Below are positions 1 through 64,000 of a stretch of DNA of 64,000 bases, piece after piece. The notes under the pieces are model-generated. The model was not told where the DNA came from and made no database searches. It was given only the letters and a program-made list of their open reading frames with translations. The stretch is from Martelella sp. AD-3 (GTDB taxonomy: Bacteria; Pseudomonadota; Alphaproteobacteria; Rhizobiales; Rhizobiaceae): positions 2,294,001 through 2,358,000 of the forward strand of contig NZ_CP014275.1 in assembly GCF_001578105.1 (NCBI RefSeq), written 5' to 3'. The translations under genes and the position numbers were made by a program. Position 1 is the stretch's first letter, and the number at the start of each line of letters is the position of its first letter.

Positions 1-390
1 TCATCCCGCAGTCCCGCTCTTGCAGCCGGTGGCGGGGCGCTGGCGATCGCATGTGCAACGACCGCTCTGGCCAGCCAGGGGCAGGCTCCCGCCGCCATAT
101 TCGCCGCAATGGCGATCTGGGGGCTCGGTTTCGGGGCCTTCCCGGTCGCCATATCCAGCTGGAACGCCCAGGCCGCTCCGGATCAGGCCGAAAGCGCCGG
201 AGCGATTCTATCGATGGGTTTCCAGGTCGCTATCGCCGGTGGCGGGGTACTGGGTGGCATCCTGATTGAAAGACTTGGCATGTCCGCCCCTCTCCAAAGC
301 GCCGGAATCGTAGCCATAATAGGCGCAGCAGTCATGTTGCTGATCGGGCGGCCAGACGAACGTCGGCGTACCGCAAGTCAGGCTTCCTGA
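1..390 (+). CDS. MFS transporter, C-terminal fragment (cut by window edge)
   Basis: The reading frame is open from the first base and gives about 129 residues before a TGA stop at 388-390. The peptide is very hydrophobic. The stretches IFAAMAIWGLGFGAFP and VAIAGGGVLGGILIE followed by IVAIIGAAVMLLIG look like the last three helices of a 12-helix major facilitator permease, with a short polar tail. The Gly/Ala-rich helices and the loop residues between them resemble drug or sugar efflux MFS proteins of the AraJ/YdhP type. The substrate cannot be told from this piece. The start lies outside the window. Confidence 0.7.
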   Translation, partial: SSRSPALAAGGGALAIACATTALASQGQAPAAIFAAMAIWGLGFGAFPVAISSWNAQAAPDQAESAGAILSMGFQVAIAGGGVLGGILIERLGMSAPLQSAGIVAIIGAAVMLLIGRPDERRRTASQAS

Positions 391-1493
391 GACAATCGAT
401 CGCGGCATCAAGGTACAGCATCTTGCGTGACATCGTTTTTTGCCATTGGCTAATCCTGGACGCGAGTGATGCTATTTCACCCATCCTCGTCCCAGCCAAA
501 TGGGGCATGAACAGAATGTCGTTCTGCATCGGCTCCTTGCTCGCGCTCAAAACACCTGCGAAGAAAGCTCCGCCCTGACAGACGACGGGAATCGATCGAA
601 CTTGAGGATATTGAGATGGGAGCGTCGCGAACCGCGCCCGCCGCGTTGCCGGAAACGCGAGCCCCAGCGCGAACTCGAGAACGCCGCTCGTGAGTCTTCT
701 GATCGCCAGTCCCCTTTTGTTCAAAATCATTCGATGACGGACAGTGTGTAAGCCGATGACTTCTTCTCGCTCCGCGACGCCCGGGCTTTCTGGTCCGAAT
801 CGATGCGAATGCTAGCCGCACAAAACTGCGAGCAGGTCCAAGCTCACCGCCGACCTCGGCAGTCCGGTTTATCTTCCCAGGCAGCTTCGCCGATGAGGCG
901 GACCCAGAACGGCGGCTTGCCGTCGGTAGATCCCTAGAACCGGACCGTGCGCAAACGGCCCTATTTCTGACGATCCGGAGGCCCCTTCCGACGGCTGTGG
1001 TTGGCTACAACACCTTCCAAAAAAGCGGACGCTCGAACCACATGGACTGAATGCCTGACCTGGGCGGAATGTGGAGTGGCTGCCTCTGCCTGCGATCACG
1101 CAGAATCAGTCATCGCGGGGTTTTGACGTCGATTCCATTTATACCGCAGATTGGCGTATTGCGTGGTGCGATAGTGGACTGATTTCCGAGGTTGTTGTTC
1201 TGGAACGTCGCATCTCTTACAACAACCGGCCTTCCATTCCCATACCAACCTTTTCGTAGAACTGCCGCGAGAGGCATTCTGATCCTCAAGATACGGCCAA
1301 GGTGACACTACCATCAACGTTGGTGGTGGCCAATGGCTGAGAACAAGGCTAAGTTCGAAAGCTGTGACTGGACTAGAGCAGTTCGCAGCCAGATGGAAAC
1401 ATCTGACGTCCGCGAAAATGCGTCAAAATAAATAGGTTGATCGTTTACGCGTTTCCATGAAAGGCGGAAACGATCTAGGAAAATTGGTGCCAG
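391..1493. other. 1.1 kb stretch with no convincing gene
   Basis: Short open frames exist on both strands, but none has a ribosome binding site plus recognisable protein motifs, and several are broken by stops within about 100 codons. The texture fits decayed coding sequence. A minus-strand frame near 332-730 reads smoothly but matches no family I recognise. The last 150 bases are richer in A and T and probably hold the promoter of the LysR gene that follows. Confidence 0.5.
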
Positions 1494-2420
1494 ATGGAAA
1501 TCAAGATGCGGCAGCTCGAAGCCTTCAGAGCTGTCGTGAAATTAACTTCCGTAAGCGGGGCGGCACGCGCGCTCGGACTGTCGCAGCCGACGGTCAGCAA
1601 TCTGATCACCTCTCTCGAGACCGAGCTCGGCGTTCAACTGTTCCAGCGGGTTAAGAAGCGGCTGGTGCCGACGACAGAGGGGCTGTCCTTTTTCGGCGAG
1701 GTTGACCGTACCTTCAGTTCGATCGAGCGGCTGACAAATGCCGCCGGGCGGCTGACGACCCCCTCATCTGCCTGGCTGCAGGTGGTGCTGCCACAATCCT
1801 TTGTGGTCAGTATTATCCCCGAAGCCCTGCGCATCCTGCATCAAAGCAATCCCGGCATTGGCGTTACGCTTGAATATCTGCCATCGAAGGAGGCGGTAGA
1901 ACTTGTCGCGTCCGGAGAGTGGAATTTCGGTATTGCGCGCATGCCGATTTCCAACCGCGCGGTCGAGGCGCGGACGATCATGCAGAGCGCCTATGTCTGC
2001 GTCCTGCCTGAGGGCCATCCGCTTTGTAACCGCGATCGGATCACGCCGCGCGATCTTGCGGGCGAGCCTCTGGTGCTGCAGTCGCGCCGTCACGAGGCGC
2101 GTTTCACGATCGAAGAAGCATTCCGAAAGGCAGGCGTGAGGCCGACAAGCGTCGTTGAGACCGGAGCGCTGACAGGGTCCTGCGCCCTGACATCGGCGGG
2201 TATAGGCATCTCGATCCTCGATGCCATCCTACTCGAGGGCTATCCCGACAAAAGCCTCACTGTGCGACCCTTCGACCCGGCCATTACCAATCAGTTCGCG
2301 TTGCTGCGCGAGAAGACAGCGGACCTGTCACCGGAGGCCACGGCCTTCTTCGAGGCGATCATGACCGCCACCAGGGCTATGGCTGACGCCTCTCGGAACT
2401 GGCTGACAATCTATCCGTGA
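1494..2420 (+). CDS. LysR-family transcriptional regulator
   Basis: The 308-residue product has a LysR-type winged helix-turn-helix at residues 5-65 (RQLEAFRAVVKLTSVSGAAR, then LSQPTVSNLITSLETELG) followed by a type 2 periplasmic-binding-like effector domain to the C terminus. This is the usual family length. Such proteins bind DNA as dimers or tetramers and answer to a small metabolite. The start at 1494 has an AGGA about 11 bases upstream; a second in-frame ATG four codons later is also possible. The gene converges with the cyclophilin gene, overlapping it by 10 bases. The nearby minus-strand TRAP operon is a plausible target, but this is inferred from position only. Confidence 0.9.
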   Translation: MEIKMRQLEAFRAVVKLTSVSGAARALGLSQPTVSNLITSLETELGVQLFQRVKKRLVPTTEGLSFFGEVDRTFSSIERLTNAAGRLTTPSSAWLQVVLPQSFVVSIIPEALRILHQSNPGIGVTLEYLPSKEAVELVASGEWNFGIARMPISNRAVEARTIMQSAYVCVLPEGHPLCNRDRITPRDLAGEPLVLQSRRHEARFTIEEAFRKAGVRPTSVVETGALTGSCALTSAGIGISILDAILLEGYPDKSLTVRPFDPAITNQFALLREKTADLSPEATAFFEAIMTATRAMADASRNWLTIYP

Positions 2421-3004
2421 AACACTTTCCGCCTGACCGAGCGAATCGGATAGGGGTGCATCATCCATGTGATCGGCTCGGCGAGTCCGTAAAGCCTGTC
2501 GAGGACTTCGAAACCGGAGACAATCTGCGCGAAGGCTGCGAAGCCGCGTCCATCGGGATTGCGCTTGCCGCCGAAATCGAAATATGGCGCATCCTCGACA
2601 CAGAAGAAGAAATGCGGGCCGGAAAGCCCGGCGGAATCCCGGCCCATCGAGACCGTTCCGCGTTTGTGGCGAAGGCCGGTGATTTCGGTCGTCTCGAGTG
2701 GGACCGGAGGAAACGGTAGGTTTTCCGGCGCGTCCATAGGGTCCCATCCGCGCCCGAGCGCCGGATCGTATCGAGCCTTCTCGGGTCGCCAACCCCATTG
2801 GACGGCGCGGCTGTCGCAGGACCGTTCCGGCCGGTCGTTTTTCGGCGTCACGATGCGAAACACGGATGCCCCGTCAAGCAGGCCTTTATCGCAATAGGCA
2901 AGAAAGTTACGGGCCGTGTGTGGGGCTTGCTCCGGATAAAGCTCGATCTCGATTGCGCCGAAGTCACAGATGAATTCGACAATCGGGGTAGATACCTTGG
3001 CCAT
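2411..3004 (-). CDS. Cyclophilin-type peptidyl-prolyl cis-trans isomerase
   Basis: The 197-residue product starts like bacterial cyclophilins (FGAIEIELYPEQAPHTARNF) and has the core pattern of FRIV, then RGTVSMGR, then FFFCVEDAPYFD near residues 125-145, and a C-terminal SGFEVLDRLYGL. Cyclophilins catalyse proline bond isomerisation during protein folding. Compared with short bacterial cyclophilins it has a central insertion (about residues 55-100), so the active-site arginine context is altered and activity may differ. There is no signal peptide, so it is probably cytoplasmic. It lies just downstream of the TRAP operon on the same strand, with a 42-base gap. Confidence 0.85.
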   Translation of the reverse strand: MAKVSTPIVEFICDFGAIEIELYPEQAPHTARNFLAYCDKGLLDGASVFRIVTPKNDRPERSCDSRAVQWGWRPEKARYDPALGRGWDPMDAPENLPFPPVPLETTEITGLRHKRGTVSMGRDSAGLSGPHFFFCVEDAPYFDFGGKRNPDGRGFAAFAQIVSGFEVLDRLYGLAEPITWMMHPYPIRSVRRKVFHG

Positions 3005-3046
3005 TTCGGTCTGTGGTGTCCTGGTGGATAAAGCGTTTCAATCGGC

Positions 3047-4351
3047 CTAAAGCAGGCTTGGAAGCCAGAGCGCGATAATCGGAAACAGCGTGAGAATGAG
3101 CGTGCCGAAGCACATCAGAAGGAAGAACGGCAGTGCATCGAGCGTCACGCGGTTGATTGCCCGACCGGTCAACCCTTGCAGTATGAAAAGGTTGAGCCCG
3201 ATGGGTGGCGTCAGGGCGCTCAACTCGATCATGATAATCAGAAACACCCCGAACCAGATCGGATCGAAGCCCGCGGCGACGACAACCGGCAGCACGATTG
3301 GCACTGTCATCACGGTTATGGACGTGCCGTCGAGAAACATACCCATGACGATATAGAGCAACGCCAGCACGAACAGGAGCATGTAAGGCGAGAACGCCGC
3401 CTGCGAGAACCATGTTTTGATCTCTTCCGGCAGGTTCATGTAGGCAAGACAGGCCGACAGCAGCGAGGATGTCGCGATCAGCACGCAGAGCATGGTCGAA
3501 ACCCGGACCGCGTTCAGCAGCGTCTCCAGCAACATTCTGTGCGAAAGCTGGCGGCCGATACCGGCAATCACCATAGCGATCGCCAGACCGACAGCCGCCG
3601 CCTCCGAGGGCGTCGCAAGGCCCGAATAGATCGAACCGAGCACGACCACCATCACCAGCGTGATCGGCATGAGGTCACGAACGGAGGTAAACAGAATACG
3701 CATGGTCATGCGCTCCGTCGCATCCTCAGGCTTGTGCCGGGAAATCGCGCTCCGGATGGCAATGTAGCCGGAAAACAATCCAGCCATCATCAGTCCCGGC
3801 AGCACGCCGGCGGCAAACAAACGGGTGATCGAGACCTCGGCTAGAACGCCATAGACGATCATTGCAATCGAAGGCGGAATTAGCAACCCGAAACTGCCGG
3901 CGCCGGCCAGAGAGCCGACCGAAAGCGAGGTGTTGTAGCCCCGGCGCGTGAGTTCGGGAATGGTGATCTTGCCGACGGTCGCAGTCGTGGCAGTGCCGGA
4001 TCCTGAGATCGCCGCAAACACCGTGCACCCGAGGACATTGGTGTGGATAAGGCCGCCGGGTATCCGCGCGACCAGCGGTGAAAGCCCGCGGAAAAGACGC
4101 TGCGAAAGATCTGTGCGCAAGATGATCTCGCCCATCCAGAGGAAGATCGGGACGGCCGCCAGCTCCCACGAGACCGCCTTGTTGGCGATGACCTTGGATG
4201 CGATCGCGCCGATTCGGTCGGGCGAAAAGCCGAGGCCGAGATAAAGTGAGGCGATGCTGACGATCAGGAGAGCGGAGAATATCCAAATTCCAGCGCCGAG
4301 CGTCACGACAAGGAGCCCAAGGAGAAGAACGGTTGCGTCCAGAGTGGTCAT
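3047..4351 (-). CDS. dctM: TRAP transporter large permease (DctM family)
   Basis: The 434-residue, strongly hydrophobic protein has about 12 membrane segments. The family landmarks are present: TVFAAISGSGTATTATVGKITIPEL in pieces near residues 105-130, LIPPSIAMIVYGVLAEVSI near 150-170, and GMFLDGTSITVMTVPIVLPV near 335. It forms the transport subunit that couples sodium entry to uptake of an acid substrate delivered by the periplasmic binding protein. It is the last gene of a dctP-dctQ-dctM operon, 20 bases after dctQ. The substrate is not predictable from the sequence alone. Confidence 0.93.
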   Translation of the reverse strand: MTTLDATVLLLGLLVVTLGAGIWIFSALLIVSIASLYLGLGFSPDRIGAIASKVIANKAVSWELAAVPIFLWMGEIILRTDLSQRLFRGLSPLVARIPGGLIHTNVLGCTVFAAISGSGTATTATVGKITIPELTRRGYNTSLSVGSLAGAGSFGLLIPPSIAMIVYGVLAEVSITRLFAAGVLPGLMMAGLFSGYIAIRSAISRHKPEDATERMTMRILFTSVRDLMPITLVMVVVLGSIYSGLATPSEAAAVGLAIAMVIAGIGRQLSHRMLLETLLNAVRVSTMLCVLIATSSLLSACLAYMNLPEEIKTWFSQAAFSPYMLLFVLALLYIVMGMFLDGTSITVMTVPIVLPVVVAAGFDPIWFGVFLIIMIELSALTPPIGLNLFILQGLTGRAINRVTLDALPFFLLMCFGTLILTLFPIIALWLPSLL

Positions 4352-4371
4352 CTTGACTTTCGCGGTTTAGA

Positions 4372-4929
4372 TCAGAGTGAGAGGCTGGTCTCGCTGCTTT
4401 CAGACAGCACCACAAGACGCAGGAGCCTCACCAGAAGCTGTAGCGCCAGCAGGATCAGACCGATGAGAAAGACCAATGCCGGAAGCCAGAGCGGAACGGG
4501 AACGTAATCGCCGCTGAGCGTTCCGCGACGGATGAGCTTTCCCACCGTCTCCCATTGATAGCTCAGCACGAAAAGCACTGCGGCGAGACTGAGCACAACG
4601 CCGAAGAACTCGGCAACCTTGCGAGCCAACACCGGAAGCCGGGTGACGAGTACGCTCACGCGCAGCATGCTGCCCTGCTCCAGAACCCAGGGCATCGAGA
4701 GAAATGTCACGGCCGCAACCGCATAGGCAACCCAGGAATCGGTGACGTGCGTTGAAAGCGAAAAGGCACGCAGCCCAATCTCGAGCAGGATCAGTCCCGT
4801 CATCAACACGACGAGGGTGACTGCGACGTAGGCGGCTGTCAGATTGGCCCTTTGCGACACCGCAGCGATGAACCGCAGCCAGGCCGGCCCTTTCGGGCCA
4901 GCCGGTTTAAACGTTTCAACGGCGCTCAT
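4372..4929 (-). CDS. dctQ: TRAP transporter small permease (DctQ family)
   Basis: The 185-residue product has four predicted membrane helices, the standard layout for DctQ. The pattern WVAYAVAAVTFLSMPWVLEQGSMLRVSVL in the middle matches the family core, in which a G-x-x-x-R-V segment precedes helix three. It supports assembly of the large permease in the inner membrane. Its ATG shares one base with the stop codon of dctP (a TGATG junction), so the two are translationally coupled. Confidence 0.9.
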   Translation of the reverse strand: MSAVETFKPAGPKGPAWLRFIAAVSQRANLTAAYVAVTLVVLMTGLILLEIGLRAFSLSTHVTDSWVAYAVAAVTFLSMPWVLEQGSMLRVSVLVTRLPVLARKVAEFFGVVLSLAAVLFVLSYQWETVGKLIRRGTLSGDYVPVPLWLPALVFLIGLILLALQLLVRLLRLVVLSESSETSLSL

Positions 4930-5951
4930 CAGGACTTCGCGGACCTGAACGCGTCAAGGATGGCATGTCCGCGATCGCCGGTGGCTTCGACCCAGTTCTG
5001 CACCACCGGATCGGCTGCCTGCTGCAGGAAGTCGAACATGTCCTGGGGCACGGCATCGGCGTGGGTGACGGTCATGCCGTTGTCGTCCATGACCTCATAG
5101 GCATGGTCGATCGAGGCGCGCATCAGGTCCCAGTTGTATTTATCGCATTCGGCACAGATCTGCTCGAGTGCAGCCTTGTCTTCGTCCGACAGTGCGTCAT
5201 AGTCGTCCTTGTGGACGTGGGCGACCGAAAGCGCCATGGCGTAATTGAGCTCGGTGAAGTCACTGACGTAATCCCAGAGCGTCAGCTTTTCGGCGCTTTC
5301 GCCCGATGTCAGCAGCGCATCGATGCCGCCGGTGGAAAGCTGCGGCGTCAGATCAGACCAAGCGATCTGCAATGGTGCGGCCCCGGCTGCGGCAAGCGTG
5401 CGGGTCGAGTTGGCGTCATAGCTGCGGATCCTGAGGCCTTTCAGCGCCTCCGGGCTGGTGATCGGCATCTTGGCGTGGATACCGCTCGGCGGACTCGGCA
5501 CGGCCCACAGCAACACCTGGTCATAATCCGCGAAAACCTTTGCATATTCGGGTTTTGCAATTTGCCATAGCAACAACGCCTCGTCCGGCGTCTGTGCGAC
5601 AAAGGGCAGCGAACTCAGCTCGAACAGCGGATCGACACCGCCGAGCTGGGTCAGAACGGTGACAGCGGACTGAACGGCGCGATCCTCGACCGCGTCGAAC
5701 TGTTCAGCGGATTTATAGCCCAGCGTGCCACCACCGTGATATTGTACAGCAAGACGATCGCCGAGGCGCTCGCTGACCAGCTTGGCGAAATTGATCGCGG
5801 CCTTGCCGCTGAGATTGGCCTCGGTATATTCGTCGGCCATGTCCCAGCGAATGGTATCGGCGGCAAAAGCAAACTTGTGAAGTCCGCCCCCCATGACGGC
5901 GCCAGTAGTCATCAACGTTGTTTTCAGAAATGTGCGGCGGTCTTGTTTCAT
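4929..5951 (-). CDS. dctP: TRAP transporter periplasmic substrate-binding protein (DctP family)
   Basis: I place the start at 5951, giving 340 residues that begin MKQDRRTFLKTTLMTTGAVM, a Tat-like signal (RRTFLK) followed by a hydrophobic stretch and AFAA. A GGGG ribosome binding site sits seven bases upstream. The open frame runs 32 codons further 5' but that part looks non-coding. The mature protein has DctP features: LAVQYHGGGTLGY, then SLPFVAQTPDEALL, GLRIRSYDANSTRTLAAAGAAP near residue 170 and a late AVPQDMFDFLQQAADPVV. It captures a carboxylate-type solute in the periplasm and hands it to DctQM. Confidence 0.92.
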   Translation of the reverse strand: MKQDRRTFLKTTLMTTGAVMGGGLHKFAFAADTIRWDMADEYTEANLSGKAAINFAKLVSERLGDRLAVQYHGGGTLGYKSAEQFDAVEDRAVQSAVTVLTQLGGVDPLFELSSLPFVAQTPDEALLLWQIAKPEYAKVFADYDQVLLWAVPSPPSGIHAKMPITSPEALKGLRIRSYDANSTRTLAAAGAAPLQIAWSDLTPQLSTGGIDALLTSGESAEKLTLWDYVSDFTELNYAMALSVAHVHKDDYDALSDEDKAALEQICAECDKYNWDLMRASIDHAYEVMDDNGMTVTHADAVPQDMFDFLQQAADPVVQNWVEATGDRGHAILDAFRSAKS

Positions 5952-6387
5952 GTTTTCCCCGTTTGCTGCGTTTGATTGCCGCAAGCCAGCACAGCCAGCG
6001 ACATTGATATTCGTCAGAGCATTGGCGAGACGGCGCTGGAGCGTCAATTATTTATTTTCCGAATGTTTTGAGAGGTTTTTCAGGTCTGGGCGCTGACTGC
6101 GGAGGGAACAGGCTATGCCAACTCCGTTATATTCCGATAGAGAAACGCGAACGATCATCAACGCCGACTATCATCTTATAGGTAAAATAAATAATTGAAT
6201 TATCTGAATAAACTTTCTTTTTTCGTGGGAAGTGCAACTCAACGGAGAGACTGCGGTGCCAGATAGCTTCTTGAGACGCCAGTAAATCCTTGCATAGGGT
6301 TTTTAGTCAAATTCTTCAGTCCGCAGAGCGCCGCTGCCGTACCCGCCACGCAAGCAATCCCAAGTTCAGCGAATATAGGTCGTTCGA
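5952..6387. promoter_or_regulatory. Divergent intergenic region between dctP and the hydrolase gene
   Basis: These 436 bases separate two divergently transcribed genes. The stretch 6040-6230 is much richer in A and T than its surroundings and probably holds both promoters. I see no clear inverted repeat for a regulator and no RNA gene. The arrangement suggests that the TRAP importer and the hydrolase share control. Confidence 0.45.
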
Positions 6388-7488
6388 ATGCTCAAATCGC
6401 CCACCCCCTTCACCTTCTCGCTCGCCGGACGTTCGACCTTTGCGCCTTCCGGTCTGCACAGCCGAATGATCGAGGAGGCACCCCGCAAGCTCTCCTTCGA
6501 ACATGCCGGAAGCGATCCCGACTGGGCCGAAACGCTCCGCGCCAAGCTTATCGAGCTTCTCGGTATGCCGGACGAGCGGCCCGCAGGCAGCGTGGTGACG
6601 GCTGTCGGTGAACGCGTCGACTGTGGCACGCATGACCGACAGGAGTTTATTTTCGAGGCGGAGCCGGGTGCCGAAGTCCCTTGCGTGCTGCTGCTGCCGA
6701 AAAATGCCAAAGGCCCGTTGCCGGTGATGATCTGTCTGCAGGGACACACCACAGGCATGCATATCTCGCTCGGTGAGGTGATGCATGACTGCGACGTCGA
6801 GCACATCGGCGGCGACCGAGATTTCGCGATCCAGGCCGTAAACCATGGCTATGCCGCCATTGCAATGGAGCAGCGCGCCTTCGGAATTCGCGGCGACGAT
6901 CGCGCCGATTGCTGCAGGCGCACTCTTGACCTGCCGATCAATGACGATAACCGGACGTGCAAGCATCCGGCGATGACGGCACTGCTTTTGGGACGTACCC
7001 TAATCGGCGAGAGGGTGTTCGACGTCATCAGGGCCTGCGATGCGGTGGCCGAGTTCGAGGTTCTCGATCCCGAGCGCATTCATGTCATGGGCAATTCCGG
7101 TGGAGGAACGATCGCCTGGTATGCCGCCGCTCTCGAGCCGCGGCTGAAGGGTATCATTGCCGCGTCCTGCTTTGGCACAGTCGCCCGAAGCATCGGCGCT
7201 ATCGATCACTGCACCGACAATTATATTCCCGGTATGCTCGAATGGTTCGACTTCCCGGATATCGCTGCTGCCATCCACGACGCCAAAGTACTGATCGTCA
7301 TGGGCCGTAACGACCCTCTTTTCCCGTATGAAGGCGTACAGGAGGCGTTTGCAAGGGCAGAGGTCATTTTCGAACACTTGGGAAAGGCTGGCGCAATCGA
7401 TCTTGTCATTGGAGAGGGTGGACACAGGTTTTACGCAGACTTAGCCTGGCCCGCTTTCGCTGCATTGCCCGCGTCAAGATCACCGTGA
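6388..7488 (+). CDS. Alpha/beta hydrolase (acetyl xylan esterase / dienelactone hydrolase-like)
   Basis: The 366-residue protein has an alpha/beta hydrolase core with a readable triad: Ser237 in MGNSGGGT (the nucleophile elbow), Asp309 in GRNDPLFP and His346 in GEGGHRFY. An LPVMICLQGH strand at 111-120 supplies the oxyanion region. The first 90 residues and the long lid between strands place it near the acetyl xylan esterase and Abhydrolase_7 groups, which cleave esters on sugars or xenobiotics. There is no signal peptide, so it acts in the cytoplasm, perhaps on what the divergent TRAP system brings in. That link is inference. Confidence 0.85.
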   Translation: MLKSPTPFTFSLAGRSTFAPSGLHSRMIEEAPRKLSFEHAGSDPDWAETLRAKLIELLGMPDERPAGSVVTAVGERVDCGTHDRQEFIFEAEPGAEVPCVLLLPKNAKGPLPVMICLQGHTTGMHISLGEVMHDCDVEHIGGDRDFAIQAVNHGYAAIAMEQRAFGIRGDDRADCCRRTLDLPINDDNRTCKHPAMTALLLGRTLIGERVFDVIRACDAVAEFEVLDPERIHVMGNSGGGTIAWYAAALEPRLKGIIAASCFGTVARSIGAIDHCTDNYIPGMLEWFDFPDIAAAIHDAKVLIVMGRNDPLFPYEGVQEAFARAEVIFEHLGKAGAIDLVIGEGGHRFYADLAWPAFAALPASRSP

Positions 7489-7519
7489 AACGGGACTGTT
7501 CGCTTTCCTAACCTGCTTC

Positions 7520-8656
7520 TCATAGCAAACTCATCTGTGTATTCCCTCCCCTGTCTGAGCATTCGCCCAGCGAAGAAAGCGTGACCCCGAGGAGGCGAAT
7601 TCCTTTCTGGGTAGGAAACAACTCAGCAAGCAACGTGCCGGCGATCTCGGCGATCTCATCTGCGTTTCGCACGTTCTGACGGACCGTCCGGCTCCGCGTG
7701 ATCTGCTGGAAGTCCGCATATTTCACCTTCAGCGTCACAGTCCGCCCACTGATCTGCTTGTTCTCAGCATGGCGCCATACCTTCTCGGCAAGCGGGATCA
7801 ACTCCGCCTGCGCCGCCTCCAGATCGAATATATCGGCCGCAAACGTGTCTTCCGCGCCGATCGATTTGCGCGGCCGATCGGGCTGAACAGGCCGCTCGTC
7901 GATCCCCCTCGAGATTCGATAATACCAGCTCCCCGACTTGCCGAAGTTGTCACGCAGGAAGGCGAGCGATTTGTCGCGCAGATCTGCGCCGGTCACGATC
8001 CCGAGCCGCTGCATCTTCTCTGCCGTCGCCGGCCCAACGCCGTGGAATTTCTTGACGGCGAGGTCAGCGACAAATGCCGGACCCATCTTCGGTGTGATCA
8101 CGGCCTGGCCGTTCGGCTTGTTGAGGTCACTCGCCATCTTTGCGAGGAACTTGCAGTAGGATATCCCGGCAGACGCATTGAGACCGGTTACATCCTTGAT
8201 ACGGGCGCGAATGATCGTCGCGATTTCGGTTGCAAACGCGATACCCTGCTTGTTCTCGGTCACATCAAGATAGGCCTCATCGAGCGAAAGCGGTTCGATC
8301 AGGTCTGTATGCTCAGCGAATATCTGGTGGATCTGCGCCGAGACCAATCGGTAGACGTCAAACCGTGGTTTCACGAACACCAGGTCGGGACACCGTCGTT
8401 TAGCGGTCACTGATGGGAGCGCGGACCTTACTCCAAAAGCTCGGGCCTCGTAGCTTGCCGCGGCAACGACACCTCTGGCCGCAGAGCCTCCGACAGCTAC
8501 CGGCTTGCCGCGCAGTTCGGGATTGTCGCGCTGCTCGACTGAGGCGTAAAAGGCATCCATGTCGACATGGATGATCTTGCGGATGGCTGGAGCGGCATCA
8601 TCCGTTTCGACCTCATGGTCTCTTTCAAATGTAGTCAGTTCATCCGGCGCGGCCAT
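7520..8656 (-). CDS. dinB: DNA polymerase IV (Y family)
   Basis: The 378-residue product carries both catalytic carboxylate motifs of Y-family polymerases: HVDMDAFYASVEQ at about residues 30-42 and PLSLDEAYLDVT about 100 residues later. It also has the KFLAKMASDLNKPNG finger/palm motif, a helix-hairpin-helix (FHGVGPATAEKMQRLGI) and a little-finger domain. It performs error-prone bypass of damaged template bases. A GAGAAG ribosome binding site precedes the ATG. It is the third gene of a run with the UvrD-like helicase and the SRAP protein (gap 30 bases), and probably shares their SOS control. It lacks a clear QLxLF-type clamp-binding end. Confidence 0.95.
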   Translation of the reverse strand: MAAPDELTTFERDHEVETDDAAPAIRKIIHVDMDAFYASVEQRDNPELRGKPVAVGGSAARGVVAAASYEARAFGVRSALPSVTAKRRCPDLVFVKPRFDVYRLVSAQIHQIFAEHTDLIEPLSLDEAYLDVTENKQGIAFATEIATIIRARIKDVTGLNASAGISYCKFLAKMASDLNKPNGQAVITPKMGPAFVADLAVKKFHGVGPATAEKMQRLGIVTGADLRDKSLAFLRDNFGKSGSWYYRISRGIDERPVQPDRPRKSIGAEDTFAADIFDLEAAQAELIPLAEKVWRHAENKQISGRTVTLKVKYADFQQITRSRTVRQNVRNADEIAEIAGTLLAELFPTQKGIRLLGVTLSSLGECSDRGGNTQMSLL

Positions 8657-8686
8657 GACTTCTCAAGCGCGTAACACGCGATGACG

Positions 8687-9349
8687 TTATTCGTCTTCGG
8701 GGTTTTCAGGAGGGGCGACGAGGACAAGCATGTTGCCGGGCAGTGGTCGCTGAAGGTGTTTTACATCGGTCCACTCACCGGTGAGCCAGAGATCGACCTC
8801 TTCCGGCGTCGTCAGGATCGCCGGCATTGCTTTTTCATGAATGGGTTTGACGATCTCATTCGGTGTTGTGGTCAGAAACCCGAACAGTTCATATTCCTGT
8901 TCGCCATCGCGGACCTTCCGCACGCCCTTCCAGGGCGTCCAGAAACTGGCGAAGAACATCAATGGCCGATCTGCGTTCTGCGCAAACCAGGCATTGGGCA
9001 CGCGCCCGCCCTCCACCTTGCTCGCAGGGTCAGGCTCCGCAAATGAAGTAAACGGCACGACACAGCGGCTTGTCGGCCCGAGCCAGCGCCGCCAATGCGG
9101 AGACCCGACATTGCGGATATTGGTGACCCCGCGATCGGCCTTGCCTTTGACGAAGGCCGGCGGCGTCGGCATGCCCCAGGTGGCACTAACGATTTCCCGT
9201 TTGCCATCGCCATCAACGCGAACGATCGGCGCCAGCGTGTTGGGATAGACATTGAGCGATGGTTCGTTCCATCCGGCCTTGTCGCTCATCGCCTTCGTAA
9301 ACTCGACGACGGCATCCCGTGTCGTCGTCAGATTATAGAGATTGCACAA
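8687..9349 (-). CDS. SRAP-domain protein (YedK/HMCES-type abasic site DNA-protein crosslinker)
   Basis: The 220-residue product starts MCNLYNL, which puts the catalytic cysteine at position 2 after Met removal, as in all SRAP proteins. Later landmarks are ATWGMPTP, RCVVPFTSFAEPD and the end of the fold with IHEKAMPAILTTPEEVDLWL, which holds the active-site histidine and glutamate region. Family members form a covalent thiazolidine bond with abasic sites in single-stranded DNA and protect them during replication. The gene lies 15 bases after the helicase and 30 before dinB, which supports a role in damage tolerance. Confidence 0.93.
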   Translation of the reverse strand: MCNLYNLTTTRDAVVEFTKAMSDKAGWNEPSLNVYPNTLAPIVRVDGDGKREIVSATWGMPTPPAFVKGKADRGVTNIRNVGSPHWRRWLGPTSRCVVPFTSFAEPDPASKVEGGRVPNAWFAQNADRPLMFFASFWTPWKGVRKVRDGEQEYELFGFLTTTPNEIVKPIHEKAMPAILTTPEEVDLWLTGEWTDVKHLQRPLPGNMLVLVAPPENPEDE

Positions 9350-9364
9350 ATCCTCGTCTCCCCC

Positions 9365-11434
9365 TCAGCGCCACATACCGCGCATCCGCGCGCCGACATC
9401 AAGCCGAACCTGCCGCGGAGCGGCGTTGTCCTGTTGACCCGGCTTTGCGACCGGCCATGTCCTGTTCTCAAAATGCTGCAGCAACATAGCGGGAATGAAT
9501 CGGGTCCGCGAGGCATAGACATGCCCGTCGCCGGTCGAGGACTGTCCGTGCGTGAAGAAGCGCTGCGGCACGACGAGGTTCAGGCTGTCCCGCGCTCGCG
9601 TCATCGCCACGTAAAGCAAACGCCGCTCTTCCTCGATATCGTCGGTCGTGCCGACGCCGAGATCGGAGGGAATGCAGCCGTCGACCGCATTGAGCATAAA
9701 GACCGACCGCCATTCCTGCCCCTTGGCCGAATGGATGGTCGAAAGGATCAGATAGTCCTCATCAAGCAGCGGCACACCGGCCTGGCCGGAGGTGGCGTCC
9801 GGTGGATCGAGCGTCAGCTCGGTCAGGAACCGCTCCCGCGACGGATAGCCAGCGGCAATATCCTCAAGCTGCAGAAGATCGGCGCGGCGCATCTCGAAGT
9901 CTTCATGGATGCGTTCCAGATAGGGCTCATACCATGCCCGGATCCGGCCGATCTCGGCGGGCCACCCCATGTTTGCTTGCCGGAGATCCGTTACCAACGA
10001 CACGAGACCCGGCCAGTCGGCCACCGCTCGCGAGGGCGCCGGCAGGGCCGCCAGTGTCTCAACCGGATCAGCGATTTCCGCAAGCGCATCCAGCGCATTT
10101 TGCGCCGAGACCGGGCCGACACCTGGCAAGAGCTGCATCAGCCGGAAGCCCGCCACGCGATCGCGCATGTTTTGGGCAAACCGGAGGGCTGCCAGCATGT
10201 CCTTCACATGGGCGGAATCGAGGAATTTCAGGCCGCCGAACTTCACGAATGGAATATTGCGGCGGGTGAGCTCGACCTCCAGCGGTCCGCTGTGATGGCT
10301 TGCTCGAAACAGCACGGCCTGGTCCTTCAGACGCATGCCGCCCTCGCGATTGTCGAGGACCTCGTCGGCAATGAACCGCGCCTGATCACCCTCGTCGCGA
10401 ACCGTCACCAGCCGGGGCTTTTCGGTTGAGGCGCGGTCGGTCCAGAGATCCTTGGTGTAGCGCTCATGGGCTAGACCGATGACGCCGTTGGCAGCGGCGA
10501 GGATCGGCTGCGTCGAGCGGTAATTGCGATCGAGCGTGATCACGTCGGCCTTCGGCGAGAATTCATTCGGGAAGTCAAGGATGTTGCGAACCGTGGCTGC
10601 CCGGAACGAATAGATCGATTGGGCGTCGTCACCGACAACGGTCAGGCCCCACCCGCCGAGCTTGAGCGCCATCAGGATCGAGGATTGCAGGCGGTTGGTA
10701 TCCTGATATTCGTCGACCAGGACATGGTCCCAGCGTCCGCCGATCTCATTCGCGAGCACCGGATCGCTCATGGTCTGCGCCCAGTAGAGCAGCAGATCAT
10801 CGTAATCGAGGACGTTCTGGATCTGCTTGGCCTCGACATAGGCCGCAAACAATTCCTTCAGTTCCTGTTCCCAGGCGGCACACCATGGAAAGTTTGCCCT
10901 CAGGATTTCCGAGAGCGGCGCCTCGGCATTGACCGTGCGCGAATAGATCGAAAGACAGGTGCCCTTGGCCGGAAACCGGTTTTCTGTCTTGGAGAAGCCA
11001 AGGTCATGGCGGGCGAGGTTCATCAGGTCGGCCGAATCCTCGCGGTCATGGATGGTGAACTGCGGATCGAGACCGAGCTCGATCGCATATTCGCGCAACA
11101 GCCGGGCGCCGATACCGTGGAACGTGCCGGACCAGGCAAGCCCGTCCGCCATGATCCCGGCCCTGTCGCCAAGCGCCTTCGCGCAGATCCGCTCGACGCG
11201 CTTTCCCATTTCGGCTGCGGCACGGCGGGAAAAGGTCATCAGCAGGATCCTGCGCGGATCGGTTCCGGAGATGACGAGCTGCGCCACGCGATGGGCAAGC
11301 GTATTGGTCTTTCCGGATCCCGCGCCCGCAATGATCAGCAGCGGTCCGCCGATGGCGCCATCAGGCAAATCCGTGCCATGCAGAACCGCGGCCCGCTGGT
11401 TGTCGTTCAATTTTTCGAGATGCGCCGCGCTCAT
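9365..11434 (-). CDS. UvrD/PcrA-type superfamily 1 DNA helicase
   Basis: I place the start at 11434 (MSAAHLEKLN), which has a GAGG site 8-10 bases upstream; the frame is open 34 codons further but without a ribosome binding site. The 689-residue product has the SF1A motifs in order: a Q-motif region (NDNQRAAVLH), Walker A (GAGSGKT), motif Ia (LMTFSRRAA), motif II (VDEYQDTN), motif III (VVGDDAQSIYSFR), motif IV (YRSTQPIL), motif V (STIHSAKGQEW) and motif VI (LLYVAMTRARDSL). It is a 3' to 5' DNA helicase or translocase. It is first in a helicase-SRAP-dinB cassette behind an SOS box, so it is likely a damage-induced repair helicase additional to the housekeeping UvrD. Confidence 0.93.
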   Translation of the reverse strand: MSAAHLEKLNDNQRAAVLHGTDLPDGAIGGPLLIIAGAGSGKTNTLAHRVAQLVISGTDPRRILLMTFSRRAAAEMGKRVERICAKALGDRAGIMADGLAWSGTFHGIGARLLREYAIELGLDPQFTIHDREDSADLMNLARHDLGFSKTENRFPAKGTCLSIYSRTVNAEAPLSEILRANFPWCAAWEQELKELFAAYVEAKQIQNVLDYDDLLLYWAQTMSDPVLANEIGGRWDHVLVDEYQDTNRLQSSILMALKLGGWGLTVVGDDAQSIYSFRAATVRNILDFPNEFSPKADVITLDRNYRSTQPILAAANGVIGLAHERYTKDLWTDRASTEKPRLVTVRDEGDQARFIADEVLDNREGGMRLKDQAVLFRASHHSGPLEVELTRRNIPFVKFGGLKFLDSAHVKDMLAALRFAQNMRDRVAGFRLMQLLPGVGPVSAQNALDALAEIADPVETLAALPAPSRAVADWPGLVSLVTDLRQANMGWPAEIGRIRAWYEPYLERIHEDFEMRRADLLQLEDIAAGYPSRERFLTELTLDPPDATSGQAGVPLLDEDYLILSTIHSAKGQEWRSVFMLNAVDGCIPSDLGVGTTDDIEEERRLLYVAMTRARDSLNLVVPQRFFTHGQSSTGDGHVYASRTRFIPAMLLQHFENRTWPVAKPGQQDNAAPRQVRLDVGARMRGMWR

Positions 11435-11550
11435 ACCGTTCTGCCTCAAGCCCTTGTGATTCAACGATGCACGCCTTGCGCACCGGTGTTCTGTCTCGGT
11501 CGCCGTCCACAGGACCCGCCAATGAGGCCGATTCACTCAAAACCGGAAAA

Positions 11551-11565
11551 GAACAAATAAGGAAC
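11551..11565 (-). promoter_or_regulatory. LexA (SOS) box upstream of the helicase-SRAP-dinB cassette
   Basis: Read on the minus strand, the site is GTTC CTTATTT GTTC. It fits exactly the GTTC-N7-GTTC direct repeat bound by LexA in alphaproteobacteria. It lies 117 bases before the helicase start, in the only intergenic gap upstream of three damage-related genes. Confidence 0.8.
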
Positions 11566-11736
11566 ATATCGGAGAATTCCGCTGTTGCAAAGTCCTGAAG
11601 GAGACCGTCCGACATCATGCCGAGGAACGCCGCCAGTCCCGCCATCGCAGAGCTGTCATTCAGCGAGACACCGGGACCCCACATGCGTTAAATCTTTCAA
11701 AAACTTAGCGCGCTGATCGGCGTCGAACGCCGATGC

Positions 11737-11768
11737 CGAATTACACACGCCTCCGCGAGGGAGGCGAC
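11737..11768 (-). repeat. Degenerate terminal CRISPR repeat (trailer end)
   Basis: The last 22 plus-strand bases match the consensus, but the ten bases 11737-11746 do not. In transcript orientation the 3' handle (ATCGAAAC side) is therefore lost. Decay of the leader-distal repeat is the normal sign of the oldest end of an array and confirms the direction deduced from the cas genes. Confidence 0.9.
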
Positions 11769-12260
11769 CGGCTATCCGCTTCGGAACTACTATGACTTCA
11801 CTGTTTCGATCCACGCCTCCGCGAGGGAGGCGACTAGCAGCGCCGGCCGTTGCCGATGCCGCTGTAACCTGTTTCGATCCACGCCTCCGCGAGGGAGGCG
11901 ACGCCCATACCGGAACCTTGGCGCGCGCTTCCTCGAGGTTTCGATCCACGCCTCCGCGAGGGAGGCGACCAACAAGACCATGACGAGGGTTGCCTATTTC
12001 GGGCCGTTTCGATCCACGCCTCCGCGAGGGAGGCGACGCCAGACGTGGCGCAACTACCGCCGCAACTTAAGGTTTCGATCCACGCCTCCGCGAGGGAGGC
12101 GACCGCGTAGGGCTATCTGTGCCCGCTGCTTGCGGGTGTTTCGATCCACGCCTCCGCGAGGGAGGCGACGCGCCGGAAAGACTGCCGACCGGCACACCGA
12201 AGAGGTTTCGATCCACGCCTCCGCGAGGGAGGCGACTCACCACCGCTCAGCATCAGGAAG

Positions 12261-13618
12261 GATCGTGTCCCATGACGTGGTGTAGCTGGATTTCATAGCC
12301 ATCGGTGATTTCCGGTAGGGTCGGGTTGCTTATGACCAACCTGAAGGACACCACCGATGACCAACGACATGATGAACCTGCGCTCACTCGTTGAGAAGAG
12401 CGCCGACGCCGATTTGCTCCGTGAGATGATCGGCTTTGCCGCCGAGAAGTTGATGGCGCTGGAAGTCGGGGCGAAGACCGGCGCGGGTTACGGCGAGAAG
12501 AATGGCTTTCGCCTTGCCCAGCGCAACGGCTATCGCGACCGAGATTGGGAAACGCGTGCAGGAACCGTCGAGCTGCGCATTCCGAAGCTTCGCACCGGCA
12601 GCTATTTCCCGAGCTTCCTCGAACCGCGCCGGATGGCGGAAAAGGCGCTGACGGCGGTGATCCAGGAAGCCTATATCCAGGGCGTCTCCACCCGATCCGT
12701 CGACGATCTGGTGAAGGCCATGGGCATGTCTGGCATCTCCAAGAGCCAGGTCTCTCGGCTCTGCGAGGAGATCGACGACAAGGTGAAGGCCTTTCTTGAC
12801 AGGCCCATCGAAGGCGAATGGCCATACCTCTGGATTGATGCCACCTATCTGAAGGTCCGACGCGGCGGGCGCATCGTCTCAGTCGCCGTCATCATCGCGG
12901 TGGGCGTGAACACCGACGGCCGGCGCGAAGTGCTCGGCATGGAGATCGGAACATCAGAAGCCGAGCCGGTCTGGACGGAGTTCCTTCGCAACCTGACCAG
13001 GCGCGGGCTGCGGGGCGTCAAGCTCGTCGTCTCCGATGCCCATGAGGGGATCAAGGCCGCTGTGTCGAAGGTGCTTTGCGCCACCTGGCAGCGCTGCAGG
13101 GTCCACTTCATGAGAAACGCATTGGCTCATGCCGGAAAGAGCGGGCGGCGCGTCGTCTCCGCCTTCATCGCCACCGCGTTTGCACAGGACACGCCGGAGG
13201 CGGCGAGCACCCAGTGGCGCAATGTCGCTGACCAGATCAGGCCGAAGGTGCCGAAACTCGCCACGCTCATGGACAACGCCGAACAGGACGTGCTCGCCTA
13301 CATGACCTTTCCCAGGCAGCACTGGGCAAAGCTTCATTCGACAAATCCGATCGAGCGTCTCAACGGCGAGATCAAGCGACGCACTGAAGTCGTTGGCATC
13401 TTCCCCAACGACGACGCCATCGTCAGACTGGTCGGTGCCTTGCTTCTGGAGCAAAACGACGAATGGGCCGTCCAGAGGTCCCGCTACATGACACTTGAGA
13501 CAATCGCCACGATGAGCGATGATCCGCTCATCAGCCTGCCAGCAGCAAGCTGACACTCATCCGCCCCTCTGGGATGAGCCGTGGTCGTCTAAGCTACACC
13601 ACGTCATGGGACACGATC
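12261..13618 (+). mobile_element. IS256-family insertion sequence, copy 1, inside a CRISPR spacer
   Basis: The element is 1,358 bases. Its ends are perfect 27-base inverted repeats (12261-12287 and 13592-13618, outermost bases GATCGTGTCCCATGACGTGG). It is flanked by an exact 8-base target duplication, TCAGGAAG, at 12253-12260 and 13619-13626. Removing the element and one duplicate restores a 34-base spacer between the repeats at 12205 and 13637, which proves insertion into a pre-existing spacer. The intact transposase, perfect ends and perfect duplication indicate recent arrival. Copy 2 lies at 31644-33001 in the same orientation. Confidence 0.97.
12357..13553 (+). CDS. IS256-family transposase (copy 1)
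   Basis: The 398-residue protein is full length for IS256 transposases. The DDE catalytic acids can be assigned as Asp161 ([11 protein letters not shown]), Asp227 (LVVSDAHEG) and Glu338 ([17 protein letters not shown]). The C/H region between the second and third acid ([10 protein letters not shown]) is typical of the family. It cuts and joins the ends of its own element. It is transcribed against the CRISPR array. Its translation is identical to that of the second copy. Confidence 0.97.
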
Positions 13619-14932
13619 TCAGGAAGCGGCAGACTGGTTTCGATCCACGCCTCCGCGAGGGAGGCGACTAGCGCTGATCAGTCCGTCCAGGTGCTCGTAT
13701 TGTTTCGATCCACGCCTCCGCGAGGGAGGCGACAGGCGGATGACGCGACAGCCTCGCCCTTTGATCATGTTTCGATCCACGCCTCCGCGAGGGAGGCGAC
13801 CTGAGTGAGTGGGACATCACCGACTACCTCAAGACTGTTTCGATCCACGCCTCCGCGAGGGAGGCGACGAGGCGGTGCGGTCAACGGGTTTCGATGAGTT
13901 GTGTTTCGATCCACGCCTCCGCGAGGGAGGCGACTTCCGGTGAGGGTGGCGGTGGCGGTGGATACGCAGGTTTCGATCCACGCCTCCGCGAGGGAGGCGA
14001 CTTCTGCACGCGCTCGCCCTGGCGATAATCCGTCACCATGGTTTCGATCCACGCCTCCGCGAGGGAGGCGACCGTACATCGGGCCGCACTATTCGCCGTA
14101 CTCCAAGTTTCGATCCACGCCTCCGCGAGGGAGGCGACCCAGCCCGGCCGAAGAGCTCGTTGTTGTCGTCGAGTTTCGATCCACGCCTCCGCGAGGGAGG
14201 CGACCCTCGCGCAGGCGAAAGTGCCAGATTTTGACGAGGTTTCGATCCACGCCTCCGCGAGGGAGGCGACGAGGCCCTTTTGCGTAGTGTGCTATAGGTT
14301 TGGTGTTTCGATCCACGCCTCCGCGAGGGTGGCGACCTCAGGCGCTTTGCCTGTCTTTGCCGACGCTGAAGTTTCGATCCACGCCTCCGCGAGGGAGGCG
14401 ACCGACTCTTCCGCAGGCGCTCGCCGAAGGAGAAGAGTTTCGATCCACGCCTCCGCGAGGGAGGCGACGTCAACCTGATCGGCAAAGCGCTGCATCTCGG
14501 ATTGTTTCGATCCACGCCTCCGCGAGGGAGGCGACAATTGTTATTTCGCTAATGCCGGATCGGACGGCGTTTCGATCCACGCCTCCGCGAGGGAGGCGAC
14601 GTGGAAAAGCCGCCGCCATAGCGGTTGACGTTGGAGTTTCGATCCACGCCTCCGCGAGGGAGGCGACAGATTGCGACGACCATGAAACAGGCGCCGGACA
14701 AGTTTCGATCCACGCCTCCGCGAGGGAGGCGACGTGCAGGCGCGCTGTTCGGACTTGCGGTCGGCAAGGTTTCGATCCACGCCTCCGCGAGGGAGGCGAC
14801 CTGCCGTGGCATTCTCCGCAGCGACAACCACGCAGTTTCGATCCACGCCTCCGCGAGGGAGGCGACGCCACGGCCATGCGGATATCGGCGGTGATCTGCA
14901 GTTTCGATCCACGCCTCCGCGAGGGAGGCGAC

Positions 14933-15030
14933 CGGGGCTGCCTCGGCCACGGTACCAACAAAATTGTTTCGATCCACGCCTCCGCGAGGGAGGCGACCGG
15001 GGCTGCCTCGGCCACGGTACCAACAAAATT
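14933..15030 (-). repeat. Tandem duplication of one spacer with its repeat
   Basis: The 33-base spacer at 14933-14965 is repeated base for base at 14998-15030, separated by the repeat at 14966-14997. This is a 65-base spacer-repeat unit duplication, as produced by slippage or unequal recombination between repeats rather than by two independent acquisitions. Confidence 0.93.
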
Positions 15031-16127
15031 GTTTCGATCCACGCCTCCGCGAGGGAGGCGACCGCTACAACCTCGCCGCCTGAACATGCATCCAGTCGTT
15101 TCGATCCACGCCTCCGCGAGGGAGGCGACAGCTTGATGATGTTGCCGCTGGCGTCATAAAGCGCAGTTTCGATCCACGCCTCCGCGAGGGAGGCGACAAT
15201 CGGCAGTGGCTTGACAGTCTACTTTGCAGTCGTTTCGATCCACGCCTCCGCGAGGGAGGCGACGCGTCTCGGTGGCGTCCAGCCCCGACGCCTACGTGTT
15301 TCGATCCACGCCTCCGCGAGGGAGGCGACCAAACGTAAATGCTCCTGCCGTCAACCTTGATATGTTTCGATCCACGCCTCCGCGAGGGAGGCGACGGGCT
15401 TCGGCTAAATTTGTATCAACGTCAACTGGTTTCGATCCACGCCTCCGCGAGGGAGGCGACTGCCAGCTGCTGAATTTCATTCCGAGCTTTTCCTCGTTTC
15501 GATCCACGCCTCCGCGAGGGAGGCGACCTCCATCAATCAGCATATACCGATGCCGAGCATTGTTTCGATCCACGCCTCCGCGAGGGAGGCGACCGGAAAC
15601 GACATGGAGGAGTGACACGATGTTTGGACGTTTCGATCCACGCCTCCGCGAGGGAGGCGACGTGCGTGAAGCAATGGCCGCCGCCATCCGTGCAATGTTT
15701 CGATCCACGCCTCCGCGAGGGAGGCGACCTGAACGAGGTTCTTCGTCACTGCCGCGTAAGGGTGTTTCGATCCACGCCTCCGCGAGGGAGGCGACGCCAT
15801 GACGGGTAAGCAGTCAGCCATCGCAATTCGTTTCGATCCACGCCTCCGCGAGGGAGGCGACAGCTTGTCGAAGGGCCGAACGTTACCCAAATTGCGTTTC
15901 GATCCACGCCTCCGCGAGGGAGGCGACGGTCCCGCATCTCTATCGACAGTGCATTTTCCGAGTTTCGATCCACGCCTCCGCGAGGGAGGCGACCGCCTCG
16001 GCGCCCATGACGGAGTGCTGCGCGACGGTTTCGATCCACGCCTCCGCGAGGGAGGCGACATTAAAGTTGGAGATGCTGTCGCCAACATCATATGCGTTTC
16101 GATCCACGCCTCCGCGAGGGAGGCGAC

Positions 16128-16344
16128 TGGCTGACTATAAGGGCCTATTTAGACAGGGCAATGCAACCTGACATCGCGAACACGGACCGGCGCTGCAGAA
16201 TGACGATGTTCTTTTTCGAAGAATTTTCGGGAAAATAAACGATTTCAAAGAACTGACGGAAGTGCGAACCTCCCGGCATATTGCGGCACTCTTGTGGTTC
16301 GCGCCGATCTCCCCAAAACCTCGGCGCGGCGGACGTCAGGGATT
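16128..16344 (-). promoter_or_regulatory. CRISPR leader
   Basis: This 217-base gap lies between cas2 and the newest repeat. It is unusually rich in A and T in its middle (16205-16250). On the minus strand it holds TTGAAA at 16244-16249 followed 17 bases on by AATTCT, and a second candidate -10 (TATAGT) just before the first repeat. Leaders provide the array promoter and the sites that direct spacer integration. Which promoter is used cannot be told by reading. Confidence 0.8.
16241..16253 (-). promoter_or_regulatory. boxA-like antitermination motif in the CRISPR leader
   Basis: The minus strand reads GTTCTTTGAAATC about 115 bases before the first repeat. It resembles the boxA element (consensus near GCTCTTTAACA or TGCTCTTTGAAA) that recruits Nus factors to rRNA leaders, and boxA sites are known in some CRISPR leaders. 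The same bases include a possible -35 (TTGAAA), so a promoter role is the main alternative. Confidence 0.5.
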
Positions 16345-16635
16345 TCAGATCATCAGAGGTCCGTTAAGGTCGACCGCCGGTTTGGCGCCGACATGTTCAA
16401 CCCGCCTTTGCCAATTGGCGCCGAGATAATAATACCGCAAACTGTCCATCTCAGGCTTGATGATGCCTTCCAGCCGGGCCTTGAGCCTGGTCCACTGTGC
16501 CGGATCGACCTCGATCTCGAAGACAGAATATTGCACCCGCTGGCCGAAATCACGGCAGGCCTTGGCAACAGCGCGCAGCCGGGCAGCGCCATTTCCTTCG
16601 CTCACGCGCACATCGTAGGTTACCAGAACCAGCAT
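16345..16635 (-). CDS. cas2: CRISPR-associated endonuclease Cas2
   Basis: The 96-residue product starts MLVLVTYDV, the ferredoxin-fold strand that carries the conserved Asp8, and continues with [16 protein letters not shown], the second family signature. It is the standard length for type I-C Cas2. It bridges two Cas1 dimers in the spacer integration complex. It is the last cas gene, 9 bases after cas1, and the leader follows directly. Confidence 0.96.
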
Positions 16636-16644
16636 AACGTCTCC

Positions 16645-17682
16645 TCACTTCCAGAACCAGGGCGGATAGGCATCGAGATCGCCGCGAAGATGCCGCGCCA
16701 GCAATTGCGCCTGCAGATAGGGAACCAGCCCAACCGGCGCCTTTTCCCCCAGAAAGGGGTGTTCCCGCTCCACCTTCTTGCGCTCCTGCCAGGTGGCAAT
16801 CACGGTCTTGCGTGCCTCGTCGCTCATGACAACCGCGCCGCCATCGCGCACTTCGAAATCGGAGACACGCAACTGGCGCCGGTTGAACAGCGAAAGCGCC
16901 AACCGGTCGGCTAAAACCGGGCGCAGTTCCTCCATCAGGTCGAGCGCAAGACTTGGCCTTCCCGGCCGGTCGCGGTGCAGAAAGCCAACGGCCGGATCAA
17001 GACCGACCGCTTCCAAGGCTGAACGGCAGTCATGCACAAGAAGCGTATAAAGAAACGACAACAGCGCATTGACCGGATCAAGCGGCGGACGACGCGAGCG
17101 TCCACGCCAGCAGATTTCCGGGTCAGGCGCGCGGATCAGATGATCGAAGACGGAAAAATAGAGATTGGCCGCCTCCCCCTCAAGGCCGCGCAGTCCGTCC
17201 ACCGTGTCCTCGGAAAGCTCGGAGCGTCTGGCAATCCGCGCCAGCCTTGCGCCCGCGTCTTCCAGTGCAGCACGGGTTTCGGATGGATACTCGCTTCCGT
17301 AATCGCGCAACGACCGCATAAGCACCGCACGCTGGTTCGCCACCTTGCCGGTGACGATTGAGCGCACGATCTCCACGGGCTGGTCACTTGCCCGGTATTG
17401 CGCCCGGCGCAGCAGCACGTTGCCGCTGACAGGCCCCTCCAACCGCGCCTGGAACTTTCCGCTGCGCGTCAGAAAGGTGAGCGTGATGCCGGCATCCGCC
17501 AGCGCGCCCATCAGCGGCGGCGAACAATAGACCGCGCCGAAAACGACGACGCCGGAGAGCATATGCAGCGGCACGCGGCCACGCTCCGCGCCCTCGATCG
17601 CGGCCACCAGGTTTTCCCCGTCCTTGGAAAGCGCCACCCCTTCGGTCATGGCGTAAAATGTGTTCAGCAGCTTTTTCATCAC
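16645..17682 (-). CDS. cas1: CRISPR-associated integrase Cas1 (type I-C)
   Basis: The 345-residue product has the Cas1 metal ligands: Glu168 (GLEGEAANLYF), His236 (FLHRDRPGRPSL) and Asp248 (ALDLMEELRP). An N-terminal beta domain carries LHMLSGVVVFGA. It integrates new spacers at the leader-proximal repeat with Cas2, and Cas4 trims the substrate. The annotated start begins MMKK; the second Met is equally possible. The start overlaps the cas4 stop by four bases. The active site is intact, so the system should be able to acquire spacers. Confidence 0.97.
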   Translation of the reverse strand: MMKKLLNTFYAMTEGVALSKDGENLVAAIEGAERGRVPLHMLSGVVVFGAVYCSPPLMGALADAGITLTFLTRSGKFQARLEGPVSGNVLLRRAQYRASDQPVEIVRSIVTGKVANQRAVLMRSLRDYGSEYPSETRAALEDAGARLARIARRSELSEDTVDGLRGLEGEAANLYFSVFDHLIRAPDPEICWRGRSRRPPLDPVNALLSFLYTLLVHDCRSALEAVGLDPAVGFLHRDRPGRPSLALDLMEELRPVLADRLALSLFNRRQLRVSDFEVRDGGAVVMSDEARKTVIATWQERKKVEREHPFLGEKAPVGLVPYLQAQLLARHLRGDLDAYPPWFWK

Positions 17683-18368
17683 CCATCCCCACCTTCGGCC
17701 CCGCTTTCAGCGACAAGCGCCTCCACCTGCCGGCGGCGCCAGGCGCAGACCGGCCGGCCGAAAGCCTCCGGGCGACAGATTTCGATGAGCGAGCAGGCCC
17801 GGCAGCGCGAACGCCTGTCGGTCGGCGGTGGCGTCTCGCCTGAGGCAAGCATGCCGGCAAAGGCCGCAATCGTCTCTTCCGTCAGGGCACGCAAATCGGC
17901 GTCAAAGGGAACAGCGATACGGCGTTTTGTCTCGCCATAAAACAGTGCGCCCTCGGCAACCGGCATTCCAGTCATCTCCTCCAGGCAGAGCGCCTGAGCG
18001 CAAAGCTGCACCTCGTCGGCGCGGTGAAGCTTGGCCTTGCCGCGCTTGTATTCCACCGGAAAAGCGGTCTCGCGGCCATCGGGGGAGAGTTGAAATTCCA
18101 CCATATCGGCAATGCCCGAAATATTGAGCCGCCGACAGGCCACCGGCAGCGCCATCACCCGGCGGAGCCCCCTCGCCTTGCGCTTGCCGCCCTTGTCGGC
18201 TACCGCATGCAGCACATCGCCCTCCGCCGTGAACCGGTTATCCGCCCAGACCCGCTCCAGATGGATGAGGGCTGCCTGCCGAAGGCAATAAACGGCGTGC
18301 TGAAGCGCTGAAATGGGAATGGGCTCGCCCGCTCCCATGTCCGCGCCTGCCTCCACCGCCGCCGCCAT
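17679..18368 (-). CDS. cas4: CRISPR-associated exonuclease Cas4
   Basis: The 229-residue protein is a RecB-like nuclease. The catalytic residues can be read as Asp88 (SGIADMVEF), Glu106 and Lys108 (FPVEYKRGK). Four cysteines for an iron-sulphur cluster are in place: Cys28 (YCLRQA), Cys189, Cys192 and Cys198. Cas4 processes prespacer ends and fixes PAM orientation during acquisition. It begins three bases after the cas7 stop and overlaps cas1 by four bases. Confidence 0.95.
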   Translation of the reverse strand: MAAAVEAGADMGAGEPIPISALQHAVYCLRQAALIHLERVWADNRFTAEGDVLHAVADKGGKRKARGLRRVMALPVACRRLNISGIADMVEFQLSPDGRETAFPVEYKRGKAKLHRADEVQLCAQALCLEEMTGMPVAEGALFYGETKRRIAVPFDADLRALTEETIAAFAGMLASGETPPPTDRRSRCRACSLIEICRPEAFGRPVCAWRRRQVEALVAESGAEGGDG

Positions 18369-18371
18369 GGC

Positions 18372-19322
18372 TCAGAGTTTCTCGATGATCTCGACACCGT
18401 CCGGCAGATTGTCGCGGTCGATCTCGACGATGTAGTCGGCAAAAGCGCGCGCCGGTGGATAATTGTCCAGCCGCTCATCGACCGGTTTGAATTCACCGCC
18501 GATATTGCGGCCGATCCGCACCCGCTCGAACAAGGCGTGGGCCGGGGCATTGCCAAGCGCGCTTTCGTGCCTGAACACAATTAGCTTGCGGGTTGCCATC
18601 TCGCCGCGCGCGGCCGAACGGTCATGCTCGAACATGTTGGCGATCGCTTCGAACAGGAGTTCCAGATCGCTTTCGGAAAAGCCGGTGCGTTCGGCGAATT
18701 TGGCGGAGATGAAGCCATGCGAGACATATAGCCCGTAGGGGACGATGTACTTGCGCCCCATGGTGCGATTGTCGGTACGGTCCGCGCTGTCATCGCCTTC
18801 CGCCTTCTGCTTCAGTTCCGCAGCATTGGTGGCCGCCATGCGGGTGATGGAAATCTCAAGCGGCATGATCGGTTCGACGGACGCGGCAAAGCTCATCTGC
18901 ACCGGCCCCTTGACCTGGCCGCAGTTGATACCGGTCGACATCACCGCGCCGAAGGTTCGCACGTCGAAAAAATTGGCGCACATGAAGCCTGTGAGCACCT
19001 TGGCTTCAGCATCATCCTTCGGGTTCAGCTTGGCCGCCTTGTCTACCTTGGGATCATCCGTGTAGATCGACTTGTAAGCCTCGCGGTGCTTCTCATTCAG
19101 GATCGAGCCTTCCTCGACATAGATGTGAAAGCCGTCCTCGCCTTGCCGAGCAAGATCGACATAATTGCGGATCTTGCGCTTGAGCGAAACATCGGTGACG
19201 AGGCCCTTGTTGGTTTCGGGATCAAGTCGCGGCAGGTTTCCGGCATCGGGGTCACCATTGGGATTGCCGTTTTTCACCTCGAAGATCACCGAAAAATCGT
19301 AGCGATTTTTGATAATAGTCAT
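18372..19322 (-). CDS. cas7: Type I-C Cascade backbone protein Cas7 (Csd2)
   Basis: The 316-residue product opens with YDFSVIFEVKNGNPNGDPDAGNLPR in pieces, the hallmark of Cas7/Csd2, and continues with TDVSLKRKIRNYV. Later come RTFGAVMSTG and the QVKGPVQMSFA motif typical of I-C and I-B backbones. Several copies would coat the crRNA spacer. The start overlaps cas8c by four bases. Nothing is missing compared with the family length. Confidence 0.96.
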   Translation of the reverse strand: MTIIKNRYDFSVIFEVKNGNPNGDPDAGNLPRLDPETNKGLVTDVSLKRKIRNYVDLARQGEDGFHIYVEEGSILNEKHREAYKSIYTDDPKVDKAAKLNPKDDAEAKVLTGFMCANFFDVRTFGAVMSTGINCGQVKGPVQMSFAASVEPIMPLEISITRMAATNAAELKQKAEGDDSADRTDNRTMGRKYIVPYGLYVSHGFISAKFAERTGFSESDLELLFEAIANMFEHDRSAARGEMATRKLIVFRHESALGNAPAHALFERVRIGRNIGGEFKPVDERLDNYPPARAFADYIVEIDRDNLPDGVEIIEKL

Positions 19323-21097
19323 TCTTCTACTCCCCCCTGGATCGTGGCTTCATCGGACTTGGGTTTGAAAAAATTGCTGTGCTGGTGGTGGTAACCAAGC
19401 CCGAACAGCGCTTGCTCCTGCGCACGCAGCGAGGAAGGATAGGGATCATCGTTCGGGTTCATCCTGTCCATGATCTCATCCTGAAGCTTCTTCAGATTAT
19501 ATTCGCGGCCCGGGCTGGTCTTGCGCACCTTGGCAAGGTGATTGGCCGAGTTGTTTTCCAGCACGGCGAAAACCTTGCGCGGCTGGGCCGAGGCGGAACC
19601 GTAGAACTTGTCCCTGATCGTCGCGTTGACCCTGCCGCCAAGTGCGGCGCGCTGCATTTCTTCGTAGACGGCGAACAGCCGCCCGAGGAGATAACCCCTG
19701 TCCCCATTCTCCGGATCAAGCGCCACCGGAACCTCCTTCATGTTGAAATTGCGGATGAGAAGCGCCTTCAGAATGCCAACGCGTAGCGCGTTTACATTGC
19801 CATCGGCGCGAATGCGCGTGAGAACCGCCGCCATCAGAGAAAGCGGATAATGCGTCCCGGACAGGATGGCGCGCATCCATTCGCCGGCAAGATTGGGCTG
19901 CACATTCTCGCGCTTGCCCAGAACCGCGGTTTCCTGCAGATAACGCCACAACGGCGCAAATCCGTCTTTCGGCGGTGGTTCGACACGCACGTCGGCAAGA
20001 TAGCGCTGATAGTTCCCGGTCAGAGCGCCAAATGTGTCGGAGAAGAAGAACCGCACAGAAAGCCGCGCGGCGTTCGGCGAGAGCCCTAGCACGTAAAACC
20101 GAACCCCCTCGACGAGATCAGGTTTGATCGACGCAAGGCTCTGCCCCTCGCGAATGCGCTTCAGCGTGACCTCGATCTTGCGGGTTTCCGCCTTGTCATC
20201 GTCAGCCGTTCCGCCGGTTTCTTCACCCGGAGGCTCCAGAAACATAGAGAACAGGCTTTCCGCCTCTTCAGCACGTTTCATATTCGCGGAATCGGCCCAA
20301 AACACCGTGGAGGCATCGCCGACCTGCACCCGGTGTCCGCTGTCGCGTTCGAGGAAGCGGTTGAGGACAGTGGTGTATTTGAACGCCGCATTTTCGGAAA
20401 CGGGGGCGTTGGCACCTTGTTCATGGCCATAAGAGGTGAAGGCGTCGAGATTAAAGGAAACGAGGGCCGCGCCGGAAGATTGTGCGCCCCACACTCCCTT
20501 GATTGAGGGGTGAAGCCGGGTAGGCGGCATTTTATCGCCCGTTACCAAGCAAATCTGCTCACCGCCATCGCCCGCTGTCGAGAGCCGGGCCCACAGCGCC
20601 TTTGCCGCCGGCCGGTCATGGATATAGATATGGGCGAGCCGATCGCTCTCCAGCGCAAAAATGACGTTCTGGTCCTTCATGTCCTCCGGCCAGACCGGCT
20701 CGCCAAAACGTTCGGGCGTCCAGGATTGCAGAAAAGACAGCAATGCTCTGAGCCCGGCATCATCAGTGCCGCCAATGTCGGTCAGATGCCGTTCGACAAA
20801 AGCTGCGTGCTCATCGGCCGTGCGCTTGCCCTCGCCGGCGGTCACGCCCAGAACATAAGATGTCTTGTCCCAGAGGAAATTGGGCGCGACGCCCGCTGTC
20901 CGCTTCACCGGTTGCGGCACCAGCATCTGCCGGGCGCGCATCCTCTTGCCCTCGCCTTCCCTGAGATCGCTGACACTGGCAACGCTGCCATCCTCGTTCA
21001 GCGAAACCACAAACCCGATTTTTTCCGACGAATAGCCGATCGGCGGCGCGTCCGACAGTCGGTCGTAGGCGTTCACAAGCGAAGCGAGAATGGTCAT
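19319..21097 (-). CDS. cas8c: Type I-C Cascade large subunit Cas8c (Csd1)
   Basis: The 592-residue product has the Csd1 start (MTILASLVNAYDRL, then PPIGYSSEKIGFVVSLNEDG) and the conserved middle FNLDAFTSYGHEQGANAPVSENAAFKYTTVLN (about residues 205-240). The C terminus has the helical bundle that serves as the small subunit in I-C (the internal Cas11c region). Cas8c reads the PAM and recruits Cas3. The family is often translated with an internal start for Cas11; I did not identify that start with certainty. It overlaps both neighbours by four bases. Confidence 0.95.
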   Translation of the reverse strand: MTILASLVNAYDRLSDAPPIGYSSEKIGFVVSLNEDGSVASVSDLREGEGKRMRARQMLVPQPVKRTAGVAPNFLWDKTSYVLGVTAGEGKRTADEHAAFVERHLTDIGGTDDAGLRALLSFLQSWTPERFGEPVWPEDMKDQNVIFALESDRLAHIYIHDRPAAKALWARLSTAGDGGEQICLVTGDKMPPTRLHPSIKGVWGAQSSGAALVSFNLDAFTSYGHEQGANAPVSENAAFKYTTVLNRFLERDSGHRVQVGDASTVFWADSANMKRAEEAESLFSMFLEPPGEETGGTADDDKAETRKIEVTLKRIREGQSLASIKPDLVEGVRFYVLGLSPNAARLSVRFFFSDTFGALTGNYQRYLADVRVEPPPKDGFAPLWRYLQETAVLGKRENVQPNLAGEWMRAILSGTHYPLSLMAAVLTRIRADGNVNALRVGILKALLIRNFNMKEVPVALDPENGDRGYLLGRLFAVYEEMQRAALGGRVNATIRDKFYGSASAQPRKVFAVLENNSANHLAKVRKTSPGREYNLKKLQDEIMDRMNPNDDPYPSSLRAQEQALFGLGYHHQHSNFFKPKSDEATIQGGVEE

Positions 21098-21816
21098 CGC
21101 CTGACCTCCGGAGAATTCGGCGGCGGCACCTTGACCACGCCGTCTTCCAGCAAGGCCCGGAAGAACAGCGACGGGCGACCTTCCGCGCCATGATCGATAT
21201 CGTAGAGCACGAAGCCCAGATCGCGCGCCGCGCCGAAACCGAGGCTGGCCGTGCGGTGTTCGGCGGCGGCTTGCGGCGTCCGATCATCCGGTTCGATCAG
21301 TTCAAACGCGGCAGAGAACTCGCGTGTCCCCAGGCAGGGCTGGTTGAAACACTGGCCGCGCCGCGCACGGCGGTTGAACGTGTCCAGATGCTTGCCTTCA
21401 TTGTCGTCCGGCCCTGCCTTTTCCGTCATTTCGAAACGGGCTTCGATGACATAGGCGGGTCTTACCAGCACGGTTGCCGCGCGCTGCTGGCGATCCTCGT
21501 CGACCAGGAGGTTGAGCCCTTCCAGATCTCCGCGCTTCATCGCCGATTTGATCTTGCCGGCCGGCGCCTTGTGGCCGACCTCATTGCGCCGGATCGACTG
21601 GAAACGGATCGGCTCCAGCACGTGAATGGCGTCGATGACCCAGCGGATCGCCGGCTTCCAGTGGATCGCCTCCAGGATGCCGCGCGCCGCCGATGGCGTC
21701 ATCACGTCATAGGAAACGCGCTCGACCTTCATCTCGGGTCGCGTAAAACAGGCATAGTCGCCCCAGACCTTCAGCCTAATTCCGTATGCCAATCGCCCCT
21801 CCTTGGTTCGGTCCAC
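21094..21816 (-). CDS. cas5c: Type I-C Cas5c (Cas5d), crRNA-processing subunit
   Basis: The 240-residue product begins with IRLKVWGDYACFTRPEMKVERVSY in pieces, then MTPSAARGILEAIHW near residue 40, the signature of Cas5 of subtype I-C. In this subtype Cas5 replaces Cas6 and cuts the pre-crRNA, consistent with no cas6 gene here. A later segment RRARRGQCFNQPCLGTREF matches the conserved C-terminal half. It overlaps cas8c by four bases and follows cas3 with 15 bases between. Confidence 0.95.
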   Translation of the reverse strand: MDRTKEGRLAYGIRLKVWGDYACFTRPEMKVERVSYDVMTPSAARGILEAIHWKPAIRWVIDAIHVLEPIRFQSIRRNEVGHKAPAGKIKSAMKRGDLEGLNLLVDEDRQQRAATVLVRPAYVIEARFEMTEKAGPDDNEGKHLDTFNRRARRGQCFNQPCLGTREFSAAFELIEPDDRTPQAAAEHRTASLGFGAARDLGFVLYDIDHGAEGRPSLFFRALLEDGVVKVPPPNSPEVRR

Positions 21817-21831
21817 CGCGAAAAAACGGCA

Positions 21832-24096
21832 TCAAAAAATCATATTCTCCGCAGCCAGATATTCCGCCTCCTCCCACAACAGACCCAGTTCAGGCCCGTA
21901 GAGCGAAGCCGTTTGCAGCAACATGAACTGATCCCCACGCAGGTCCGGCCGCTCGAAACGCGCATGACCATTGGCCACAAGCAGCGCCCGCGCCTTCGGC
22001 GGCACCTGAACAATGTAAGATTGCAGCACTCTGGCGAGTCGGCCAGAGGAGATGTTCTCGATGCCGAGATCCGCGACAGCCTGACGCGCCTTGTCGTCAT
22101 AGGGGATGACCACCGGTTCCATGCCGCTCTCGATTATGCGGAATTCCTCCGCCACTGACCTGTAAGCGAAATCCGTGCCCGAAAGGGTGACCGTGAACCG
22201 GTCGAGAATGCCCTTGCCGTCCAGTCCCTTTTCGCCCTTTCGCCAGTAGACCTCGCGGAAATAGTCCTCGATCGCCGGCAGCGACAGAAGATCGTCATGC
22301 TTGCCGATCATCCGTTTCATGTCGCCGATCATGCCCTTGATCTCGGTTGGCGGCGCGTAATCCGCTGGATCGAATACCGTGACGAAACTCTCTTCACGCC
22401 TCCGCCCGCCCTCGCGGTTGCAACGGCCGGCCGCCTGCACGATCTGGTCCAGCCCAGCCTCTGCGCGCAGGACGCACGGGAAATCGATATCGACGCCCGC
22501 CTCCACCAGAGAGGTCGCGATCACCCGGCATGGGCCGCCCGCCTTCAGCCGCGCCTTCACACGACCGAGGATTTCGCGCCGGTGCACCGCGCAGAGCCGC
22601 GTCGACAGATGAACGAGACCGGAAAGTCGCGCCGCCTCGGCGTCCCTGAAGAGTTCGAGCGCATGGCGGCGGCTGTTGACAATCACCAGCGCCTGTTCGT
22701 TCTCTTCCAGCGCCGCAATCAGCGCGTCATTGTCCATCGTCCCGCCATGACGGATCGTCGCGCGCGCCAGCCTGCCCGCCAGCCCATTCGGATCGGGCGC
22801 AAGTTCGCGGCCTTCAAGTGCCAGCCCCTGCTGAAAATCCGGACGCGCGCCCAGCGCCGGCTGCGTCGCCGTGCACAGGATGATGGTGCAGCCATACTGT
22901 TCCACCAACGCCTCCAGCATCCGCATGACCGGAAAGAGATAGTGCCGCGGCAAGGTCTGAGCCTCATCCAGAATGATGATGCTGCCGGCGATATTGTGCA
23001 GCTTGCGCGCCCGCGATGTCCGCGACGCAAACAGGCTCTCGAACAATTGCACATTGGTGGTAACGACGATCGGCGCCGCCCAGTCCTCCATCGCCAGTTT
23101 GAGCTTGTCGTGTTGCTGGCGTTCCTCCCTACCACGCCTGCTTTCCCGATCTTCATCGATCGCCGAGTGATGTTCGAGGATAAGACTGTCGCCCTCCTGC
23201 TCCAGCACCTGGCGGAAAATGGCCGCCGTCTGCTCGATGATCGAGGTGAAGGGGATGGCATAGATGATCCGCCGATGGCCGTGTATTCTGGCGTGGTCAA
23301 GCGCAAAACCGAGCGAAGCCAGTGTCTTGCCGCCGCCGGTCGGCACGGTGAGCGTGAACAGCCCCGGCTTTTCGCCCGCCTTGCCACGGACATGGCTCAG
23401 GACCTCCCGCCGTAGGCGGTTGAGGTCACCGTCCGCAGAGAACCCTGCCATATGGCGCTCATATCGCGCCGAGAGGTCCGGCAAAAACGAGGCGAGTAAA
23501 GGCCACTGCCGATCAGCAACCCTTCCCTCAAGCCTGGAATAGAAGGCCTCGGTATCCCTGAAATCGGCATCGACAAGACAGGAAAAAACCATCCGACCGA
23601 AGACAGAGAGGGCAAAGCCTGCATTCCGGCCGGAGGGGATTTTTCGCAAAATGTCCATCGGCGCCAGATCACGTGGCGTTTCGCCCAATTCGTCTCGCCA
23701 GACAGGGTCAATCTCCGGCGAGTTGTCTATGCGCCAGTTATAACAGGCATTGGTTTCGTTCAGGCGGTCGGGAAGCCCAGCATGATGACCGAGAATGGCA
23801 TAGGCGATGATCTCAGCCATCTGCCTGTCCACGCCCTCGGCAACCTCACGAAGCAGTTTCGCACCAGCAGTCGAATGATCGATCCGCAGGTTTTCACCGG
23901 CAAGTCGTCTCTGGAAGATCGGATTATACTTGCCAAGATCATGAAACAGGCCAGCCGCGAAACAGGCACGCCCTATCCCCAGCGGACCACCCATTTCGCT
24001 CGCCAGCGACGCAACGGCGAATAGGTGGTCCGAAAGCGCCTGCCAGTCGGATTGAACCTTGCCCGGCGTAGAATGGGCAAAATAGGCCTTGGACAT
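21832..24096 (-). CDS. cas3: CRISPR-associated helicase-nuclease Cas3 (HD N-terminal)
   Basis: I place the start at 24096 (MSKAYFAHST), with a GGGAGGGGGAA site just upstream; the frame extends 14 codons further. The 754-residue protein has an HD nuclease domain (His8, then His52-Asp53 in FHDLGKYNP) followed by an SF2 helicase with Walker A GGGKT near 254-258, the DEAQ box at 377-380 and motif VI QAAGRCNREG. It unwinds and degrades target DNA after Cascade binding. It is the first gene of the cas operon, and the promoter should lie in the A/T-rich stretch 24140-24200. All catalytic motifs are intact. Confidence 0.96.
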   Translation of the reverse strand: MSKAYFAHSTPGKVQSDWQALSDHLFAVASLASEMGGPLGIGRACFAAGLFHDLGKYNPIFQRRLAGENLRIDHSTAGAKLLREVAEGVDRQMAEIIAYAILGHHAGLPDRLNETNACYNWRIDNSPEIDPVWRDELGETPRDLAPMDILRKIPSGRNAGFALSVFGRMVFSCLVDADFRDTEAFYSRLEGRVADRQWPLLASFLPDLSARYERHMAGFSADGDLNRLRREVLSHVRGKAGEKPGLFTLTVPTGGGKTLASLGFALDHARIHGHRRIIYAIPFTSIIEQTAAIFRQVLEQEGDSLILEHHSAIDEDRESRRGREERQQHDKLKLAMEDWAAPIVVTTNVQLFESLFASRTSRARKLHNIAGSIIILDEAQTLPRHYLFPVMRMLEALVEQYGCTIILCTATQPALGARPDFQQGLALEGRELAPDPNGLAGRLARATIRHGGTMDNDALIAALEENEQALVIVNSRRHALELFRDAEAARLSGLVHLSTRLCAVHRREILGRVKARLKAGGPCRVIATSLVEAGVDIDFPCVLRAEAGLDQIVQAAGRCNREGGRRREESFVTVFDPADYAPPTEIKGMIGDMKRMIGKHDDLLSLPAIEDYFREVYWRKGEKGLDGKGILDRFTVTLSGTDFAYRSVAEEFRIIESGMEPVVIPYDDKARQAVADLGIENISSGRLARVLQSYIVQVPPKARALLVANGHARFERPDLRGDQFMLLQTASLYGPELGLLWEEAEYLAAENMIF

Positions 24097-24317
24097 GCAC
24101 GTTCCCCCTCCCGAGGAGGTCATTCGACCTTCCGTCAATGAACGCTATCGCCAATTTCCTAAAATGTTGAACTAAAAATACCCCTTCTTTAGTTTAGCCC
24201 CGACTTTAGGCTTCGAATTTAGCCTCAGACTGGGCAACCCGCGCGGTGCCAAATACCCGCAGGGCAAGGGACTGTAGGAAGGACCCGCCGTTTGCCTGCC
24301 CCCTGCCCCAACGACAA
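24097..24317 (-). promoter_or_regulatory. Putative cas operon promoter region
   Basis: The gap between cas3 and the prophage-like operon has an A/T-rich segment at 24150-24240, which also carries the unit TTTAGCC twice. I cannot assign promoter boxes with confidence. It is the only place where a dedicated cas promoter could sit. Confidence 0.45.
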
Positions 24318-24345
24318 AGAGCGGGTCACCGAGGTAACCCGCTCT
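24318..24345 (-). terminator. Hairpin after the prophage early operon
   Basis: AGAGCGGGT (24318-24326) pairs perfectly with ACCCGCTCT (24337-24345) around a 10-base loop. On the minus strand the sequence TTGTCGTTGGGG follows, so the U tract is weak. It lies 91 bases after the NusG-like gene and would separate that operon from cas3 unless read through. Confidence 0.6.
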
Positions 24346-24436
24346 CATCAGTCTCATGCGAAGCACCCGTCCCGTCGATACGCTGCGATCGTGCCGAGAT
24401 CCTGATGGATCATCTTCGACCGTCAGGCGTATTGGC

Positions 24437-25078
24437 TCACACCTTGCCGACCACAGCAAGCGGTACGACCATCGGCGTCAGCCGGCCGAACAGATCAACC
24501 TCGACCACGACATCTCCCTTGCCCTTGCTGTTGGCCGTGACCACCGTGCCGACCTGTCCCTCGAAGATCCCGTCGCCGATCATCACCCGGTCGCCGGCTT
24601 CGACCATGACATCGCTGTGGCGCTCATAGTCGAAGTCGCCATTGTCGGCCTTGCGCATGATCTGAGCCACCTTGTCGTCTGAGACAGGGTAAGGCGTCTC
24701 CCAGCCTCCGAGAATGGCGATGACATGATCAAGACTCAGCAGGCCTCGAAGCGCCCTCGCCGTGCTGACAAAGCGGACAAGCACATAGCCGGTCATCAGC
24801 ACCTCGTCCCTGACCGGCAGCATCCGCCCGCGCCTGCGCCTCTGCTTGCCCTTGCGCATCGGCACAAGCGCCTCGGCGCCAATGTCCTTCAGCACCGTCT
24901 CCACCTGTTGCTCATGGCCCGGATGAACCGCTGCCACATACCATGTCGCCTGGTCATGGGCTTCCGTCAGGGCATGCTGCTCATCGAGCCGCATGCGCCT
25001 GAGGGCTGCATCCCGTTCCAGACGCCGAAGGCTGTCCGTCCCGAGTTCGGCCTCAAGGCTCGTCATATCCCGTGTCAT
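24437..25078 (-). CDS. NusG-family transcription elongation/antitermination protein
   Basis: The 213-residue protein has a NusG N-terminal (NGN) domain at about residues 46-130 (TWYVAAVHPGHEQQVETVL, GAEALVPMRKGK, TGYVLVRF) and a KOW motif near 160-180 (GDRVMIGDGIFEGQVGTVV). The first 45 residues are an extra helical, charged segment. NusG paralogues ride on RNA polymerase and many suppress termination. It is the last gene of the early operon and starts inside the stop codon of the gene before it (ATGA overlap). In phages this is the place for a regulator of late genes; here the cas operon follows 340 bases downstream on the same strand. Confidence 0.85.
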   Translation of the reverse strand: MTRDMTSLEAELGTDSLRRLERDAALRRMRLDEQHALTEAHDQATWYVAAVHPGHEQQVETVLKDIGAEALVPMRKGKQRRRRGRMLPVRDEVLMTGYVLVRFVSTARALRGLLSLDHVIAILGGWETPYPVSDDKVAQIMRKADNGDFDYERHSDVMVEAGDRVMIGDGIFEGQVGTVVTANSKGKGDVVVEVDLFGRLTPMVVPLAVVGKV

Positions 25079-25824
25079 TGTGCTGCTGCCCCGCTTGTCC
25101 GTCCGATCCGTTCCAGCCTGTCGAAGAAGGCGGCAAGCGCCGCCTTCGGTCCGTCCTCATCAGGGATGGGCGGGAAGTAGACCCATTCCACCCGTCCCGT
25201 ATCGGGAAGCCATGGATAGCCATGGGCATGATGTTCCGCCTCCCATGCCCGCCACAGATTGCCATCCACCCTCACCTGCTCGAAGTCTGCCGAAAGCAGC
25301 ACCGTTTGCGGGGAGACCCGGACACCGCGTCCGGGATAGCGGACGGCCTGTTCATGCATGGCATTGACGGCAGGCCAGCCCATCTTCTGCATGCGCTCGC
25401 GCCAGAGTGCCTTGCGGTCTGCCCTGCCATCGGCAATCTGGCTTTCCTGGAAGCGGGTCAGCGGTGGAAGATGGGCGCAGGGGTCTGCAAGCCGGATGAA
25501 GCGTTCGGCCATCCATGCCTTGCCGAAGGTGGCGGCAATCGACGGACCTGTTGTTGCCTCCATGCCCTCCGGCACCTCCTGCCAGCGCCGTTCCTTCAGA
25601 TAGGTGCTGGCGGCAAACTTGACCGTCTGTCCCTTCATCGCCGCGAAGCTGAGAAAGGCCGGCAGCAGGGAGGCCGCGGCTTCACGCTCTGCATGGTGCA
25701 GCGCCTGCCATTCGGCAAAGGCGCGTTCATCACTGTCATCGCCGAAGGTCGGCCATTGCCGGTAGAATTTGAGGAAGGCCTTTCTGACGGTCTTCCGGCC
25801 CGGTGCATCGCTCTCAGCGCTCAT
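25075..25824 (-). CDS. Phage-associated protein of unknown function (249 aa)
   Basis: I do not recognise a named family. The protein is soluble and rich in Trp and aromatic residues, with a helical N terminus (RKAFLKFYRQWPTFGDDSDERAF) and a C-terminal half with repeated short beta-like stretches (VRVDGNLWRAWEAEHHAHGYPW). Its position between replication-type genes and the NusG gene suggests an early phage function. It overlaps its upstream neighbour by 11 bases and its downstream neighbour by four, so it is translated as part of the operon. Confidence 0.75.
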   Translation of the reverse strand: MSAESDAPGRKTVRKAFLKFYRQWPTFGDDSDERAFAEWQALHHAEREAAASLLPAFLSFAAMKGQTVKFAASTYLKERRWQEVPEGMEATTGPSIAATFGKAWMAERFIRLADPCAHLPPLTRFQESQIADGRADRKALWRERMQKMGWPAVNAMHEQAVRYPGRGVRVSPQTVLLSADFEQVRVDGNLWRAWEAEHHAHGYPWLPDTGRVEWVYFPPIPDEDGPKAALAAFFDRLERIGRTSGAAAQ

Positions 25825-26308
25825 CGGTTTCTTCCTTCACCATGCGTGCCGCTGCAGCCTTTGCCAGCATCGCCCTGACGGCTGCGGCCTTCTTCCGGCG
25901 CCGTTCGCGTTCCTCCTCGCTCATCTGCCTGGTGAGACGCCGGCGTTCTTCCACGGCCTTCTGTCGTTCCCGCTCCAGCACCAGCATCTCCCGGTCATGA
26001 CGGGCGGCCTCGTCGATCATGGCGGAAAGCTCTGCCGGTTTGGGCAGGAAGGAGCGATAGCGCTCATAGCGACCAAGCCTGAGGTTCTCGAACACACGGC
26101 GCATGGCGGCAATCGGTTTGCCGCACAGCACCTCGGCATAAAGCTCAGGCGCCATATCCGGATCGATACTGTCTGGAACCACGAAGCCGCGTTCGATCAG
26201 CTTTGTCAGCATCAGGTCTGACTGGTGGCTTTCAGCCGGTTCAAGCGCTGCCTTCAACCGTCCAGTCTGATCTGTCGATGTCGATGATGTCTGCAGTTGC
26301 GTTGCCAT
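25814..26308 (-). CDS. Phage-associated coiled-coil protein of unknown function
   Basis: The 164-residue product has a mixed N-terminal half (LTKLIERGFVVPDSIDPDMAPELYAEVL) and a strongly charged C-terminal helix from about residue 100 (ERERQKAVEERRRLTRQMSEEERERRRKK), which should form a coiled coil. The start at 26308 has a GAGGCAGG site upstream even though it lies 68 bases inside the preceding frame. No catalytic motif is visible. Confidence 0.7.
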   Translation of the reverse strand: MATQLQTSSTSTDQTGRLKAALEPAESHQSDLMLTKLIERGFVVPDSIDPDMAPELYAEVLCGKPIAAMRRVFENLRLGRYERYRSFLPKPAELSAMIDEAARHDREMLVLERERQKAVEERRRLTRQMSEEERERRRKKAAAVRAMLAKAAAARMVKEETDER

Positions 26309-27265
26309 TGTCCTGCCTCATGCGCTTGTGGAGGGCTTCGCTGACCCGCCTGTTGTGGTCCCGGATCTGTTCGGAGCGTGATTGCCTGCCGGAGGGGGAT
26401 GGCGGCGCTCTGGCCGGTGCTGCTGCCGGCCTGTCGGTCCAGCGATCCTGATTGAGCCATGTCGAGAGATTGCACCACGGCCTGTCATCGCGTTTGGCGA
26501 CGTAGCGCTTCAGTCCGTCCATGATCGTGTCGAAGTCGGCGCGCTGGCGGGCAGAGGCCCAGGCCTTTGCCGCTGTCTTGCGAGCGACCTTCTGCGGGTA
26601 GAGCGGCCAGACATGGGTGTCGAACTCGGCTGTCAGGCCGGTGATGTCACCGCCATGACGGCGGGAGCGGCGTTTGCGGTCTGTCCCTGCCGATGCCGAG
26701 GATGATTCGGCTGCATCGAATGCTTCGGAAGCCCCTGCCCCTTCCGGTCTGGCGCTGAGATCGGTCTCGGGGTCTGCCTCGAACAGCCCCTTGTCCGCCG
26801 GTTCGGGGGGAACTTTCTTTTGGGCCCCTTTAGGGGCCTTTTCTTTAAGGGGGGAATTTTTCTCTTGGGGGTGTGGGGGGAGTTCTCTTTTGCCGGTTCG
26901 CCAGCAAAACCCGTCACCGTCTTAAATTCAGACGCAGGCGTCTTAAAGCCGTCTGATGCCGTCTTAATCTGCCCGTCTGGCGTCTTAATCCCGTCTGAAA
27001 GCGTCTTACCGGCGTCTGAATCCGTGGTTTTAAGAAGCTGTTCAGACGCCTTGCGCCGTTCATAGTAGCGACGGTTGCGCGCACGCCGTGATGCGCCGGC
27101 CTCTCCGCAGGAGCTGCCAGCGTCATCCATTCCCGTTCCGGTGCTGCCGTCGGATCCGACAAACACAGGCTCGCGTTCGGCCAGGGCCTGCGCCGTGCGA
27201 CCGATCAGATCGGCATCGACACCGGCACGCACCATATCGGCAATGAGTGCGGCAACCTCAGACAT
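26241..27265 (-). pseudogene. Phage replication-type protein, frameshifted
   Basis: Two frames together make one protein of about 340 residues. The first (from 27265) reads through repeated short units such as GIKTPDG, QIKTASDG and FKTPASEF to AKENSPHTP. The second takes over with EKNSPLKEKAPKGAQKK and ends with the typical phage replication-protein tail WPLYPQKVARKTAAKAW, then MDGLKRYV, then WCNLSTWLNQDRW. The join falls in homopolymer runs at about 26848-26880. One extra G in the run 26867-26871 would restore a single frame. The defect may be a true mutation, a sequencing error or a regulated slip; no strong slippery heptamer is visible. Confidence 0.7.
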
Positions 27266-28050
27266 CAGCCGAGTTCCCGTTCGACCCGCTTGCCGAGACG
27301 ATTGATCTCGTCAGCCTTCTTCGAGATGTCCATCGCCATCTTGACCAGCTGATCATGCGCCTCGCAATGGCTCTTGCGGGCGGCCATGAAGCCGGCATGA
27401 AGACGCTCGAATTCTTCCCTTTCCTGCCCATAGCGATCAAGCAGGGGATTGCTGCCCTCCGGACCGAAGAAGGCTTCTCGCACCTCACTCACCCATGCCC
27501 GGGGGACATTGAGATCACGGGCCACCGTCGTATCCGTCCATGAGCCGCCATACGCATTGTCGCCATAGACATCATCGAGCTTCTCCATGATGATCCGGCG
27601 ATCATCCCGGCCCATCTGCGGCGGCAGGTCTGCCTGGAGAGCCTGTGGCTCGGATACCGTTGGCGAAGCAGTGATCGCTGTCGTGTTTGCCGCCTTTGCT
27701 GTTGCCGCCTTCGCCGTTGTCTTGCGCGGTCCTGCCGCCATGATGCCGGCTCCTTTCGTCGTCTGTTTCCTGTCTGAAGAGGATCTGCGGCTGCAGGCCG
27801 GGCAGCGGTCTTCGGCCGGTGTCGCACCGACCAGCCAGCCATGGGCGCCAAAGGCTGCAATGGCCGCCTCCGGCTCTCCCTGCCTCAGCGCTGCCGTGGC
27901 CGGCACATAGCCCGCTGCCTCGCAGCAGCCGCAGACAATGCGCAGTGCCGTGATCCTGCCGCTGCCACTGGCAATGCCGGTGCGTTCGAAGTGGCGGATA
28001 TGTTGGGCGTCGGCTTGCGCTGGTGCTGTTTGTGATGGCAGGCGGGTCAT
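27265..28050 (-). CDS. Phage protein of unknown function with Cys-pair motif
   Basis: I place the start at 28050, four-base-overlapping the stop of the previous gene, with an AGGGGGG site upstream; 261 residues result. The N-terminal part has VCGCCEAAG and later RCPACSR, two Cys pairs that may bind zinc. An Ala/Thr-rich linker follows (about residues 115-150). The C-terminal half has a possible helix-turn-helix (TTVARDLNVPRAWVSEVRE) and a long helix. This suggests DNA binding, but the family is not known to me. It joins the next gene by a TGATG junction. Confidence 0.75.
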   Translation of the reverse strand: MTRLPSQTAPAQADAQHIRHFERTGIASGSGRITALRIVCGCCEAAGYVPATAALRQGEPEAAIAAFGAHGWLVGATPAEDRCPACSRRSSSDRKQTTKGAGIMAAGPRKTTAKAATAKAANTTAITASPTVSEPQALQADLPPQMGRDDRRIIMEKLDDVYGDNAYGGSWTDTTVARDLNVPRAWVSEVREAFFGPEGSNPLLDRYGQEREEFERLHAGFMAARKSHCEAHDQLVKMAMDISKKADEINRLGKRVERELG

Positions 28051-28826
28051 GCGGAACCCCCCTGCATGGCTTTGGCGGCATGCCTGCCCCATTGCTCTGC
28101 CATGGCATCGGCAAGGCCCGGATATGTCCTCGAGCGCAGGCGCCAGCGATCTGTCCCGGGTGGCGCGCGGTGCACGATCGACCAGCGCCTGTGATCATCC
28201 GTTCCCGGCCTTGGCGGTGTCAGCCTGTTTGTCGGAGACAGCGTCGGCAGGCCACGCAGATAGAGTGAGGTCGCTTTGAAGGCCCTGTCCCCGAACCACC
28301 AGGGCTGGACCGTCTGGGCCGGTGGCGCATAGCCGGCAATACGGGCTTTGGCGTGCCGGTGCATGACCGGGTTCTCAACAGCAACCCGTTCGATCTTTGC
28401 ATTCCAGCACGCTGCGAACAGATCGGCCCCTTCATCCAGCAGCCGCCACATGATGGCGCGTCGCTCTTCTGTCGAAAGAACCGGCCACGCCCGTCGTTCG
28501 TCTGCCCTTGCCTCGTTTGGCGGATTGGTCGGTGGTCCGCAAAGCCAGCGCACGCCGCTGTTGCAAAGCCGCGTACAGGGTGGATGCATGACCGCCAGAA
28601 GGTCCCAGCCGTCATCAAGGATATCCCGGATATCGCAAACGATATGCCGGTTGCTGCCGTCTTCGGCCGGAAGAAGGTCGCATGACCAGACATCATGGCC
28701 GCGGGCTGCAAAGGCACGGCGCACCACGCCGGATGTCTCGCAGCCGATCAGGATCCGCATCGGATGATATGCTTCGATCACGGCATTTGCTGCTCTGGAG
28801 CTGTCAGCCTTCGCCATCACGCTCAT
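28047..28826 (-). CDS. C5 DNA methyltransferase-like phage protein
   Basis: The 259-residue product (start 28826, ATGA overlap with the upstream gene) has a Rossmann-like start (MRILIGCETSGVVRRAFAARGHDVWSCDLLP, read in pieces) resembling the SAM-binding motif I of cytosine-5 methyltransferases. It has a PPC tripeptide in MHPPCTRLCNSG, where the catalytic Cys would be, and VENPVMHRH, matching the ENP/ENV motif. The protein is short and lacks a clear target recognition domain. It may methylate phage DNA or act on nucleotides. The family placement is from motifs only. Confidence 0.7.
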   Translation of the reverse strand: MSVMAKADSSRAANAVIEAYHPMRILIGCETSGVVRRAFAARGHDVWSCDLLPAEDGSNRHIVCDIRDILDDGWDLLAVMHPPCTRLCNSGVRWLCGPPTNPPNEARADERRAWPVLSTEERRAIMWRLLDEGADLFAACWNAKIERVAVENPVMHRHAKARIAGYAPPAQTVQPWWFGDRAFKATSLYLRGLPTLSPTNRLTPPRPGTDDHRRWSIVHRAPPGTDRWRLRSRTYPGLADAMAEQWGRHAAKAMQGGSA

Positions 28827-29389
28827 GCCGCCCTCCCCGGTGTCCGGTACATCAGTTTCAGGTGCTGCGGGCAGTAGGCGGAGCCCTCTGCCACCGGTCT
28901 TCCGCAACATGGTGCATCCGGACCAAGGGCGTCCTCGCTTCCGCTGATGACCAGACGGCACTGGAATTCGCCGCAGTCGATGAACGGGACAGTCTTTGAT
29001 CCGGCAAGCTGCATGTGTCGGGTGTCATAGGCACGGATGGCGGCACGCCGGCGTTCCTCGATCCGACGCGCGGCTGCCTGCTCCTCTTCCTCTGCCGTCG
29101 GGTATGCAGGCTGTTGATGCGTTGGCGCCTTGACCCGCCCTCGCCCTGCTTTCCCGCTCTTTGCGGTCTTCCCTGCCTTTGCTGCCTTTGCCGTCTCGCT
29201 TGCCGGCTTCTTCGGCGGGCCCGGCTTGCGGGGGACCGCCCCCTTGGGAAAGCGTTCGGGATTGCGCGAGACAAGACCGGCAATCACACCGCGCGAGACA
29301 TCAAAGGCGGCAGCAATCACCGCAAGCGTCTCGCCTCCGCGATACATCTTCGCCATCCGATCAAGCGCTTCAGGGTTCCAGCGTGTCAT
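28823..29389 (-). CDS. GcrA-like regulator (phage-borne)
   Basis: The 188-residue product (start 29389, GGAGAGG site) has a GcrA-type N-terminal helix-turn-helix (WNPEALDRMAKMYRGGETLAV, then AFDVSRGVIAGLV), a basic Ala/Lys linker at about residues 70-95, and a Cys-rich C terminus (CGEFQCRLVISG, then CCGRPVAEGSAYCPQH) like that of GcrA. In alphaproteobacteria GcrA works with sigma-70 at sites methylated by CcrM. A phage copy next to a methyltransferase-like gene could redirect cell-cycle transcription. That role is inferred. Confidence 0.8.
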   Translation of the reverse strand: MTRWNPEALDRMAKMYRGGETLAVIAAAFDVSRGVIAGLVSRNPERFPKGAVPRKPGPPKKPASETAKAAKAGKTAKSGKAGRGRVKAPTHQQPAYPTAEEEEQAAARRIEERRRAAIRAYDTRHMQLAGSKTVPFIDCGEFQCRLVISGSEDALGPDAPCCGRPVAEGSAYCPQHLKLMYRTPGRAA

Positions 29390-29461
29390 CCAGCCTCTCC
29401 GTTCCGTTCGGGATGCCCGCCCGTCTGCCAAAACAAGCGGCGGGACACCCGAGCGGAACGA

Positions 29462-29683
29462 TCAGCTGAACCGTGGCTTTCGCCGCCAGTCCACCGCCGC
29501 CTCGACTGCCTCCATGCACAGCGCATCCATATCGTCTTCGCTCAGTTGATCGGGGTCGATGGTCTGGAGGATCCGGATGGTCTGAGAATCACGTACTGGC
29601 TGCCAGGCATCCGGCCGCGGTCTGATCTCGCCTGGCATCACCCGGTGTGAGGGTGCTTCGGCAAAGGGAAAGGCGCCCTTCAT
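29462..29683 (-). CDS. Small phage protein of unknown function (73 aa)
   Basis: The acidic 73-residue protein has one likely helix (SEDDMDALCMEAVEAAVDW). It begins inside the stop codon of the upstream gene (four-base overlap), the same coupling seen along the whole operon, which is the main reason to accept it. No family is recognised. Confidence 0.6.
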   Translation of the reverse strand: MKGAFPFAEAPSHRVMPGEIRPRPDAWQPVRDSQTIRILQTIDPDQLSEDDMDALCMEAVEAAVDWRRKPRFS

Positions 29684-30183
29684 CGTGCAGCCCTCCCCTT
29701 GAGGACATCCAGACCGCCGCCGGCAATCGCATCGATCAGGCAGCGCTTCAGCCGGTCATGGCTGACTTCCTTGTCGGAAAGCTTCTCCAGGCAAAGCCGG
29801 GCCTCCGTCGGCGTCACATGGCCATCTGAAAGCGCCTCCAGAATGGTGCCGGTCAGATCGCTTTCACTGGCCTGATCACCGGCAAGGCACTGGATCAGCG
29901 ACAGCGCGCGTTCTCGCCGCTCTCCCGAACCAGAAAGCCTGCGCCCGGTCACAGAGGCCATTGCTGCCGTCACCAGCGGTGCATCGGTATCCTCTTCCAA
30001 TATGCGCACCACGGGGATCGGCATGATGTCGGTCTCGCGCTTGCCGTTCCAGCGGCCCACGGCACTGGTTGAACGGCTGGTGATCAGGGCCACGCGCTCA
30101 ATCCCGCCGGCCCGGCGGATCAGGTCGCGCTGGGCGCAGCGGATGGCGAGGATGAACGGATCGATTGCAGGTTCTTCGGCCAT
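29680..30183 (-). CDS. Early phage DNA-binding protein, possibly CII-like
   Basis: The 167-residue product (start 30183, AGGGAGA site) is the first gene of the leftward early operon. Residues 10-60 (RCAQRDLIRRAGGIERVALI, then SAVGRWNGKRE) look like a helix-turn-helix of the Cro/CII sort, followed by a helical C-terminal half. First position after the repressor operator fits a lytic or establishment regulator. The specific family is not certain. Confidence 0.65.
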   Translation of the reverse strand: MAEEPAIDPFILAIRCAQRDLIRRAGGIERVALITSRSTSAVGRWNGKRETDIMPIPVVRILEEDTDAPLVTAAMASVTGRRLSGSGERRERALSLIQCLAGDQASESDLTGTILEALSDGHVTPTEARLCLEKLSDKEVSHDRLKRCLIDAIAGGGLDVLKGRAAR

Positions 30184-30565
30184 GTCTCTCCCTTTCGAAG
30201 ACACAAAAAGACATTCGCGACGGGAAAGGCCCGGCGTCGTTTCCCGTGGCGGGACGGTGGATCGCGGTTTAGGGTCGGATCAGTCGAACAGAGCCGCTAG
30301 GGCGGGCGCAGTCGGGAAGCACAGGATGAAAGAAGGACCGTAGCCTGCGAGCATAGATCACCGCAGCGCCGGAGCAGGCTCCCACAAGCCCTGCCCCGGC
30401 GCACCCGGCACAAGCCAGTCCGAAGACTGGCCGTGCGTCGCGCGCTGCAACAGGCCACGGGAGATGTGGCTCGGCGCGCGCGAAATGGGATGTGGCGGAA
30501 ACCTGCTGTCATCATCTCGATGTACCGGTGACGGACGAAACTTTGCGAACCTTTGGCATAGACAC

Positions 30566-30594
30566 AAAATATGGATTTATTTTCCATATTTCAA
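30566..30594 (-). promoter_or_regulatory. Leftward early promoter with embedded repressor operator
   Basis: On the minus strand TTGAAA (30589-30594) and TATTTT (30566-30571) are separated by exactly 17 bases. The spacer contains the 15-base palindrome TGGATTTATTTTCCA at 30572-30586. The same palindrome type recurs at 31386 and 31415. A repressor bound here would block the early operon. Confidence 0.75.
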
Positions 30595-30611
30595 GCGATG
30601 TTTTCCATACC

Positions 30612-30626
30612 ATGAATTATTTTCCA
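30612..30626. promoter_or_regulatory. Degenerate operator before the repressor gene
   Basis: ATGAATTATTTTCCA keeps one good half site (TTTTCCA) of the TGGA-N7-TCCA operator. It lies 16 bases before the repressor start, overlapping its likely promoter, which suggests self-regulation at lower affinity. Confidence 0.5.
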
Positions 30627-30641
30627 ATATACGATTAGGGT

Positions 30642-31229
30642 ATGAATTGGGTAGATAGACTGAACTCAGCTTTCGAAAAGACCGGATGGAGCAAGGCCGA
30701 GCTCGCAAGGCGGGCCGGCGTGTCCTACGACAACGTCGTAAAATATCTCGGAGGCAAAGTCGAAAAGCCGCGCGGCGACAGCCTGAGCTCTCTGGCATCT
30801 GCACTCAACGTAGACCCCATATGGCTGGAACACGGTCTATCAACTGAGTACCCCACCAAGCTAGTGCCATTAAAGGGGTACATCGGAGCCGGCCAGCATG
30901 TGGAGGCTCTGGACGACGGCAGCAGTGAATTGATTGAAGCACCGGCAGACTCCCACGCAAACACAGTCGCAGCAATAATCAAGGGGGACTCTATGCTCCC
31001 CGTATTTCCGGAAGGCTGGATAATCTATTGGTCAAAGAGGCTCCCGCCTTCTGACTTAGTCAATCGCTTAGCCGTAGTGCAGCTTACCGATGGCAGAATC
31101 TACGTCAAAACCATTAGACACGGCTCGCAGCCTGGTTTGTGGACACTAACAAGCTCGAACGCCGCCGAAATCGTGGACGTAGTCATCGAATGGGCGGCGA
31201 AGGTGGATTGGGTCAAACCCAGCTACTAG
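30642..31229 (+). CDS. Phage repressor, HTH plus S24 (LexA-like) peptidase
   Basis: The 195-residue product has an XRE-type helix-turn-helix at residues 15-40 (WSKAELARRAGVSYDNVVKY) and a LexA/CI C-terminal domain with the Ser-Lys dyad Ser117 (KGDSMLPVF) and Lys156 (IYVKTI). A likely self-cleavage bond is Ala83-Gly84 (GYIGAGQH). It should hold the element in lysogeny and be inactivated by RecA during the SOS response. Operator palindromes lie on both sides of the gene. The dyad and cleavage site are intact, so the switch looks functional even though the late genes are absent. Confidence 0.92.
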   Translation: MNWVDRLNSAFEKTGWSKAELARRAGVSYDNVVKYLGGKVEKPRGDSLSSLASALNVDPIWLEHGLSTEYPTKLVPLKGYIGAGQHVEALDDGSSELIEAPADSHANTVAAIIKGDSMLPVFPEGWIIYWSKRLPPSDLVNRLAVVQLTDGRIYVKTIRHGSQPGLWTLTSSNAAEIVDVVIEWAAKVDWVKPSY

Positions 31230-31385
31230 AACGGGTCCAAGCAAAACCTCCTTAAGAAGCCTCAACGCCCCTCACAACGAACCAACCCAAGCTTCGCTGA
31301 ACACACCGCTCTCCCGCGTCAGGGAATCAACGCGAGACCATCAGAGCAAAGCCAATCAGGCTCACATTGATTCAAGCGAAGAATA

Positions 31386-31437
31386 TGGATTTTATTTCCA
31401 TTTTTTGATTGACATGGAATTTATTTCCACTCAAGTT
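31386..31437 (+). promoter_or_regulatory. Rightward promoter with two repressor operators
   Basis: TGGATTTTATTTCCA (31386-31400) and TGGAATTTATTTCCA (31415-31429) are two 15-base palindromes 29 bases apart. TTGACA at 31409-31414 abuts the second and would serve as a -35 with a weak -10 near 31432-31437. This would drive the operon towards the integrase, but IS copy 2 is inserted 207 bases downstream. Confidence 0.7.
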
Positions 31438-31643
31438 TGATTTCAAGACAGGTATTCAACTGATCCCCTCATTTACGAGGGCTCACGCCTGCCGCCCAAT
31501 GGATCGAACCGAGTTTAGTTCATGAAAACGCCCCACACGCACGAATTAGCGGCGAGCACGCCAGCATTCAATTTGATCAAATATCGCTCGCATTCAGAGG
31601 CATTGCCTCTACTCCCTCTGGGAGTGCGTTCCCTGCGCAAAAA

Positions 31644-33001
31644 GATCGTGTCCCATGACGTGGTGTAGCTGGATTTCATAGCCATCGGTGATTTCCGGTA
31701 GGGTCGGGTTGCTTATGACCAACCTGAAGGACACCACCGATGACCAACGACATGATGAACCTGCGCTCACTCGTTGAGAAGAGCGCCGACGCCGATTTGC
31801 TCCGTGAGATGATCGGCTTTGCCGCCGAGAAGTTGATGGCGCTGGAAGTCGGGGCGAAGACCGGCGCGGGTTACGGCGAGAAGAATGGCTTTCGCCTTGC
31901 CCAGCGCAACGGCTATCGCGACCGAGATTGGGAAACGCGTGCAGGAACCGTCGAGCTGCGCATTCCGAAGCTTCGCACCGGCAGCTATTTCCCGAGCTTC
32001 CTCGAACCGCGCCGGATGGCGGAAAAGGCGCTGACGGCGGTGATCCAGGAAGCCTATATCCAGGGCGTCTCCACCCGATCCGTCGACGATCTGGTGAAGG
32101 CCATGGGCATGTCTGGCATCTCCAAGAGCCAGGTCTCTCGGCTCTGCGAGGAGATCGACGACAAGGTGAAGGCCTTTCTTGACAGGCCCATCGAAGGCGA
32201 ATGGCCATACCTCTGGATTGATGCCACCTATCTGAAGGTCCGACGCGGCGGGCGCATCGTCTCAGTCGCCGTCATCATCGCGGTGGGCGTGAACACCGAC
32301 GGCCGGCGCGAAGTGCTCGGCATGGAGATCGGAACATCAGAAGCCGAGCCGGTCTGGACGGAGTTCCTTCGCAACCTGACCAGGCGCGGGCTGCGGGGCG
32401 TCAAGCTCGTCGTCTCCGATGCCCATGAGGGGATCAAGGCCGCTGTGTCGAAGGTGCTTTGCGCCACCTGGCAGCGCTGCAGGGTCCACTTCATGAGAAA
32501 CGCATTGGCTCATGCCGGAAAGAGCGGGCGGCGCGTCGTCTCCGCCTTCATCGCCACCGCGTTTGCACAGGACACGCCGGAGGCGGCGAGCACCCAGTGG
32601 CGCAATGTCGCTGACCAGATCAGGCCGAAGGTGCCGAAACTCGCCACGCTCATGGACAACGCCGAACAGGACGTGCTCGCCTACATGACCTTTCCCAGGC
32701 AGCACTGGGCAAAGCTTCATTCGACAAATCCGATCGAGCGTCTCAACGGCGAGATCAAGCGACGCACTGAAGTCGTTGGCATCTTCCCCAACGACGACGC
32801 CATCGTCAGACTGGTCGGTGCCTTGCTTCTGGAGCAAAACGACGAATGGGCCGTCCAGAGGTCCCGCTACATGACACTTGAGACAATCGCCACGATGAGC
32901 GATGATCCGCTCATCAGCCTGCCAGCAGCAAGCTGACACTCATCCGCCCCTCTGGGATGAGCCGTGGTCGTCTAAGCTACACCACGTCATGGGACACGAT
33001 C
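31644..33001 (+). mobile_element. IS256-family insertion sequence, copy 2
   Basis: The element is again 1,358 bases with the same 27-base inverted ends (31644-31670, 32975-33001). It is flanked by its own 8-base duplication, CGCAAAAA, at 31636-31643 and 33002-33009, so it is an independent transposition and not a recombination product. It separates the operator-controlled promoter from the operon 33161-35574. Orientation matches copy 1, so the pair brackets the cas genes as direct repeats. Confidence 0.97.
31740..32936 (+). CDS. IS256-family transposase (copy 2)
   Basis: The translation is identical over all 398 residues to the copy at 12357-13553, with the same DDE acids. The gene is intact. 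It lies in the same direction as the downstream integrase operon, so read-through from the IS could partly replace the promoter that the insertion cut off. Confidence 0.97.
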
Positions 33002-33160
33002 CGCAAAAAAACCACCCACCGGCACGCGGCGGGTCAGCGAGTGGCATCATGGCTTGGTTTTATCGTCGGCCTCTGCTGCGGCATGAGCATCACAGCCGTT
33101 CTGGCAATTTCTATCCTTGGCAACTGAACACAACTGCCAGCATAGCGAATGGAGGCTGCG

Positions 33161-33541
33161 ATGAGCGTCTATCTGATCAGGGCATCAGAAACCAAGAAAC
33201 TACATGGCATTGTCTGGGGCAGTCTCGACCAGATCTGGGATGTGGTCGACGAGATCGAAGAACCCGAATTCTTCGAATACGCGAAGCTAAAGCCCGGCGG
33301 CCTGATCTCTCCAACAGGAATTGATCCTGCAAAAACGTCCGAGACCCGCTTTAGCGAGATACCGCCCCTTCCAAATGGCGGCTTTCTGCCCGCTGATCTC
33401 GACCCTTCAGAACGTACTTTTGATGCACTATTCGATCCAGACGACCTTCGCTGGCGCCGCTTCGATGACACCCTTGGCAAGCACGGAATGGTTTCCCGGA
33501 TCATGGCGAGTATAGATGCTCACAATGGTGATACACCATGA
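33161..33541 (+). CDS. Unknown protein of the integrase operon (126 aa)
   Basis: The start at 33161 (MSVYLIRASETKKLHGIVWG) has a GGAGGC site. The protein is acidic, with VWGSLDQIWDVVDEIEEPEFFEY and a Pro-rich middle, and no known motif. It is first of four overlapping genes that end in the integrase, and such small unknowns are common beside rhizobial integrases. Confidence 0.75.
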   Translation: MSVYLIRASETKKLHGIVWGSLDQIWDVVDEIEEPEFFEYAKLKPGGLISPTGIDPAKTSETRFSEIPPLPNGGFLPADLDPSERTFDALFDPDDLRWRRFDDTLGKHGMVSRIMASIDAHNGDTP

Positions 33542-34131
33542 ACGCCCAAATTGCCTCACTTTCGCACAGCGCCTCGCCAAGGCACTCCATGACCGATCGG
33601 CGCTCAGCGCGCGAACGTCTGGAAAGCTATCGTGCGCTAGTCACCAGCGCCGCCCCACTTGCTGACGTTATGGCTGATACGGAAGGCATGCACCTAGAGG
33701 TATCCGGACCGGACGACCGGGAAATCATCTGCTCGCTTCCGCCATCGTGCCCAGCAGACAATCGCGAACTGATCCGTCGACACATCGATATCCCGGCTGA
33801 TCTGATCGGCATGCTGGATGCAGCGGCGCGTCGCGATGCGGAGCGCCGCCGCGAGATCGGGCAGTTGCGCCAAGCGCTGGAATCAAAAGGCGGCAAGCCC
33901 GCGAAGGACTATGCCGCCGAATGCGCCATGAAATGCGCCGACCCTGCCTTTAGGCAGTTTTTGGTCGATAGGCATGATCTGCCATACCCCGCGACGGACA
34001 AGACGACCGCGACACGGGTGCGATTCGTGCTCGCGGTCACCAGCCTATCAGAGCTCAACACGGACGCAGCCGCCGCCTCACGATGGCGAGGGATGGTTCA
34101 GGAATTCGATTTATGGAGCCAAAAGAGATGA
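33538..34131 (+). CDS. Unknown protein of the integrase operon (197 aa)
   Basis: The product is mostly helical. It has a region rich in Arg and Glu (DAAARRDAERRREIGQLRQAL) that may form a coiled coil, then AAECAMKCADPAFRQFL. It overlaps the gene before and after by four bases each. No named family is recognised; structural or DNA-associated roles are possible. Confidence 0.75.
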   Translation: MNAQIASLSHSASPRHSMTDRRSARERLESYRALVTSAAPLADVMADTEGMHLEVSGPDDREIICSLPPSCPADNRELIRRHIDIPADLIGMLDAAARRDAERRREIGQLRQALESKGGKPAKDYAAECAMKCADPAFRQFLVDRHDLPYPATDKTTATRVRFVLAVTSLSELNTDAAAASRWRGMVQEFDLWSQKR

Positions 34132-34418
34132 CGCGCCCCGTCAGAAACCCACCCGATGCATGGCCACCGAGGATGCTCGCCGACATGGCCGCCGCCTATT
34201 GCGGAGAGCGCAGCGTCCAAGAGTTCCTAAGGCGCATCGGCCGCATCTACCCTGAGCCAAGAGTCGTTGACACGACAAGACGTAAGTTCTGGTATCGCGA
34301 CGACCTCGACAGAGCGATGAATATCGGCAAATTCGCACAAACCAAGGACCTTGGAGGCAAATTCCGTGAGAAGATCGGGCAGAAGCGGCACGGTGGACCT
34401 GCCGAAGTACGTTCATAG
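34128..34418 (+). CDS. Small DNA-binding protein, likely excisionase or AlpA-like
   Basis: The 96-residue product (start 34128, inside the stop of the previous gene) has the AlpA/excisionase type of winged helix: PRMLADMAAAYCGERSVQEFL followed by RKFWYRDDLDRAM, the wing with an aromatic-basic pattern. Position directly before the integrase supports a recombination directionality factor. Confidence 0.7.
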   Translation: MTRPVRNPPDAWPPRMLADMAAAYCGERSVQEFLRRIGRIYPEPRVVDTTRRKFWYRDDLDRAMNIGKFAQTKDLGGKFREKIGQKRHGGPAEVRS

Positions 34419-35574
34419 AGTTACGAGAACGCACAAGGGCGGTAGAAAGACAACCTATACATTCTACACTCGCGGTAGAAACACCGCAGACTGTTGGCCA
34501 TCGATCAGGTTGCCTGACCCGCTGACAGATGAGTTCAACTTGAGGGTTGCGATCTGTGGTGAGCTTTCCCGCGACGCGAAGGGCTTCCTCCTCGGCGGCA
34601 AACGACTGCCTGACTGCAAGGCAGCTGACTTCTGGTCAGAAGCTGAGAGGGCATTTACCGCCCTCATACGGCGAAACCGTGAAGGAATACGCGATTTCCG
34701 TGCTCTAGTAGAAGCGTTCGAAAGCGAGGCAAACCCTGTCTGGCGATCACTATCGAGCTCGACGCGGCGCGGCTACTCCACCTACGGCAAACTGATTGTC
34801 GAGATTTGGGGCAGCGACATGCCGACTGACCTGACTACTGTCGATGCGCAAGAGGCTATAGACTCGATGTCCGAAACCCCGGCAGCGGCAAACCAGTTTA
34901 GAGCTTATCTATCCAGGTTGATGGCATGGGGTATCCCACGCGGTTTCTGCCGGCTGAACCCAGTAAGCCACACCGAGAAGATTCCCGGCGGAGAACCGTG
35001 GACACCATGGCCAGACTGGGCATTTGAAACGCTATTCAACAATGCACCATTGAACTTACAAATGATCGCAGTTTCTGCTTTTTTCACCGGGCAGCGCCAA
35101 GGGGACATCCTGCGAATGAAGAGACCGCTCGAAGGTGAGAAGACGATAGAAGTCAGAGCTCAGAAGACGAAGCGAACGGTTTGGATTCCTTTGCACACCG
35201 AATACCGAAAATGGATTGAACGAGCGCCGGCCAGCTCAGTACAGCTGCACGTTGGTGCGCGCGGACTCCCCTTCAGGTCGGCCGATGGTTTCCGCACCGA
35301 ATGGCAAAAGCTCATGCGCAGAAATGAATTCGCGCGCTTTCGGAAAGAGCGGATCGTCTTCCACGGCCTTCGTAAGAACGCCGTTATCAATCTGCTAGAA
35401 GTCGGCTGCACAGAAAACCAGGTTGGAGCTATCTGCAACATGTCCCCGCAAATGGTACAGCACTATGGGAGGGAGGTCTCACTGAGATCCCTGGCTCGCG
35501 ATGCGATGGAACTCATGGAAAGTCGTTGGGGCGATATTGAACCGGCCGCTTTCAGGAACAAGAACAGAACATGA
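34366..35574 (+). CDS. int: Tyrosine-type site-specific integrase
   Basis: I choose the GTG at 34366 (GGAGGC nine bases upstream), giving 402 residues and a 53-base overlap with the preceding gene. Catalytic residues are visible: Arg244 (TGQRQGDIL), His333 and Arg336 (FHGLRKNAV) and Tyr367 (VQHYGRE). The core-binding domain spans about residues 110-200. It recombines the element with the 3' end of the neighbouring tRNA-Lys gene. All catalytic residues are present, so it may still be active. Confidence 0.92.
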   Translation: MRRSGRSGTVDLPKYVHRVTRTHKGGRKTTYTFYTRGRNTADCWPSIRLPDPLTDEFNLRVAICGELSRDAKGFLLGGKRLPDCKAADFWSEAERAFTALIRRNREGIRDFRALVEAFESEANPVWRSLSSSTRRGYSTYGKLIVEIWGSDMPTDLTTVDAQEAIDSMSETPAAANQFRAYLSRLMAWGIPRGFCRLNPVSHTEKIPGGEPWTPWPDWAFETLFNNAPLNLQMIAVSAFFTGQRQGDILRMKRPLEGEKTIEVRAQKTKRTVWIPLHTEYRKWIERAPASSVQLHVGARGLPFRSADGFRTEWQKLMRRNEFARFRKERIVFHGLRKNAVINLLEVGCTENQVGAICNMSPQMVQHYGREVSLRSLARDAMELMESRWGDIEPAAFRNKNRT

Positions 35575-35664
35575 ATTGGAAACAGTTTCCAATTTCGTGA
35601 AAACCGGAACGTAGGCCAGTCAGCGCATGGCACTAAAATTCAACAACGAAATCAAAGAGAACAA

Positions 35665-35740
<76 letters not shown>

Positions 35741-35874
35741 ACGAGACACGTCGCTTTCGCGTCGTGTGAGGGCCGTATAATGGGGATTCGGCGGATTGTC
35801 CAGCGTCCTGTTTCATTTTTTTGACGCCAATTTCCTTTTCTTTACAAAGCCCCGAACACGGCCGCGAAAACGCG

Positions 35875-36789
35875 CTAGAGCAGCGTGCCGCGCGCCACGC
35901 AGACGGCCTGGCCGCCAATGCGGGCCGCGCTGATCTCCCCGCCGGGCCCGGTCTCAAGATTCAACCTGATATAGGAGGGCCGCCCCATTTCGACGCCTTG
36001 TTCGATGACGAAGGAATGGGACCCCTCGCCCGGCGCGTCGAAATGCTGGATGGCGCCCGAGAACGCCGCGGCCGCGGATCCGGTTGCCGGGTCCTCGGTA
36101 ATACCGTCGGTCGCAAACATCCGGGTGTGGAAATGGATATCGTGTCGCACACCGCCGCGAGTATAGACATAGGCCCAGACCGGGAGCCCCTCGATCAACG
36201 GAGAAAAGGAATTCCAGCGACGCGGATCGAAGTCGATTTTCTCCGCAACCCCGAGATTTCTGACGGGGATGAGCGCGAACGGAACTCCCGCCGACCAGAT
36301 CGTTGGAGCATGATTTTCAAAACCGATTTCGTCGACTCCGATGCCAAGCGCCTCGGCAAGATTCTCACGCGCAATCTTCTCAGCGCAGCGACGCGAGAGT
36401 TTTGGCAGATCGAATTCGGCAAAGCTGGCGGCATCCTGTCTGAGCTTCACCGCGCAGCGCACCGGGCCGATCTTCTCGCCGAGCACGGAGACCATGTCGA
36501 TCTCGCTGTCGCTGTCGCTGCCGTGCTGGCGTTCGGCGAGCGCGATCGCGGCGCCCACGGTCGGGTGGCCGGCAAAGGGCAGCTCCCCGCCCGGCGTGAA
36601 GATGCGCGCGGCGGCCGACTGCGACACATGGTCCGGCGCCAGCAGGAAAATCGTCTCGGAGAGGTTGAACTCGCAGCAAATGGCCTGCATCTCGTCGTCG
36701 CTCAGCCCTTCGGCGTCGAAGACGACAGCCAGGGGATTGCCGCGATAGCGCTCCGCCGTGAACACATCATAGATCGCATATTCCCGCAT
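35875..36789 (-). CDS. PhzF-family isomerase/epimerase
   Basis: The 304-residue product (start MREYAIYDVF at 36789) has the PhzF pattern: TAERYRGNPLAVVF at the start, FNLSETIFLL with the catalytic Glu near residue 45, FAGHPTVGAA near 75, and DPATGSAAAAFSG in the second half. Family members catalyse proton shifts on small substrates such as dihydro-hydroxyanthranilate; no phenazine genes are present here, so the substrate is unknown. It follows the NUDIX gene with 36 bases between them and may share its transcript. Confidence 0.9.
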   Translation of the reverse strand: MREYAIYDVFTAERYRGNPLAVVFDAEGLSDDEMQAICCEFNLSETIFLLAPDHVSQSAAARIFTPGGELPFAGHPTVGAAIALAERQHGSDSDSEIDMVSVLGEKIGPVRCAVKLRQDAASFAEFDLPKLSRRCAEKIARENLAEALGIGVDEIGFENHAPTIWSAGVPFALIPVRNLGVAEKIDFDPRRWNSFSPLIEGLPVWAYVYTRGGVRHDIHFHTRMFATDGITEDPATGSAAAAFSGAIQHFDAPGEGSHSFVIEQGVEMGRPSYIRLNLETGPGGEISAARIGGQAVCVARGTLL

Positions 36790-36825
36790 CTCAGCAAATG
36801 CTCCTCTGCCATTTCGCCGCACAGT

Positions 36826-37572
36826 CTACCCTCTTCCGCGCCTGCCGAAAACAAGGTCCAACACGGGCGGCATGGAATGGGCGTAATCGAAATCGTCCCT
36901 GTTGTCGCCGGTTATCGCCAGAACGGCATCGATTTCCCCTTCCGTATCCCGGCGCATATGGTCGCGGACCAGCTCCATCAGGCCGGCCGCCTCAACCGAC
37001 GACTGGAAGAAGCGATAAAACATGACGATCTGGCCGCACCATGCGCAGAAATAGTCCGGCTCCGGCTCCATGTCGTCAAGCGCGAGGCCGGTCTCCTCGG
37101 CGACCTCCCGCGTCATGTTGGCGTCAAGATCGATGCGGCCGTCAACGATGTCATCCTCCTCCAGAGAGCCGGAGGCGCAGTAGACCTTGCCGGCATTGGC
37201 GGTGATGCTGCTCATGCGAATGGCAATGATCGCCCCATCCGCCGAGCGGATGACGGGCATGCCGAAACTGTGAAAGGTCCGCGGTTTTTGGTCCTGGCGA
37301 CGCCACCAGAGGTGATAGGCGTAAGGGACGAGCTGCCCCGTTGCCCGGACCGCGCCGTCGCACAGTTTCACCTCGTTGAGCGCGACCAGGCGACCGTTGA
37401 AAAGATGGGGGTTGGCGGCCTTCTCGCGTTCCCAGTTCGACGCGACCTCGGCATCGAAGCGCTGAAGACCGACCGGATCCTCGTCAGTGACGCGAATGTC
37501 GATCTCGCGTATCGGAAAGGCCTCGTTTTCCGGGGGCCAGTCCTGCGGGGCGGTCAGAAGCGAAACGGGCAT
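36826..37572 (-). CDS. NUDIX hydrolase
   Basis: The 248-residue product starts at MPVSLLTAPQDW (37572, AGGA site). The Nudix box can be read as GSLEEDDIVDG through LDANMTREVAEETGL, with REVAEETG as the metal-binding core near residues 160-170. The long N-terminal part is unlike short MutT proteins and resembles NUDIX enzymes of nucleotide-sugar or coenzyme type. Cys pairs in FCAWCGQ are notable. The substrate is not predictable. Confidence 0.85.
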   Translation of the reverse strand: MPVSLLTAPQDWPPENEAFPIREIDIRVTDEDPVGLQRFDAEVASNWEREKAANPHLFNGRLVALNEVKLCDGAVRATGQLVPYAYHLWWRRQDQKPRTFHSFGMPVIRSADGAIIAIRMSSITANAGKVYCASGSLEEDDIVDGRIDLDANMTREVAEETGLALDDMEPEPDYFCAWCGQIVMFYRFFQSSVEAAGLMELVRDHMRRDTEGEIDAVLAITGDNRDDFDYAHSMPPVLDLVFGRRGRG

Positions 37573-37633
37573 GGGAAATCCTGCTGAGGTCTGAAAGCGG
37601 GCCCGCACGCTACAGGAGAGACCCGCCAAACGA

Positions 37634-37662
37634 AAGGCCCGTCATAGGAAATGACGGGCCTT
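37634..37662 (-). terminator. Hairpin after the aminotransferase gene
   Basis: AAGGCCCGTCAT (37634-37645) pairs perfectly with ATGACGGGCCTT (37651-37662) around AGGAA. On the minus strand TTTCGTTT follows the stem. It lies 30 bases after the aminotransferase stop. Confidence 0.8.
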
Positions 37663-37691
37663 GCAGCAATGGCAATGAAAAACGCCGGAAA

Positions 37692-38918
37692 TCAGGCCGC
37701 GGCGGCCAGTTCCTCGGTCAAGACGGCGCCGAGACGCCTGATCCCCTCATTGATGACTTCCGGAGCGGAACAGGAAAAGGACAGGCGCAGGTGGTTGGGC
37801 CCGCTGCCATCGGCATAAAAGGCATTGCCCGGCACGAAGGCGACCTTGGCGCTCTTCAGCGATACCGGCAGAAGGGCCGCGGCATCCATGCTTTCCGGCA
37901 GGGTCAGCCATACGAACATGCCGCCTTGCGGCCGCGTCCACTCGACGCCGGCCGGCATGTAGTCGGCAAGCGCCTTCAGCATCGCATCGCGACGCGCGCG
38001 ATAGACGGTGTTGATCTTTTCGGCCTGCGCCTCGAAATGCGCTTCCGCCACGCGCGCGATCGCCATCTGGTTGATGGTTGGCGAATGAAGGTCGGCGGCC
38101 TGCTTGGCAAGAACCAGGCGCTTGATGATCGGGGTCGCGGCGCAGACCCAGCCGACGCGAAGACCCGGCGACAGCGTCTTGGAAAAACTGCCGCAATAAA
38201 GCGTGCGGGTGTTCTCGATGCCGCCGGAACGTTCGCAATCCATCGCCAGCAGGGTTTTCTGCCGCTCGCCTTCATAGCGCAGCGCCCGGTAGGCGGCGTC
38301 CTCGATCACCGCGACATCGAGCGCTTCGGCGATATCGAGCAGCTTCTCGCGCTCCATCTGCGACAGCGATTCGCCGGTCGGATTGGCGAAATCGGCCGAA
38401 AGATAGGCGAACTTCACGCGGCTTCCGGCCTTTTCCGCTGCCTGCGCATAGGCTTGCGGTTCGGCATTGCGCGACAGGTCCAGCTTATCGTAACGCGGTT
38501 CATAGGCGTTGAAGGCCTGCAGCGCGCCCAGATAGGTCGGCCAGTTGACCAGCGCGGTATCGCCCGGCGAAAGCATCAGCTTGCCGAGATAATCGAGCGC
38601 CTGCTGCGAGCCGGATGTGATGAAGATATTCTCCAGATCAGCATCGATGCCACGCGCGCGCATGCGTTTGACGATCCATTCGCGCAGGCGCGGATAGCCC
38701 TCGCTCACCGAATATTGCAATGCCTGCCCGGCCTCGGGACCGGCGAGAATATCATTATAGGCCGCCTGGAATTCCGCGGCAGGAAACAGCGCCGGATCCG
38801 GAATCCCGCCCGCGAAGGAAATGATGTCGGGCTGGTCGAGAAGCTTCAGAAGTTCGCGGATTTCGGACGCGCCCATGCGTTTGGCGCGCGTCGCGTAGAT
38901 TTTTTCCCAGTCAAGCAT
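37692..38918 (-). CDS. PLP-dependent aminotransferase, class I/II (2-aminoadipate type)
   Basis: The 408-residue product has fold type I landmarks: FAGGIPDP at residues 36-42, LQYSVSEGYPRLREWI near 68-82, a PLP-stacking GSQQALDY at 103-110, Asn179 (FANPTGESLS), Asp207 (VIEDAAY) and the Schiff-base Lys247 (CGSFSKTLSPGLRVG). The pattern matches the LysN and aromatic/2-aminoadipate aminotransferase group. There is no N-terminal GntR domain, so it is an enzyme and not a MocR regulator. It probably transfers the amino group of an aromatic or branched amino acid to 2-oxoglutarate. Confidence 0.92.
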   Translation of the reverse strand: MLDWEKIYATRAKRMGASEIRELLKLLDQPDIISFAGGIPDPALFPAAEFQAAYNDILAGPEAGQALQYSVSEGYPRLREWIVKRMRARGIDADLENIFITSGSQQALDYLGKLMLSPGDTALVNWPTYLGALQAFNAYEPRYDKLDLSRNAEPQAYAQAAEKAGSRVKFAYLSADFANPTGESLSQMEREKLLDIAEALDVAVIEDAAYRALRYEGERQKTLLAMDCERSGGIENTRTLYCGSFSKTLSPGLRVGWVCAATPIIKRLVLAKQAADLHSPTINQMAIARVAEAHFEAQAEKINTVYRARRDAMLKALADYMPAGVEWTRPQGGMFVWLTLPESMDAAALLPVSLKSAKVAFVPGNAFYADGSGPNHLRLSFSCSAPEVINEGIRRLGAVLTEELAAAA

Positions 38919-39437
38919 GGGGGTTTCCTCGAAGTCTTTTTTGGTGGCCGTAGATGACCATAGCCGGCCATTTAAGTCAATAATACTGACCTATTTTTCG
39001 GCAATAAATCCATGGTTTTTCGCATGGATTGCGTAATTTTACGTCTTCCCGGCCACCCATATGGTAATTTTCTGGCGTTACACTAGCGCAAGCGCCGGCT
39101 TTACGCCACCGCAGGGTGCGCGGCAGGGAGCCAGCGGCATGCCGGCACGACAGGAACTCCGGCGCGGCGTTCAGCCGGAGCAGGAACCGGACGAGCACGC
39201 GGTGATGCTCTTTCTGGACCGATCTCGACCAGGATTGCAGGCGTGCAGCCTTGGGGCTGATGATCGTCTCGGCCCTTTGCGGTGGCAACCTCACGCAAGC
39301 GCAGATTGCTGCCTGGTTTCCTGCCGGGAATGACTAGCTCGGTTCCGGCTTTACATGGAAACGCGAGATCGCTCTATCCGTTTGTTTTGACGCATTCGTG
39401 CGGACGTCAGATGTTTTTAATCGGACTGCGAGATGCG
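38919..39437. other. Intergenic region without a convincing gene
   Basis: These 519 bases hold the aminotransferase promoter, with an A/T-rich part at 38960-39030. The rest has overlapping open frames on both strands with no ribosome binding site and no family motifs. I see no RNA gene. Confidence 0.5.
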
Positions 39438-40031
39438 CTATGGCGCCCTCGCCTCCTCTTCGGCGGCAGCCAGAATGGCGCGAGCCATCCAGATGACCAC
39501 CTCCTCGCTTTCGCCGGCATCAAGGTCGCAGACGTCCTTCATCACGACCAGAGTCTCCATACCGGTCAGGAGCGCAAGCGCATTGAGCAAGCGCAGATAA
39601 AGCCGTCGCGGCATCTCGCGTGAAAGCGGCGCCAACGCCTCGTCGAGCCATCCGAGCCGCCGCGCGCCGCGACGTCCGCCCTTCTCGACGATCCGGGCAG
39701 CGAGGAAGTGGCGAAAGGTCGTCTCGTTGTTCTCAAGCATGACCAGCACCTGCCTGATCACGGATTCCATCCGGGCACGAACATCAAGTGACGGATCGTC
39801 CGGAATGCGGATCGCGAGCGCAACCGCATCGAGCGCGATCTCCTGCAGCAGTTCGTCAGGCGTCGAGAAATAGCGATAGGCCGTCGCTCTTGAAATCCCT
39901 GCCCGGTCGGCAACGTCCGGGATTGTCAGCGTTACGCCCTCGTCGGAAAGCGCTCGGGCTGCCTTCAGCAGTTCCGCACGGGTTCTCTTCTTCTGGTTGA
40001 CACGCTCATGACGTTTATCTTGACCGGGCAT
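39438..40031 (-). CDS. TetR-family transcriptional regulator
   Basis: The 197-residue product (start MPGQDKRHE at 40031) has the TetR helix-turn-helix at about residues 20-65 (LLKAARALSDEG, then LTIPDVADRAGISRATAYRYF) and a helical ligand domain. It is divergent from the cupin gene, and an inverted repeat sits between them, so it most likely represses the cupin-membrane protein pair and itself. Confidence 0.9.
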   Translation of the reverse strand: MPGQDKRHERVNQKKRTRAELLKAARALSDEGVTLTIPDVADRAGISRATAYRYFSTPDELLQEIALDAVALAIRIPDDPSLDVRARMESVIRQVLVMLENNETTFRHFLAARIVEKGGRRGARRLGWLDEALAPLSREMPRRLYLRLLNALALLTGMETLVVMKDVCDLDAGESEEVVIWMARAILAAAEEEARAP

Positions 40032-40043
40032 TAAAGATCCTTT

Positions 40044-40061
40044 ATGAGACAGACATCTCAT
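40044..40061. promoter_or_regulatory. Probable TetR operator between the regulator and cupin genes
   Basis: ATGAGA and TCTCAT are a perfect 6-base inverted repeat around CAGACA. The site lies 13 bases from the TetR start and 39 from the cupin start, where a divergent operator is expected. Confidence 0.6.
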
Positions 40062-40099
40062 GACGACACATAGGTATCATAAAACTGAAAGGCAAATCC

Positions 40100-40585
40100 A
40101 TGCAATATGATAAGTCGTTCCATAAGCCGCCCTCCACCGTTCACTTTCTTGGAAACCTGCTGACTTTCCGCGCGAGTGCCGGTGACACCGACGGAATATT
40201 TTCCGTCGCCGAATGCCTCAGTGCGCCAGGGGCGGGCGCGCCGATGCACCACCAGAAGGACAGCGAGGCCTTCCTGGTGATGGAGGGCGCGGTCGAATTT
40301 GTTCTGAATGGCGATGTCCGTCGCTGCGGCAAAGGCGATTTCCTCTATGTACGGCCCGGCGATGTCCACGCCTTCCGCAACGCCGGCCCGACGGTCTCGC
40401 GGATCATCATCATCAACCTTCCCGCCGGACCGCATGAGGATTTCTTCCGTGCCGTAGGCGACCCTGTTGCCTCCGAAACCGAGACGTTTCCGGAGATCGC
40501 TCCCCCGGACATGCAGAAGCTACTTGCCACGGCGGAGCAGTTCGGCATTCACATTCTTCCGCCGGAAACGGCGGCGCAACAATGA
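40100..40585 (+). CDS. Cupin-domain protein
   Basis: The 161-residue protein has both cupin motifs: PMHHQKDSEAFLVMEGAVEFVLNG in pieces (His, His, Glu metal ligands, residues 48-72) and YVRPGDVHAFRNAG (the second His). It is a single-domain cupin of the kind found in small dioxygenases, isomerases and binding proteins. Its stop overlaps the start of the membrane protein by four bases, so the two act together. The substrate is unknown. Confidence 0.88.
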   Translation: MQYDKSFHKPPSTVHFLGNLLTFRASAGDTDGIFSVAECLSAPGAGAPMHHQKDSEAFLVMEGAVEFVLNGDVRRCGKGDFLYVRPGDVHAFRNAGPTVSRIIIINLPAGPHEDFFRAVGDPVASETETFPEIAPPDMQKLLATAEQFGIHILPPETAAQQ

Positions 40586-40965
40586 AGCGTCTTGCCTCAT
40601 CCTGCTTCGTGGTCGCGGCGCTCGCGGGTGTCACGGGCATGACAATGGGCATCGTGATGGCCGCATCGCACGACCACAGCCTTGCGCCCGCACATGCGCA
40701 TCTCAATCTTCTGGGCTGGGTCTCGATGGCGCTTTACGGGCTCTATTACCATGCCCATCCGCAGGTCGCGGCGCGGTCCATCGCTACCGCACAGGTGGGC
40801 CTCGCAGTCCTGTCGGTCGTCCTGCTGATCCCGGGCATCGTGATCGCCAATCTTGGCGGCAGCGAAATTCCGGCCGTTGTCGGCGCTCTGCTCGCGCTGA
40901 CCTCAATGGTGATATTCCTCGTGATCACCGTCGCCGGCTTCCTCAGGGAGGCCCGACCGGCCTGA
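40582..40965 (+). CDS. Small four-helix membrane protein with HAH motif
   Basis: The 127-residue protein has four predicted membrane helices. Helix two begins APAHAHLNLLGWVSMALYGL and ends YYHAHP, placing several His near one membrane face, a pattern seen in haem- or copper-linked membrane proteins. I cannot name the family. It is co-translated with the cupin gene and probably controlled by the same TetR protein. Confidence 0.75.
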   Translation: MKRLASSCFVVAALAGVTGMTMGIVMAASHDHSLAPAHAHLNLLGWVSMALYGLYYHAHPQVAARSIATAQVGLAVLSVVLLIPGIVIANLGGSEIPAVVGALLALTSMVIFLVITVAGFLREARPA

Positions 40966-40971
40966 AAACGC

Positions 40972-41002
40972 AAAAAAGCCGGAGAGCGACGCCCTCCGGC
41001 TT
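40972..41002 (-). terminator. Terminator of ilvC
   Basis: AAGCCGGAG (40976-40984) pairs with CTCCGGCTT (40994-41002). On the minus strand the stem is followed by a run of T (A tract at 40972-40977 on the plus strand). It lies 28 bases after the ilvC stop and can also stop plus-strand transcription from the cupin pair. Confidence 0.85.
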
Positions 41003-41030
41003 GTTCATTCATTCGCGATGTTGCGAAAAC

Positions 41031-42729
<1,699 letters not shown>

Positions 42730-42747
42730 GGTTCTGCTCTCGCATCT

Positions 42748-42768
42748 GGTACGGTACGGTACGGTACC
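42748..42768. promoter_or_regulatory. GGTAC repeat operator upstream of the TetR gene
   Basis: Four head-to-tail GGTAC units followed by C make a 21-base sequence that is nearly its own reverse complement. It sits 18 bases before the TetR start codon, the position expected for self-repression. Confidence 0.65.
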
Positions 42769-43097
42769 TATTGCAGCAGTTTCGCGCCGCCGTCAAGCGG
42801 TCAAAACGGCGAAATCGCGCATTGGGGTCGGGCAGGAAGCTTCGGACATGGAACCGAGAAGAGGTCCAGGCGGCGCCTTCCGGGCCGAAGGCGGACTTTC
42901 AAGCCGCGCGCACAACGTGGCCCTGCCGCTTTCCCCGCCTCCGGCCGAGACAAAAACAAGTCTTCATCTGCCAGACGCGAAGCCGCGAATAGTGGCTCAA
43001 CCGCTGCAGGACAGGGCCTCCAGGCGGGCGTGGCACCATGCACAAAAAATTTAATCAAACGATTGACTATGGATCGGAGAAAAACTATCTTTCTCTC

Positions 43098-43240
43098 AAC
43101 AGCACGGGTGATCCCTTCCGCCCGTCCCGTCTTCATCGTGATGCGGCTCCTGATCGGCACGTCTCTGCCCTCAGTCTTGCACGTTCGCGATGACCTCCGG
43201 AAACACCCCGGCAGAACCCTGCGCCGGGGTGTTTCTCGTT
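43098..43240 (+). ncRNA. Candidate small RNA with promoter and intrinsic terminator
   Basis: TTGACT (43063-43068) and TATCTT (43086-43091) are 17 bases apart, so a transcript could begin near 43098. It would end at a perfect 12-base stem, AAACACCCCGGC (43201-43212) with GCCGGGGTGTTT (43223-43234), followed by a T-rich tract. No reading frame with a ribosome binding site lies between. The hairpin could instead terminate the minus-strand ABC operon, whose last gene ends at 43379. Confidence 0.4.
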
Positions 43241-43378
43241 TGTCCCCCTGTCGATGAAATCAGGCCGAGCTTCGCGCCGCATTGCCTGTTGGACCCGGCG
43301 GGCGGCCACCGTTCTTTCCCGGCAGGGTCGCAGACCAAGCGCCCCCCCTTGTCGCGGACAATTTGCCAGCCTGCCCGT

Positions 43379-43870
43379 CTATTCTCTCATGCGCGCGAAC
43401 GTCTCGAAAAACGCCTTCGACCCGCCATCGGGGGCCTTGCCGACGCCCCAGCGCATCAGCGTCGAGGCGTCCTCGGAAAAGCACCAGTACTGGCCGATGA
43501 TCACATCGCCGTCGAGCTGTTCCAGCACCTGAAATTCAAGGGCGCTCAGTTGCCGGATGCGCACCTCGTTGTAGCGGGCATTGCCCGTAATCGGCGCCGG
43601 CTCGTCATCGAGCGTTGCATCGAACTTGTTGATGTAGAGCTTGTCGGGATTGGTGTCGTTGACGCCCTCATAGGCCAGGAAATTCTCTGCAAAGCGCATG
43701 GTCAGCGTCAGGCGAAAGCCGGCCGGAAACTGGCCGTTGCTCCAGTAGCTTTGCGGATGCTCGGAACGGTAGACGCCGCTCAGGCGCGCATTGTCGAAGC
43801 GTTTCGGTTCGATGGCGGGAAGGCCCCGGCCCGTGGCGAGAGCATCGATCAGCATGGTGGTCACTTTCAT
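43379..43870 (-). CDS. Unknown conserved-looking protein of the ABC/nitrilase operon
   Basis: The 163-residue product has no signal peptide. Its sequence alternates beta-type stretches (RLSGVYRSEHPQSYWSNG, FRLTLTMRFAENFLAYEGVND, YNEVRIRQLSALEFQVLEQL), suggesting a beta-barrel or calycin-like fold that could bind or modify a small molecule. It follows the oppC-like gene on the same strand with 26 bases between them. I do not recognise a family. Operon context suggests a step in use of the imported compound. Confidence 0.75.
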   Translation of the reverse strand: MKVTTMLIDALATGRGLPAIEPKRFDNARLSGVYRSEHPQSYWSNGQFPAGFRLTLTMRFAENFLAYEGVNDTNPDKLYINKFDATLDDEPAPITGNARYNEVRIRQLSALEFQVLEQLDGDVIIGQYWCFSEDASTLMRWGVGKAPDGGSKAFFETFARMRE

Positions 43871-43896
43871 TCTGTTGTCGGAAGGGAAGGAGCGGA

Positions 43897-44751
43897 TCAG
43901 GTTCCCCGGCGGCCGGCATTGCGGAGCGTCGGGTCAAGCTGGTCGCGCAGCCAGTCGCCAACGATCGAAACCGACAGCGCCAGGAAGAAGATGATCGCGC
44001 CGGGAAACATGGTGAGCCACCACGAGGTCAAGAGCCGGTCGCGCCCGTCGCTCATGATCTGGCCGAGGCTGGTCATCGGAGGCTGGACGCCGAGGCCGAG
44101 GAAGCTGAGGGCGGTTTCCAGCAGCACCGTCAGCGGCAGGTTGATAGTGAACTGCACCAGTATGACGTTGAAGATATTGGGCAGGATATAGCGCAGATAG
44201 ATTCGCGCGGATGATGCGCCCAGAACCCGCTCGGCGGTGACATAGCCGCGTTCGCGCACCGAAAGCGTGGAGGCGCGCACCAGACGCGCATAATTTTCCC
44301 AGCCGCTGAAGCCGACCATGATCACGATCAGCAGCAGGCTGCTCTTGAACAGCGCCAGCACGAAGAGCGCGATGATGATGATCGGCACGGAGGCCTGCAC
44401 GTCGACCGCCATCATGATCAGCGTATCGGCCTTGCCGCGCCGCCCGCCGGCGATCAGCCCCAGAAGCGAGCCGAACACCGCGCCGATCAGCGTTCCGAAG
44501 ATCGCGACCAGAAGCGTCACCTTCGCGCCCATGGCAAGGCGGGCCAGCAGATCGCGCCCGCGCCCGTCCGTGCCCAGAACATGGTCCCACGTTCCGCCGA
44601 GAAAGACCGGGGGCTCGAACCGGTCGAGCAGCGAGGTCTGGCGGAAATCGTAGGGCGTTAGGAAGCCGCCGAACAGGGCGAACAGCACGAACAGGATGAC
44701 GAAGCCGATGGCGATGCGCACCGCAAGCGGCATGTCGCGGAAGGTCGTCAT
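43897..44751 (-). CDS. ABC transporter permease (DppC/OppC family)
   Basis: The 284-residue product begins MTTFRDMPLAVRIAIGF at 44751, inside the stop of the preceding permease gene (four-base overlap). It has the N-terminal OppC segment with LGTDGRGRDLLARL, five or six membrane helices and the EAA-type loop ERVLGASSARIYLRYILPNI. It forms the import channel with the DppB-like partner for peptides, opines or similar solutes. Confidence 0.93.
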   Translation of the reverse strand: MTTFRDMPLAVRIAIGFVILFVLFALFGGFLTPYDFRQTSLLDRFEPPVFLGGTWDHVLGTDGRGRDLLARLAMGAKVTLLVAIFGTLIGAVFGSLLGLIAGGRRGKADTLIMMAVDVQASVPIIIIALFVLALFKSSLLLIVIMVGFSGWENYARLVRASTLSVRERGYVTAERVLGASSARIYLRYILPNIFNVILVQFTINLPLTVLLETALSFLGLGVQPPMTSLGQIMSDGRDRLLTSWWLTMFPGAIIFFLALSVSIVGDWLRDQLDPTLRNAGRRGT

Positions 44752-45680
44752 GACGCGGCCCTCCGGATTCGGGGGTCGAGAAACGAGTAGAGGATATCGA
44801 CCGCGAGGTTGGCGAAGGTCATCGAGAAGGTGACGGCCAGCACCAGGAACTGGACCACGGCGATATCGCGGGTGGCGACCGAGCGCACCAGCAGCTGCCC
44901 GACGCCCGGCCAGGCGAAGACCTGCTCCGTTACCACCGCGCCGGCCACCAGACTGCCGAGGCTGAGGCCGAGCATGGTGACGATCGGGATAGCCGCATTG
45001 GGCGCGGCATGCCGCCACAGTCGCCGTGCCGCCGGCACGCCGCGCGCCTCGAGCGCCATCATGAAGGGCTGGTTGATCGTCTCCAGCAGCGAGGACCGCG
45101 TGAACCGGGCGAATGCGCCCATCGAGGCAAGCCCCAGCGTAGCCGCCGGCGGCAAGAGCAGAAGCAGCGAAATATGGCCGTTGGCGGCCGCCCCGAAGAA
45201 CACGCCGAACACCAGCGCGCCCGTCAAAATCACCACGAGGCCGAAGAAGAAGTTCGGCATGGCGAAGGCGAACACGGAAAAGCCCATCACCAGCCGGTCG
45301 ATAAAGCTGTTGCGGTTGAGCGCCGCGACCGCGCCGATGGAGATGCCGAAGATCACCGCGATGGCCAGCGCCGTTCCGCCCAGCATCAGCGTCGCCGGAA
45401 GCCGGTCGAGAAACAGCGTCAGAGAGGATTTTCCGGTGTGGATCGAATAGCCGAAATCGCCCTGAAACAGGCCGAGAACGTAATTCGCGTATTGCACCGG
45501 CAGCGGCTTGTCGAGCCCCAGCTTGACGCGATAGGCCTCCACCACCTCGGGCGGCGCATCCGGCGGGGCGAGCGCCTGCGCCGGGTCGCCCGACAGGCGG
45601 ATGAAGAAGAACACGATCGTCACCGCGATCAGCAGCGTCGCGAGCGAACGCAGAATGCGGAACAGGATGACCCGGGTCAT
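44748..45680 (-). CDS. ABC transporter permease (DppB/OppB family)
   Basis: The 310-residue product has the DppB start (FRILRSLATLLIAVTIVFFFIRLSGDP in pieces) and six membrane helices. The cytoplasmic loop ALEARGVPAARRLWRHAAPNA contacts the ATPase. It overlaps both the fused ATPase gene and the DppC-like gene by four bases. Confidence 0.93.
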   Translation of the reverse strand: MTRVILFRILRSLATLLIAVTIVFFFIRLSGDPAQALAPPDAPPEVVEAYRVKLGLDKPLPVQYANYVLGLFQGDFGYSIHTGKSSLTLFLDRLPATLMLGGTALAIAVIFGISIGAVAALNRNSFIDRLVMGFSVFAFAMPNFFFGLVVILTGALVFGVFFGAAANGHISLLLLLPPAATLGLASMGAFARFTRSSLLETINQPFMMALEARGVPAARRLWRHAAPNAAIPIVTMLGLSLGSLVAGAVVTEQVFAWPGVGQLLVRSVATRDIAVVQFLVLAVTFSMTFANLAVDILYSFLDPRIRRAAS

Positions 45681-47335
45681 GAGGGATCGCCTCCCGTGGC
45701 AGTGACGCGTGCGGCGCGCGCAAGGGACGATGTCGCGCGGCCCGCGCGGTCGGGAACCGCATCGAGCAGCGTTCTTGTGTAGTCATGGGCCGGCGTCACC
45801 AGCACCTTCGAGGCCGGTCCCTGCTCCACCGCCTCGCCGCGATACATCACCGCCACTTCATCGCAGATCGAAGCGGCAACGCGAAGGTCATGGGTCACGA
45901 ACAGCATGGCGAAGCCGAGCTTTTTCTGGAGCGAGGCGAAGAGCGCCAGGATCTGCGCCTGGATCGAGACGTCGAGCGCCGAGATCGCCTCGTCGGCGAC
46001 CAGGATCTCCGGCTCGACCACCAGCGCGCGGGCAATGCAGAGCCGCTGCCGCTGGCCGCCGGAAAATTCGTGCGGAAAACGGTCGAAGGCCTGTTCCGGC
46101 AGACCGACCAGCGCAAGCATTTCGCGGGCGCGTTCAGCCGCTTGCTTCCGGGTCGCGCCGTGGATCAGCGCGCCCTCGGCGACGCTCCAACCGGCCTTCT
46201 GGCGCGGGTTGAGCGCGCTGAACGGGTCCTGCTGCACGAGCTGGATGCGTTTGCGCATGGCCCGCGTCATGCCGGTCGCGGCGATATCCGTGCCATCGAG
46301 AAGCACCGTCCCGCCGGAGAGCGGCTCGAGCTGGAGGATGCCGCGCACGAGCGAGGACTTGCCCGATCCGCTCTGGCCGACAAGGCCATGGGTCTCGCCG
46401 CGCTTCAGGACAAGCGATACGCCGCGCACGGCCTCGATGGCGCGGTTGCCGAAAACGCCGTCGCGCTGATGATAGGTGATGGCGATATCGCGCGCTTCCA
46501 GCACCACGGGTGCCGCCCGCTCGGGCGACGCATTCGCGCCGGGACGCGGCAGGCTTTCGAGCAGACGGATCGTATAGGGGTGCCGCGGCGCCTCGAAGAT
46601 TGCGTCACGGCTGCCGGCTTCGACGATCTCGCCCTCGCGCATCACCATCACCCGGTCGGCGATATCGGCGACGACGGAAAGATCGTGGGTGATGAACAGA
46701 AGGCCGGCCCCGAATTCATGCTGCAGTTCGCGGATCAGCGCCAGGATTTCCGCCTGCGTGGTCACGTCGAGCGCGGTCGTCGGCTCGTCGGCGATCAGGA
46801 GCGCCGGCTTCAGCGCCAGCGCCATGGCGATCGCGATCCGCTGGGCCTGACCGCCGGAAAGCTGGTGCGGATAGGATTTGTGGATGCGCTCGGGATCGGC
46901 AAGCCGCACGGCCGTGATCATCTCCAGGGCGCGGGCCCGGCGCGCCCGCGCCGGGCGCAAGCCATGGACCTGCAGCAGTTCCTCGATCTGCTTTCCGACC
47001 GTCATCACCGGATCGAGCGTGGCAGCCGGCTCCTGGAAGATCAGGCCGATCCGGTCGCCCCTGATGCGACGCATGGCGGCAGAATCGCCCACCGGCAGCG
47101 GGGCGCCTTCGAATACGATCTCGCCTTCGGTCTTCTTCAGCCCGCGCGGCAGCATGTCGAGCAGGGCCTGGGCGGTGATCGACTTGCCCGAGCCGCTTTC
47201 GCCAACGAGGCAGACGCACTCGCCCCGCCGGATCGAAAGATCGAGGCCACGGACCGCGTGGTCGCGGTCCGCTCCCTCCGGCAGCGCTATCGTCAGGCCG
47301 CGAATGTCGAGCAGGTCGGTCTGACGGTCAGCCAC
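45677..47335 (-). CDS. Fused dipeptide-type ABC ATPase (DppD-DppF in one chain)
   Basis: The 552-residue protein has two complete nucleotide-binding domains. The first has Walker A GESGSGKS, signature LSGGQAQR and Walker B LLIADEP; the second has [16 protein letters not shown] and [11 protein letters not shown]. This is the GsiA/YejF-like fusion of DppD and DppF. It powers the two permeases. The gene starts 9 bases after the binding-protein gene, which precedes it. Confidence 0.95.
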
Positions 47336-47344
47336 CGGCGTTTC

Positions 47345-48937
47345 CTAGGGTTCGATCGTCAGGAAGTCGCTGGTGAAGATCGTCAGCTGCGAGCTGCCCG
47401 GGTCCCACTCATACTTGTCGCTCATGGCGAAGGTCTGGACATTGCGCCAGAGATACATGCCCGGCGTCACGTCTTCCCAGTCCTTCACCAGATCGAGATA
47501 GGCGGCATTCTTCTCCTCGAAGGTCTGCGCCCGCTCGAACCGCTCGCCATCCTCCAGGAAAGCCTCGGTCGGCGCCCAGGTGCGGTGAGCGGCGGTGACG
47601 CGGCTCGAAGACGGGCCCCAGTCCAGCCACAGCGGGCGGTAGGGGTCGCCGGTGAACTCGGACGACATCGACATGTTGAGCATGTGGAACGGCCGCTGAT
47701 AGGCGAGCGAGAAATTGTCGACGATGTTGAGTTCGACATTGATGCCCATGTCGCGCCACATCTCGACCATGTATTCGGCCGCCGCCTCGTAGTTCGGGTA
47801 GAAGCCGCGCACGATGTTCCAGGTCAGCGTCTGGCCGTCATAGTCGCTCTCGGCCAGGAATTCGGCCGCGCGTTCCGGATCATAGCTGTAGGTCGCCTTG
47901 CGGTCGGGATCGAAATAGGGGCCGTATTCCGGAAAGTTGAACGGCGTCGGCGTGAAGGTCATGCCGTTCCACAGCGCCTCGGTAATGGCGTCGCGATCGA
48001 TCGCCATCACCATCGCCTTGCGCAGGTTGGCGTCCACCAGCGGATTGTCGTCCATGCCCTCGATGGTGAGCGTGTTGAAGGCGAACATCGGATAATTGCC
48101 GATCTGGTCGACGATCAGGTGAATGCCGTCGGTCGCCTCGACCGCCTCCAGCTGGTCGATCGGAACGCTCATGATCAGGTCGTAGTCACCCGAGACGAGG
48201 CCGGCATAGCGCGTCGAGAACTCGGGCACGATCTTCCAGGTCACGCTCTTCAGCGGCGGCGCGCCGTCCCAGTAGTCGTCATAGGCGACGGCCACGGCAT
48301 GGTCGGAGGGATCGAAATCGGTGATCATGTAGGGCCCGGTTCCGATCGGCTTCTGGCCGAAGGCCTCGGTGCCGACGCTTTCATAATAGTCCTTCGGCAG
48401 AACATAACCGATCGGCGTCGTCAGGCGGTTGATGAAGGTGGCATCCGGAAAGGCGGTCTCAAGGTCCACGGTGTAGTCATCGACGACGGTGACGCCGACA
48501 AGCCCGCGGGCATAGTTCTTGCCGCGCGGCGCCAGCGGCTTTTCGCCCCACAGGCGCTCCTCGGACAGCGAGAAGGCGACGTCCTCGGCGGTCATCGGAT
48601 CGCCGTTCTGGAACGTCACCCCTTCGCGCAGGTGCAGCCGCCAGGTGGTCGGCGTCACCTGTTCCCAGCTCGTGGCGAGCCCGGGAATGATGGTGTTGCC
48701 TTCAGGGTCCTCGAAATAGTTCCGCTTCACCAGCGTGTCGAACACATTGCCGTAAACCCGGCCGCCGGTGGTCGAAAGGCCGATCACCGGGTCGAGCGTC
48801 GACCAGAGATTGTCGACCGCAAAGGCGAAATCCGGGCGGTTATCCTCCTGCGCGAAGGCCGGGGCCGTGGCCAGCGGCGATACGCCGGCGCCGAGCGCAA
48901 GCATGGCGGTCGTCAGTAGCGTTCTGCGTTTCAACAT
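47345..48937 (-). CDS. ABC transporter substrate-binding protein, family 5
   Basis: The start at 48937 has a GAGGGAT site and gives 530 residues with a signal peptide (MLKRRTLLTTAMLALGAGVS, cut after APAFAQ). The SBP_bac_5 pattern is clear: TTWRLHLREGVTFQNGDPMTAEDVAFSL in pieces near residues 85-115 and LRKAMVMAIDRDAI near 300. It binds a peptide, opine or modified amino acid in the periplasm. The frame is open 68 codons further upstream, without signs of coding. Confidence 0.94.
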   Translation of the reverse strand: MLKRRTLLTTAMLALGAGVSPLATAPAFAQEDNRPDFAFAVDNLWSTLDPVIGLSTTGGRVYGNVFDTLVKRNYFEDPEGNTIIPGLATSWEQVTPTTWRLHLREGVTFQNGDPMTAEDVAFSLSEERLWGEKPLAPRGKNYARGLVGVTVVDDYTVDLETAFPDATFINRLTTPIGYVLPKDYYESVGTEAFGQKPIGTGPYMITDFDPSDHAVAVAYDDYWDGAPPLKSVTWKIVPEFSTRYAGLVSGDYDLIMSVPIDQLEAVEATDGIHLIVDQIGNYPMFAFNTLTIEGMDDNPLVDANLRKAMVMAIDRDAITEALWNGMTFTPTPFNFPEYGPYFDPDRKATYSYDPERAAEFLAESDYDGQTLTWNIVRGFYPNYEAAAEYMVEMWRDMGINVELNIVDNFSLAYQRPFHMLNMSMSSEFTGDPYRPLWLDWGPSSSRVTAAHRTWAPTEAFLEDGERFERAQTFEEKNAAYLDLVKDWEDVTPGMYLWRNVQTFAMSDKYEWDPGSSQLTIFTSDFLTIEP

Positions 48938-49016
48938 GATGTGCGATCCCTCTGAAATTCGTTTCTTCCGGCGCGCCGGCGGCCCGCCATTTTGCTGACG
49001 ATGCTGTCGCGATGCT

Positions 49017-49898
49017 TCAGGCGGTCTGCCGCCCCCGGCGCATCGCCGCCGGCTGAAATGTGTAGTCGCGCTCATTGGCGAGCGACGGGATGGATCGGCG
49101 GACCGCTTCAACCTTCGAAAGATCGAGATCGACGACCGCAAGCCCTATGCGCTTGCCCATGTCTTCCACGACCGTGCCCCACGGATCGACGATCATCGAT
49201 TGTCCCCAGGTCTCGCGCCCGTCATCGTGATGACCGCACTGGGCCGCCGCCACGACATAAGCGCCGTTCTCAATGGCGCGGGCGCGCAGCAGCGTCGGCC
49301 AGTGCGCCTCGCCCGTCGACATTGCGAAAGCGGACGGGATGAACAGGACTTTTGCGCCGGCATGGGCATAATCGCGGTAGAGATGCGGGAAGCGCACATC
49401 GTAGCAGACCGACATGCCGAACGGGCCCCACGGCGTTTCGGCAAGCACCGCTTCTCCGCCCGGCGCATAGCGGTCGGATTCGCGGCGCGAGACCTCGCCC
49501 GGCAGGTCGACGTCGAACAGATGGATCTTGTCGTAGCGCGCAACGATCGCGCCGCTGCCGTCGATCAGGTGACTGGTGTTGGAGAACCGGCCGCCATCCG
49601 CGCCGGCAAGCGGCGTCGAGCCGGTGTGGATCCACAGCCCGTATTTCGCAGCAAGCTCCCGGCAGGCGGCAATGAACGGATCCCGCGCCTCGTCGGTGAC
49701 GGAAAGGCGGGCGGAAGCCACATCCTTGTTGACCATGCCGGACGCCTCCGGAAGCGCCAGAAGTTCCGCGCCCGCCGCATGGGCCTCGGCGGCAAGACCG
49801 GTGACAATCTCGATATTGCGCGCATGGGTGTTCGACGCGCACATCTGCGCCATCGCCAGCCGGAGTGTCGCGCGGTCGCCCGTTGTCGCTGTGGTCAT
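49017..49898 (-). CDS. Carbon-nitrogen hydrolase (nitrilase superfamily amidase)
   Basis: The 293-residue product has the Glu-Lys-Cys triad: Glu51 (LLALPEASG), Lys124 (RYDKIHLFD) and Cys165 (GMSVCYDVRFPHLYR). The motifs resemble omega-amidase and the Nit1/Nit2 branch, which hydrolyse small amides and not nitriles. It is the first gene of the ABC operon and divergent from a LysR gene, so it probably deamidates the imported compound. Confidence 0.92.
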   Translation of the reverse strand: MTTATTGDRATLRLAMAQMCASNTHARNIEIVTGLAAEAHAAGAELLALPEASGMVNKDVASARLSVTDEARDPFIAACRELAAKYGLWIHTGSTPLAGADGGRFSNTSHLIDGSGAIVARYDKIHLFDVDLPGEVSRRESDRYAPGGEAVLAETPWGPFGMSVCYDVRFPHLYRDYAHAGAKVLFIPSAFAMSTGEAHWPTLLRARAIENGAYVVAAAQCGHHDDGRETWGQSMIVDPWGTVVEDMGKRIGLAVVDLDLSKVEAVRRSIPSLANERDYTFQPAAMRRGRQTA

Positions 49899-50056
49899 CC
49901 TCGGTCCCTCCGGCCGGTTAGCCATGCCTTCGAAAGCGGCAGAGCTGAAAAATACATCAACGACAGGCTAAGGTGAGAAATTCGACAAAAAAAGTACAAA
50001 ATTTCCGCTTCCCGTCTATAAATCTAACATATTCTTGCATGAACCGGGAGACCGAC

Positions 50057-50995
50057 ATGGCCCAGGATCGCTTGCCGCCACTGAGGGCGCTGAAAACGCT
50101 GGAAGCCTTCCACCAGAGCGGATCGGTGACCGCGACGGCGCGGGCGCTGAATGTCTCGCACTCCGCCATCAGCCACCAGCTGAAGCAGATCGAGGACTGG
50201 GCGGGCATTCGCCTGATGCGGCGCGACGGACGGCAGACGGCGCTGACGGAAGCCGGCGACAGTCTGGCCCAGGTCATCAACGAGAGCTTCGGCGCCATCC
50301 GGCACGAGATCGACCGGCTGACGATGCGCGAGAAACTACCGGTCTCAGTCGCCGCGCTGCGTTTTGTCATCCCCAACTGGCTGCTGCCCGAAATAGATGC
50401 CTTCATGGCGGAGCATCCGGACGTTTCCGTTTACGTTCAGGAACATATATCGGACCAGCCGGTCAGCCCGGAACCCGATCTTCTGATCGGCTTCTCGCTT
50501 GACGGCCAGATTCCGCCGGGAGCCGAGCCGATCATTCCGGGAGCGGCAATCCCGGTCTGCGCGCCGTCCTATCAGGCCCGACATGCGATCAGCGACGAAG
50601 CCGACCTCGCCCGCGCCACGCTGCTGCACGATGAGGATATGCGGATGTGGCGCACATGGTTTGCGGCTGCAGGGCTGGCGCCGCAATACGAAGGCGAGAC
50701 GCGACGCCTCTTCTTTTCCGGCTCCGCCCTTATCTGCGATGCCGCGCGACAGGGGCTCGGCGTCGCGCTGTGCCGGGAGGCGCTGATCGAACCCTATCTC
50801 GAGCAGGGCGAACTGGTGCGCCTGTCCGATATCCGGATCGACAATGCCTCGGTCTACTATCTGGCGCTGTCGCAGCACGGCATGAACCGCCGCGCCGCAA
50901 TCGCGCTTGCCGACTGGTTGGCCGAACGCAACCGCGGAAGATGGAAGCCTGCAGACAGCCGACGACGGCGATCCCGGCAGGCAGACGCTGATTGA
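50057..50995 (+). CDS. LysR-family regulator (GcvA-like)
   Basis: The start at 50057 has a GGGAG site; the open frame begins earlier but in A/T-rich promoter sequence. The 312-residue protein has the GcvA-type HTH (LPPLRALKTLEAFHQSGSVTATARALNVSHSAISHQLKQ in pieces) and an effector domain (PNWLLPEIDAFMAEHPDVSV). Divergence from the amidase-ABC operon makes that operon its likely target. Confidence 0.93.
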   Translation: MAQDRLPPLRALKTLEAFHQSGSVTATARALNVSHSAISHQLKQIEDWAGIRLMRRDGRQTALTEAGDSLAQVINESFGAIRHEIDRLTMREKLPVSVAALRFVIPNWLLPEIDAFMAEHPDVSVYVQEHISDQPVSPEPDLLIGFSLDGQIPPGAEPIIPGAAIPVCAPSYQARHAISDEADLARATLLHDEDMRMWRTWFAAAGLAPQYEGETRRLFFSGSALICDAARQGLGVALCREALIEPYLEQGELVRLSDIRIDNASVYYLALSQHGMNRRAAIALADWLAERNRGRWKPADSRRRRSRQADAD

Positions 50996-51062
50996 CGCGG
51001 TTTCCATTGCTTCAGCGCGACTTTAGTGGTCCAATTGCGCGGGATTCAAATCGAGGGAAACG

Positions 51063-51332
51063 ATGCTCACTGCGCGCGATCCCGCAAACAAGACGGCCAG
51101 GTTGTTGATTGACCAGCTCTGGTGCGTCTCGGACCCCGAGGCGTCTGGGTTCGAGACAGTGCTGCCGTCGGGACGGTGCCAGATCATCTTCAGTCTTGCC
51201 GGTATGTCGCTTCTGGATGGCGCTTCGAACGGCCGACCATTGGCGGTGTTCCAAGGGGCATGTCCGACCCCGTTGATTTTCATTCAAGACGCGCTGCGTC
51301 ACGTTGCCTGTCCTGCCCGGGTGACAAGATAA
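51063..51332 (+). pseudogene. Remnant of an AraC-type regulator N-terminal domain
   Basis: The 89 residues include LLIDQLWCVSDPEA, then ETVLPSGRCQIIFSLAG, the pattern of the N-terminal sensor domain (DUF6597 type) found before an AraC helix-turn-helix. No DNA-binding domain follows. The gene appears truncated, with the glyoxalase fragments taking over at once. Confidence 0.55.
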
Positions 51333-51345
51333 AAGCGGAGCGAAA

Positions 51346-51546
51346 ATGCAGGGAAAAACAACACCAACGACCGTCTTTACGCGCCTGATCTTTCAGGATG
51401 CCGATGCCGCCGTCGCATTCTGTCAAGCGGCATTGGGCGCCGAGACTGTCATTCCGGTCAAGGACCGCCGGGACGGCAAGCGAGAAGAACACGTGCGCGA
51501 TCCATTCGGCCATCTGTGGATAACGAGCCAAGGGGTGACGGTATGA
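51346..51546 (+). pseudogene. PhnB-like glyoxalase with internal deletion
   Basis: The first half (TTVFTRLIFQDADAAVAFCQAALGAETVIPV) matches the N terminus of PhnB/VOC proteins, and the end (REEHVRDPFGHLW) matches their C terminus. About 70 residues of the core are missing, at an in-frame join. Metal-binding residues in the missing part are lost, so it is unlikely to be active. It overlaps the next VOC gene by four bases. Confidence 0.6.
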
Positions 51547-51896
51547 GCGTGCGGCGTATCGTAGCGAATGTTGCCGCAGGGTCGGTTCCGGAGGTACAGG
51601 CATTCTATACCGAACTCTTCGACCTCGACCTGCTCATGGATCTCGGCTGGATCGTCACCCTCGGTTCGGATCTGACGGCCAAGACGCAGTTGAGCATCAT
51701 GAGCGAAGGCGGCTCCGGGGCGCCGGTTCCGGACCTTTCCGTGGAAGTTGACGATGTCGACGCGGTGTATGCCCGCGCCGCCAGGATGGGCTGCGACATT
51801 GTTTACGACCTGAGGGACGAGGCGTGGGGCGTCAGACGCTTCTTCGTGGCCGACCCAACCGGCAAGCTGATCAACATCCTCTCGCATCTGGCGTAA
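51543..51896 (+). CDS. VOC-family (glyoxalase/bleomycin resistance-like) protein
   Basis: The 117-residue product is one complete pair of beta-alpha-beta-beta-beta modules: VRRIVANVAAGSVPEVQAFYTELFDLDL at the start and RFFVADPTGKLINILSH at the end. Such proteins bind antibiotics or act as metal-dependent isomerases. Which residues bind metal is unclear here (His and Glu ligands are poor). The start lies within the stop of the preceding fragment. Confidence 0.85.
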   Translation: MSVRRIVANVAAGSVPEVQAFYTELFDLDLLMDLGWIVTLGSDLTAKTQLSIMSEGGSGAPVPDLSVEVDDVDAVYARAARMGCDIVYDLRDEAWGVRRFFVADPTGKLINILSHLA

Positions 51897-52029
51897 CGAC
51901 CTGCGAGGCGCCAGTCCGGTGTCACCGGCGCGCCCGGCGACGCTGCGCAGACGTTGAGGACTCTTGAGCGAGAACCGGGAGCTTCGTCAGTCCGATGCGA
52001 TATTGCGCAAGGCGCAGCAAGAGAGGAAA

Positions 52030-52077
52030 TGGCGACCCCTGCAGGATTCGAACCTGCGACCGTCGGCTTAGAAGGCC
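52030..52077 (-). pseudogene. 3' part of a tRNA-Arg (anticodon TCT) gene
   Basis: The minus strand gives the second half of tRNA-Arg: anticodon loop CTTCTAA, variable region, T arm GCAGGTTCGAATCCTGC, acceptor strand GGGGTCG and CCA. The 5' half is missing; the upstream bases do not supply a matching CGACCCC acceptor strand or D arm. This is the typical product of integration at a tRNA 3' end, leaving an attachment-site copy. Confidence 0.8.
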
Positions 52078-52441
52078 ACGACGAATCCCCTTGAAAGCAG
52101 GGGCGCTGGACAATCTAGCTGTAAACTGCTCTTTGCAGAAACATTGGACTTTTTGTAGGTCGTGTAAACCAGATTGGCCAGAAATCCCCTACCCTTTTCG
52201 CGCGTCCGGACAAAGGGGATTTGCCGCGAAAGCGACCTTATGCAGGCGATCCGTTTCTACCCTGTCATGAACACGGGAACTGGAAGGACGCGAAACCGCC
52301 TCTCGTCCCCTCGCTTTGTCGGCCATTTGGAATTTTGGATTTGAAAACATCCGGTTCGGAGTGCTAACGGACTGCCAACCTTTTCCAAGCGGTTTCCTGC
52401 AGGTTTTCTCGCCGGTTTCCAGCACAGCAGAAGAGAATCCG
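52078..52441. other. Intergenic region before metN
   Basis: These 364 bases lie between the tRNA-Arg fragment and metN. They should hold the metN promoter. I looked for a SAM-type riboswitch and found no convincing conserved core. Confidence 0.45.
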
Positions 52442-53542
52442 ATGGCAGAACATGTCTCCGGCCTGGCCGAGCGACCGGTTGCTGAAACCGGCTCGCCGAT
52501 GGTCAGCTTTGAAAATGTGACCAAGTCCTTCAACAGCCGTGAAACCGGCAGGAAGGCTTTCAGAGCACTCGACAATATCAGCTATAGTGTCCCGAGTGGC
52601 GTGATCACCGGGATAATCGGCCGCTCGGGCGCCGGCAAGTCCACGCTTGTGCGCCTGGTCAACGGTCTTGAACGTCCGAGCGAAGGCCGCGTCATTGTCG
52701 ATGGCACGGATGTCGCGGCGCTTGACGAGGTGGCGCTTCGCTCCGTCCGGCGCTCGATCGGCATGATTTTCCAGCATTTCAACCTGCTGTCCTCGCGCAC
52801 TGTCTATGACAATGTCGCCATGCCGCTCGAGATCGCGGGCATGGGAAAGCAGGATATCAAGAAGCGGATCGAGCCGCTGATCGATCTCGTCGGCCTGTCG
52901 GAGCGCACGCGCCATTATCCGGCCCAGCTTTCCGGCGGGCAGAAGCAGCGGGTCGGCATCGCCCGCGCGCTGGCCTCCGAGCCGAAGCTGCTTCTGTCGG
53001 ACGAGGCAACATCGGCACTCGATCCCGAAACGACCCAGCAGATCCTCGGCCTTCTGAAGACGATCAACCGCGATCTCGGCCTGACCGTGCTGCTGATCAC
53101 GCACGAAATGGAAGTGGTCAAGGCCGTCACCTCGCGGGTCGCGGTGATGGACAAGGGCCAGATCGTCGAGAGCGGCCGCACCTTCGACGTCTTCACCGCG
53201 CCGCGGAACGAGACCACCCGCTCGATGCTGGCGGCACTGCCGGGCGGCAGCCTGCCGGACTGGATCGGCCGCCAGGTGATCGCCGACCCCAAGCCCGGCT
53301 GCAATGCGCTGATCCGCCTGCGTTTCTTTGGCAAGACCGCTGACCAGCCATTGGTCTCGCGCCTGATGACGGTGCTCGGAAGCCCGGTCAATATCATTGC
53401 CGGCACTGTCGACGAGATCGCGGGGGAACCCTACGGCACGCTCTATGTCGCCTATTCGGCCGATCCGGCGGTGATGCGGAAGGCGGATCAATTCTATGCC
53501 CAAACCGGTCTGAACGCGGAGGTCGTCGGCTATGTCGCCTGA
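52442..53542 (+). CDS. metN: Methionine ABC transporter ATPase
   Basis: The 366-residue product (start MAEHVSG) has Walker A GRSGAGKS, the signature LSGGQKQR, Walker [13 protein letters not shown] and the H-loop THEME. A C-terminal NIL domain at about residues 280-360 is the regulatory methionine-binding domain that marks MetN. It energises D- and L-methionine uptake. Its stop overlaps metI by 11 bases. Confidence 0.96.
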
Positions 53543-54200
53543 TATGCTCATCTCTCTTCTGACCAAAGGCACGCTGCAAACGCTGCAGATGGTCATCGTC
53601 TCCGGCCTGATCGGAACCGCGCTCGGCCTGCCGATCGGCATTTTCCTTGCGACCAGCGGCAAGGGCGAGCTGCTGCAGGCGCCGATCTTCAACCGCATTG
53701 TGGGCCTGATCGTCAATGCGACACGGTCCACCCCCTTCATCATCCTGGTGGTCGCGATCATTCCGTTCACGCGGCTGGTCGCGGGCACGTCGATCGGCAC
53801 CCAGGCCGCGATCGTGCCGCTGACGGTTGCCACCATCCCCTTCTTCGCGCGTCTGGTGGAAAGCGCGATCCGGGAGGTCGACAAGGGGCTGATCGAGGCC
53901 GCGCGCGCCATGGGCGCAACGCCGATGCAGATCGTCATCAAGGTGCTGCTGGCGGAATCGAAGCCCGCCATCACGCTCGCCTTCACGCTCACCATCGTCA
54001 GCCTGATCGGCTATTCCGCCATGGTCGGCGCCGTCGGCGGCGGTGGTCTTGGCGATCTCGGCATCCGCTATGGCTATCAGCGCTTCATGCCCGGCGTCAT
54101 GCTCGCCGTCGTCGTCGTGCTGATCGTGCTGGTGCAGGCCATTCAGAGTGCCGGCGACCGTCTGGCGCGCAGCTTCGACAAGAAGAACCGGAGCCAGTAA
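53532..54200 (+). CDS. metI: Methionine ABC transporter permease
   Basis: The 222-residue protein has five membrane helices, the MetI landmarks [20 protein letters not shown] and the EAA loop [21 protein letters not shown]. It forms the methionine channel with MetN. Confidence 0.96.
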
Positions 54201-54386
54201 GGCTCCCGTCGGAATGGCGTATGACGTGAAGTTCTCGACCCGTGCGTTGGCAAGAAATTGCGCCAATGGCCCAACTTTGGAAACCGGATTCCTTCGAAAC
54301 CATCCAGCCGCTCGATAAATCAATAGCACCATCAGGAAACACGGCGCACCGGAGAAACCGGCGCGCCGGCGTCAAGGACAATAGAA

Positions 54387-55175
54387 ATGAAACTCGCTAC
54401 CCCATTTGCCGTACTTGCCATTGCAGCCAGCCTTGCCGCTGGGACAGCCCTTGCCAAGGACACGATCACTGTCGGCGTCACGCCCGGCGCGCATGAGGAA
54501 ATCCTCGAAGAGGTTCAGAAGCTTGCCAGGGAACAGGGCCTTGATGTCGAGATCGCAACCTTCAGCGATTACGTCGTGCCCAACCAGGCGCTGAATGACG
54601 GTGATCTCGATCTCAACAGCTTCCAGCACGTGCCGTATCTCGACAACCAGGTCGCCGATCGCGGCTACGACCTGAAGGCCGTCGGCAAGACGATCATCAC
54701 GCCGATGGGCATTTATTCCAACAAGGTCGAAAGCGTCGACGACATTCCGGAAAACAGCCGCGTCGCGATCCCGAACGATCCGACCAATGGCGGCCGTGCG
54801 CTGCTCCTGCTGCAGGCCAAGGGCGTCATCAAGCTTGCCGATGGCGCCAGGCTGAAGGCAACGCCGCTGGATATCGTTGAAAATCCCAAGAACATCGAGA
54901 TTCTCGAGCTGGATGCGGCACAGCTTCCGCGCGTTCTCAATGATGTTTCGGTCGCCGCGATCAACACCAATTATGCGCTTGATGCCGGCTTTAACCCGAT
55001 CGAGGACTCGATCGCCATCGAAAGCCCCGACAGTCCCTACGCCAACGTAATCGTCGCACGCACGGAGGATGCGGACGCCGACTGGGTGAAGCAGTTCGTC
55101 GAAATCTATCAATCCGATGAGATTCGCAACTTCATCGAAAATACCTATGGCGGCGCGGTCGTCCCGGTCTTCTGA
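54387..55175 (+). CDS. metQ: Methionine-binding periplasmic protein
   Basis: The 262-residue product has a signal peptide (cut after GTALA, no lipobox, so a soluble periplasmic form) and the NlpA/MetQ core: ITVGVTPGAHEEILEEVQ, then LNSFQHVPYLDNQ, IPNDPTNGGRALLLLQ and AAINTNYALDAG. The gap of 186 bases after metI has no terminator that I can see, so the three genes probably form one transcript. Confidence 0.96.
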   Translation: MKLATPFAVLAIAASLAAGTALAKDTITVGVTPGAHEEILEEVQKLAREQGLDVEIATFSDYVVPNQALNDGDLDLNSFQHVPYLDNQVADRGYDLKAVGKTIITPMGIYSNKVESVDDIPENSRVAIPNDPTNGGRALLLLQAKGVIKLADGARLKATPLDIVENPKNIEILELDAAQLPRVLNDVSVAAINTNYALDAGFNPIEDSIAIESPDSPYANVIVARTEDADADWVKQFVEIYQSDEIRNFIENTYGGAVVPVF

Positions 55176-55421
55176 TCAGACCGCGATGAACGGGAAACGT
55201 CGCTGCCATCAAGATAGGCGGCCGGCGGCGACACGGGCCGCACCGAGACCATTCCTTGCAATGTGGGATATGTCCGAATCTGCCGCACACCGCCTCGCCG
55301 GCGCAGGCAACCGGGTGCGGTGAGGATTCTATGTCCTTACCGGACCGGACCATGTTTGGCGACTGACCCGTCGTTTGCAGCCCTCCCGGGCTGCAGGCCG
55401 CCCGGGATCCGGGCAGAGAAA
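55176..55421. other. Spacer after metQ, no gene seen
   Basis: No frame with coding character is visible in these 246 bases. Short G/C-rich inverted repeats occur at 55375-55415. Confidence 0.4.
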
Positions 55422-55460
55422 AAGGCCGGTGAAGTGTTCGCTTCACCGGCCTTGGATTTT
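55422..55460 (+). terminator. Terminator of metNIQ
   Basis: AAGGCCGGTGAAG (55422-55434) pairs perfectly with CTTCACCGGCCTT (55441-55453) around TGTTCG and is followed by GGATTTT. Confidence 0.85.
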
Positions 55461-55542
55461 CGCAAATCTAGGCAATCTTAGATTGACGCCGATTTCACGT
55501 CCCTTATAGGATGCACCCAATTTCTTGGCTGGGGGCTCCAAA

Positions 55543-55713
55543 TTGAACAAGCGTCTATTTCGTTGCAGTTGTCACTACTCTCTGAAGCTGGGGGCAACGA
55601 AATGCCCCTACTGTTTTCGTTCAACGCCGATTTATAACCGCATCTGGTTCTGGTACGCTGGAATACTCGGCGCGGGGGGATTCCTCTTCGCCGGCATCAG
55701 AATGGCGCTATGA
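55543..55713 (+). CDS. Small zinc-ribbon membrane protein (TTG start)
   Basis: Starting at the TTG at 55543, seven bases after GGGGGC, the frame gives 56 residues. It has CSC and CPYC pairs, enough for a zinc ribbon, and one membrane helix (IWFWYAGILGAGGFLFAGI). The base composition is lower in G/C than its surroundings. It overlaps the next gene by four bases. Function unknown. Confidence 0.55.
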   Translation: MNKRLFRCSCHYSLKLGATKCPYCFRSTPIYNRIWFWYAGILGAGGFLFAGIRMAL

Positions 55714-55931
55714 ACGCGGAGCGTCATCCGGACATGTCCGACAAAGACAAGCCCAAGCGCCGCCGACATAAGAGAAACAACGAACTCGACAGGGCGATCG
55801 CCATAGTCAATCTCGGCGGAGATATTCGAGCTGCTGCAGCGGCTACAGGCTTACCCGAAACCCAGGTTCAGCAGGCCTGTGAACTTCATCGGTTGCGGCA
55901 ACTTACGAAGCGACCTCGACGTCGCAAGTAG
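55710..55931 (+). CDS. Small basic helix-turn-helix-like protein
   Basis: The 73-residue product is very basic at both ends (KPKRRRHKRNN and KRPRRRK) with a helix-turn-helix-like centre (GDIRAAAAATGLPETQVQQACEL). It is coupled to the zinc-ribbon gene by an ATGA overlap. The pair lies at the edge of the prophage and may be phage cargo. No family is recognised. Confidence 0.6.
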   Translation: MNAERHPDMSDKDKPKRRRHKRNNELDRAIAIVNLGGDIRAAAAATGLPETQVQQACELHRLRQLTKRPRRRK

Positions 55932-56004
55932 TCCTACAGACTTCACCCGCCCCGCGTTAAGACACAGACTACTGGAAAGGCCTGTCCTTCCGGTTAGATG
56001 CTGA

Positions 56005-56328
56005 CTACCCGCCCTTCAGCGCCTTGAGCACCTGCATCAGCCCATCCGAGAGCCACACCCCAAACCCGGTCCCGGCCATGGCGGCGCCGAGGATGTAACC
56101 CCGGCCGATCTGCTTGATCTTCTGGTATTCGGCGACGAACTCCTCGGTTTCGCCGATCCGCTGTGACAGGGCCTTGTTCTGCTCGAGCAGACGTTCGTTC
56201 TGGTGCTCGACCGTGTTCAGCCGGTCGTGGATTTCATCATTGCCGCTGCGGTTTTCGTCCACCTTGCGGATCAGGGCATCGAGCTTGCCCTGAACCTCTC
56301 CAAGATGACGCGCGAGATCGACCGTCAT
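56005..56328 (-). CDS. Phage protein with coiled coil and C-terminal membrane helix
   Basis: The 107-residue product has a long charged helix (LGEVQGKLDALIRKVDENRS to QRIGETEEFVAEY) and a terminal hydrophobic segment (GYILGAAMAGTGFGVWLSDG). The layout resembles phage lysis accessory proteins such as spanin or holin partners, and it follows the holin-like gene. The family is uncertain. Confidence 0.7.
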   Translation of the reverse strand: MTVDLARHLGEVQGKLDALIRKVDENRSGNDEIHDRLNTVEHQNERLLEQNKALSQRIGETEEFVAEYQKIKQIGRGYILGAAMAGTGFGVWLSDGLMQVLKALKGG

Positions 56329-56340
56329 GCCCTGCCCTCG

Positions 56341-56763
56341 TTATTTGATGATTGTGCGTAGCCCGGCAACGCCCGAGCCGACATAGAAGACCCACTGGAT
56401 CATGTTCCCCGCCCAGGCATCGAGCGGGGCGGGAAAGGCGGCGATCGTCCAGGGCTGCGCATAGATGCAGTCCGGGCACCAGAGCATGTTGTAGAGGCAG
56501 ATCGCCGCCCACCAGATGGCAAGCGGCACGAGGAAGAAACCGGCGAACAGCCAGAACCACGGCACGGTGAACTTGGCCTTGTTGAGCGCCGTCATCTCGC
56601 GGGTCTCGGCAACGACCTGTCTAAGGTATTCGGCCGTCAGTTCCGCCTTGATCTTCTCGCGGTCGTTTGCCTGTTCCGCCCGCTGTTCGATCAGGTCGAC
56701 GGCGCGGTCGAGAAGACCGCCCGCGCCCATCTTGGCGAGCCATGTCAGAAGTGCGGCGATCAT
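56341..56763 (-). CDS. Holin-like phage membrane protein
   Basis: I choose the ATG at 56763, inside the stop codon of the endolysin gene; a GTG two codons earlier is the alternative. The 140-residue protein has a charged amphipathic N-terminal half and two strong membrane helices (FWLFAGFFLVPLAIWWAAICLY in pieces and IQWVFYVGSGVAGL). Position next to the endolysin supports a holin that releases it to the cell wall. Confidence 0.8.
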   Translation of the reverse strand: MIAALLTWLAKMGAGGLLDRAVDLIEQRAEQANDREKIKAELTAEYLRQVVAETREMTALNKAKFTVPWFWLFAGFFLVPLAIWWAAICLYNMLWCPDCIYAQPWTIAAFPAPLDAWAGNMIQWVFYVGSGVAGLRTIIK

Positions 56764-57704
56764 ACCCACACCTCGTGACCGGTCAGCGTGTTGATCCGGC
56801 GCGCGATGACATCGCGGTAGCGCCAGGCGAACCAGAGGGCGGCGACGACGGCCACGCCCCCGACAATCCAGCCAACCGGCAGGCCGGAGACCCAGGCGAG
56901 CGCGCCGGTTACCGCTGCGGATGCCCCGGATTTCTGAGTGGCATCCCTCACGGCTTTCATATCCCGGCGCAGCTGGGCAATGGTCGCCGGGCCGATGATG
57001 CCGTCATTCTTCAGATGCGGATGCGCCATCTGATAGGCGAGCACGGCCGCCCTGGTCTTCTCGCCGAACCAGCCATCGATCGCGCCGGGATCGAAACCGC
57101 GTTTTGTCAACATGGTCTGGACATCGCGCACGACGGGATCGCCGGTTTCCGGCACAGTGCCCGTGACCTTTCGCGGAATGCCTTCGGGCGCGGCGGCATC
57201 CACACCGGTATACACGCCCTGTTCGAACAGCAGCGCCTCTTCCCGGCGCCGGCGCACGAGACCGGGCAGGCGCTTGCCCTTGGAGGTGTTGTAGTGCGAG
57301 GCGAGATAGTCGGCCGCCGCCTTCAGCTTGCCGGCGCGCCAGAGTGTGCCGAAGCGCCATTTGCTGACCACGCGACCACCGAGATTGTAAGCGGCGCTGG
57401 TTGCGGCATCGAGCTGATACTGCGTGCAATCCGCCGGCGAATGGGCGACGACTTCTTTCGCATAGCCCTGATTGAGGACGGCGCGGAAGATCCGGTCGCC
57501 GTCCGCGACCGAGATTGTCGTCTTGCCGGGCACGATCTTCGTGATCCCGATCTTTGCCAGTTCCAGCCGGCAATAGGGCGAGTTCATGGTGAAGCCGGCA
57601 AAGAGCGTCGGCGTGCCGGTCGGGTCGAGATAGGCGACAGTGGGCGCGCCCTCGTGACCGCGCACGAAGGCTGCCCCCGGTTCTGAGACCGTGGTGATTT
57701 CCAT
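56760..57704 (-). CDS. Phage endolysin: lysozyme, peptidoglycan-binding and membrane segment
   Basis: The 314-residue product begins with a GH24 lysozyme-like domain whose catalytic Glu is in VRGHEGAPTVAYLDPTGTPT (residue 18) and which continues to LPGLVRRRREEALLFEQG. A peptidoglycan-binding domain follows at about 195-240 (VQTMLTKRGFDPGAIDGWFGEKT). A membrane helix near the C terminus (LPVGWIVGGVAVVAALWFAW) is unusual for this class and may tether the enzyme. It cleaves the murein at the end of infection. Confidence 0.92.
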   Translation of the reverse strand: MEITTVSEPGAAFVRGHEGAPTVAYLDPTGTPTLFAGFTMNSPYCRLELAKIGITKIVPGKTTISVADGDRIFRAVLNQGYAKEVVAHSPADCTQYQLDAATSAAYNLGGRVVSKWRFGTLWRAGKLKAAADYLASHYNTSKGKRLPGLVRRRREEALLFEQGVYTGVDAAAPEGIPRKVTGTVPETGDPVVRDVQTMLTKRGFDPGAIDGWFGEKTRAAVLAYQMAHPHLKNDGIIGPATIAQLRRDMKAVRDATQKSGASAAVTGALAWVSGLPVGWIVGGVAVVAALWFAWRYRDVIARRINTLTGHEVWV

Positions 57705-57765
57705 TTTCTGTTTTCCCTTGAATTATTCGCCGGACAGGCCGGCATTACATCAGGCCGACAAATGA

Positions 57766-58122
57766 TCAGGCAAAGCGTTCGGCCGGCGTTGCCGGTTCGG
57801 GCGCGACCTGGAAGGTCGCCAGTTCCGCCGGCAGCACAGCACCGTCGGTCAGGCGGAGATTTACGTGGTAGCCGTCGACGGTTTCCATCACCGGATATGC
57901 GATGCCGTCCCCAGCCGTGCGCGTCTCGCCGGTCGGCGCATAGACGAGACCGTCGCACGCAGCCCCGACGGATTTAAGCACCAGCATGCCCTCAGGCAGG
58001 CCGGCGTCCTGATACCCGAGGTGTGCGGGCTCGTCCTCTTCGGCGGGGACTGTCACGCCCGCAACTTCGAGTACCGCCAAGGCATCGGCATGATCCGCAA
58101 ATCTGAGATAATAATCGATCAT
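57766..58122 (-). CDS. Unknown phage protein (118 aa)
   Basis: The start at 58122 (MIDYYLRFADHADALAVLEVAGV) overlaps the preceding gene by four bases. The compact acidic protein has no motif I recognise. Similar small proteins occur between fibre genes and lysis genes in rhizobial phages. Confidence 0.75.
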   Translation of the reverse strand: MIDYYLRFADHADALAVLEVAGVTVPAEEDEPAHLGYQDAGLPEGMLVLKSVGAACDGLVYAPTGETRTAGDGIAYPVMETVDGYHVNLRLTDGAVLPAELATFQVAPEPATPAERFA

Positions 58123-59234
58123 GATGAAAGCCTCCGCAGTTCGGCATCGGTCACGGCGAAAGGCCATACGATGCTTTGATCTGTTGCCATATTGGTTGGG
58201 TTTGCAATCAGGCTCGTCGACCATCCAAGTCGGGTATCGGCAATCTCGGTAGCGCCGGTCGGGCCTGATATGACGCTTTCGCCGTTCACCGACATCGCGA
58301 TTGTCGGCCCGTCACGACGGATGGCGATCTTATAGGTCTCGCCGGGCAGCGCGTCCGTATTGGTAAAAAGCGACGTGTCACCGCCGAAGAACACTTTCCC
58401 GTTGCCAGAAGCTGCACCGGCCCTGATCGTTTTGCCGTTGGCGCCCTGAAGGAACAGAACAAAGGCTGTGGTATTATCGCTCCACGACATCCATGCGGCG
58501 TCCAGCACCAGCGTCCACTGTTCGCGGCTGAGGAGGCCGTTCAAGGCCGGGGTGAGGAACGCCTTGTCGGCTGGACGGGTAACAGCGCTGCCGTCAGTGG
58601 GGATATAGGATGTCGCGTGATCGCCCACCTCAACCTGCCAGCCCCAACTATCGATGGCCGCACCGGCAGGCGGCGTGTCTGTCCCGTCAATCCCGTCGAA
58701 TGGATCGACTCGCCAGTTCACCGACGTGCTTTCCATCCCCTCCGGCCAAGTAACTGTAAAACGGATGCGCTGCCACTCACTCGTGAGACCGTCGATCGTT
58801 GTCGACATCAGTGCCTCCAATCCCGTTGAGCCATAGCCATAGAGACGGCACTTTCCGCCCAGCTCCATGGCATCGGCAGTCCGCAACCAGACCGAAAAAG
58901 TCTGCGTCTGGCCAGAAGGGTTGCCAAAGGCAATGCGCTGGACGATAGGGTCTTTCTCTCCGCTACATACGCTCCTGATTGCATCCGGCGTTCCGTCCGG
59001 AGCGATATACCCCTGGGTCGAAGTGCAGCGCTGGCTGCCAAGACTGCCCAAATCCGCAGAACGCGAGAACAAATTCGTCGCCGGCCCTTCCAGCAGCAAT
59101 TGCCGCCGCCCATTGGTATAGTCGAAGCGCGGCACGTCCGCCGCCGCTGTGTGGATCAGGCCGTCCGCGCCGATATAGGTCGCCGTGCCTGGACGGGTGA
59201 AGTTTATCATCTCGGCAAATGCTTTAGGCTGCAT
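58119..59234 (-). CDS. Phage tail-associated protein with lectin-like domains
   Basis: The start at 59234 has a GGAG site and gives 371 residues. The N-terminal part (FTRPGTATYIGADGLI, then DYTNGRRQLLLEGPATNL) is a pattern common in phage structural proteins before carbohydrate-binding domains. The rest looks like two jelly-roll domains (FSVWLRTADAME, then WTLVLDAAWMSW). It may bind surface polysaccharide. It overlaps the gene before by 11 bases. Confidence 0.8.
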   Translation of the reverse strand: MQPKAFAEMINFTRPGTATYIGADGLIHTAAADVPRFDYTNGRRQLLLEGPATNLFSRSADLGSLGSQRCTSTQGYIAPDGTPDAIRSVCSGEKDPIVQRIAFGNPSGQTQTFSVWLRTADAMELGGKCRLYGYGSTGLEALMSTTIDGLTSEWQRIRFTVTWPEGMESTSVNWRVDPFDGIDGTDTPPAGAAIDSWGWQVEVGDHATSYIPTDGSAVTRPADKAFLTPALNGLLSREQWTLVLDAAWMSWSDNTTAFVLFLQGANGKTIRAGAASGNGKVFFGGDTSLFTNTDALPGETYKIAIRRDGPTIAMSVNGESVISGPTGATEIADTRLGWSTSLIANPTNMATDQSIVWPFAVTDAELRRLSS

Positions 59235-59583
59235 ATTGATCTCCGGAAAAATCGAGAATTGCGGCTGGCGGGTTGTGATCCGCCCAATATTGCGGGTAGG
59301 TCCAGAAGTCCGGCTCGAAGGCGTATTGGTCACCGGTAAAACCGAGGATCGCCGCCGGGCCGCTCCAGCGTCCCGTTGTCACCTCGCGCGCCTTGTGCCG
59401 CGGATATGTCCAGAAGTCCGGTTCGAATGCGTAGCGCCGGCCGCCAAAATCCAGAATGGCGGTCGGACCGAGCGTCAGGCCGGTCCCAGTATCTTCAGCC
59501 TGCCAGGCGGCGGACGCCCACCAGCGCGTGCGCCCCGGCGGCCGCATGGCCGCGAGGCTCAGTCCGATTGTCAGAGATGGCAT
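59224..59583 (-). CDS. Small phage protein with tandem WTYP repeats
   Basis: The 119-residue product (start MPSLTIGLSLAAMRPPG) has three direct repeats of about 31 residues: AILDFGGRRYAFEPDFWTYP, then AILGFTGDQYAFEPDFWTYP, then a truncated AILDFSGDQYAA that ends at the stop codon. No family is recognised. Repeats of this sort suggest a fibre or receptor-contact role and recent internal duplication. Confidence 0.75.
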   Translation of the reverse strand: MPSLTIGLSLAAMRPPGRTRWWASAAWQAEDTGTGLTLGPTAILDFGGRRYAFEPDFWTYPRHKAREVTTGRWSGPAAILGFTGDQYAFEPDFWTYPQYWADHNPPAAILDFSGDQYAA

Positions 59584-59587
59584 GGTG

Positions 59588-60235
59588 CTACTCCGGCCAG
59601 TGTCTGTCTGAGGCAAAGTCTTCCGGGATCGGTGACAGATCCTTCAGCGCCCGGGCGGCAAAGATATGCGCCTGTTTGTGGGCAAGGGCCGCCTGGCCAA
59701 GCGCATACAGGGTCGCCGCATCCATTTTGTGCGTGCTGTTGTCGGCGGCAATCCAGACGAAGTCGCTGTTACCGCCATGCCAGCGATAGTCGCCGGCCAC
59801 CGCCCCGTCGATCATGGCGCCAAGGGCTGCGGTCGCGGCGCCCGCAATGTTCTCCCGGTCTTCCGCCCGGGACTGGTAGAGAACGCCGTTGAACACGAAG
59901 CCCGCCGCAATCCGGCGGTCCCGCTCGGCATCGACGGCATGGCGCAGAGCACGGTTTGCACGCTCCCGGGCAAAGGTCTCGACTGCATCGCGATGCGCAT
60001 CTACCAGCTCATGGAGATCATCCGGCGTCGGAAAGGCGGCATCGACTTGCCAATCGAGGATCACGGCCGAACCGACGCGCGCACCGGTATCGTCATCGAC
60101 AATATGGCCGGTCCGGAAGTCGCGGCCCGGTTCCGCTTCGGGATAGGCCAGCGACAGAAGATAGCCAAGCGTATCGTGATCGAGATCCGGATTGAGCGCA
60201 TTGGCGCTGTCGGGCGTGAGTGTCGTCGTCGCCAT
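59588..60235 (-). CDS. DUF4376-type phage tail protein
   Basis: The 215-residue product has a helical middle (VDAHRDAVETFARERANRAL) followed by the DUF4376 pattern RIAAGFVFNGVLYQSRAEDRENIAGA. Such proteins sit next to tail fibres and are thought to aid fibre assembly. It joins the fibre gene by a TGATG junction. Confidence 0.85.
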   Translation of the reverse strand: MATTTLTPDSANALNPDLDHDTLGYLLSLAYPEAEPGRDFRTGHIVDDDTGARVGSAVILDWQVDAAFPTPDDLHELVDAHRDAVETFARERANRALRHAVDAERDRRIAAGFVFNGVLYQSRAEDRENIAGAATAALGAMIDGAVAGDYRWHGGNSDFVWIAADNSTHKMDAATLYALGQAALAHKQAHIFAARALKDLSPIPEDFASDRHWPE

Positions 60236-61092
60236 TACTGGTTCCTCGCATATTTGGCCCGCACATAGATCTCGCGCACGGCCCAGTCATAGTTCTGGCA
60301 GCGCAGGCCGGTGATGAACATGCCGGCCGGGCAGTCGACCGTGTTGCCGGTGGTCTGGACCGTGCCGATCTCGTAAGTGCCGCTGTCATGCTGGACGCGG
60401 GCGCCGGCAGCGGCCCGGCTGTTGGCATAGGCCGATGCCCGACTTTCGATCCGGTCATGAATGGCTGAATAGGCGTCCGAGCGCCCCCAATTGTTCCAGA
60501 CAGAACCGCTGACATTGCCATCCGCGTGAAGCGTCCAGCCGGCGCCGGCGGCCAGATCACCATTGCTGCGAAACGAATACTCCATCCCGCGCGACCAGAT
60601 GAAGCCATCGCCATTGCTGCGCTGGCCGACCTCGACATAGCTGTTGCCGCCATTGTTGGCGCGGAATTCGATCCGGGCGTCGTTCTGGCCGCTCGCCTGG
60701 AAAGAAGCGAGCGTCGCGCCGTCGAACATCACCCGGACATAGCCGCTGAGCGTTCCGCCATTTTCGGCATAAGCGCCGAGCTTGTGGCGGGCATCCGCCG
60801 CATTTTGGGCCGTCATCAGGTCATTGGTGAAGCCGGTTCCGCCGGCGCTCAAAAACCCGTGCCCGTCCGGATCCACCTCGCCGATCGCGACATCGGCCGC
60901 CCCGTCGAAGACATAGAGCTTCCACGGTTTGGAGGCGGTGCTGATCCACATCGTCCCGCCGGTCGCATAGGCCGGACGTTCCACGCCGCTATGCAGCGAG
61001 AGCGTTGCTGTGCGCCAGCTGTTGATATTGGCCGCAAGCTGCGAGCCATTGGTGACGGTCGGGTCGATCGTCACGTTGCTATACTGCGTCAT
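60235..61092 (-). CDS. Phage tail fibre protein
   Basis: The 285-residue product has a short N-terminal anchoring segment (DPTVTNGSQLAANINSWRTA), a repetitive Gly/Asn-rich shaft (NGGNSYVEVGQRSNGDGFIW, NGDLAAGAGWTLHADGNVSG) and a C-terminal domain with two Cys. It probably contacts the host receptor. It overlaps the J-like gene by four bases. Confidence 0.85.
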   Translation of the reverse strand: MTQYSNVTIDPTVTNGSQLAANINSWRTATLSLHSGVERPAYATGGTMWISTASKPWKLYVFDGAADVAIGEVDPDGHGFLSAGGTGFTNDLMTAQNAADARHKLGAYAENGGTLSGYVRVMFDGATLASFQASGQNDARIEFRANNGGNSYVEVGQRSNGDGFIWSRGMEYSFRSNGDLAAGAGWTLHADGNVSGSVWNNWGRSDAYSAIHDRIESRASAYANSRAAAGARVQHDSGTYEIGTVQTTGNTVDCPAGMFITGLRCQNYDWAVREIYVRAKYARNQ

Positions 61093-64000
61093 GCATGCAC
61101 CTTTCCGTAGCCGGCGGCCACATAGTCGAACGTGCGTTCGACCGGCGTGCCGGACTGGTCTTTGAACACGATGTCAAAGCCGCTCTCATTCTTGTTGGCG
61201 ATCTCGTAGAAGTCGCCGAAGCGAAGCCCCTGAGCCGAGACCGAAAGCCCGGTCAGGCCGAAGTAAGGCGGGTCAAAACCGATACGTCGGCCACCGGGGG
61301 GAACGGCGAGATTGTTGCCGCTCAGGATCCGGTCGGGCATATCGACGGTCAGTTCGGCCCGCGCGACGATCGGCGTGATATTGTCATCGACCGAGGTGAG
61401 GATCAGCCGCATCTGATAGGCTCTTGCCGCCACATCGCCGGTTGCCGCCTCCCGCCAGTCCGACCACAGAGCGCCGGCATCATCCGGATCGTCATCCGTG
61501 GTGCGCATCTCCATGACCGCATTCCACTTCGACGCATCCGCGCCGACAATGCCGTCGAGCGCGCTCAGCACCGGCCATTTGACCATGGTGTCATCGACAT
61601 CCTGCCCATAGACGGAGAGCACCGGCGTCACCCGGGACGTATAGACCGAGCCGAGATCGATCGTGCGCGCCGAGACGTAAGAGCCGGTTGGCAACAGCCC
61701 GCCGTCTTGCCGCTCCGAAAGCCGAAGACCCGGCTCGCCCGCCCGACAGCCGTCAAAACTTCCCGACCAGGCCGGCTGTTCGACAAAGCGCTCGACCGCA
61801 TTCATCGGCGTGGCGCCGACCGTTGTCTGGATCATGGTCGCAAGCGGGCTTTCCACGCCCTGCCGCGTCACCGCTTTGATCAGATAGGTCCCCGGCCGCG
61901 TCGGGATCTGCACGCTGGTCGCATCAACATGATCGAGCTGGGCGCCGGAGGAGCGCCAGGACACGCCCGTCAGCTCCGGCGAATAGCGGATCACGTAGTG
62001 CGACAGGTTCAGCGCCTGAACCGGCGCCCAGGTCAGCGTGGCGACATCGCCGATGACTGCAATATTGAAGCGATCCACATTGGCCGGCGGCGACAACACG
62101 CTTGCCAGATAGACCGCGTCCAGCGTTGCCCAGGGCGAGCGCTGGTTGAGCGCGGCAAAGACGGAGCGAACCCTAAAACTGTAGATCCCCGGATCGAGAT
62201 CCTGCAGGTCGATCGAGACGCTTTCCGTGGTCCCGACAGCAAGCCAGATCCCGCCCTGTCCCTGATACTGGACCTCATAGAGCGTGGCCCGCGTATCATT
62301 CGGCGCGCTCCAGCCGATGGTGACGGCGCCACGGGCCGACACGCCGCCGGCGAGATAGAGATATTCCGCGACCGTGACGTCCGAAGGCGGTAGAAGCGGC
62401 CCGGTCGGATAGGTCGAGAAGGATGGCGGTTCGAGCTCGAGGCCTTTCTCGACGCGATCCCATTTGGTTGCGTCATAGATCAGCGCCGAGACATCGAACT
62501 GATGCTTGTCGTTTTCCGTGATCGACAACACCCGGAACGGGCGTGGCGCTGCATCCGAGCCGGTCAGGATCCACATCGCGCCGGCAATAGGGCGACCCGG
62601 CAAGGCCGAGGACAGGACAAGCGTTTCCGTTTCCCCTGCCCCGGACGTCACCGTTCTGTCTGCGAGACTGCCATCCGGCATGACTACGGTCAGCGTATAG
62701 GCGTCGCCCTCTGCCAATGTCACCGACGCATCGAGCGTCACCGACGCCAGATCATCGGATACCGTCTTCACCCGCCCGCCATAGCGCACGCCGGCATAGG
62801 AGGGATCGGCGACCAGCACCACATCGCCCGGGGCGACATCGGCATGATCGAGCCCGGCGCGATAGGTGACGACCTCGGTCGAATTCTGTTCCGTATCGAG
62901 TAGCCATGCGCCATAGCGATGCGCCTGCCCGCGCGAGCAGCAGCCGATCGCCTGGATCTCGGTCTGGCGAGAGCCATAACGCGCCACCGCATCGGCATCC
63001 TCGACCACTTCGATGGCCGGCATATAATTGTTTGCCGGATCGAACCAGCGGACCAGCACCTGTGTATGACGAGCCGAGAGCGCCGAACCCTGATAGCTGA
63101 ATGTGCCGTCGACCACATTGGCGGGCGTCACCAGCTTGACGGGATCGGCAGGCTTGTCGCAGACCGCCGTGACAGCGCCCGTGCCCCAGTAGACCATCCC
63201 CCGGAACACACCGGCAAAGGCCGTCAGGACGTTGATCGCCTCATCGCGCGAGGTGATCGCGCCGTTGAAGGTATAGCGCGGTTCGGTGCCCCCGAAGCCG
63301 TCATCGACCAATTCGTCGCAATAGCGTGCAATCTCGTAAAGCGCCCATTTGCACACCTGCCCGACATCGACATATTGGCCAAGGCCATAGCGGTCGTTGA
63401 CCACAAGGTCATAAAAAATCCAGGCCGGGTTATCGGTGACCGCGCGCTTGAAGGTCCCATCCCAGACACCCGCATAGCTTCGCGTTTCCGGATCGTAGTT
63501 CGACGGCACGGCAATCTCGATCCCGGCCCAGTCGACCGAGACCGTCGGAATAGCACCGCCGCCGAACTCGGCTGCATCCAGCGTCACGCCCATCACAGCG
63601 CTGTCGGGATAGGTCAGCCGATAATCTTCGATCACCGTATAAGATGACCAGTAGGTCTGGTTGTTCGACGTCGTGCCATTGGCATCCTCGGAAAGCCGGC
63701 GTACGCGGATATACCAAGGCCCGGTCCCGTCCAGCGGAATCCGGTAGGCCCGGACATAGGGCGAGGTGCATTTGCCCGAGATCGTATCGCTGCGGACTTG
63801 GCTCCATGTGCCATCCTCGGTGCGGCGATCGATGGCGATATCGACCGCGTTCTCCTTGACATTGCCATTGTCGGGATCGGTGAAGATCAGCTGCGGCACC
63901 TGAATGGAGACGCGTACCGCCGTAGCCGCAAGATTGGTGATCGCCCGCGTTGCCGACAGATCCTTTTTGATCTCGACGCCGACGCCCTGTTCGTTCTCGA
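61089..64000 (-). CDS. Phage host specificity protein J-like (partial, 5' end outside window)
   Basis: The frame is open to the right edge, giving at least 970 residues. The residues upstream of 63899 (TRAITNLAATAVRVSIQVPQ) continue the J pattern, so the GTG there is not the start. The pattern of J proteins is seen in PAWIFYDLVVNDRYGLGQYV and in later fibronectin-like repeats (PSDVTVAEYLYLAGGVSARG, then PPANVDRFNIAVIGDVATLTWAP). It forms the tail tip and sets host range. Confidence 0.93.
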   Translation of the reverse strand, partial: ENEQGVGVEIKKDLSATRAITNLAATAVRVSIQVPQLIFTDPDNGNVKENAVDIAIDRRTEDGTWSQVRSDTISGKCTSPYVRAYRIPLDGTGPWYIRVRRLSEDANGTTSNNQTYWSSYTVIEDYRLTYPDSAVMGVTLDAAEFGGGAIPTVSVDWAGIEIAVPSNYDPETRSYAGVWDGTFKRAVTDNPAWIFYDLVVNDRYGLGQYVDVGQVCKWALYEIARYCDELVDDGFGGTEPRYTFNGAITSRDEAINVLTAFAGVFRGMVYWGTGAVTAVCDKPADPVKLVTPANVVDGTFSYQGSALSARHTQVLVRWFDPANNYMPAIEVVEDADAVARYGSRQTEIQAIGCCSRGQAHRYGAWLLDTEQNSTEVVTYRAGLDHADVAPGDVVLVADPSYAGVRYGGRVKTVSDDLASVTLDASVTLAEGDAYTLTVVMPDGSLADRTVTSGAGETETLVLSSALPGRPIAGAMWILTGSDAAPRPFRVLSITENDKHQFDVSALIYDATKWDRVEKGLELEPPSFSTYPTGPLLPPSDVTVAEYLYLAGGVSARGAVTIGWSAPNDTRATLYEVQYQGQGGIWLAVGTTESVSIDLQDLDPGIYSFRVRSVFAALNQRSPWATLDAVYLASVLSPPANVDRFNIAVIGDVATLTWAPVQALNLSHYVIRYSPELTGVSWRSSGAQLDHVDATSVQIPTRPGTYLIKAVTRQGVESPLATMIQTTVGATPMNAVERFVEQPAWSGSFDGCRAGEPGLRLSERQDGGLLPTGSYVSARTIDLGSVYTSRVTPVLSVYGQDVDDTMVKWPVLSALDGIVGADASKWNAVMEMRTTDDDPDDAGALWSDWREAATGDVAARAYQMRLILTSVDDNITPIVARAELTVDMPDRILSGNNLAVPPGGRRIGFDPPYFGLTGLSVSAQGLRFGDFYEIANKNESGFDIVFKDQSGTPVERTFDYVAAGYGKVHA

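Follow-up and report, generated by a model that had tools for sequence, protein, structure and literature searches.

When an insertion sequence enters a CRISPR array, is a single spacer lost, or is the whole older part of the array lost with it? The question is raised by a locus of Martelella sp. AD-3, within a window of 64,000 nucleotides (the whole stretch of DNA analysed; contig NZ_CP014275.1, positions 2,294,001 to 2,358,000), to which the coordinates below refer unless they carry a contig or locus prefix. The explanation that we consider very probable is an ordinary, recent transposition into a type I-C array carried on an island in a tRNA-Lys gene: in one event, an IS256-family element would have entered the eighth spacer from the array's old end, and the spacers distal to it would since have been expressed at a lower level.

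An IS256-family element within a spacer

The array, the element and the cas operon are arranged as follows.

11737-16127, minus strand: type I-C CRISPR array, 46 repeats and 45 spacer slots
11769-12204, minus strand: seven intact leader-distal spacers with their repeats, beyond the element from the leader
12237-12260, minus strand: distal piece of the split spacer, 24 nt, including one copy of the target duplication
12253-12260 (left) and 13619-13626 (right): 8-bp target-site duplication TCAGGAAG
12261-13618, plus strand: IS256-family insertion sequence, 1,358 bp, with perfect 27-bp terminal inverted repeats
12357-13553, plus strand (antisense to the array): transposase, 398 aa (PF00872, E 4.2e-123; NF033543, IS256 family)
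13627-13636, minus strand: leader-side piece of the split spacer, 10 nt
13669-16095, minus strand: 37 leader-proximal spacers with their repeats
16128-16344, minus strand: leader between the array and cas2, with the boxA-like sequence GTTCTTTGAAAT at about 16242-16253 on the minus strand
16345-24138, minus strand: type I-C cas operon, with Pfam matches for all seven genes
16345-16635, minus strand: cas2
16645-17682, minus strand: cas1
17679-18368, minus strand: cas4
18372-19322, minus strand: cas7
19319-21097, minus strand: cas8c
21094-21816, minus strand: cas5c
21832-24138, minus strand: cas3
31644-33001, plus strand (same orientation as the first): second copy of the element, 100% identical, with its own duplication CGCAAAAA

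Forty-four of the 46 repeats (32 nt) are exact, one has a single mismatch (14305), and the terminal repeat at 11737 has 8 mismatches; the 45 repeat matches found in the Martelella genome at up to 3 mismatches all lie within this array. Two spacers, 14933-14965 and 14998-15030, are identical (33 nt), one repeat-spacer unit having been duplicated. Since the cas genes are on the minus strand, the array is read leftward from the leader, and the seven leader-distal spacers are presumably the oldest. The NCBIfam type I-C models for cas1, cas5, cas7 and cas8 all score above their cut-offs, and the operon is complete, with its reading frames intact; it may be capable of interference. Directly upstream of cas3 and in the same direction, a gene at 24437-25078 (minus strand) encodes a NusG-like protein (PHROG 6386, transcription antiterminator, E 3.5e-43; every NusG, RfaH and LoaP model scored under its NCBIfam cut-off) that could help to transcribe the cas operon and the array. 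This gene was rejected as a conserved partner of cas3: it has no match (E 1e-5) in the 51 loci of the cas7 search described below or in locus L089, the stretches of the second survey starting near cas8c and ending short of the region past cas3.

The interrupted spacer slot spans 1,400 bases between perfect repeats at 12205-12236 and 13637-13668. The arms of the element's inverted repeat (12261-12287 and 13592-13618, 27 nt each) are 100% complementary, and a perfect inverted pair of this length together with an 8-bp target duplication is not a product of chance. When the element and one copy of the duplication are taken out, 24 + 10 = 34 nt of parent spacer are left, a normal length in an array whose remaining 44 spacers measure 33-39 nt. 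The initial annotation, which had described an IS256 element lying exactly inside a CRISPR spacer, with perfect 27-base ends and an 8-base duplication, a restorable 34-base spacer between two perfect repeats, and seven old spacers parted from the leader by a gene transcribed against the array, is borne out in each of these particulars, the leader and the cas genes lying on the right. What has been lost as a unit is the single 34-nt spacer.

IS256 elements are about 1.3 kb long, have terminal inverted repeats of some 20-30 bp and duplicate 8 or 9 bp of target. The Martelella element fits the family on its transposase (NF033543, E 4.5e-104, 348 bits against a cut-off of 150), on its size and inverted repeats, and on its target duplication. 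Seven full-length copies are present in the genome, besides an 86% copy and fragments: the two copies in the window are 100% identical, a copy at G000:C1:603134 has 4 differences, and the other four are 95% identical. The 8-bp duplication is exact in four of the seven; in two others 7 of 8 bases agree, and one has none. The copy without a target duplication is the one with 4 differences (L003 1501-2858, G000:C1:603134-604491), perhaps as a result of recombination between copies. No common target motif was seen among the insertion sites of the full-length copies. The identity of the window copies suggests that the element may be active in transposition.

The initial annotation also saw in the array a dated record of transposition. 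The insertion must indeed postdate the spacer that it interrupts, but this gives a lower bound and not a date. Recency is suggested by the identity of the element to its second copy, which is evidence from the element and not from the order of the array; identical copies and seven perfect distal repeats (the eighth, at the terminus, is degenerate) are in keeping with a recent event but do not date it. The uninterrupted spacer was looked for in relatives and did not turn up: the 24-nt piece, with up to 1 mismatch allowed, is absent from all 12 other genomes of the genus that were searched, so the age and direction of the insertion are read from the duplication alone.

An integrative island and the predicted loss of the immune system

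The CRISPR-Cas system and both copies of the element sit on a 47.3-kb island in a tRNA-Lys gene, the right end of which is marked by three features.

34351-35574, plus strand: integrase gene of the island (PHROG 1 integrase, E 2.1e-25)
35663-35709: 47-bp attachment-site repeat in tRNA-Lys(CTT), with an exact second copy at G000:C1:2282354-2282400
35665-35740, minus strand: tRNA-Lys(CTT), adjoining the integrase gene

The second copy of the repeat, 47.3 kb leftward and outside the window, reproduces a portion of the tRNA gene that takes in the 3' end; no tRNA gene was found at that position. The integrase scores 21.4 bits against the Pfam model Phage_integrase, under the cut-off of 27.1, and has no NCBIfam match. 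In two relatives, G005 and G010, the flanks of the island are contiguous around a single tRNA-Lys (flank DNA identity 94-96% in G005, and 81-82% in G010 with one 59-bp piece at 93%), which places the CRISPR-Cas system and both copies of the element on an island absent from this site in both relatives. A match to cas8c was found in three of 13 genomes of the genus, one of them a fragment of 40 residues. Because an integrative island carries the whole system, the history recorded in the spacers may be that of another host, and claims about dating are limited to that extent.

Between the cas operon and the tRNA gene (25075-35574), phage-like control genes for a replication initiation protein, a DNA methyltransferase, a CII-like activator, an S24-type repressor and the integrase suggest that a prophage remnant makes up the right part of the island. 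On the other side of the island, next to the old end of the array, 7520-11536 (minus strand) encodes an impB/mucB-type polymerase, an SRAP protein and a UvrD-like helicase, possibly a DNA-repair group. In G002, two copies of the tRNA end lie 43.8 kb apart in the same gene neighbourhood, and in G004 the left-flank gene and the tRNA are about 26 kb apart; the tRNA-Lys at 35665-35740 appears to be a hot spot for insertion.

The two identical direct copies of the element, 19.4 kb apart, bracket the leader, the cas operon and 37 spacers. Such an arrangement might be expected of a compound transposon whose ends had brought in the CRISPR-Cas operon, but this is hardly credible here and was rejected: the two copies share no outer target duplication, each having its own (TCAGGAAG and CGCAAAAA), which fits two separate insertions and not one compound transposition, and the left copy has array to either side of it. 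Misassembly is just as improbable. Identical copies 19 kb apart are the type of repeat that confuses short reads, but placing a repeated element into the array by error would not create an 8-bp duplication within a parent spacer of normal length, and the genome is assembled in 3 contigs, the main one of 4.55 Mb. It is also very unlikely that the insertion was selected for destroying a harmful spacer, such as a self-targeting one or one directed against a useful plasmid. For Sulfolobus, the account in PMC4390879 has ISC1359 inactivating a spacer that matched a plasmid under selection, but the 24-nt piece of the Martelella spacer has no second match in its own genome at up to 3 mismatches, so that no self-target came to light with this piece, and has no exact match in viral contigs; a plasmid target that had since been lost would leave no trace. 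An ordinary transposition remains the preferred account of how the element arrived.

Nine phage records matched the proximal segment (13619-16127), eight of them weakly (E 0.2-0.8) and the ninth, an unannotated record of 4,756 bp, in seven pieces (E 1e-4) that are taken to be matches to repeats. This unannotated record was the only phage match of the distal segment (11769-12260), which also drew 13 plasmid records, mostly as long gapped matches to what appear to be other CRISPR arrays. One plasmid, LC623930, shares a single identical stretch of 25 nt (E 0.04) with window positions 11954-11978, of which 16 nt belong to a repeat and 9 nt to a spacer. Against the loci of relatives (loci of the Martelella genome itself excluded) and the window, the spacers matched nothing convincing except the duplicated pair; the best matches had full identity over 17 nt, and one matched 21 of 23 nt at window positions 9848-9870.

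Recombination between the two direct copies could delete 19,383 bp, including the leader, the cas operon and 37 spacers, in a single step. Deletions of the CRISPR region at IS256 and IS431 have been documented in Staphylococcus epidermidis RP62a (PMC3784566), and in Martelella the one-step loss of an immune system becomes a concrete prediction that can be tested by PCR.

Expression of the spacers beyond the element

Transcripts of the array that enter the element would be antisense to the transposase gene. Read in the sense of the crRNA, the split slot keeps spacer positions 1-18 on its leader side, 10 nt from the spacer piece and 8 nt from the duplication, and element sequence takes up the remainder; since only these positions adjoin the leader-side repeat, a working crRNA from the split slot is unlikely. 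The seven spacers beyond it are intact.

Full silencing, which the initial annotation had judged probable and which would have transcription from the leader end in the element, is quite possible, though we hold it with some reserve. Foreign sequence of 1,358 bp with an opposing gene separates the leader from the old spacers, a promoter scan found no promoter-like site in the element directed into the distal spacers, and they could be silenced by collision with transcription of the transposase or by Rho termination, the antisense RNA being untranslated over 1.36 kb. Against this, the element contains no convincing intrinsic terminator on the transcribed strand of the array: a scan of 11500-16800 found 3 sites, compared with a mean of 4.6 (sd 2.2) in shuffled sequence, and the sole terminator-like site of the element on that strand, 13472-13458, is weak, with a stem of 5 pairs. 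The hairpin at the right end of the element was tried as a terminator and dismissed, as its fold of 101 nt is no better than those of shuffles (z -0.22). A boxA-like motif in the leader also speaks against silencing, as does an array of Flavobacterium psychrophilum split by an IS256 element, both halves of which are described as transcribed, though from promoters in the repeats (PMC10309648). With nothing in the element that clearly ends leftward transcription, the seven old spacers would be expressed less but not necessarily abolished; the weak terminator, the boxA-like motif and the F. psychrophilum precedent make reduced expression at least as plausible as silence.

The leader sequence GTTCTTTGAAAT is similar to GTTCTTTAAAA, the boxA in a CRISPR leader of Legionella. 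In synthetic arrays of Legionella, as reported in PMC7862264, boxA raised pre-crRNA about 10-fold along the array, and the finding of natural boxA at CRISPR arrays is credited to Stringer et al. (as cited in PMC7862264). Among 38 leaders, drawn from the window and from the 37 loci, of 45 matched by cas2, whose identity exceeds 55%, the motif G(C/T)TCTTTGAAAT was matched at 10 or more of 12 positions in 27, and in 24 of these 27 it lies 126-128 bases ahead of the first repeat. At the same threshold, 13 of 1,900 shuffles matched, the shuffles preserving base composition only. As the consensus was derived from the same alignment in which it was counted, these figures demonstrate conservation and not function; the role of the motif may instead lie in the acquisition of spacers.

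The Martelella locus thus offers a clean natural case, one array with one leader split by one antisense gene, in which read-through of a CRISPR array and the survival of its old memory can be tested.

Elements at other arrays and known systems

Two surveys of relatives bear on whether such insertions recur. The first, a search with cas7, gave 51 loci, with an array detected in 42; the second examined, of the 23 cas8c carriers in a sample of 394 Rhizobiaceae genomes, the 22 other than Martelella sp. AD-3, with an array in 19 of the 22, and 8 of these 22 loci, L028 and L036 among them, had already appeared in the first survey. A tblastn search with the transposase against the loci of both surveys matched three distinct loci. 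In the type I-C array of Metarhizobium album (L036), 31 nt separate the last repeat seen from the end of a related element (DNA 81% identical across 180 bases, protein 97% identical across the final 39 aa), which, as spacers there are 32-36 nt long, lies in a spacer; the contig ends within the element. In Rhizobium sp. G21 (L028), a truncated relative begins between 2 (tblastn) and about 39 (blastn) bases past the last repeat. In Tropicimonas sediminicola (L042), a diverged remnant lies about 130 bases beyond a degenerate last repeat. In L028 (13197-14431), six of the seven leader-proximal repeats have one mismatch to the repeat of the window, and 11 of the 12 others have none. A gap in the array of one relative turned out to be masked sequence and was left out of account. 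A direct search for the repeat followed within 5-35 nt by the end of the element, a pattern that misses other variants of either, matched two of the 394 Rhizobiaceae genomes (two of the 23 cas8c carriers), namely Martelella sp. AD-3 itself and G188; the reversed control matched none of the 394.

The transposase is antisense to the array in all four cases (the window, L036, L028 and L042). From this it might be supposed that IS256-family elements repeatedly enter the leader-distal spacers of alphaproteobacterial type I-C arrays in antisense orientation, where transcription of the array would repress the transposase and little immunity would be lost; if so, elements landing at the old end of an array would be tolerated. 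We regard this as unlikely. That all four share an orientation has a two-sided probability of 1 in 8 by chance; one of them is in the pre-selected window, and two of the four elements lie past the array and not within a spacer. The numbers hint at recurrence without demonstrating preference, and arrays are dispensable DNA. Eight copies placed at random would give about 0.005 insertions in the array at 11737-16127, and over many genomes random insertions into arrays must occur.

Mobile elements in CRISPR arrays are indeed already known. One parallel is F. psychrophilum CN46, in which an IS256-family element also halves the array and a target duplication is reported; that array is of type II-C with promoters in its repeats, to which its authors credit the transcription of both parts, whereas the Martelella array is of type I-C and known from its sequence (PMC10309648). 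In Haloquadratum walsbyi HBSQ001, the mobile element HqIRS37 likewise lies inside a spacer whose ancestral form is readable, but it is a MITE, and its array is a remnant that lacks cas genes, whereas Martelella has a full element and a complete cas operon (PMC3119063). Sulfolobus ISC1359 similarly inactivates one spacer, in an experimental setting with a known plasmid target, whereas the Martelella insertion is natural; the review that describes it calls insertions into spacers very rare in the order of Sulfolobus (PMC4390879). In Mycobacterium tuberculosis, IS6110 also splits one array in two, with later deletions following, but it belongs to the IS3 family, makes a 3-bp duplication and struck a repeat, whereas a spacer was struck in Martelella (PMC7820667). 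In CRISPR escapers of S. epidermidis RP62a, IS256 disables CRISPR, and the locus is deleted when IS copies recombine, which the Martelella pair would also permit; there the insertions are in cas/csm genes and the deletions were observed, whereas Martelella has a spacer insertion and a deletion that is only possible (PMC3784566). In the open-licence literature on CRISPR in Martelella, the accessible text of PMC9720073 refers to CRISPR in its methods and references only and does not describe this insertion. Set beside these systems, the Martelella case is a tidy, true and useful example of a mobile element in a CRISPR array.
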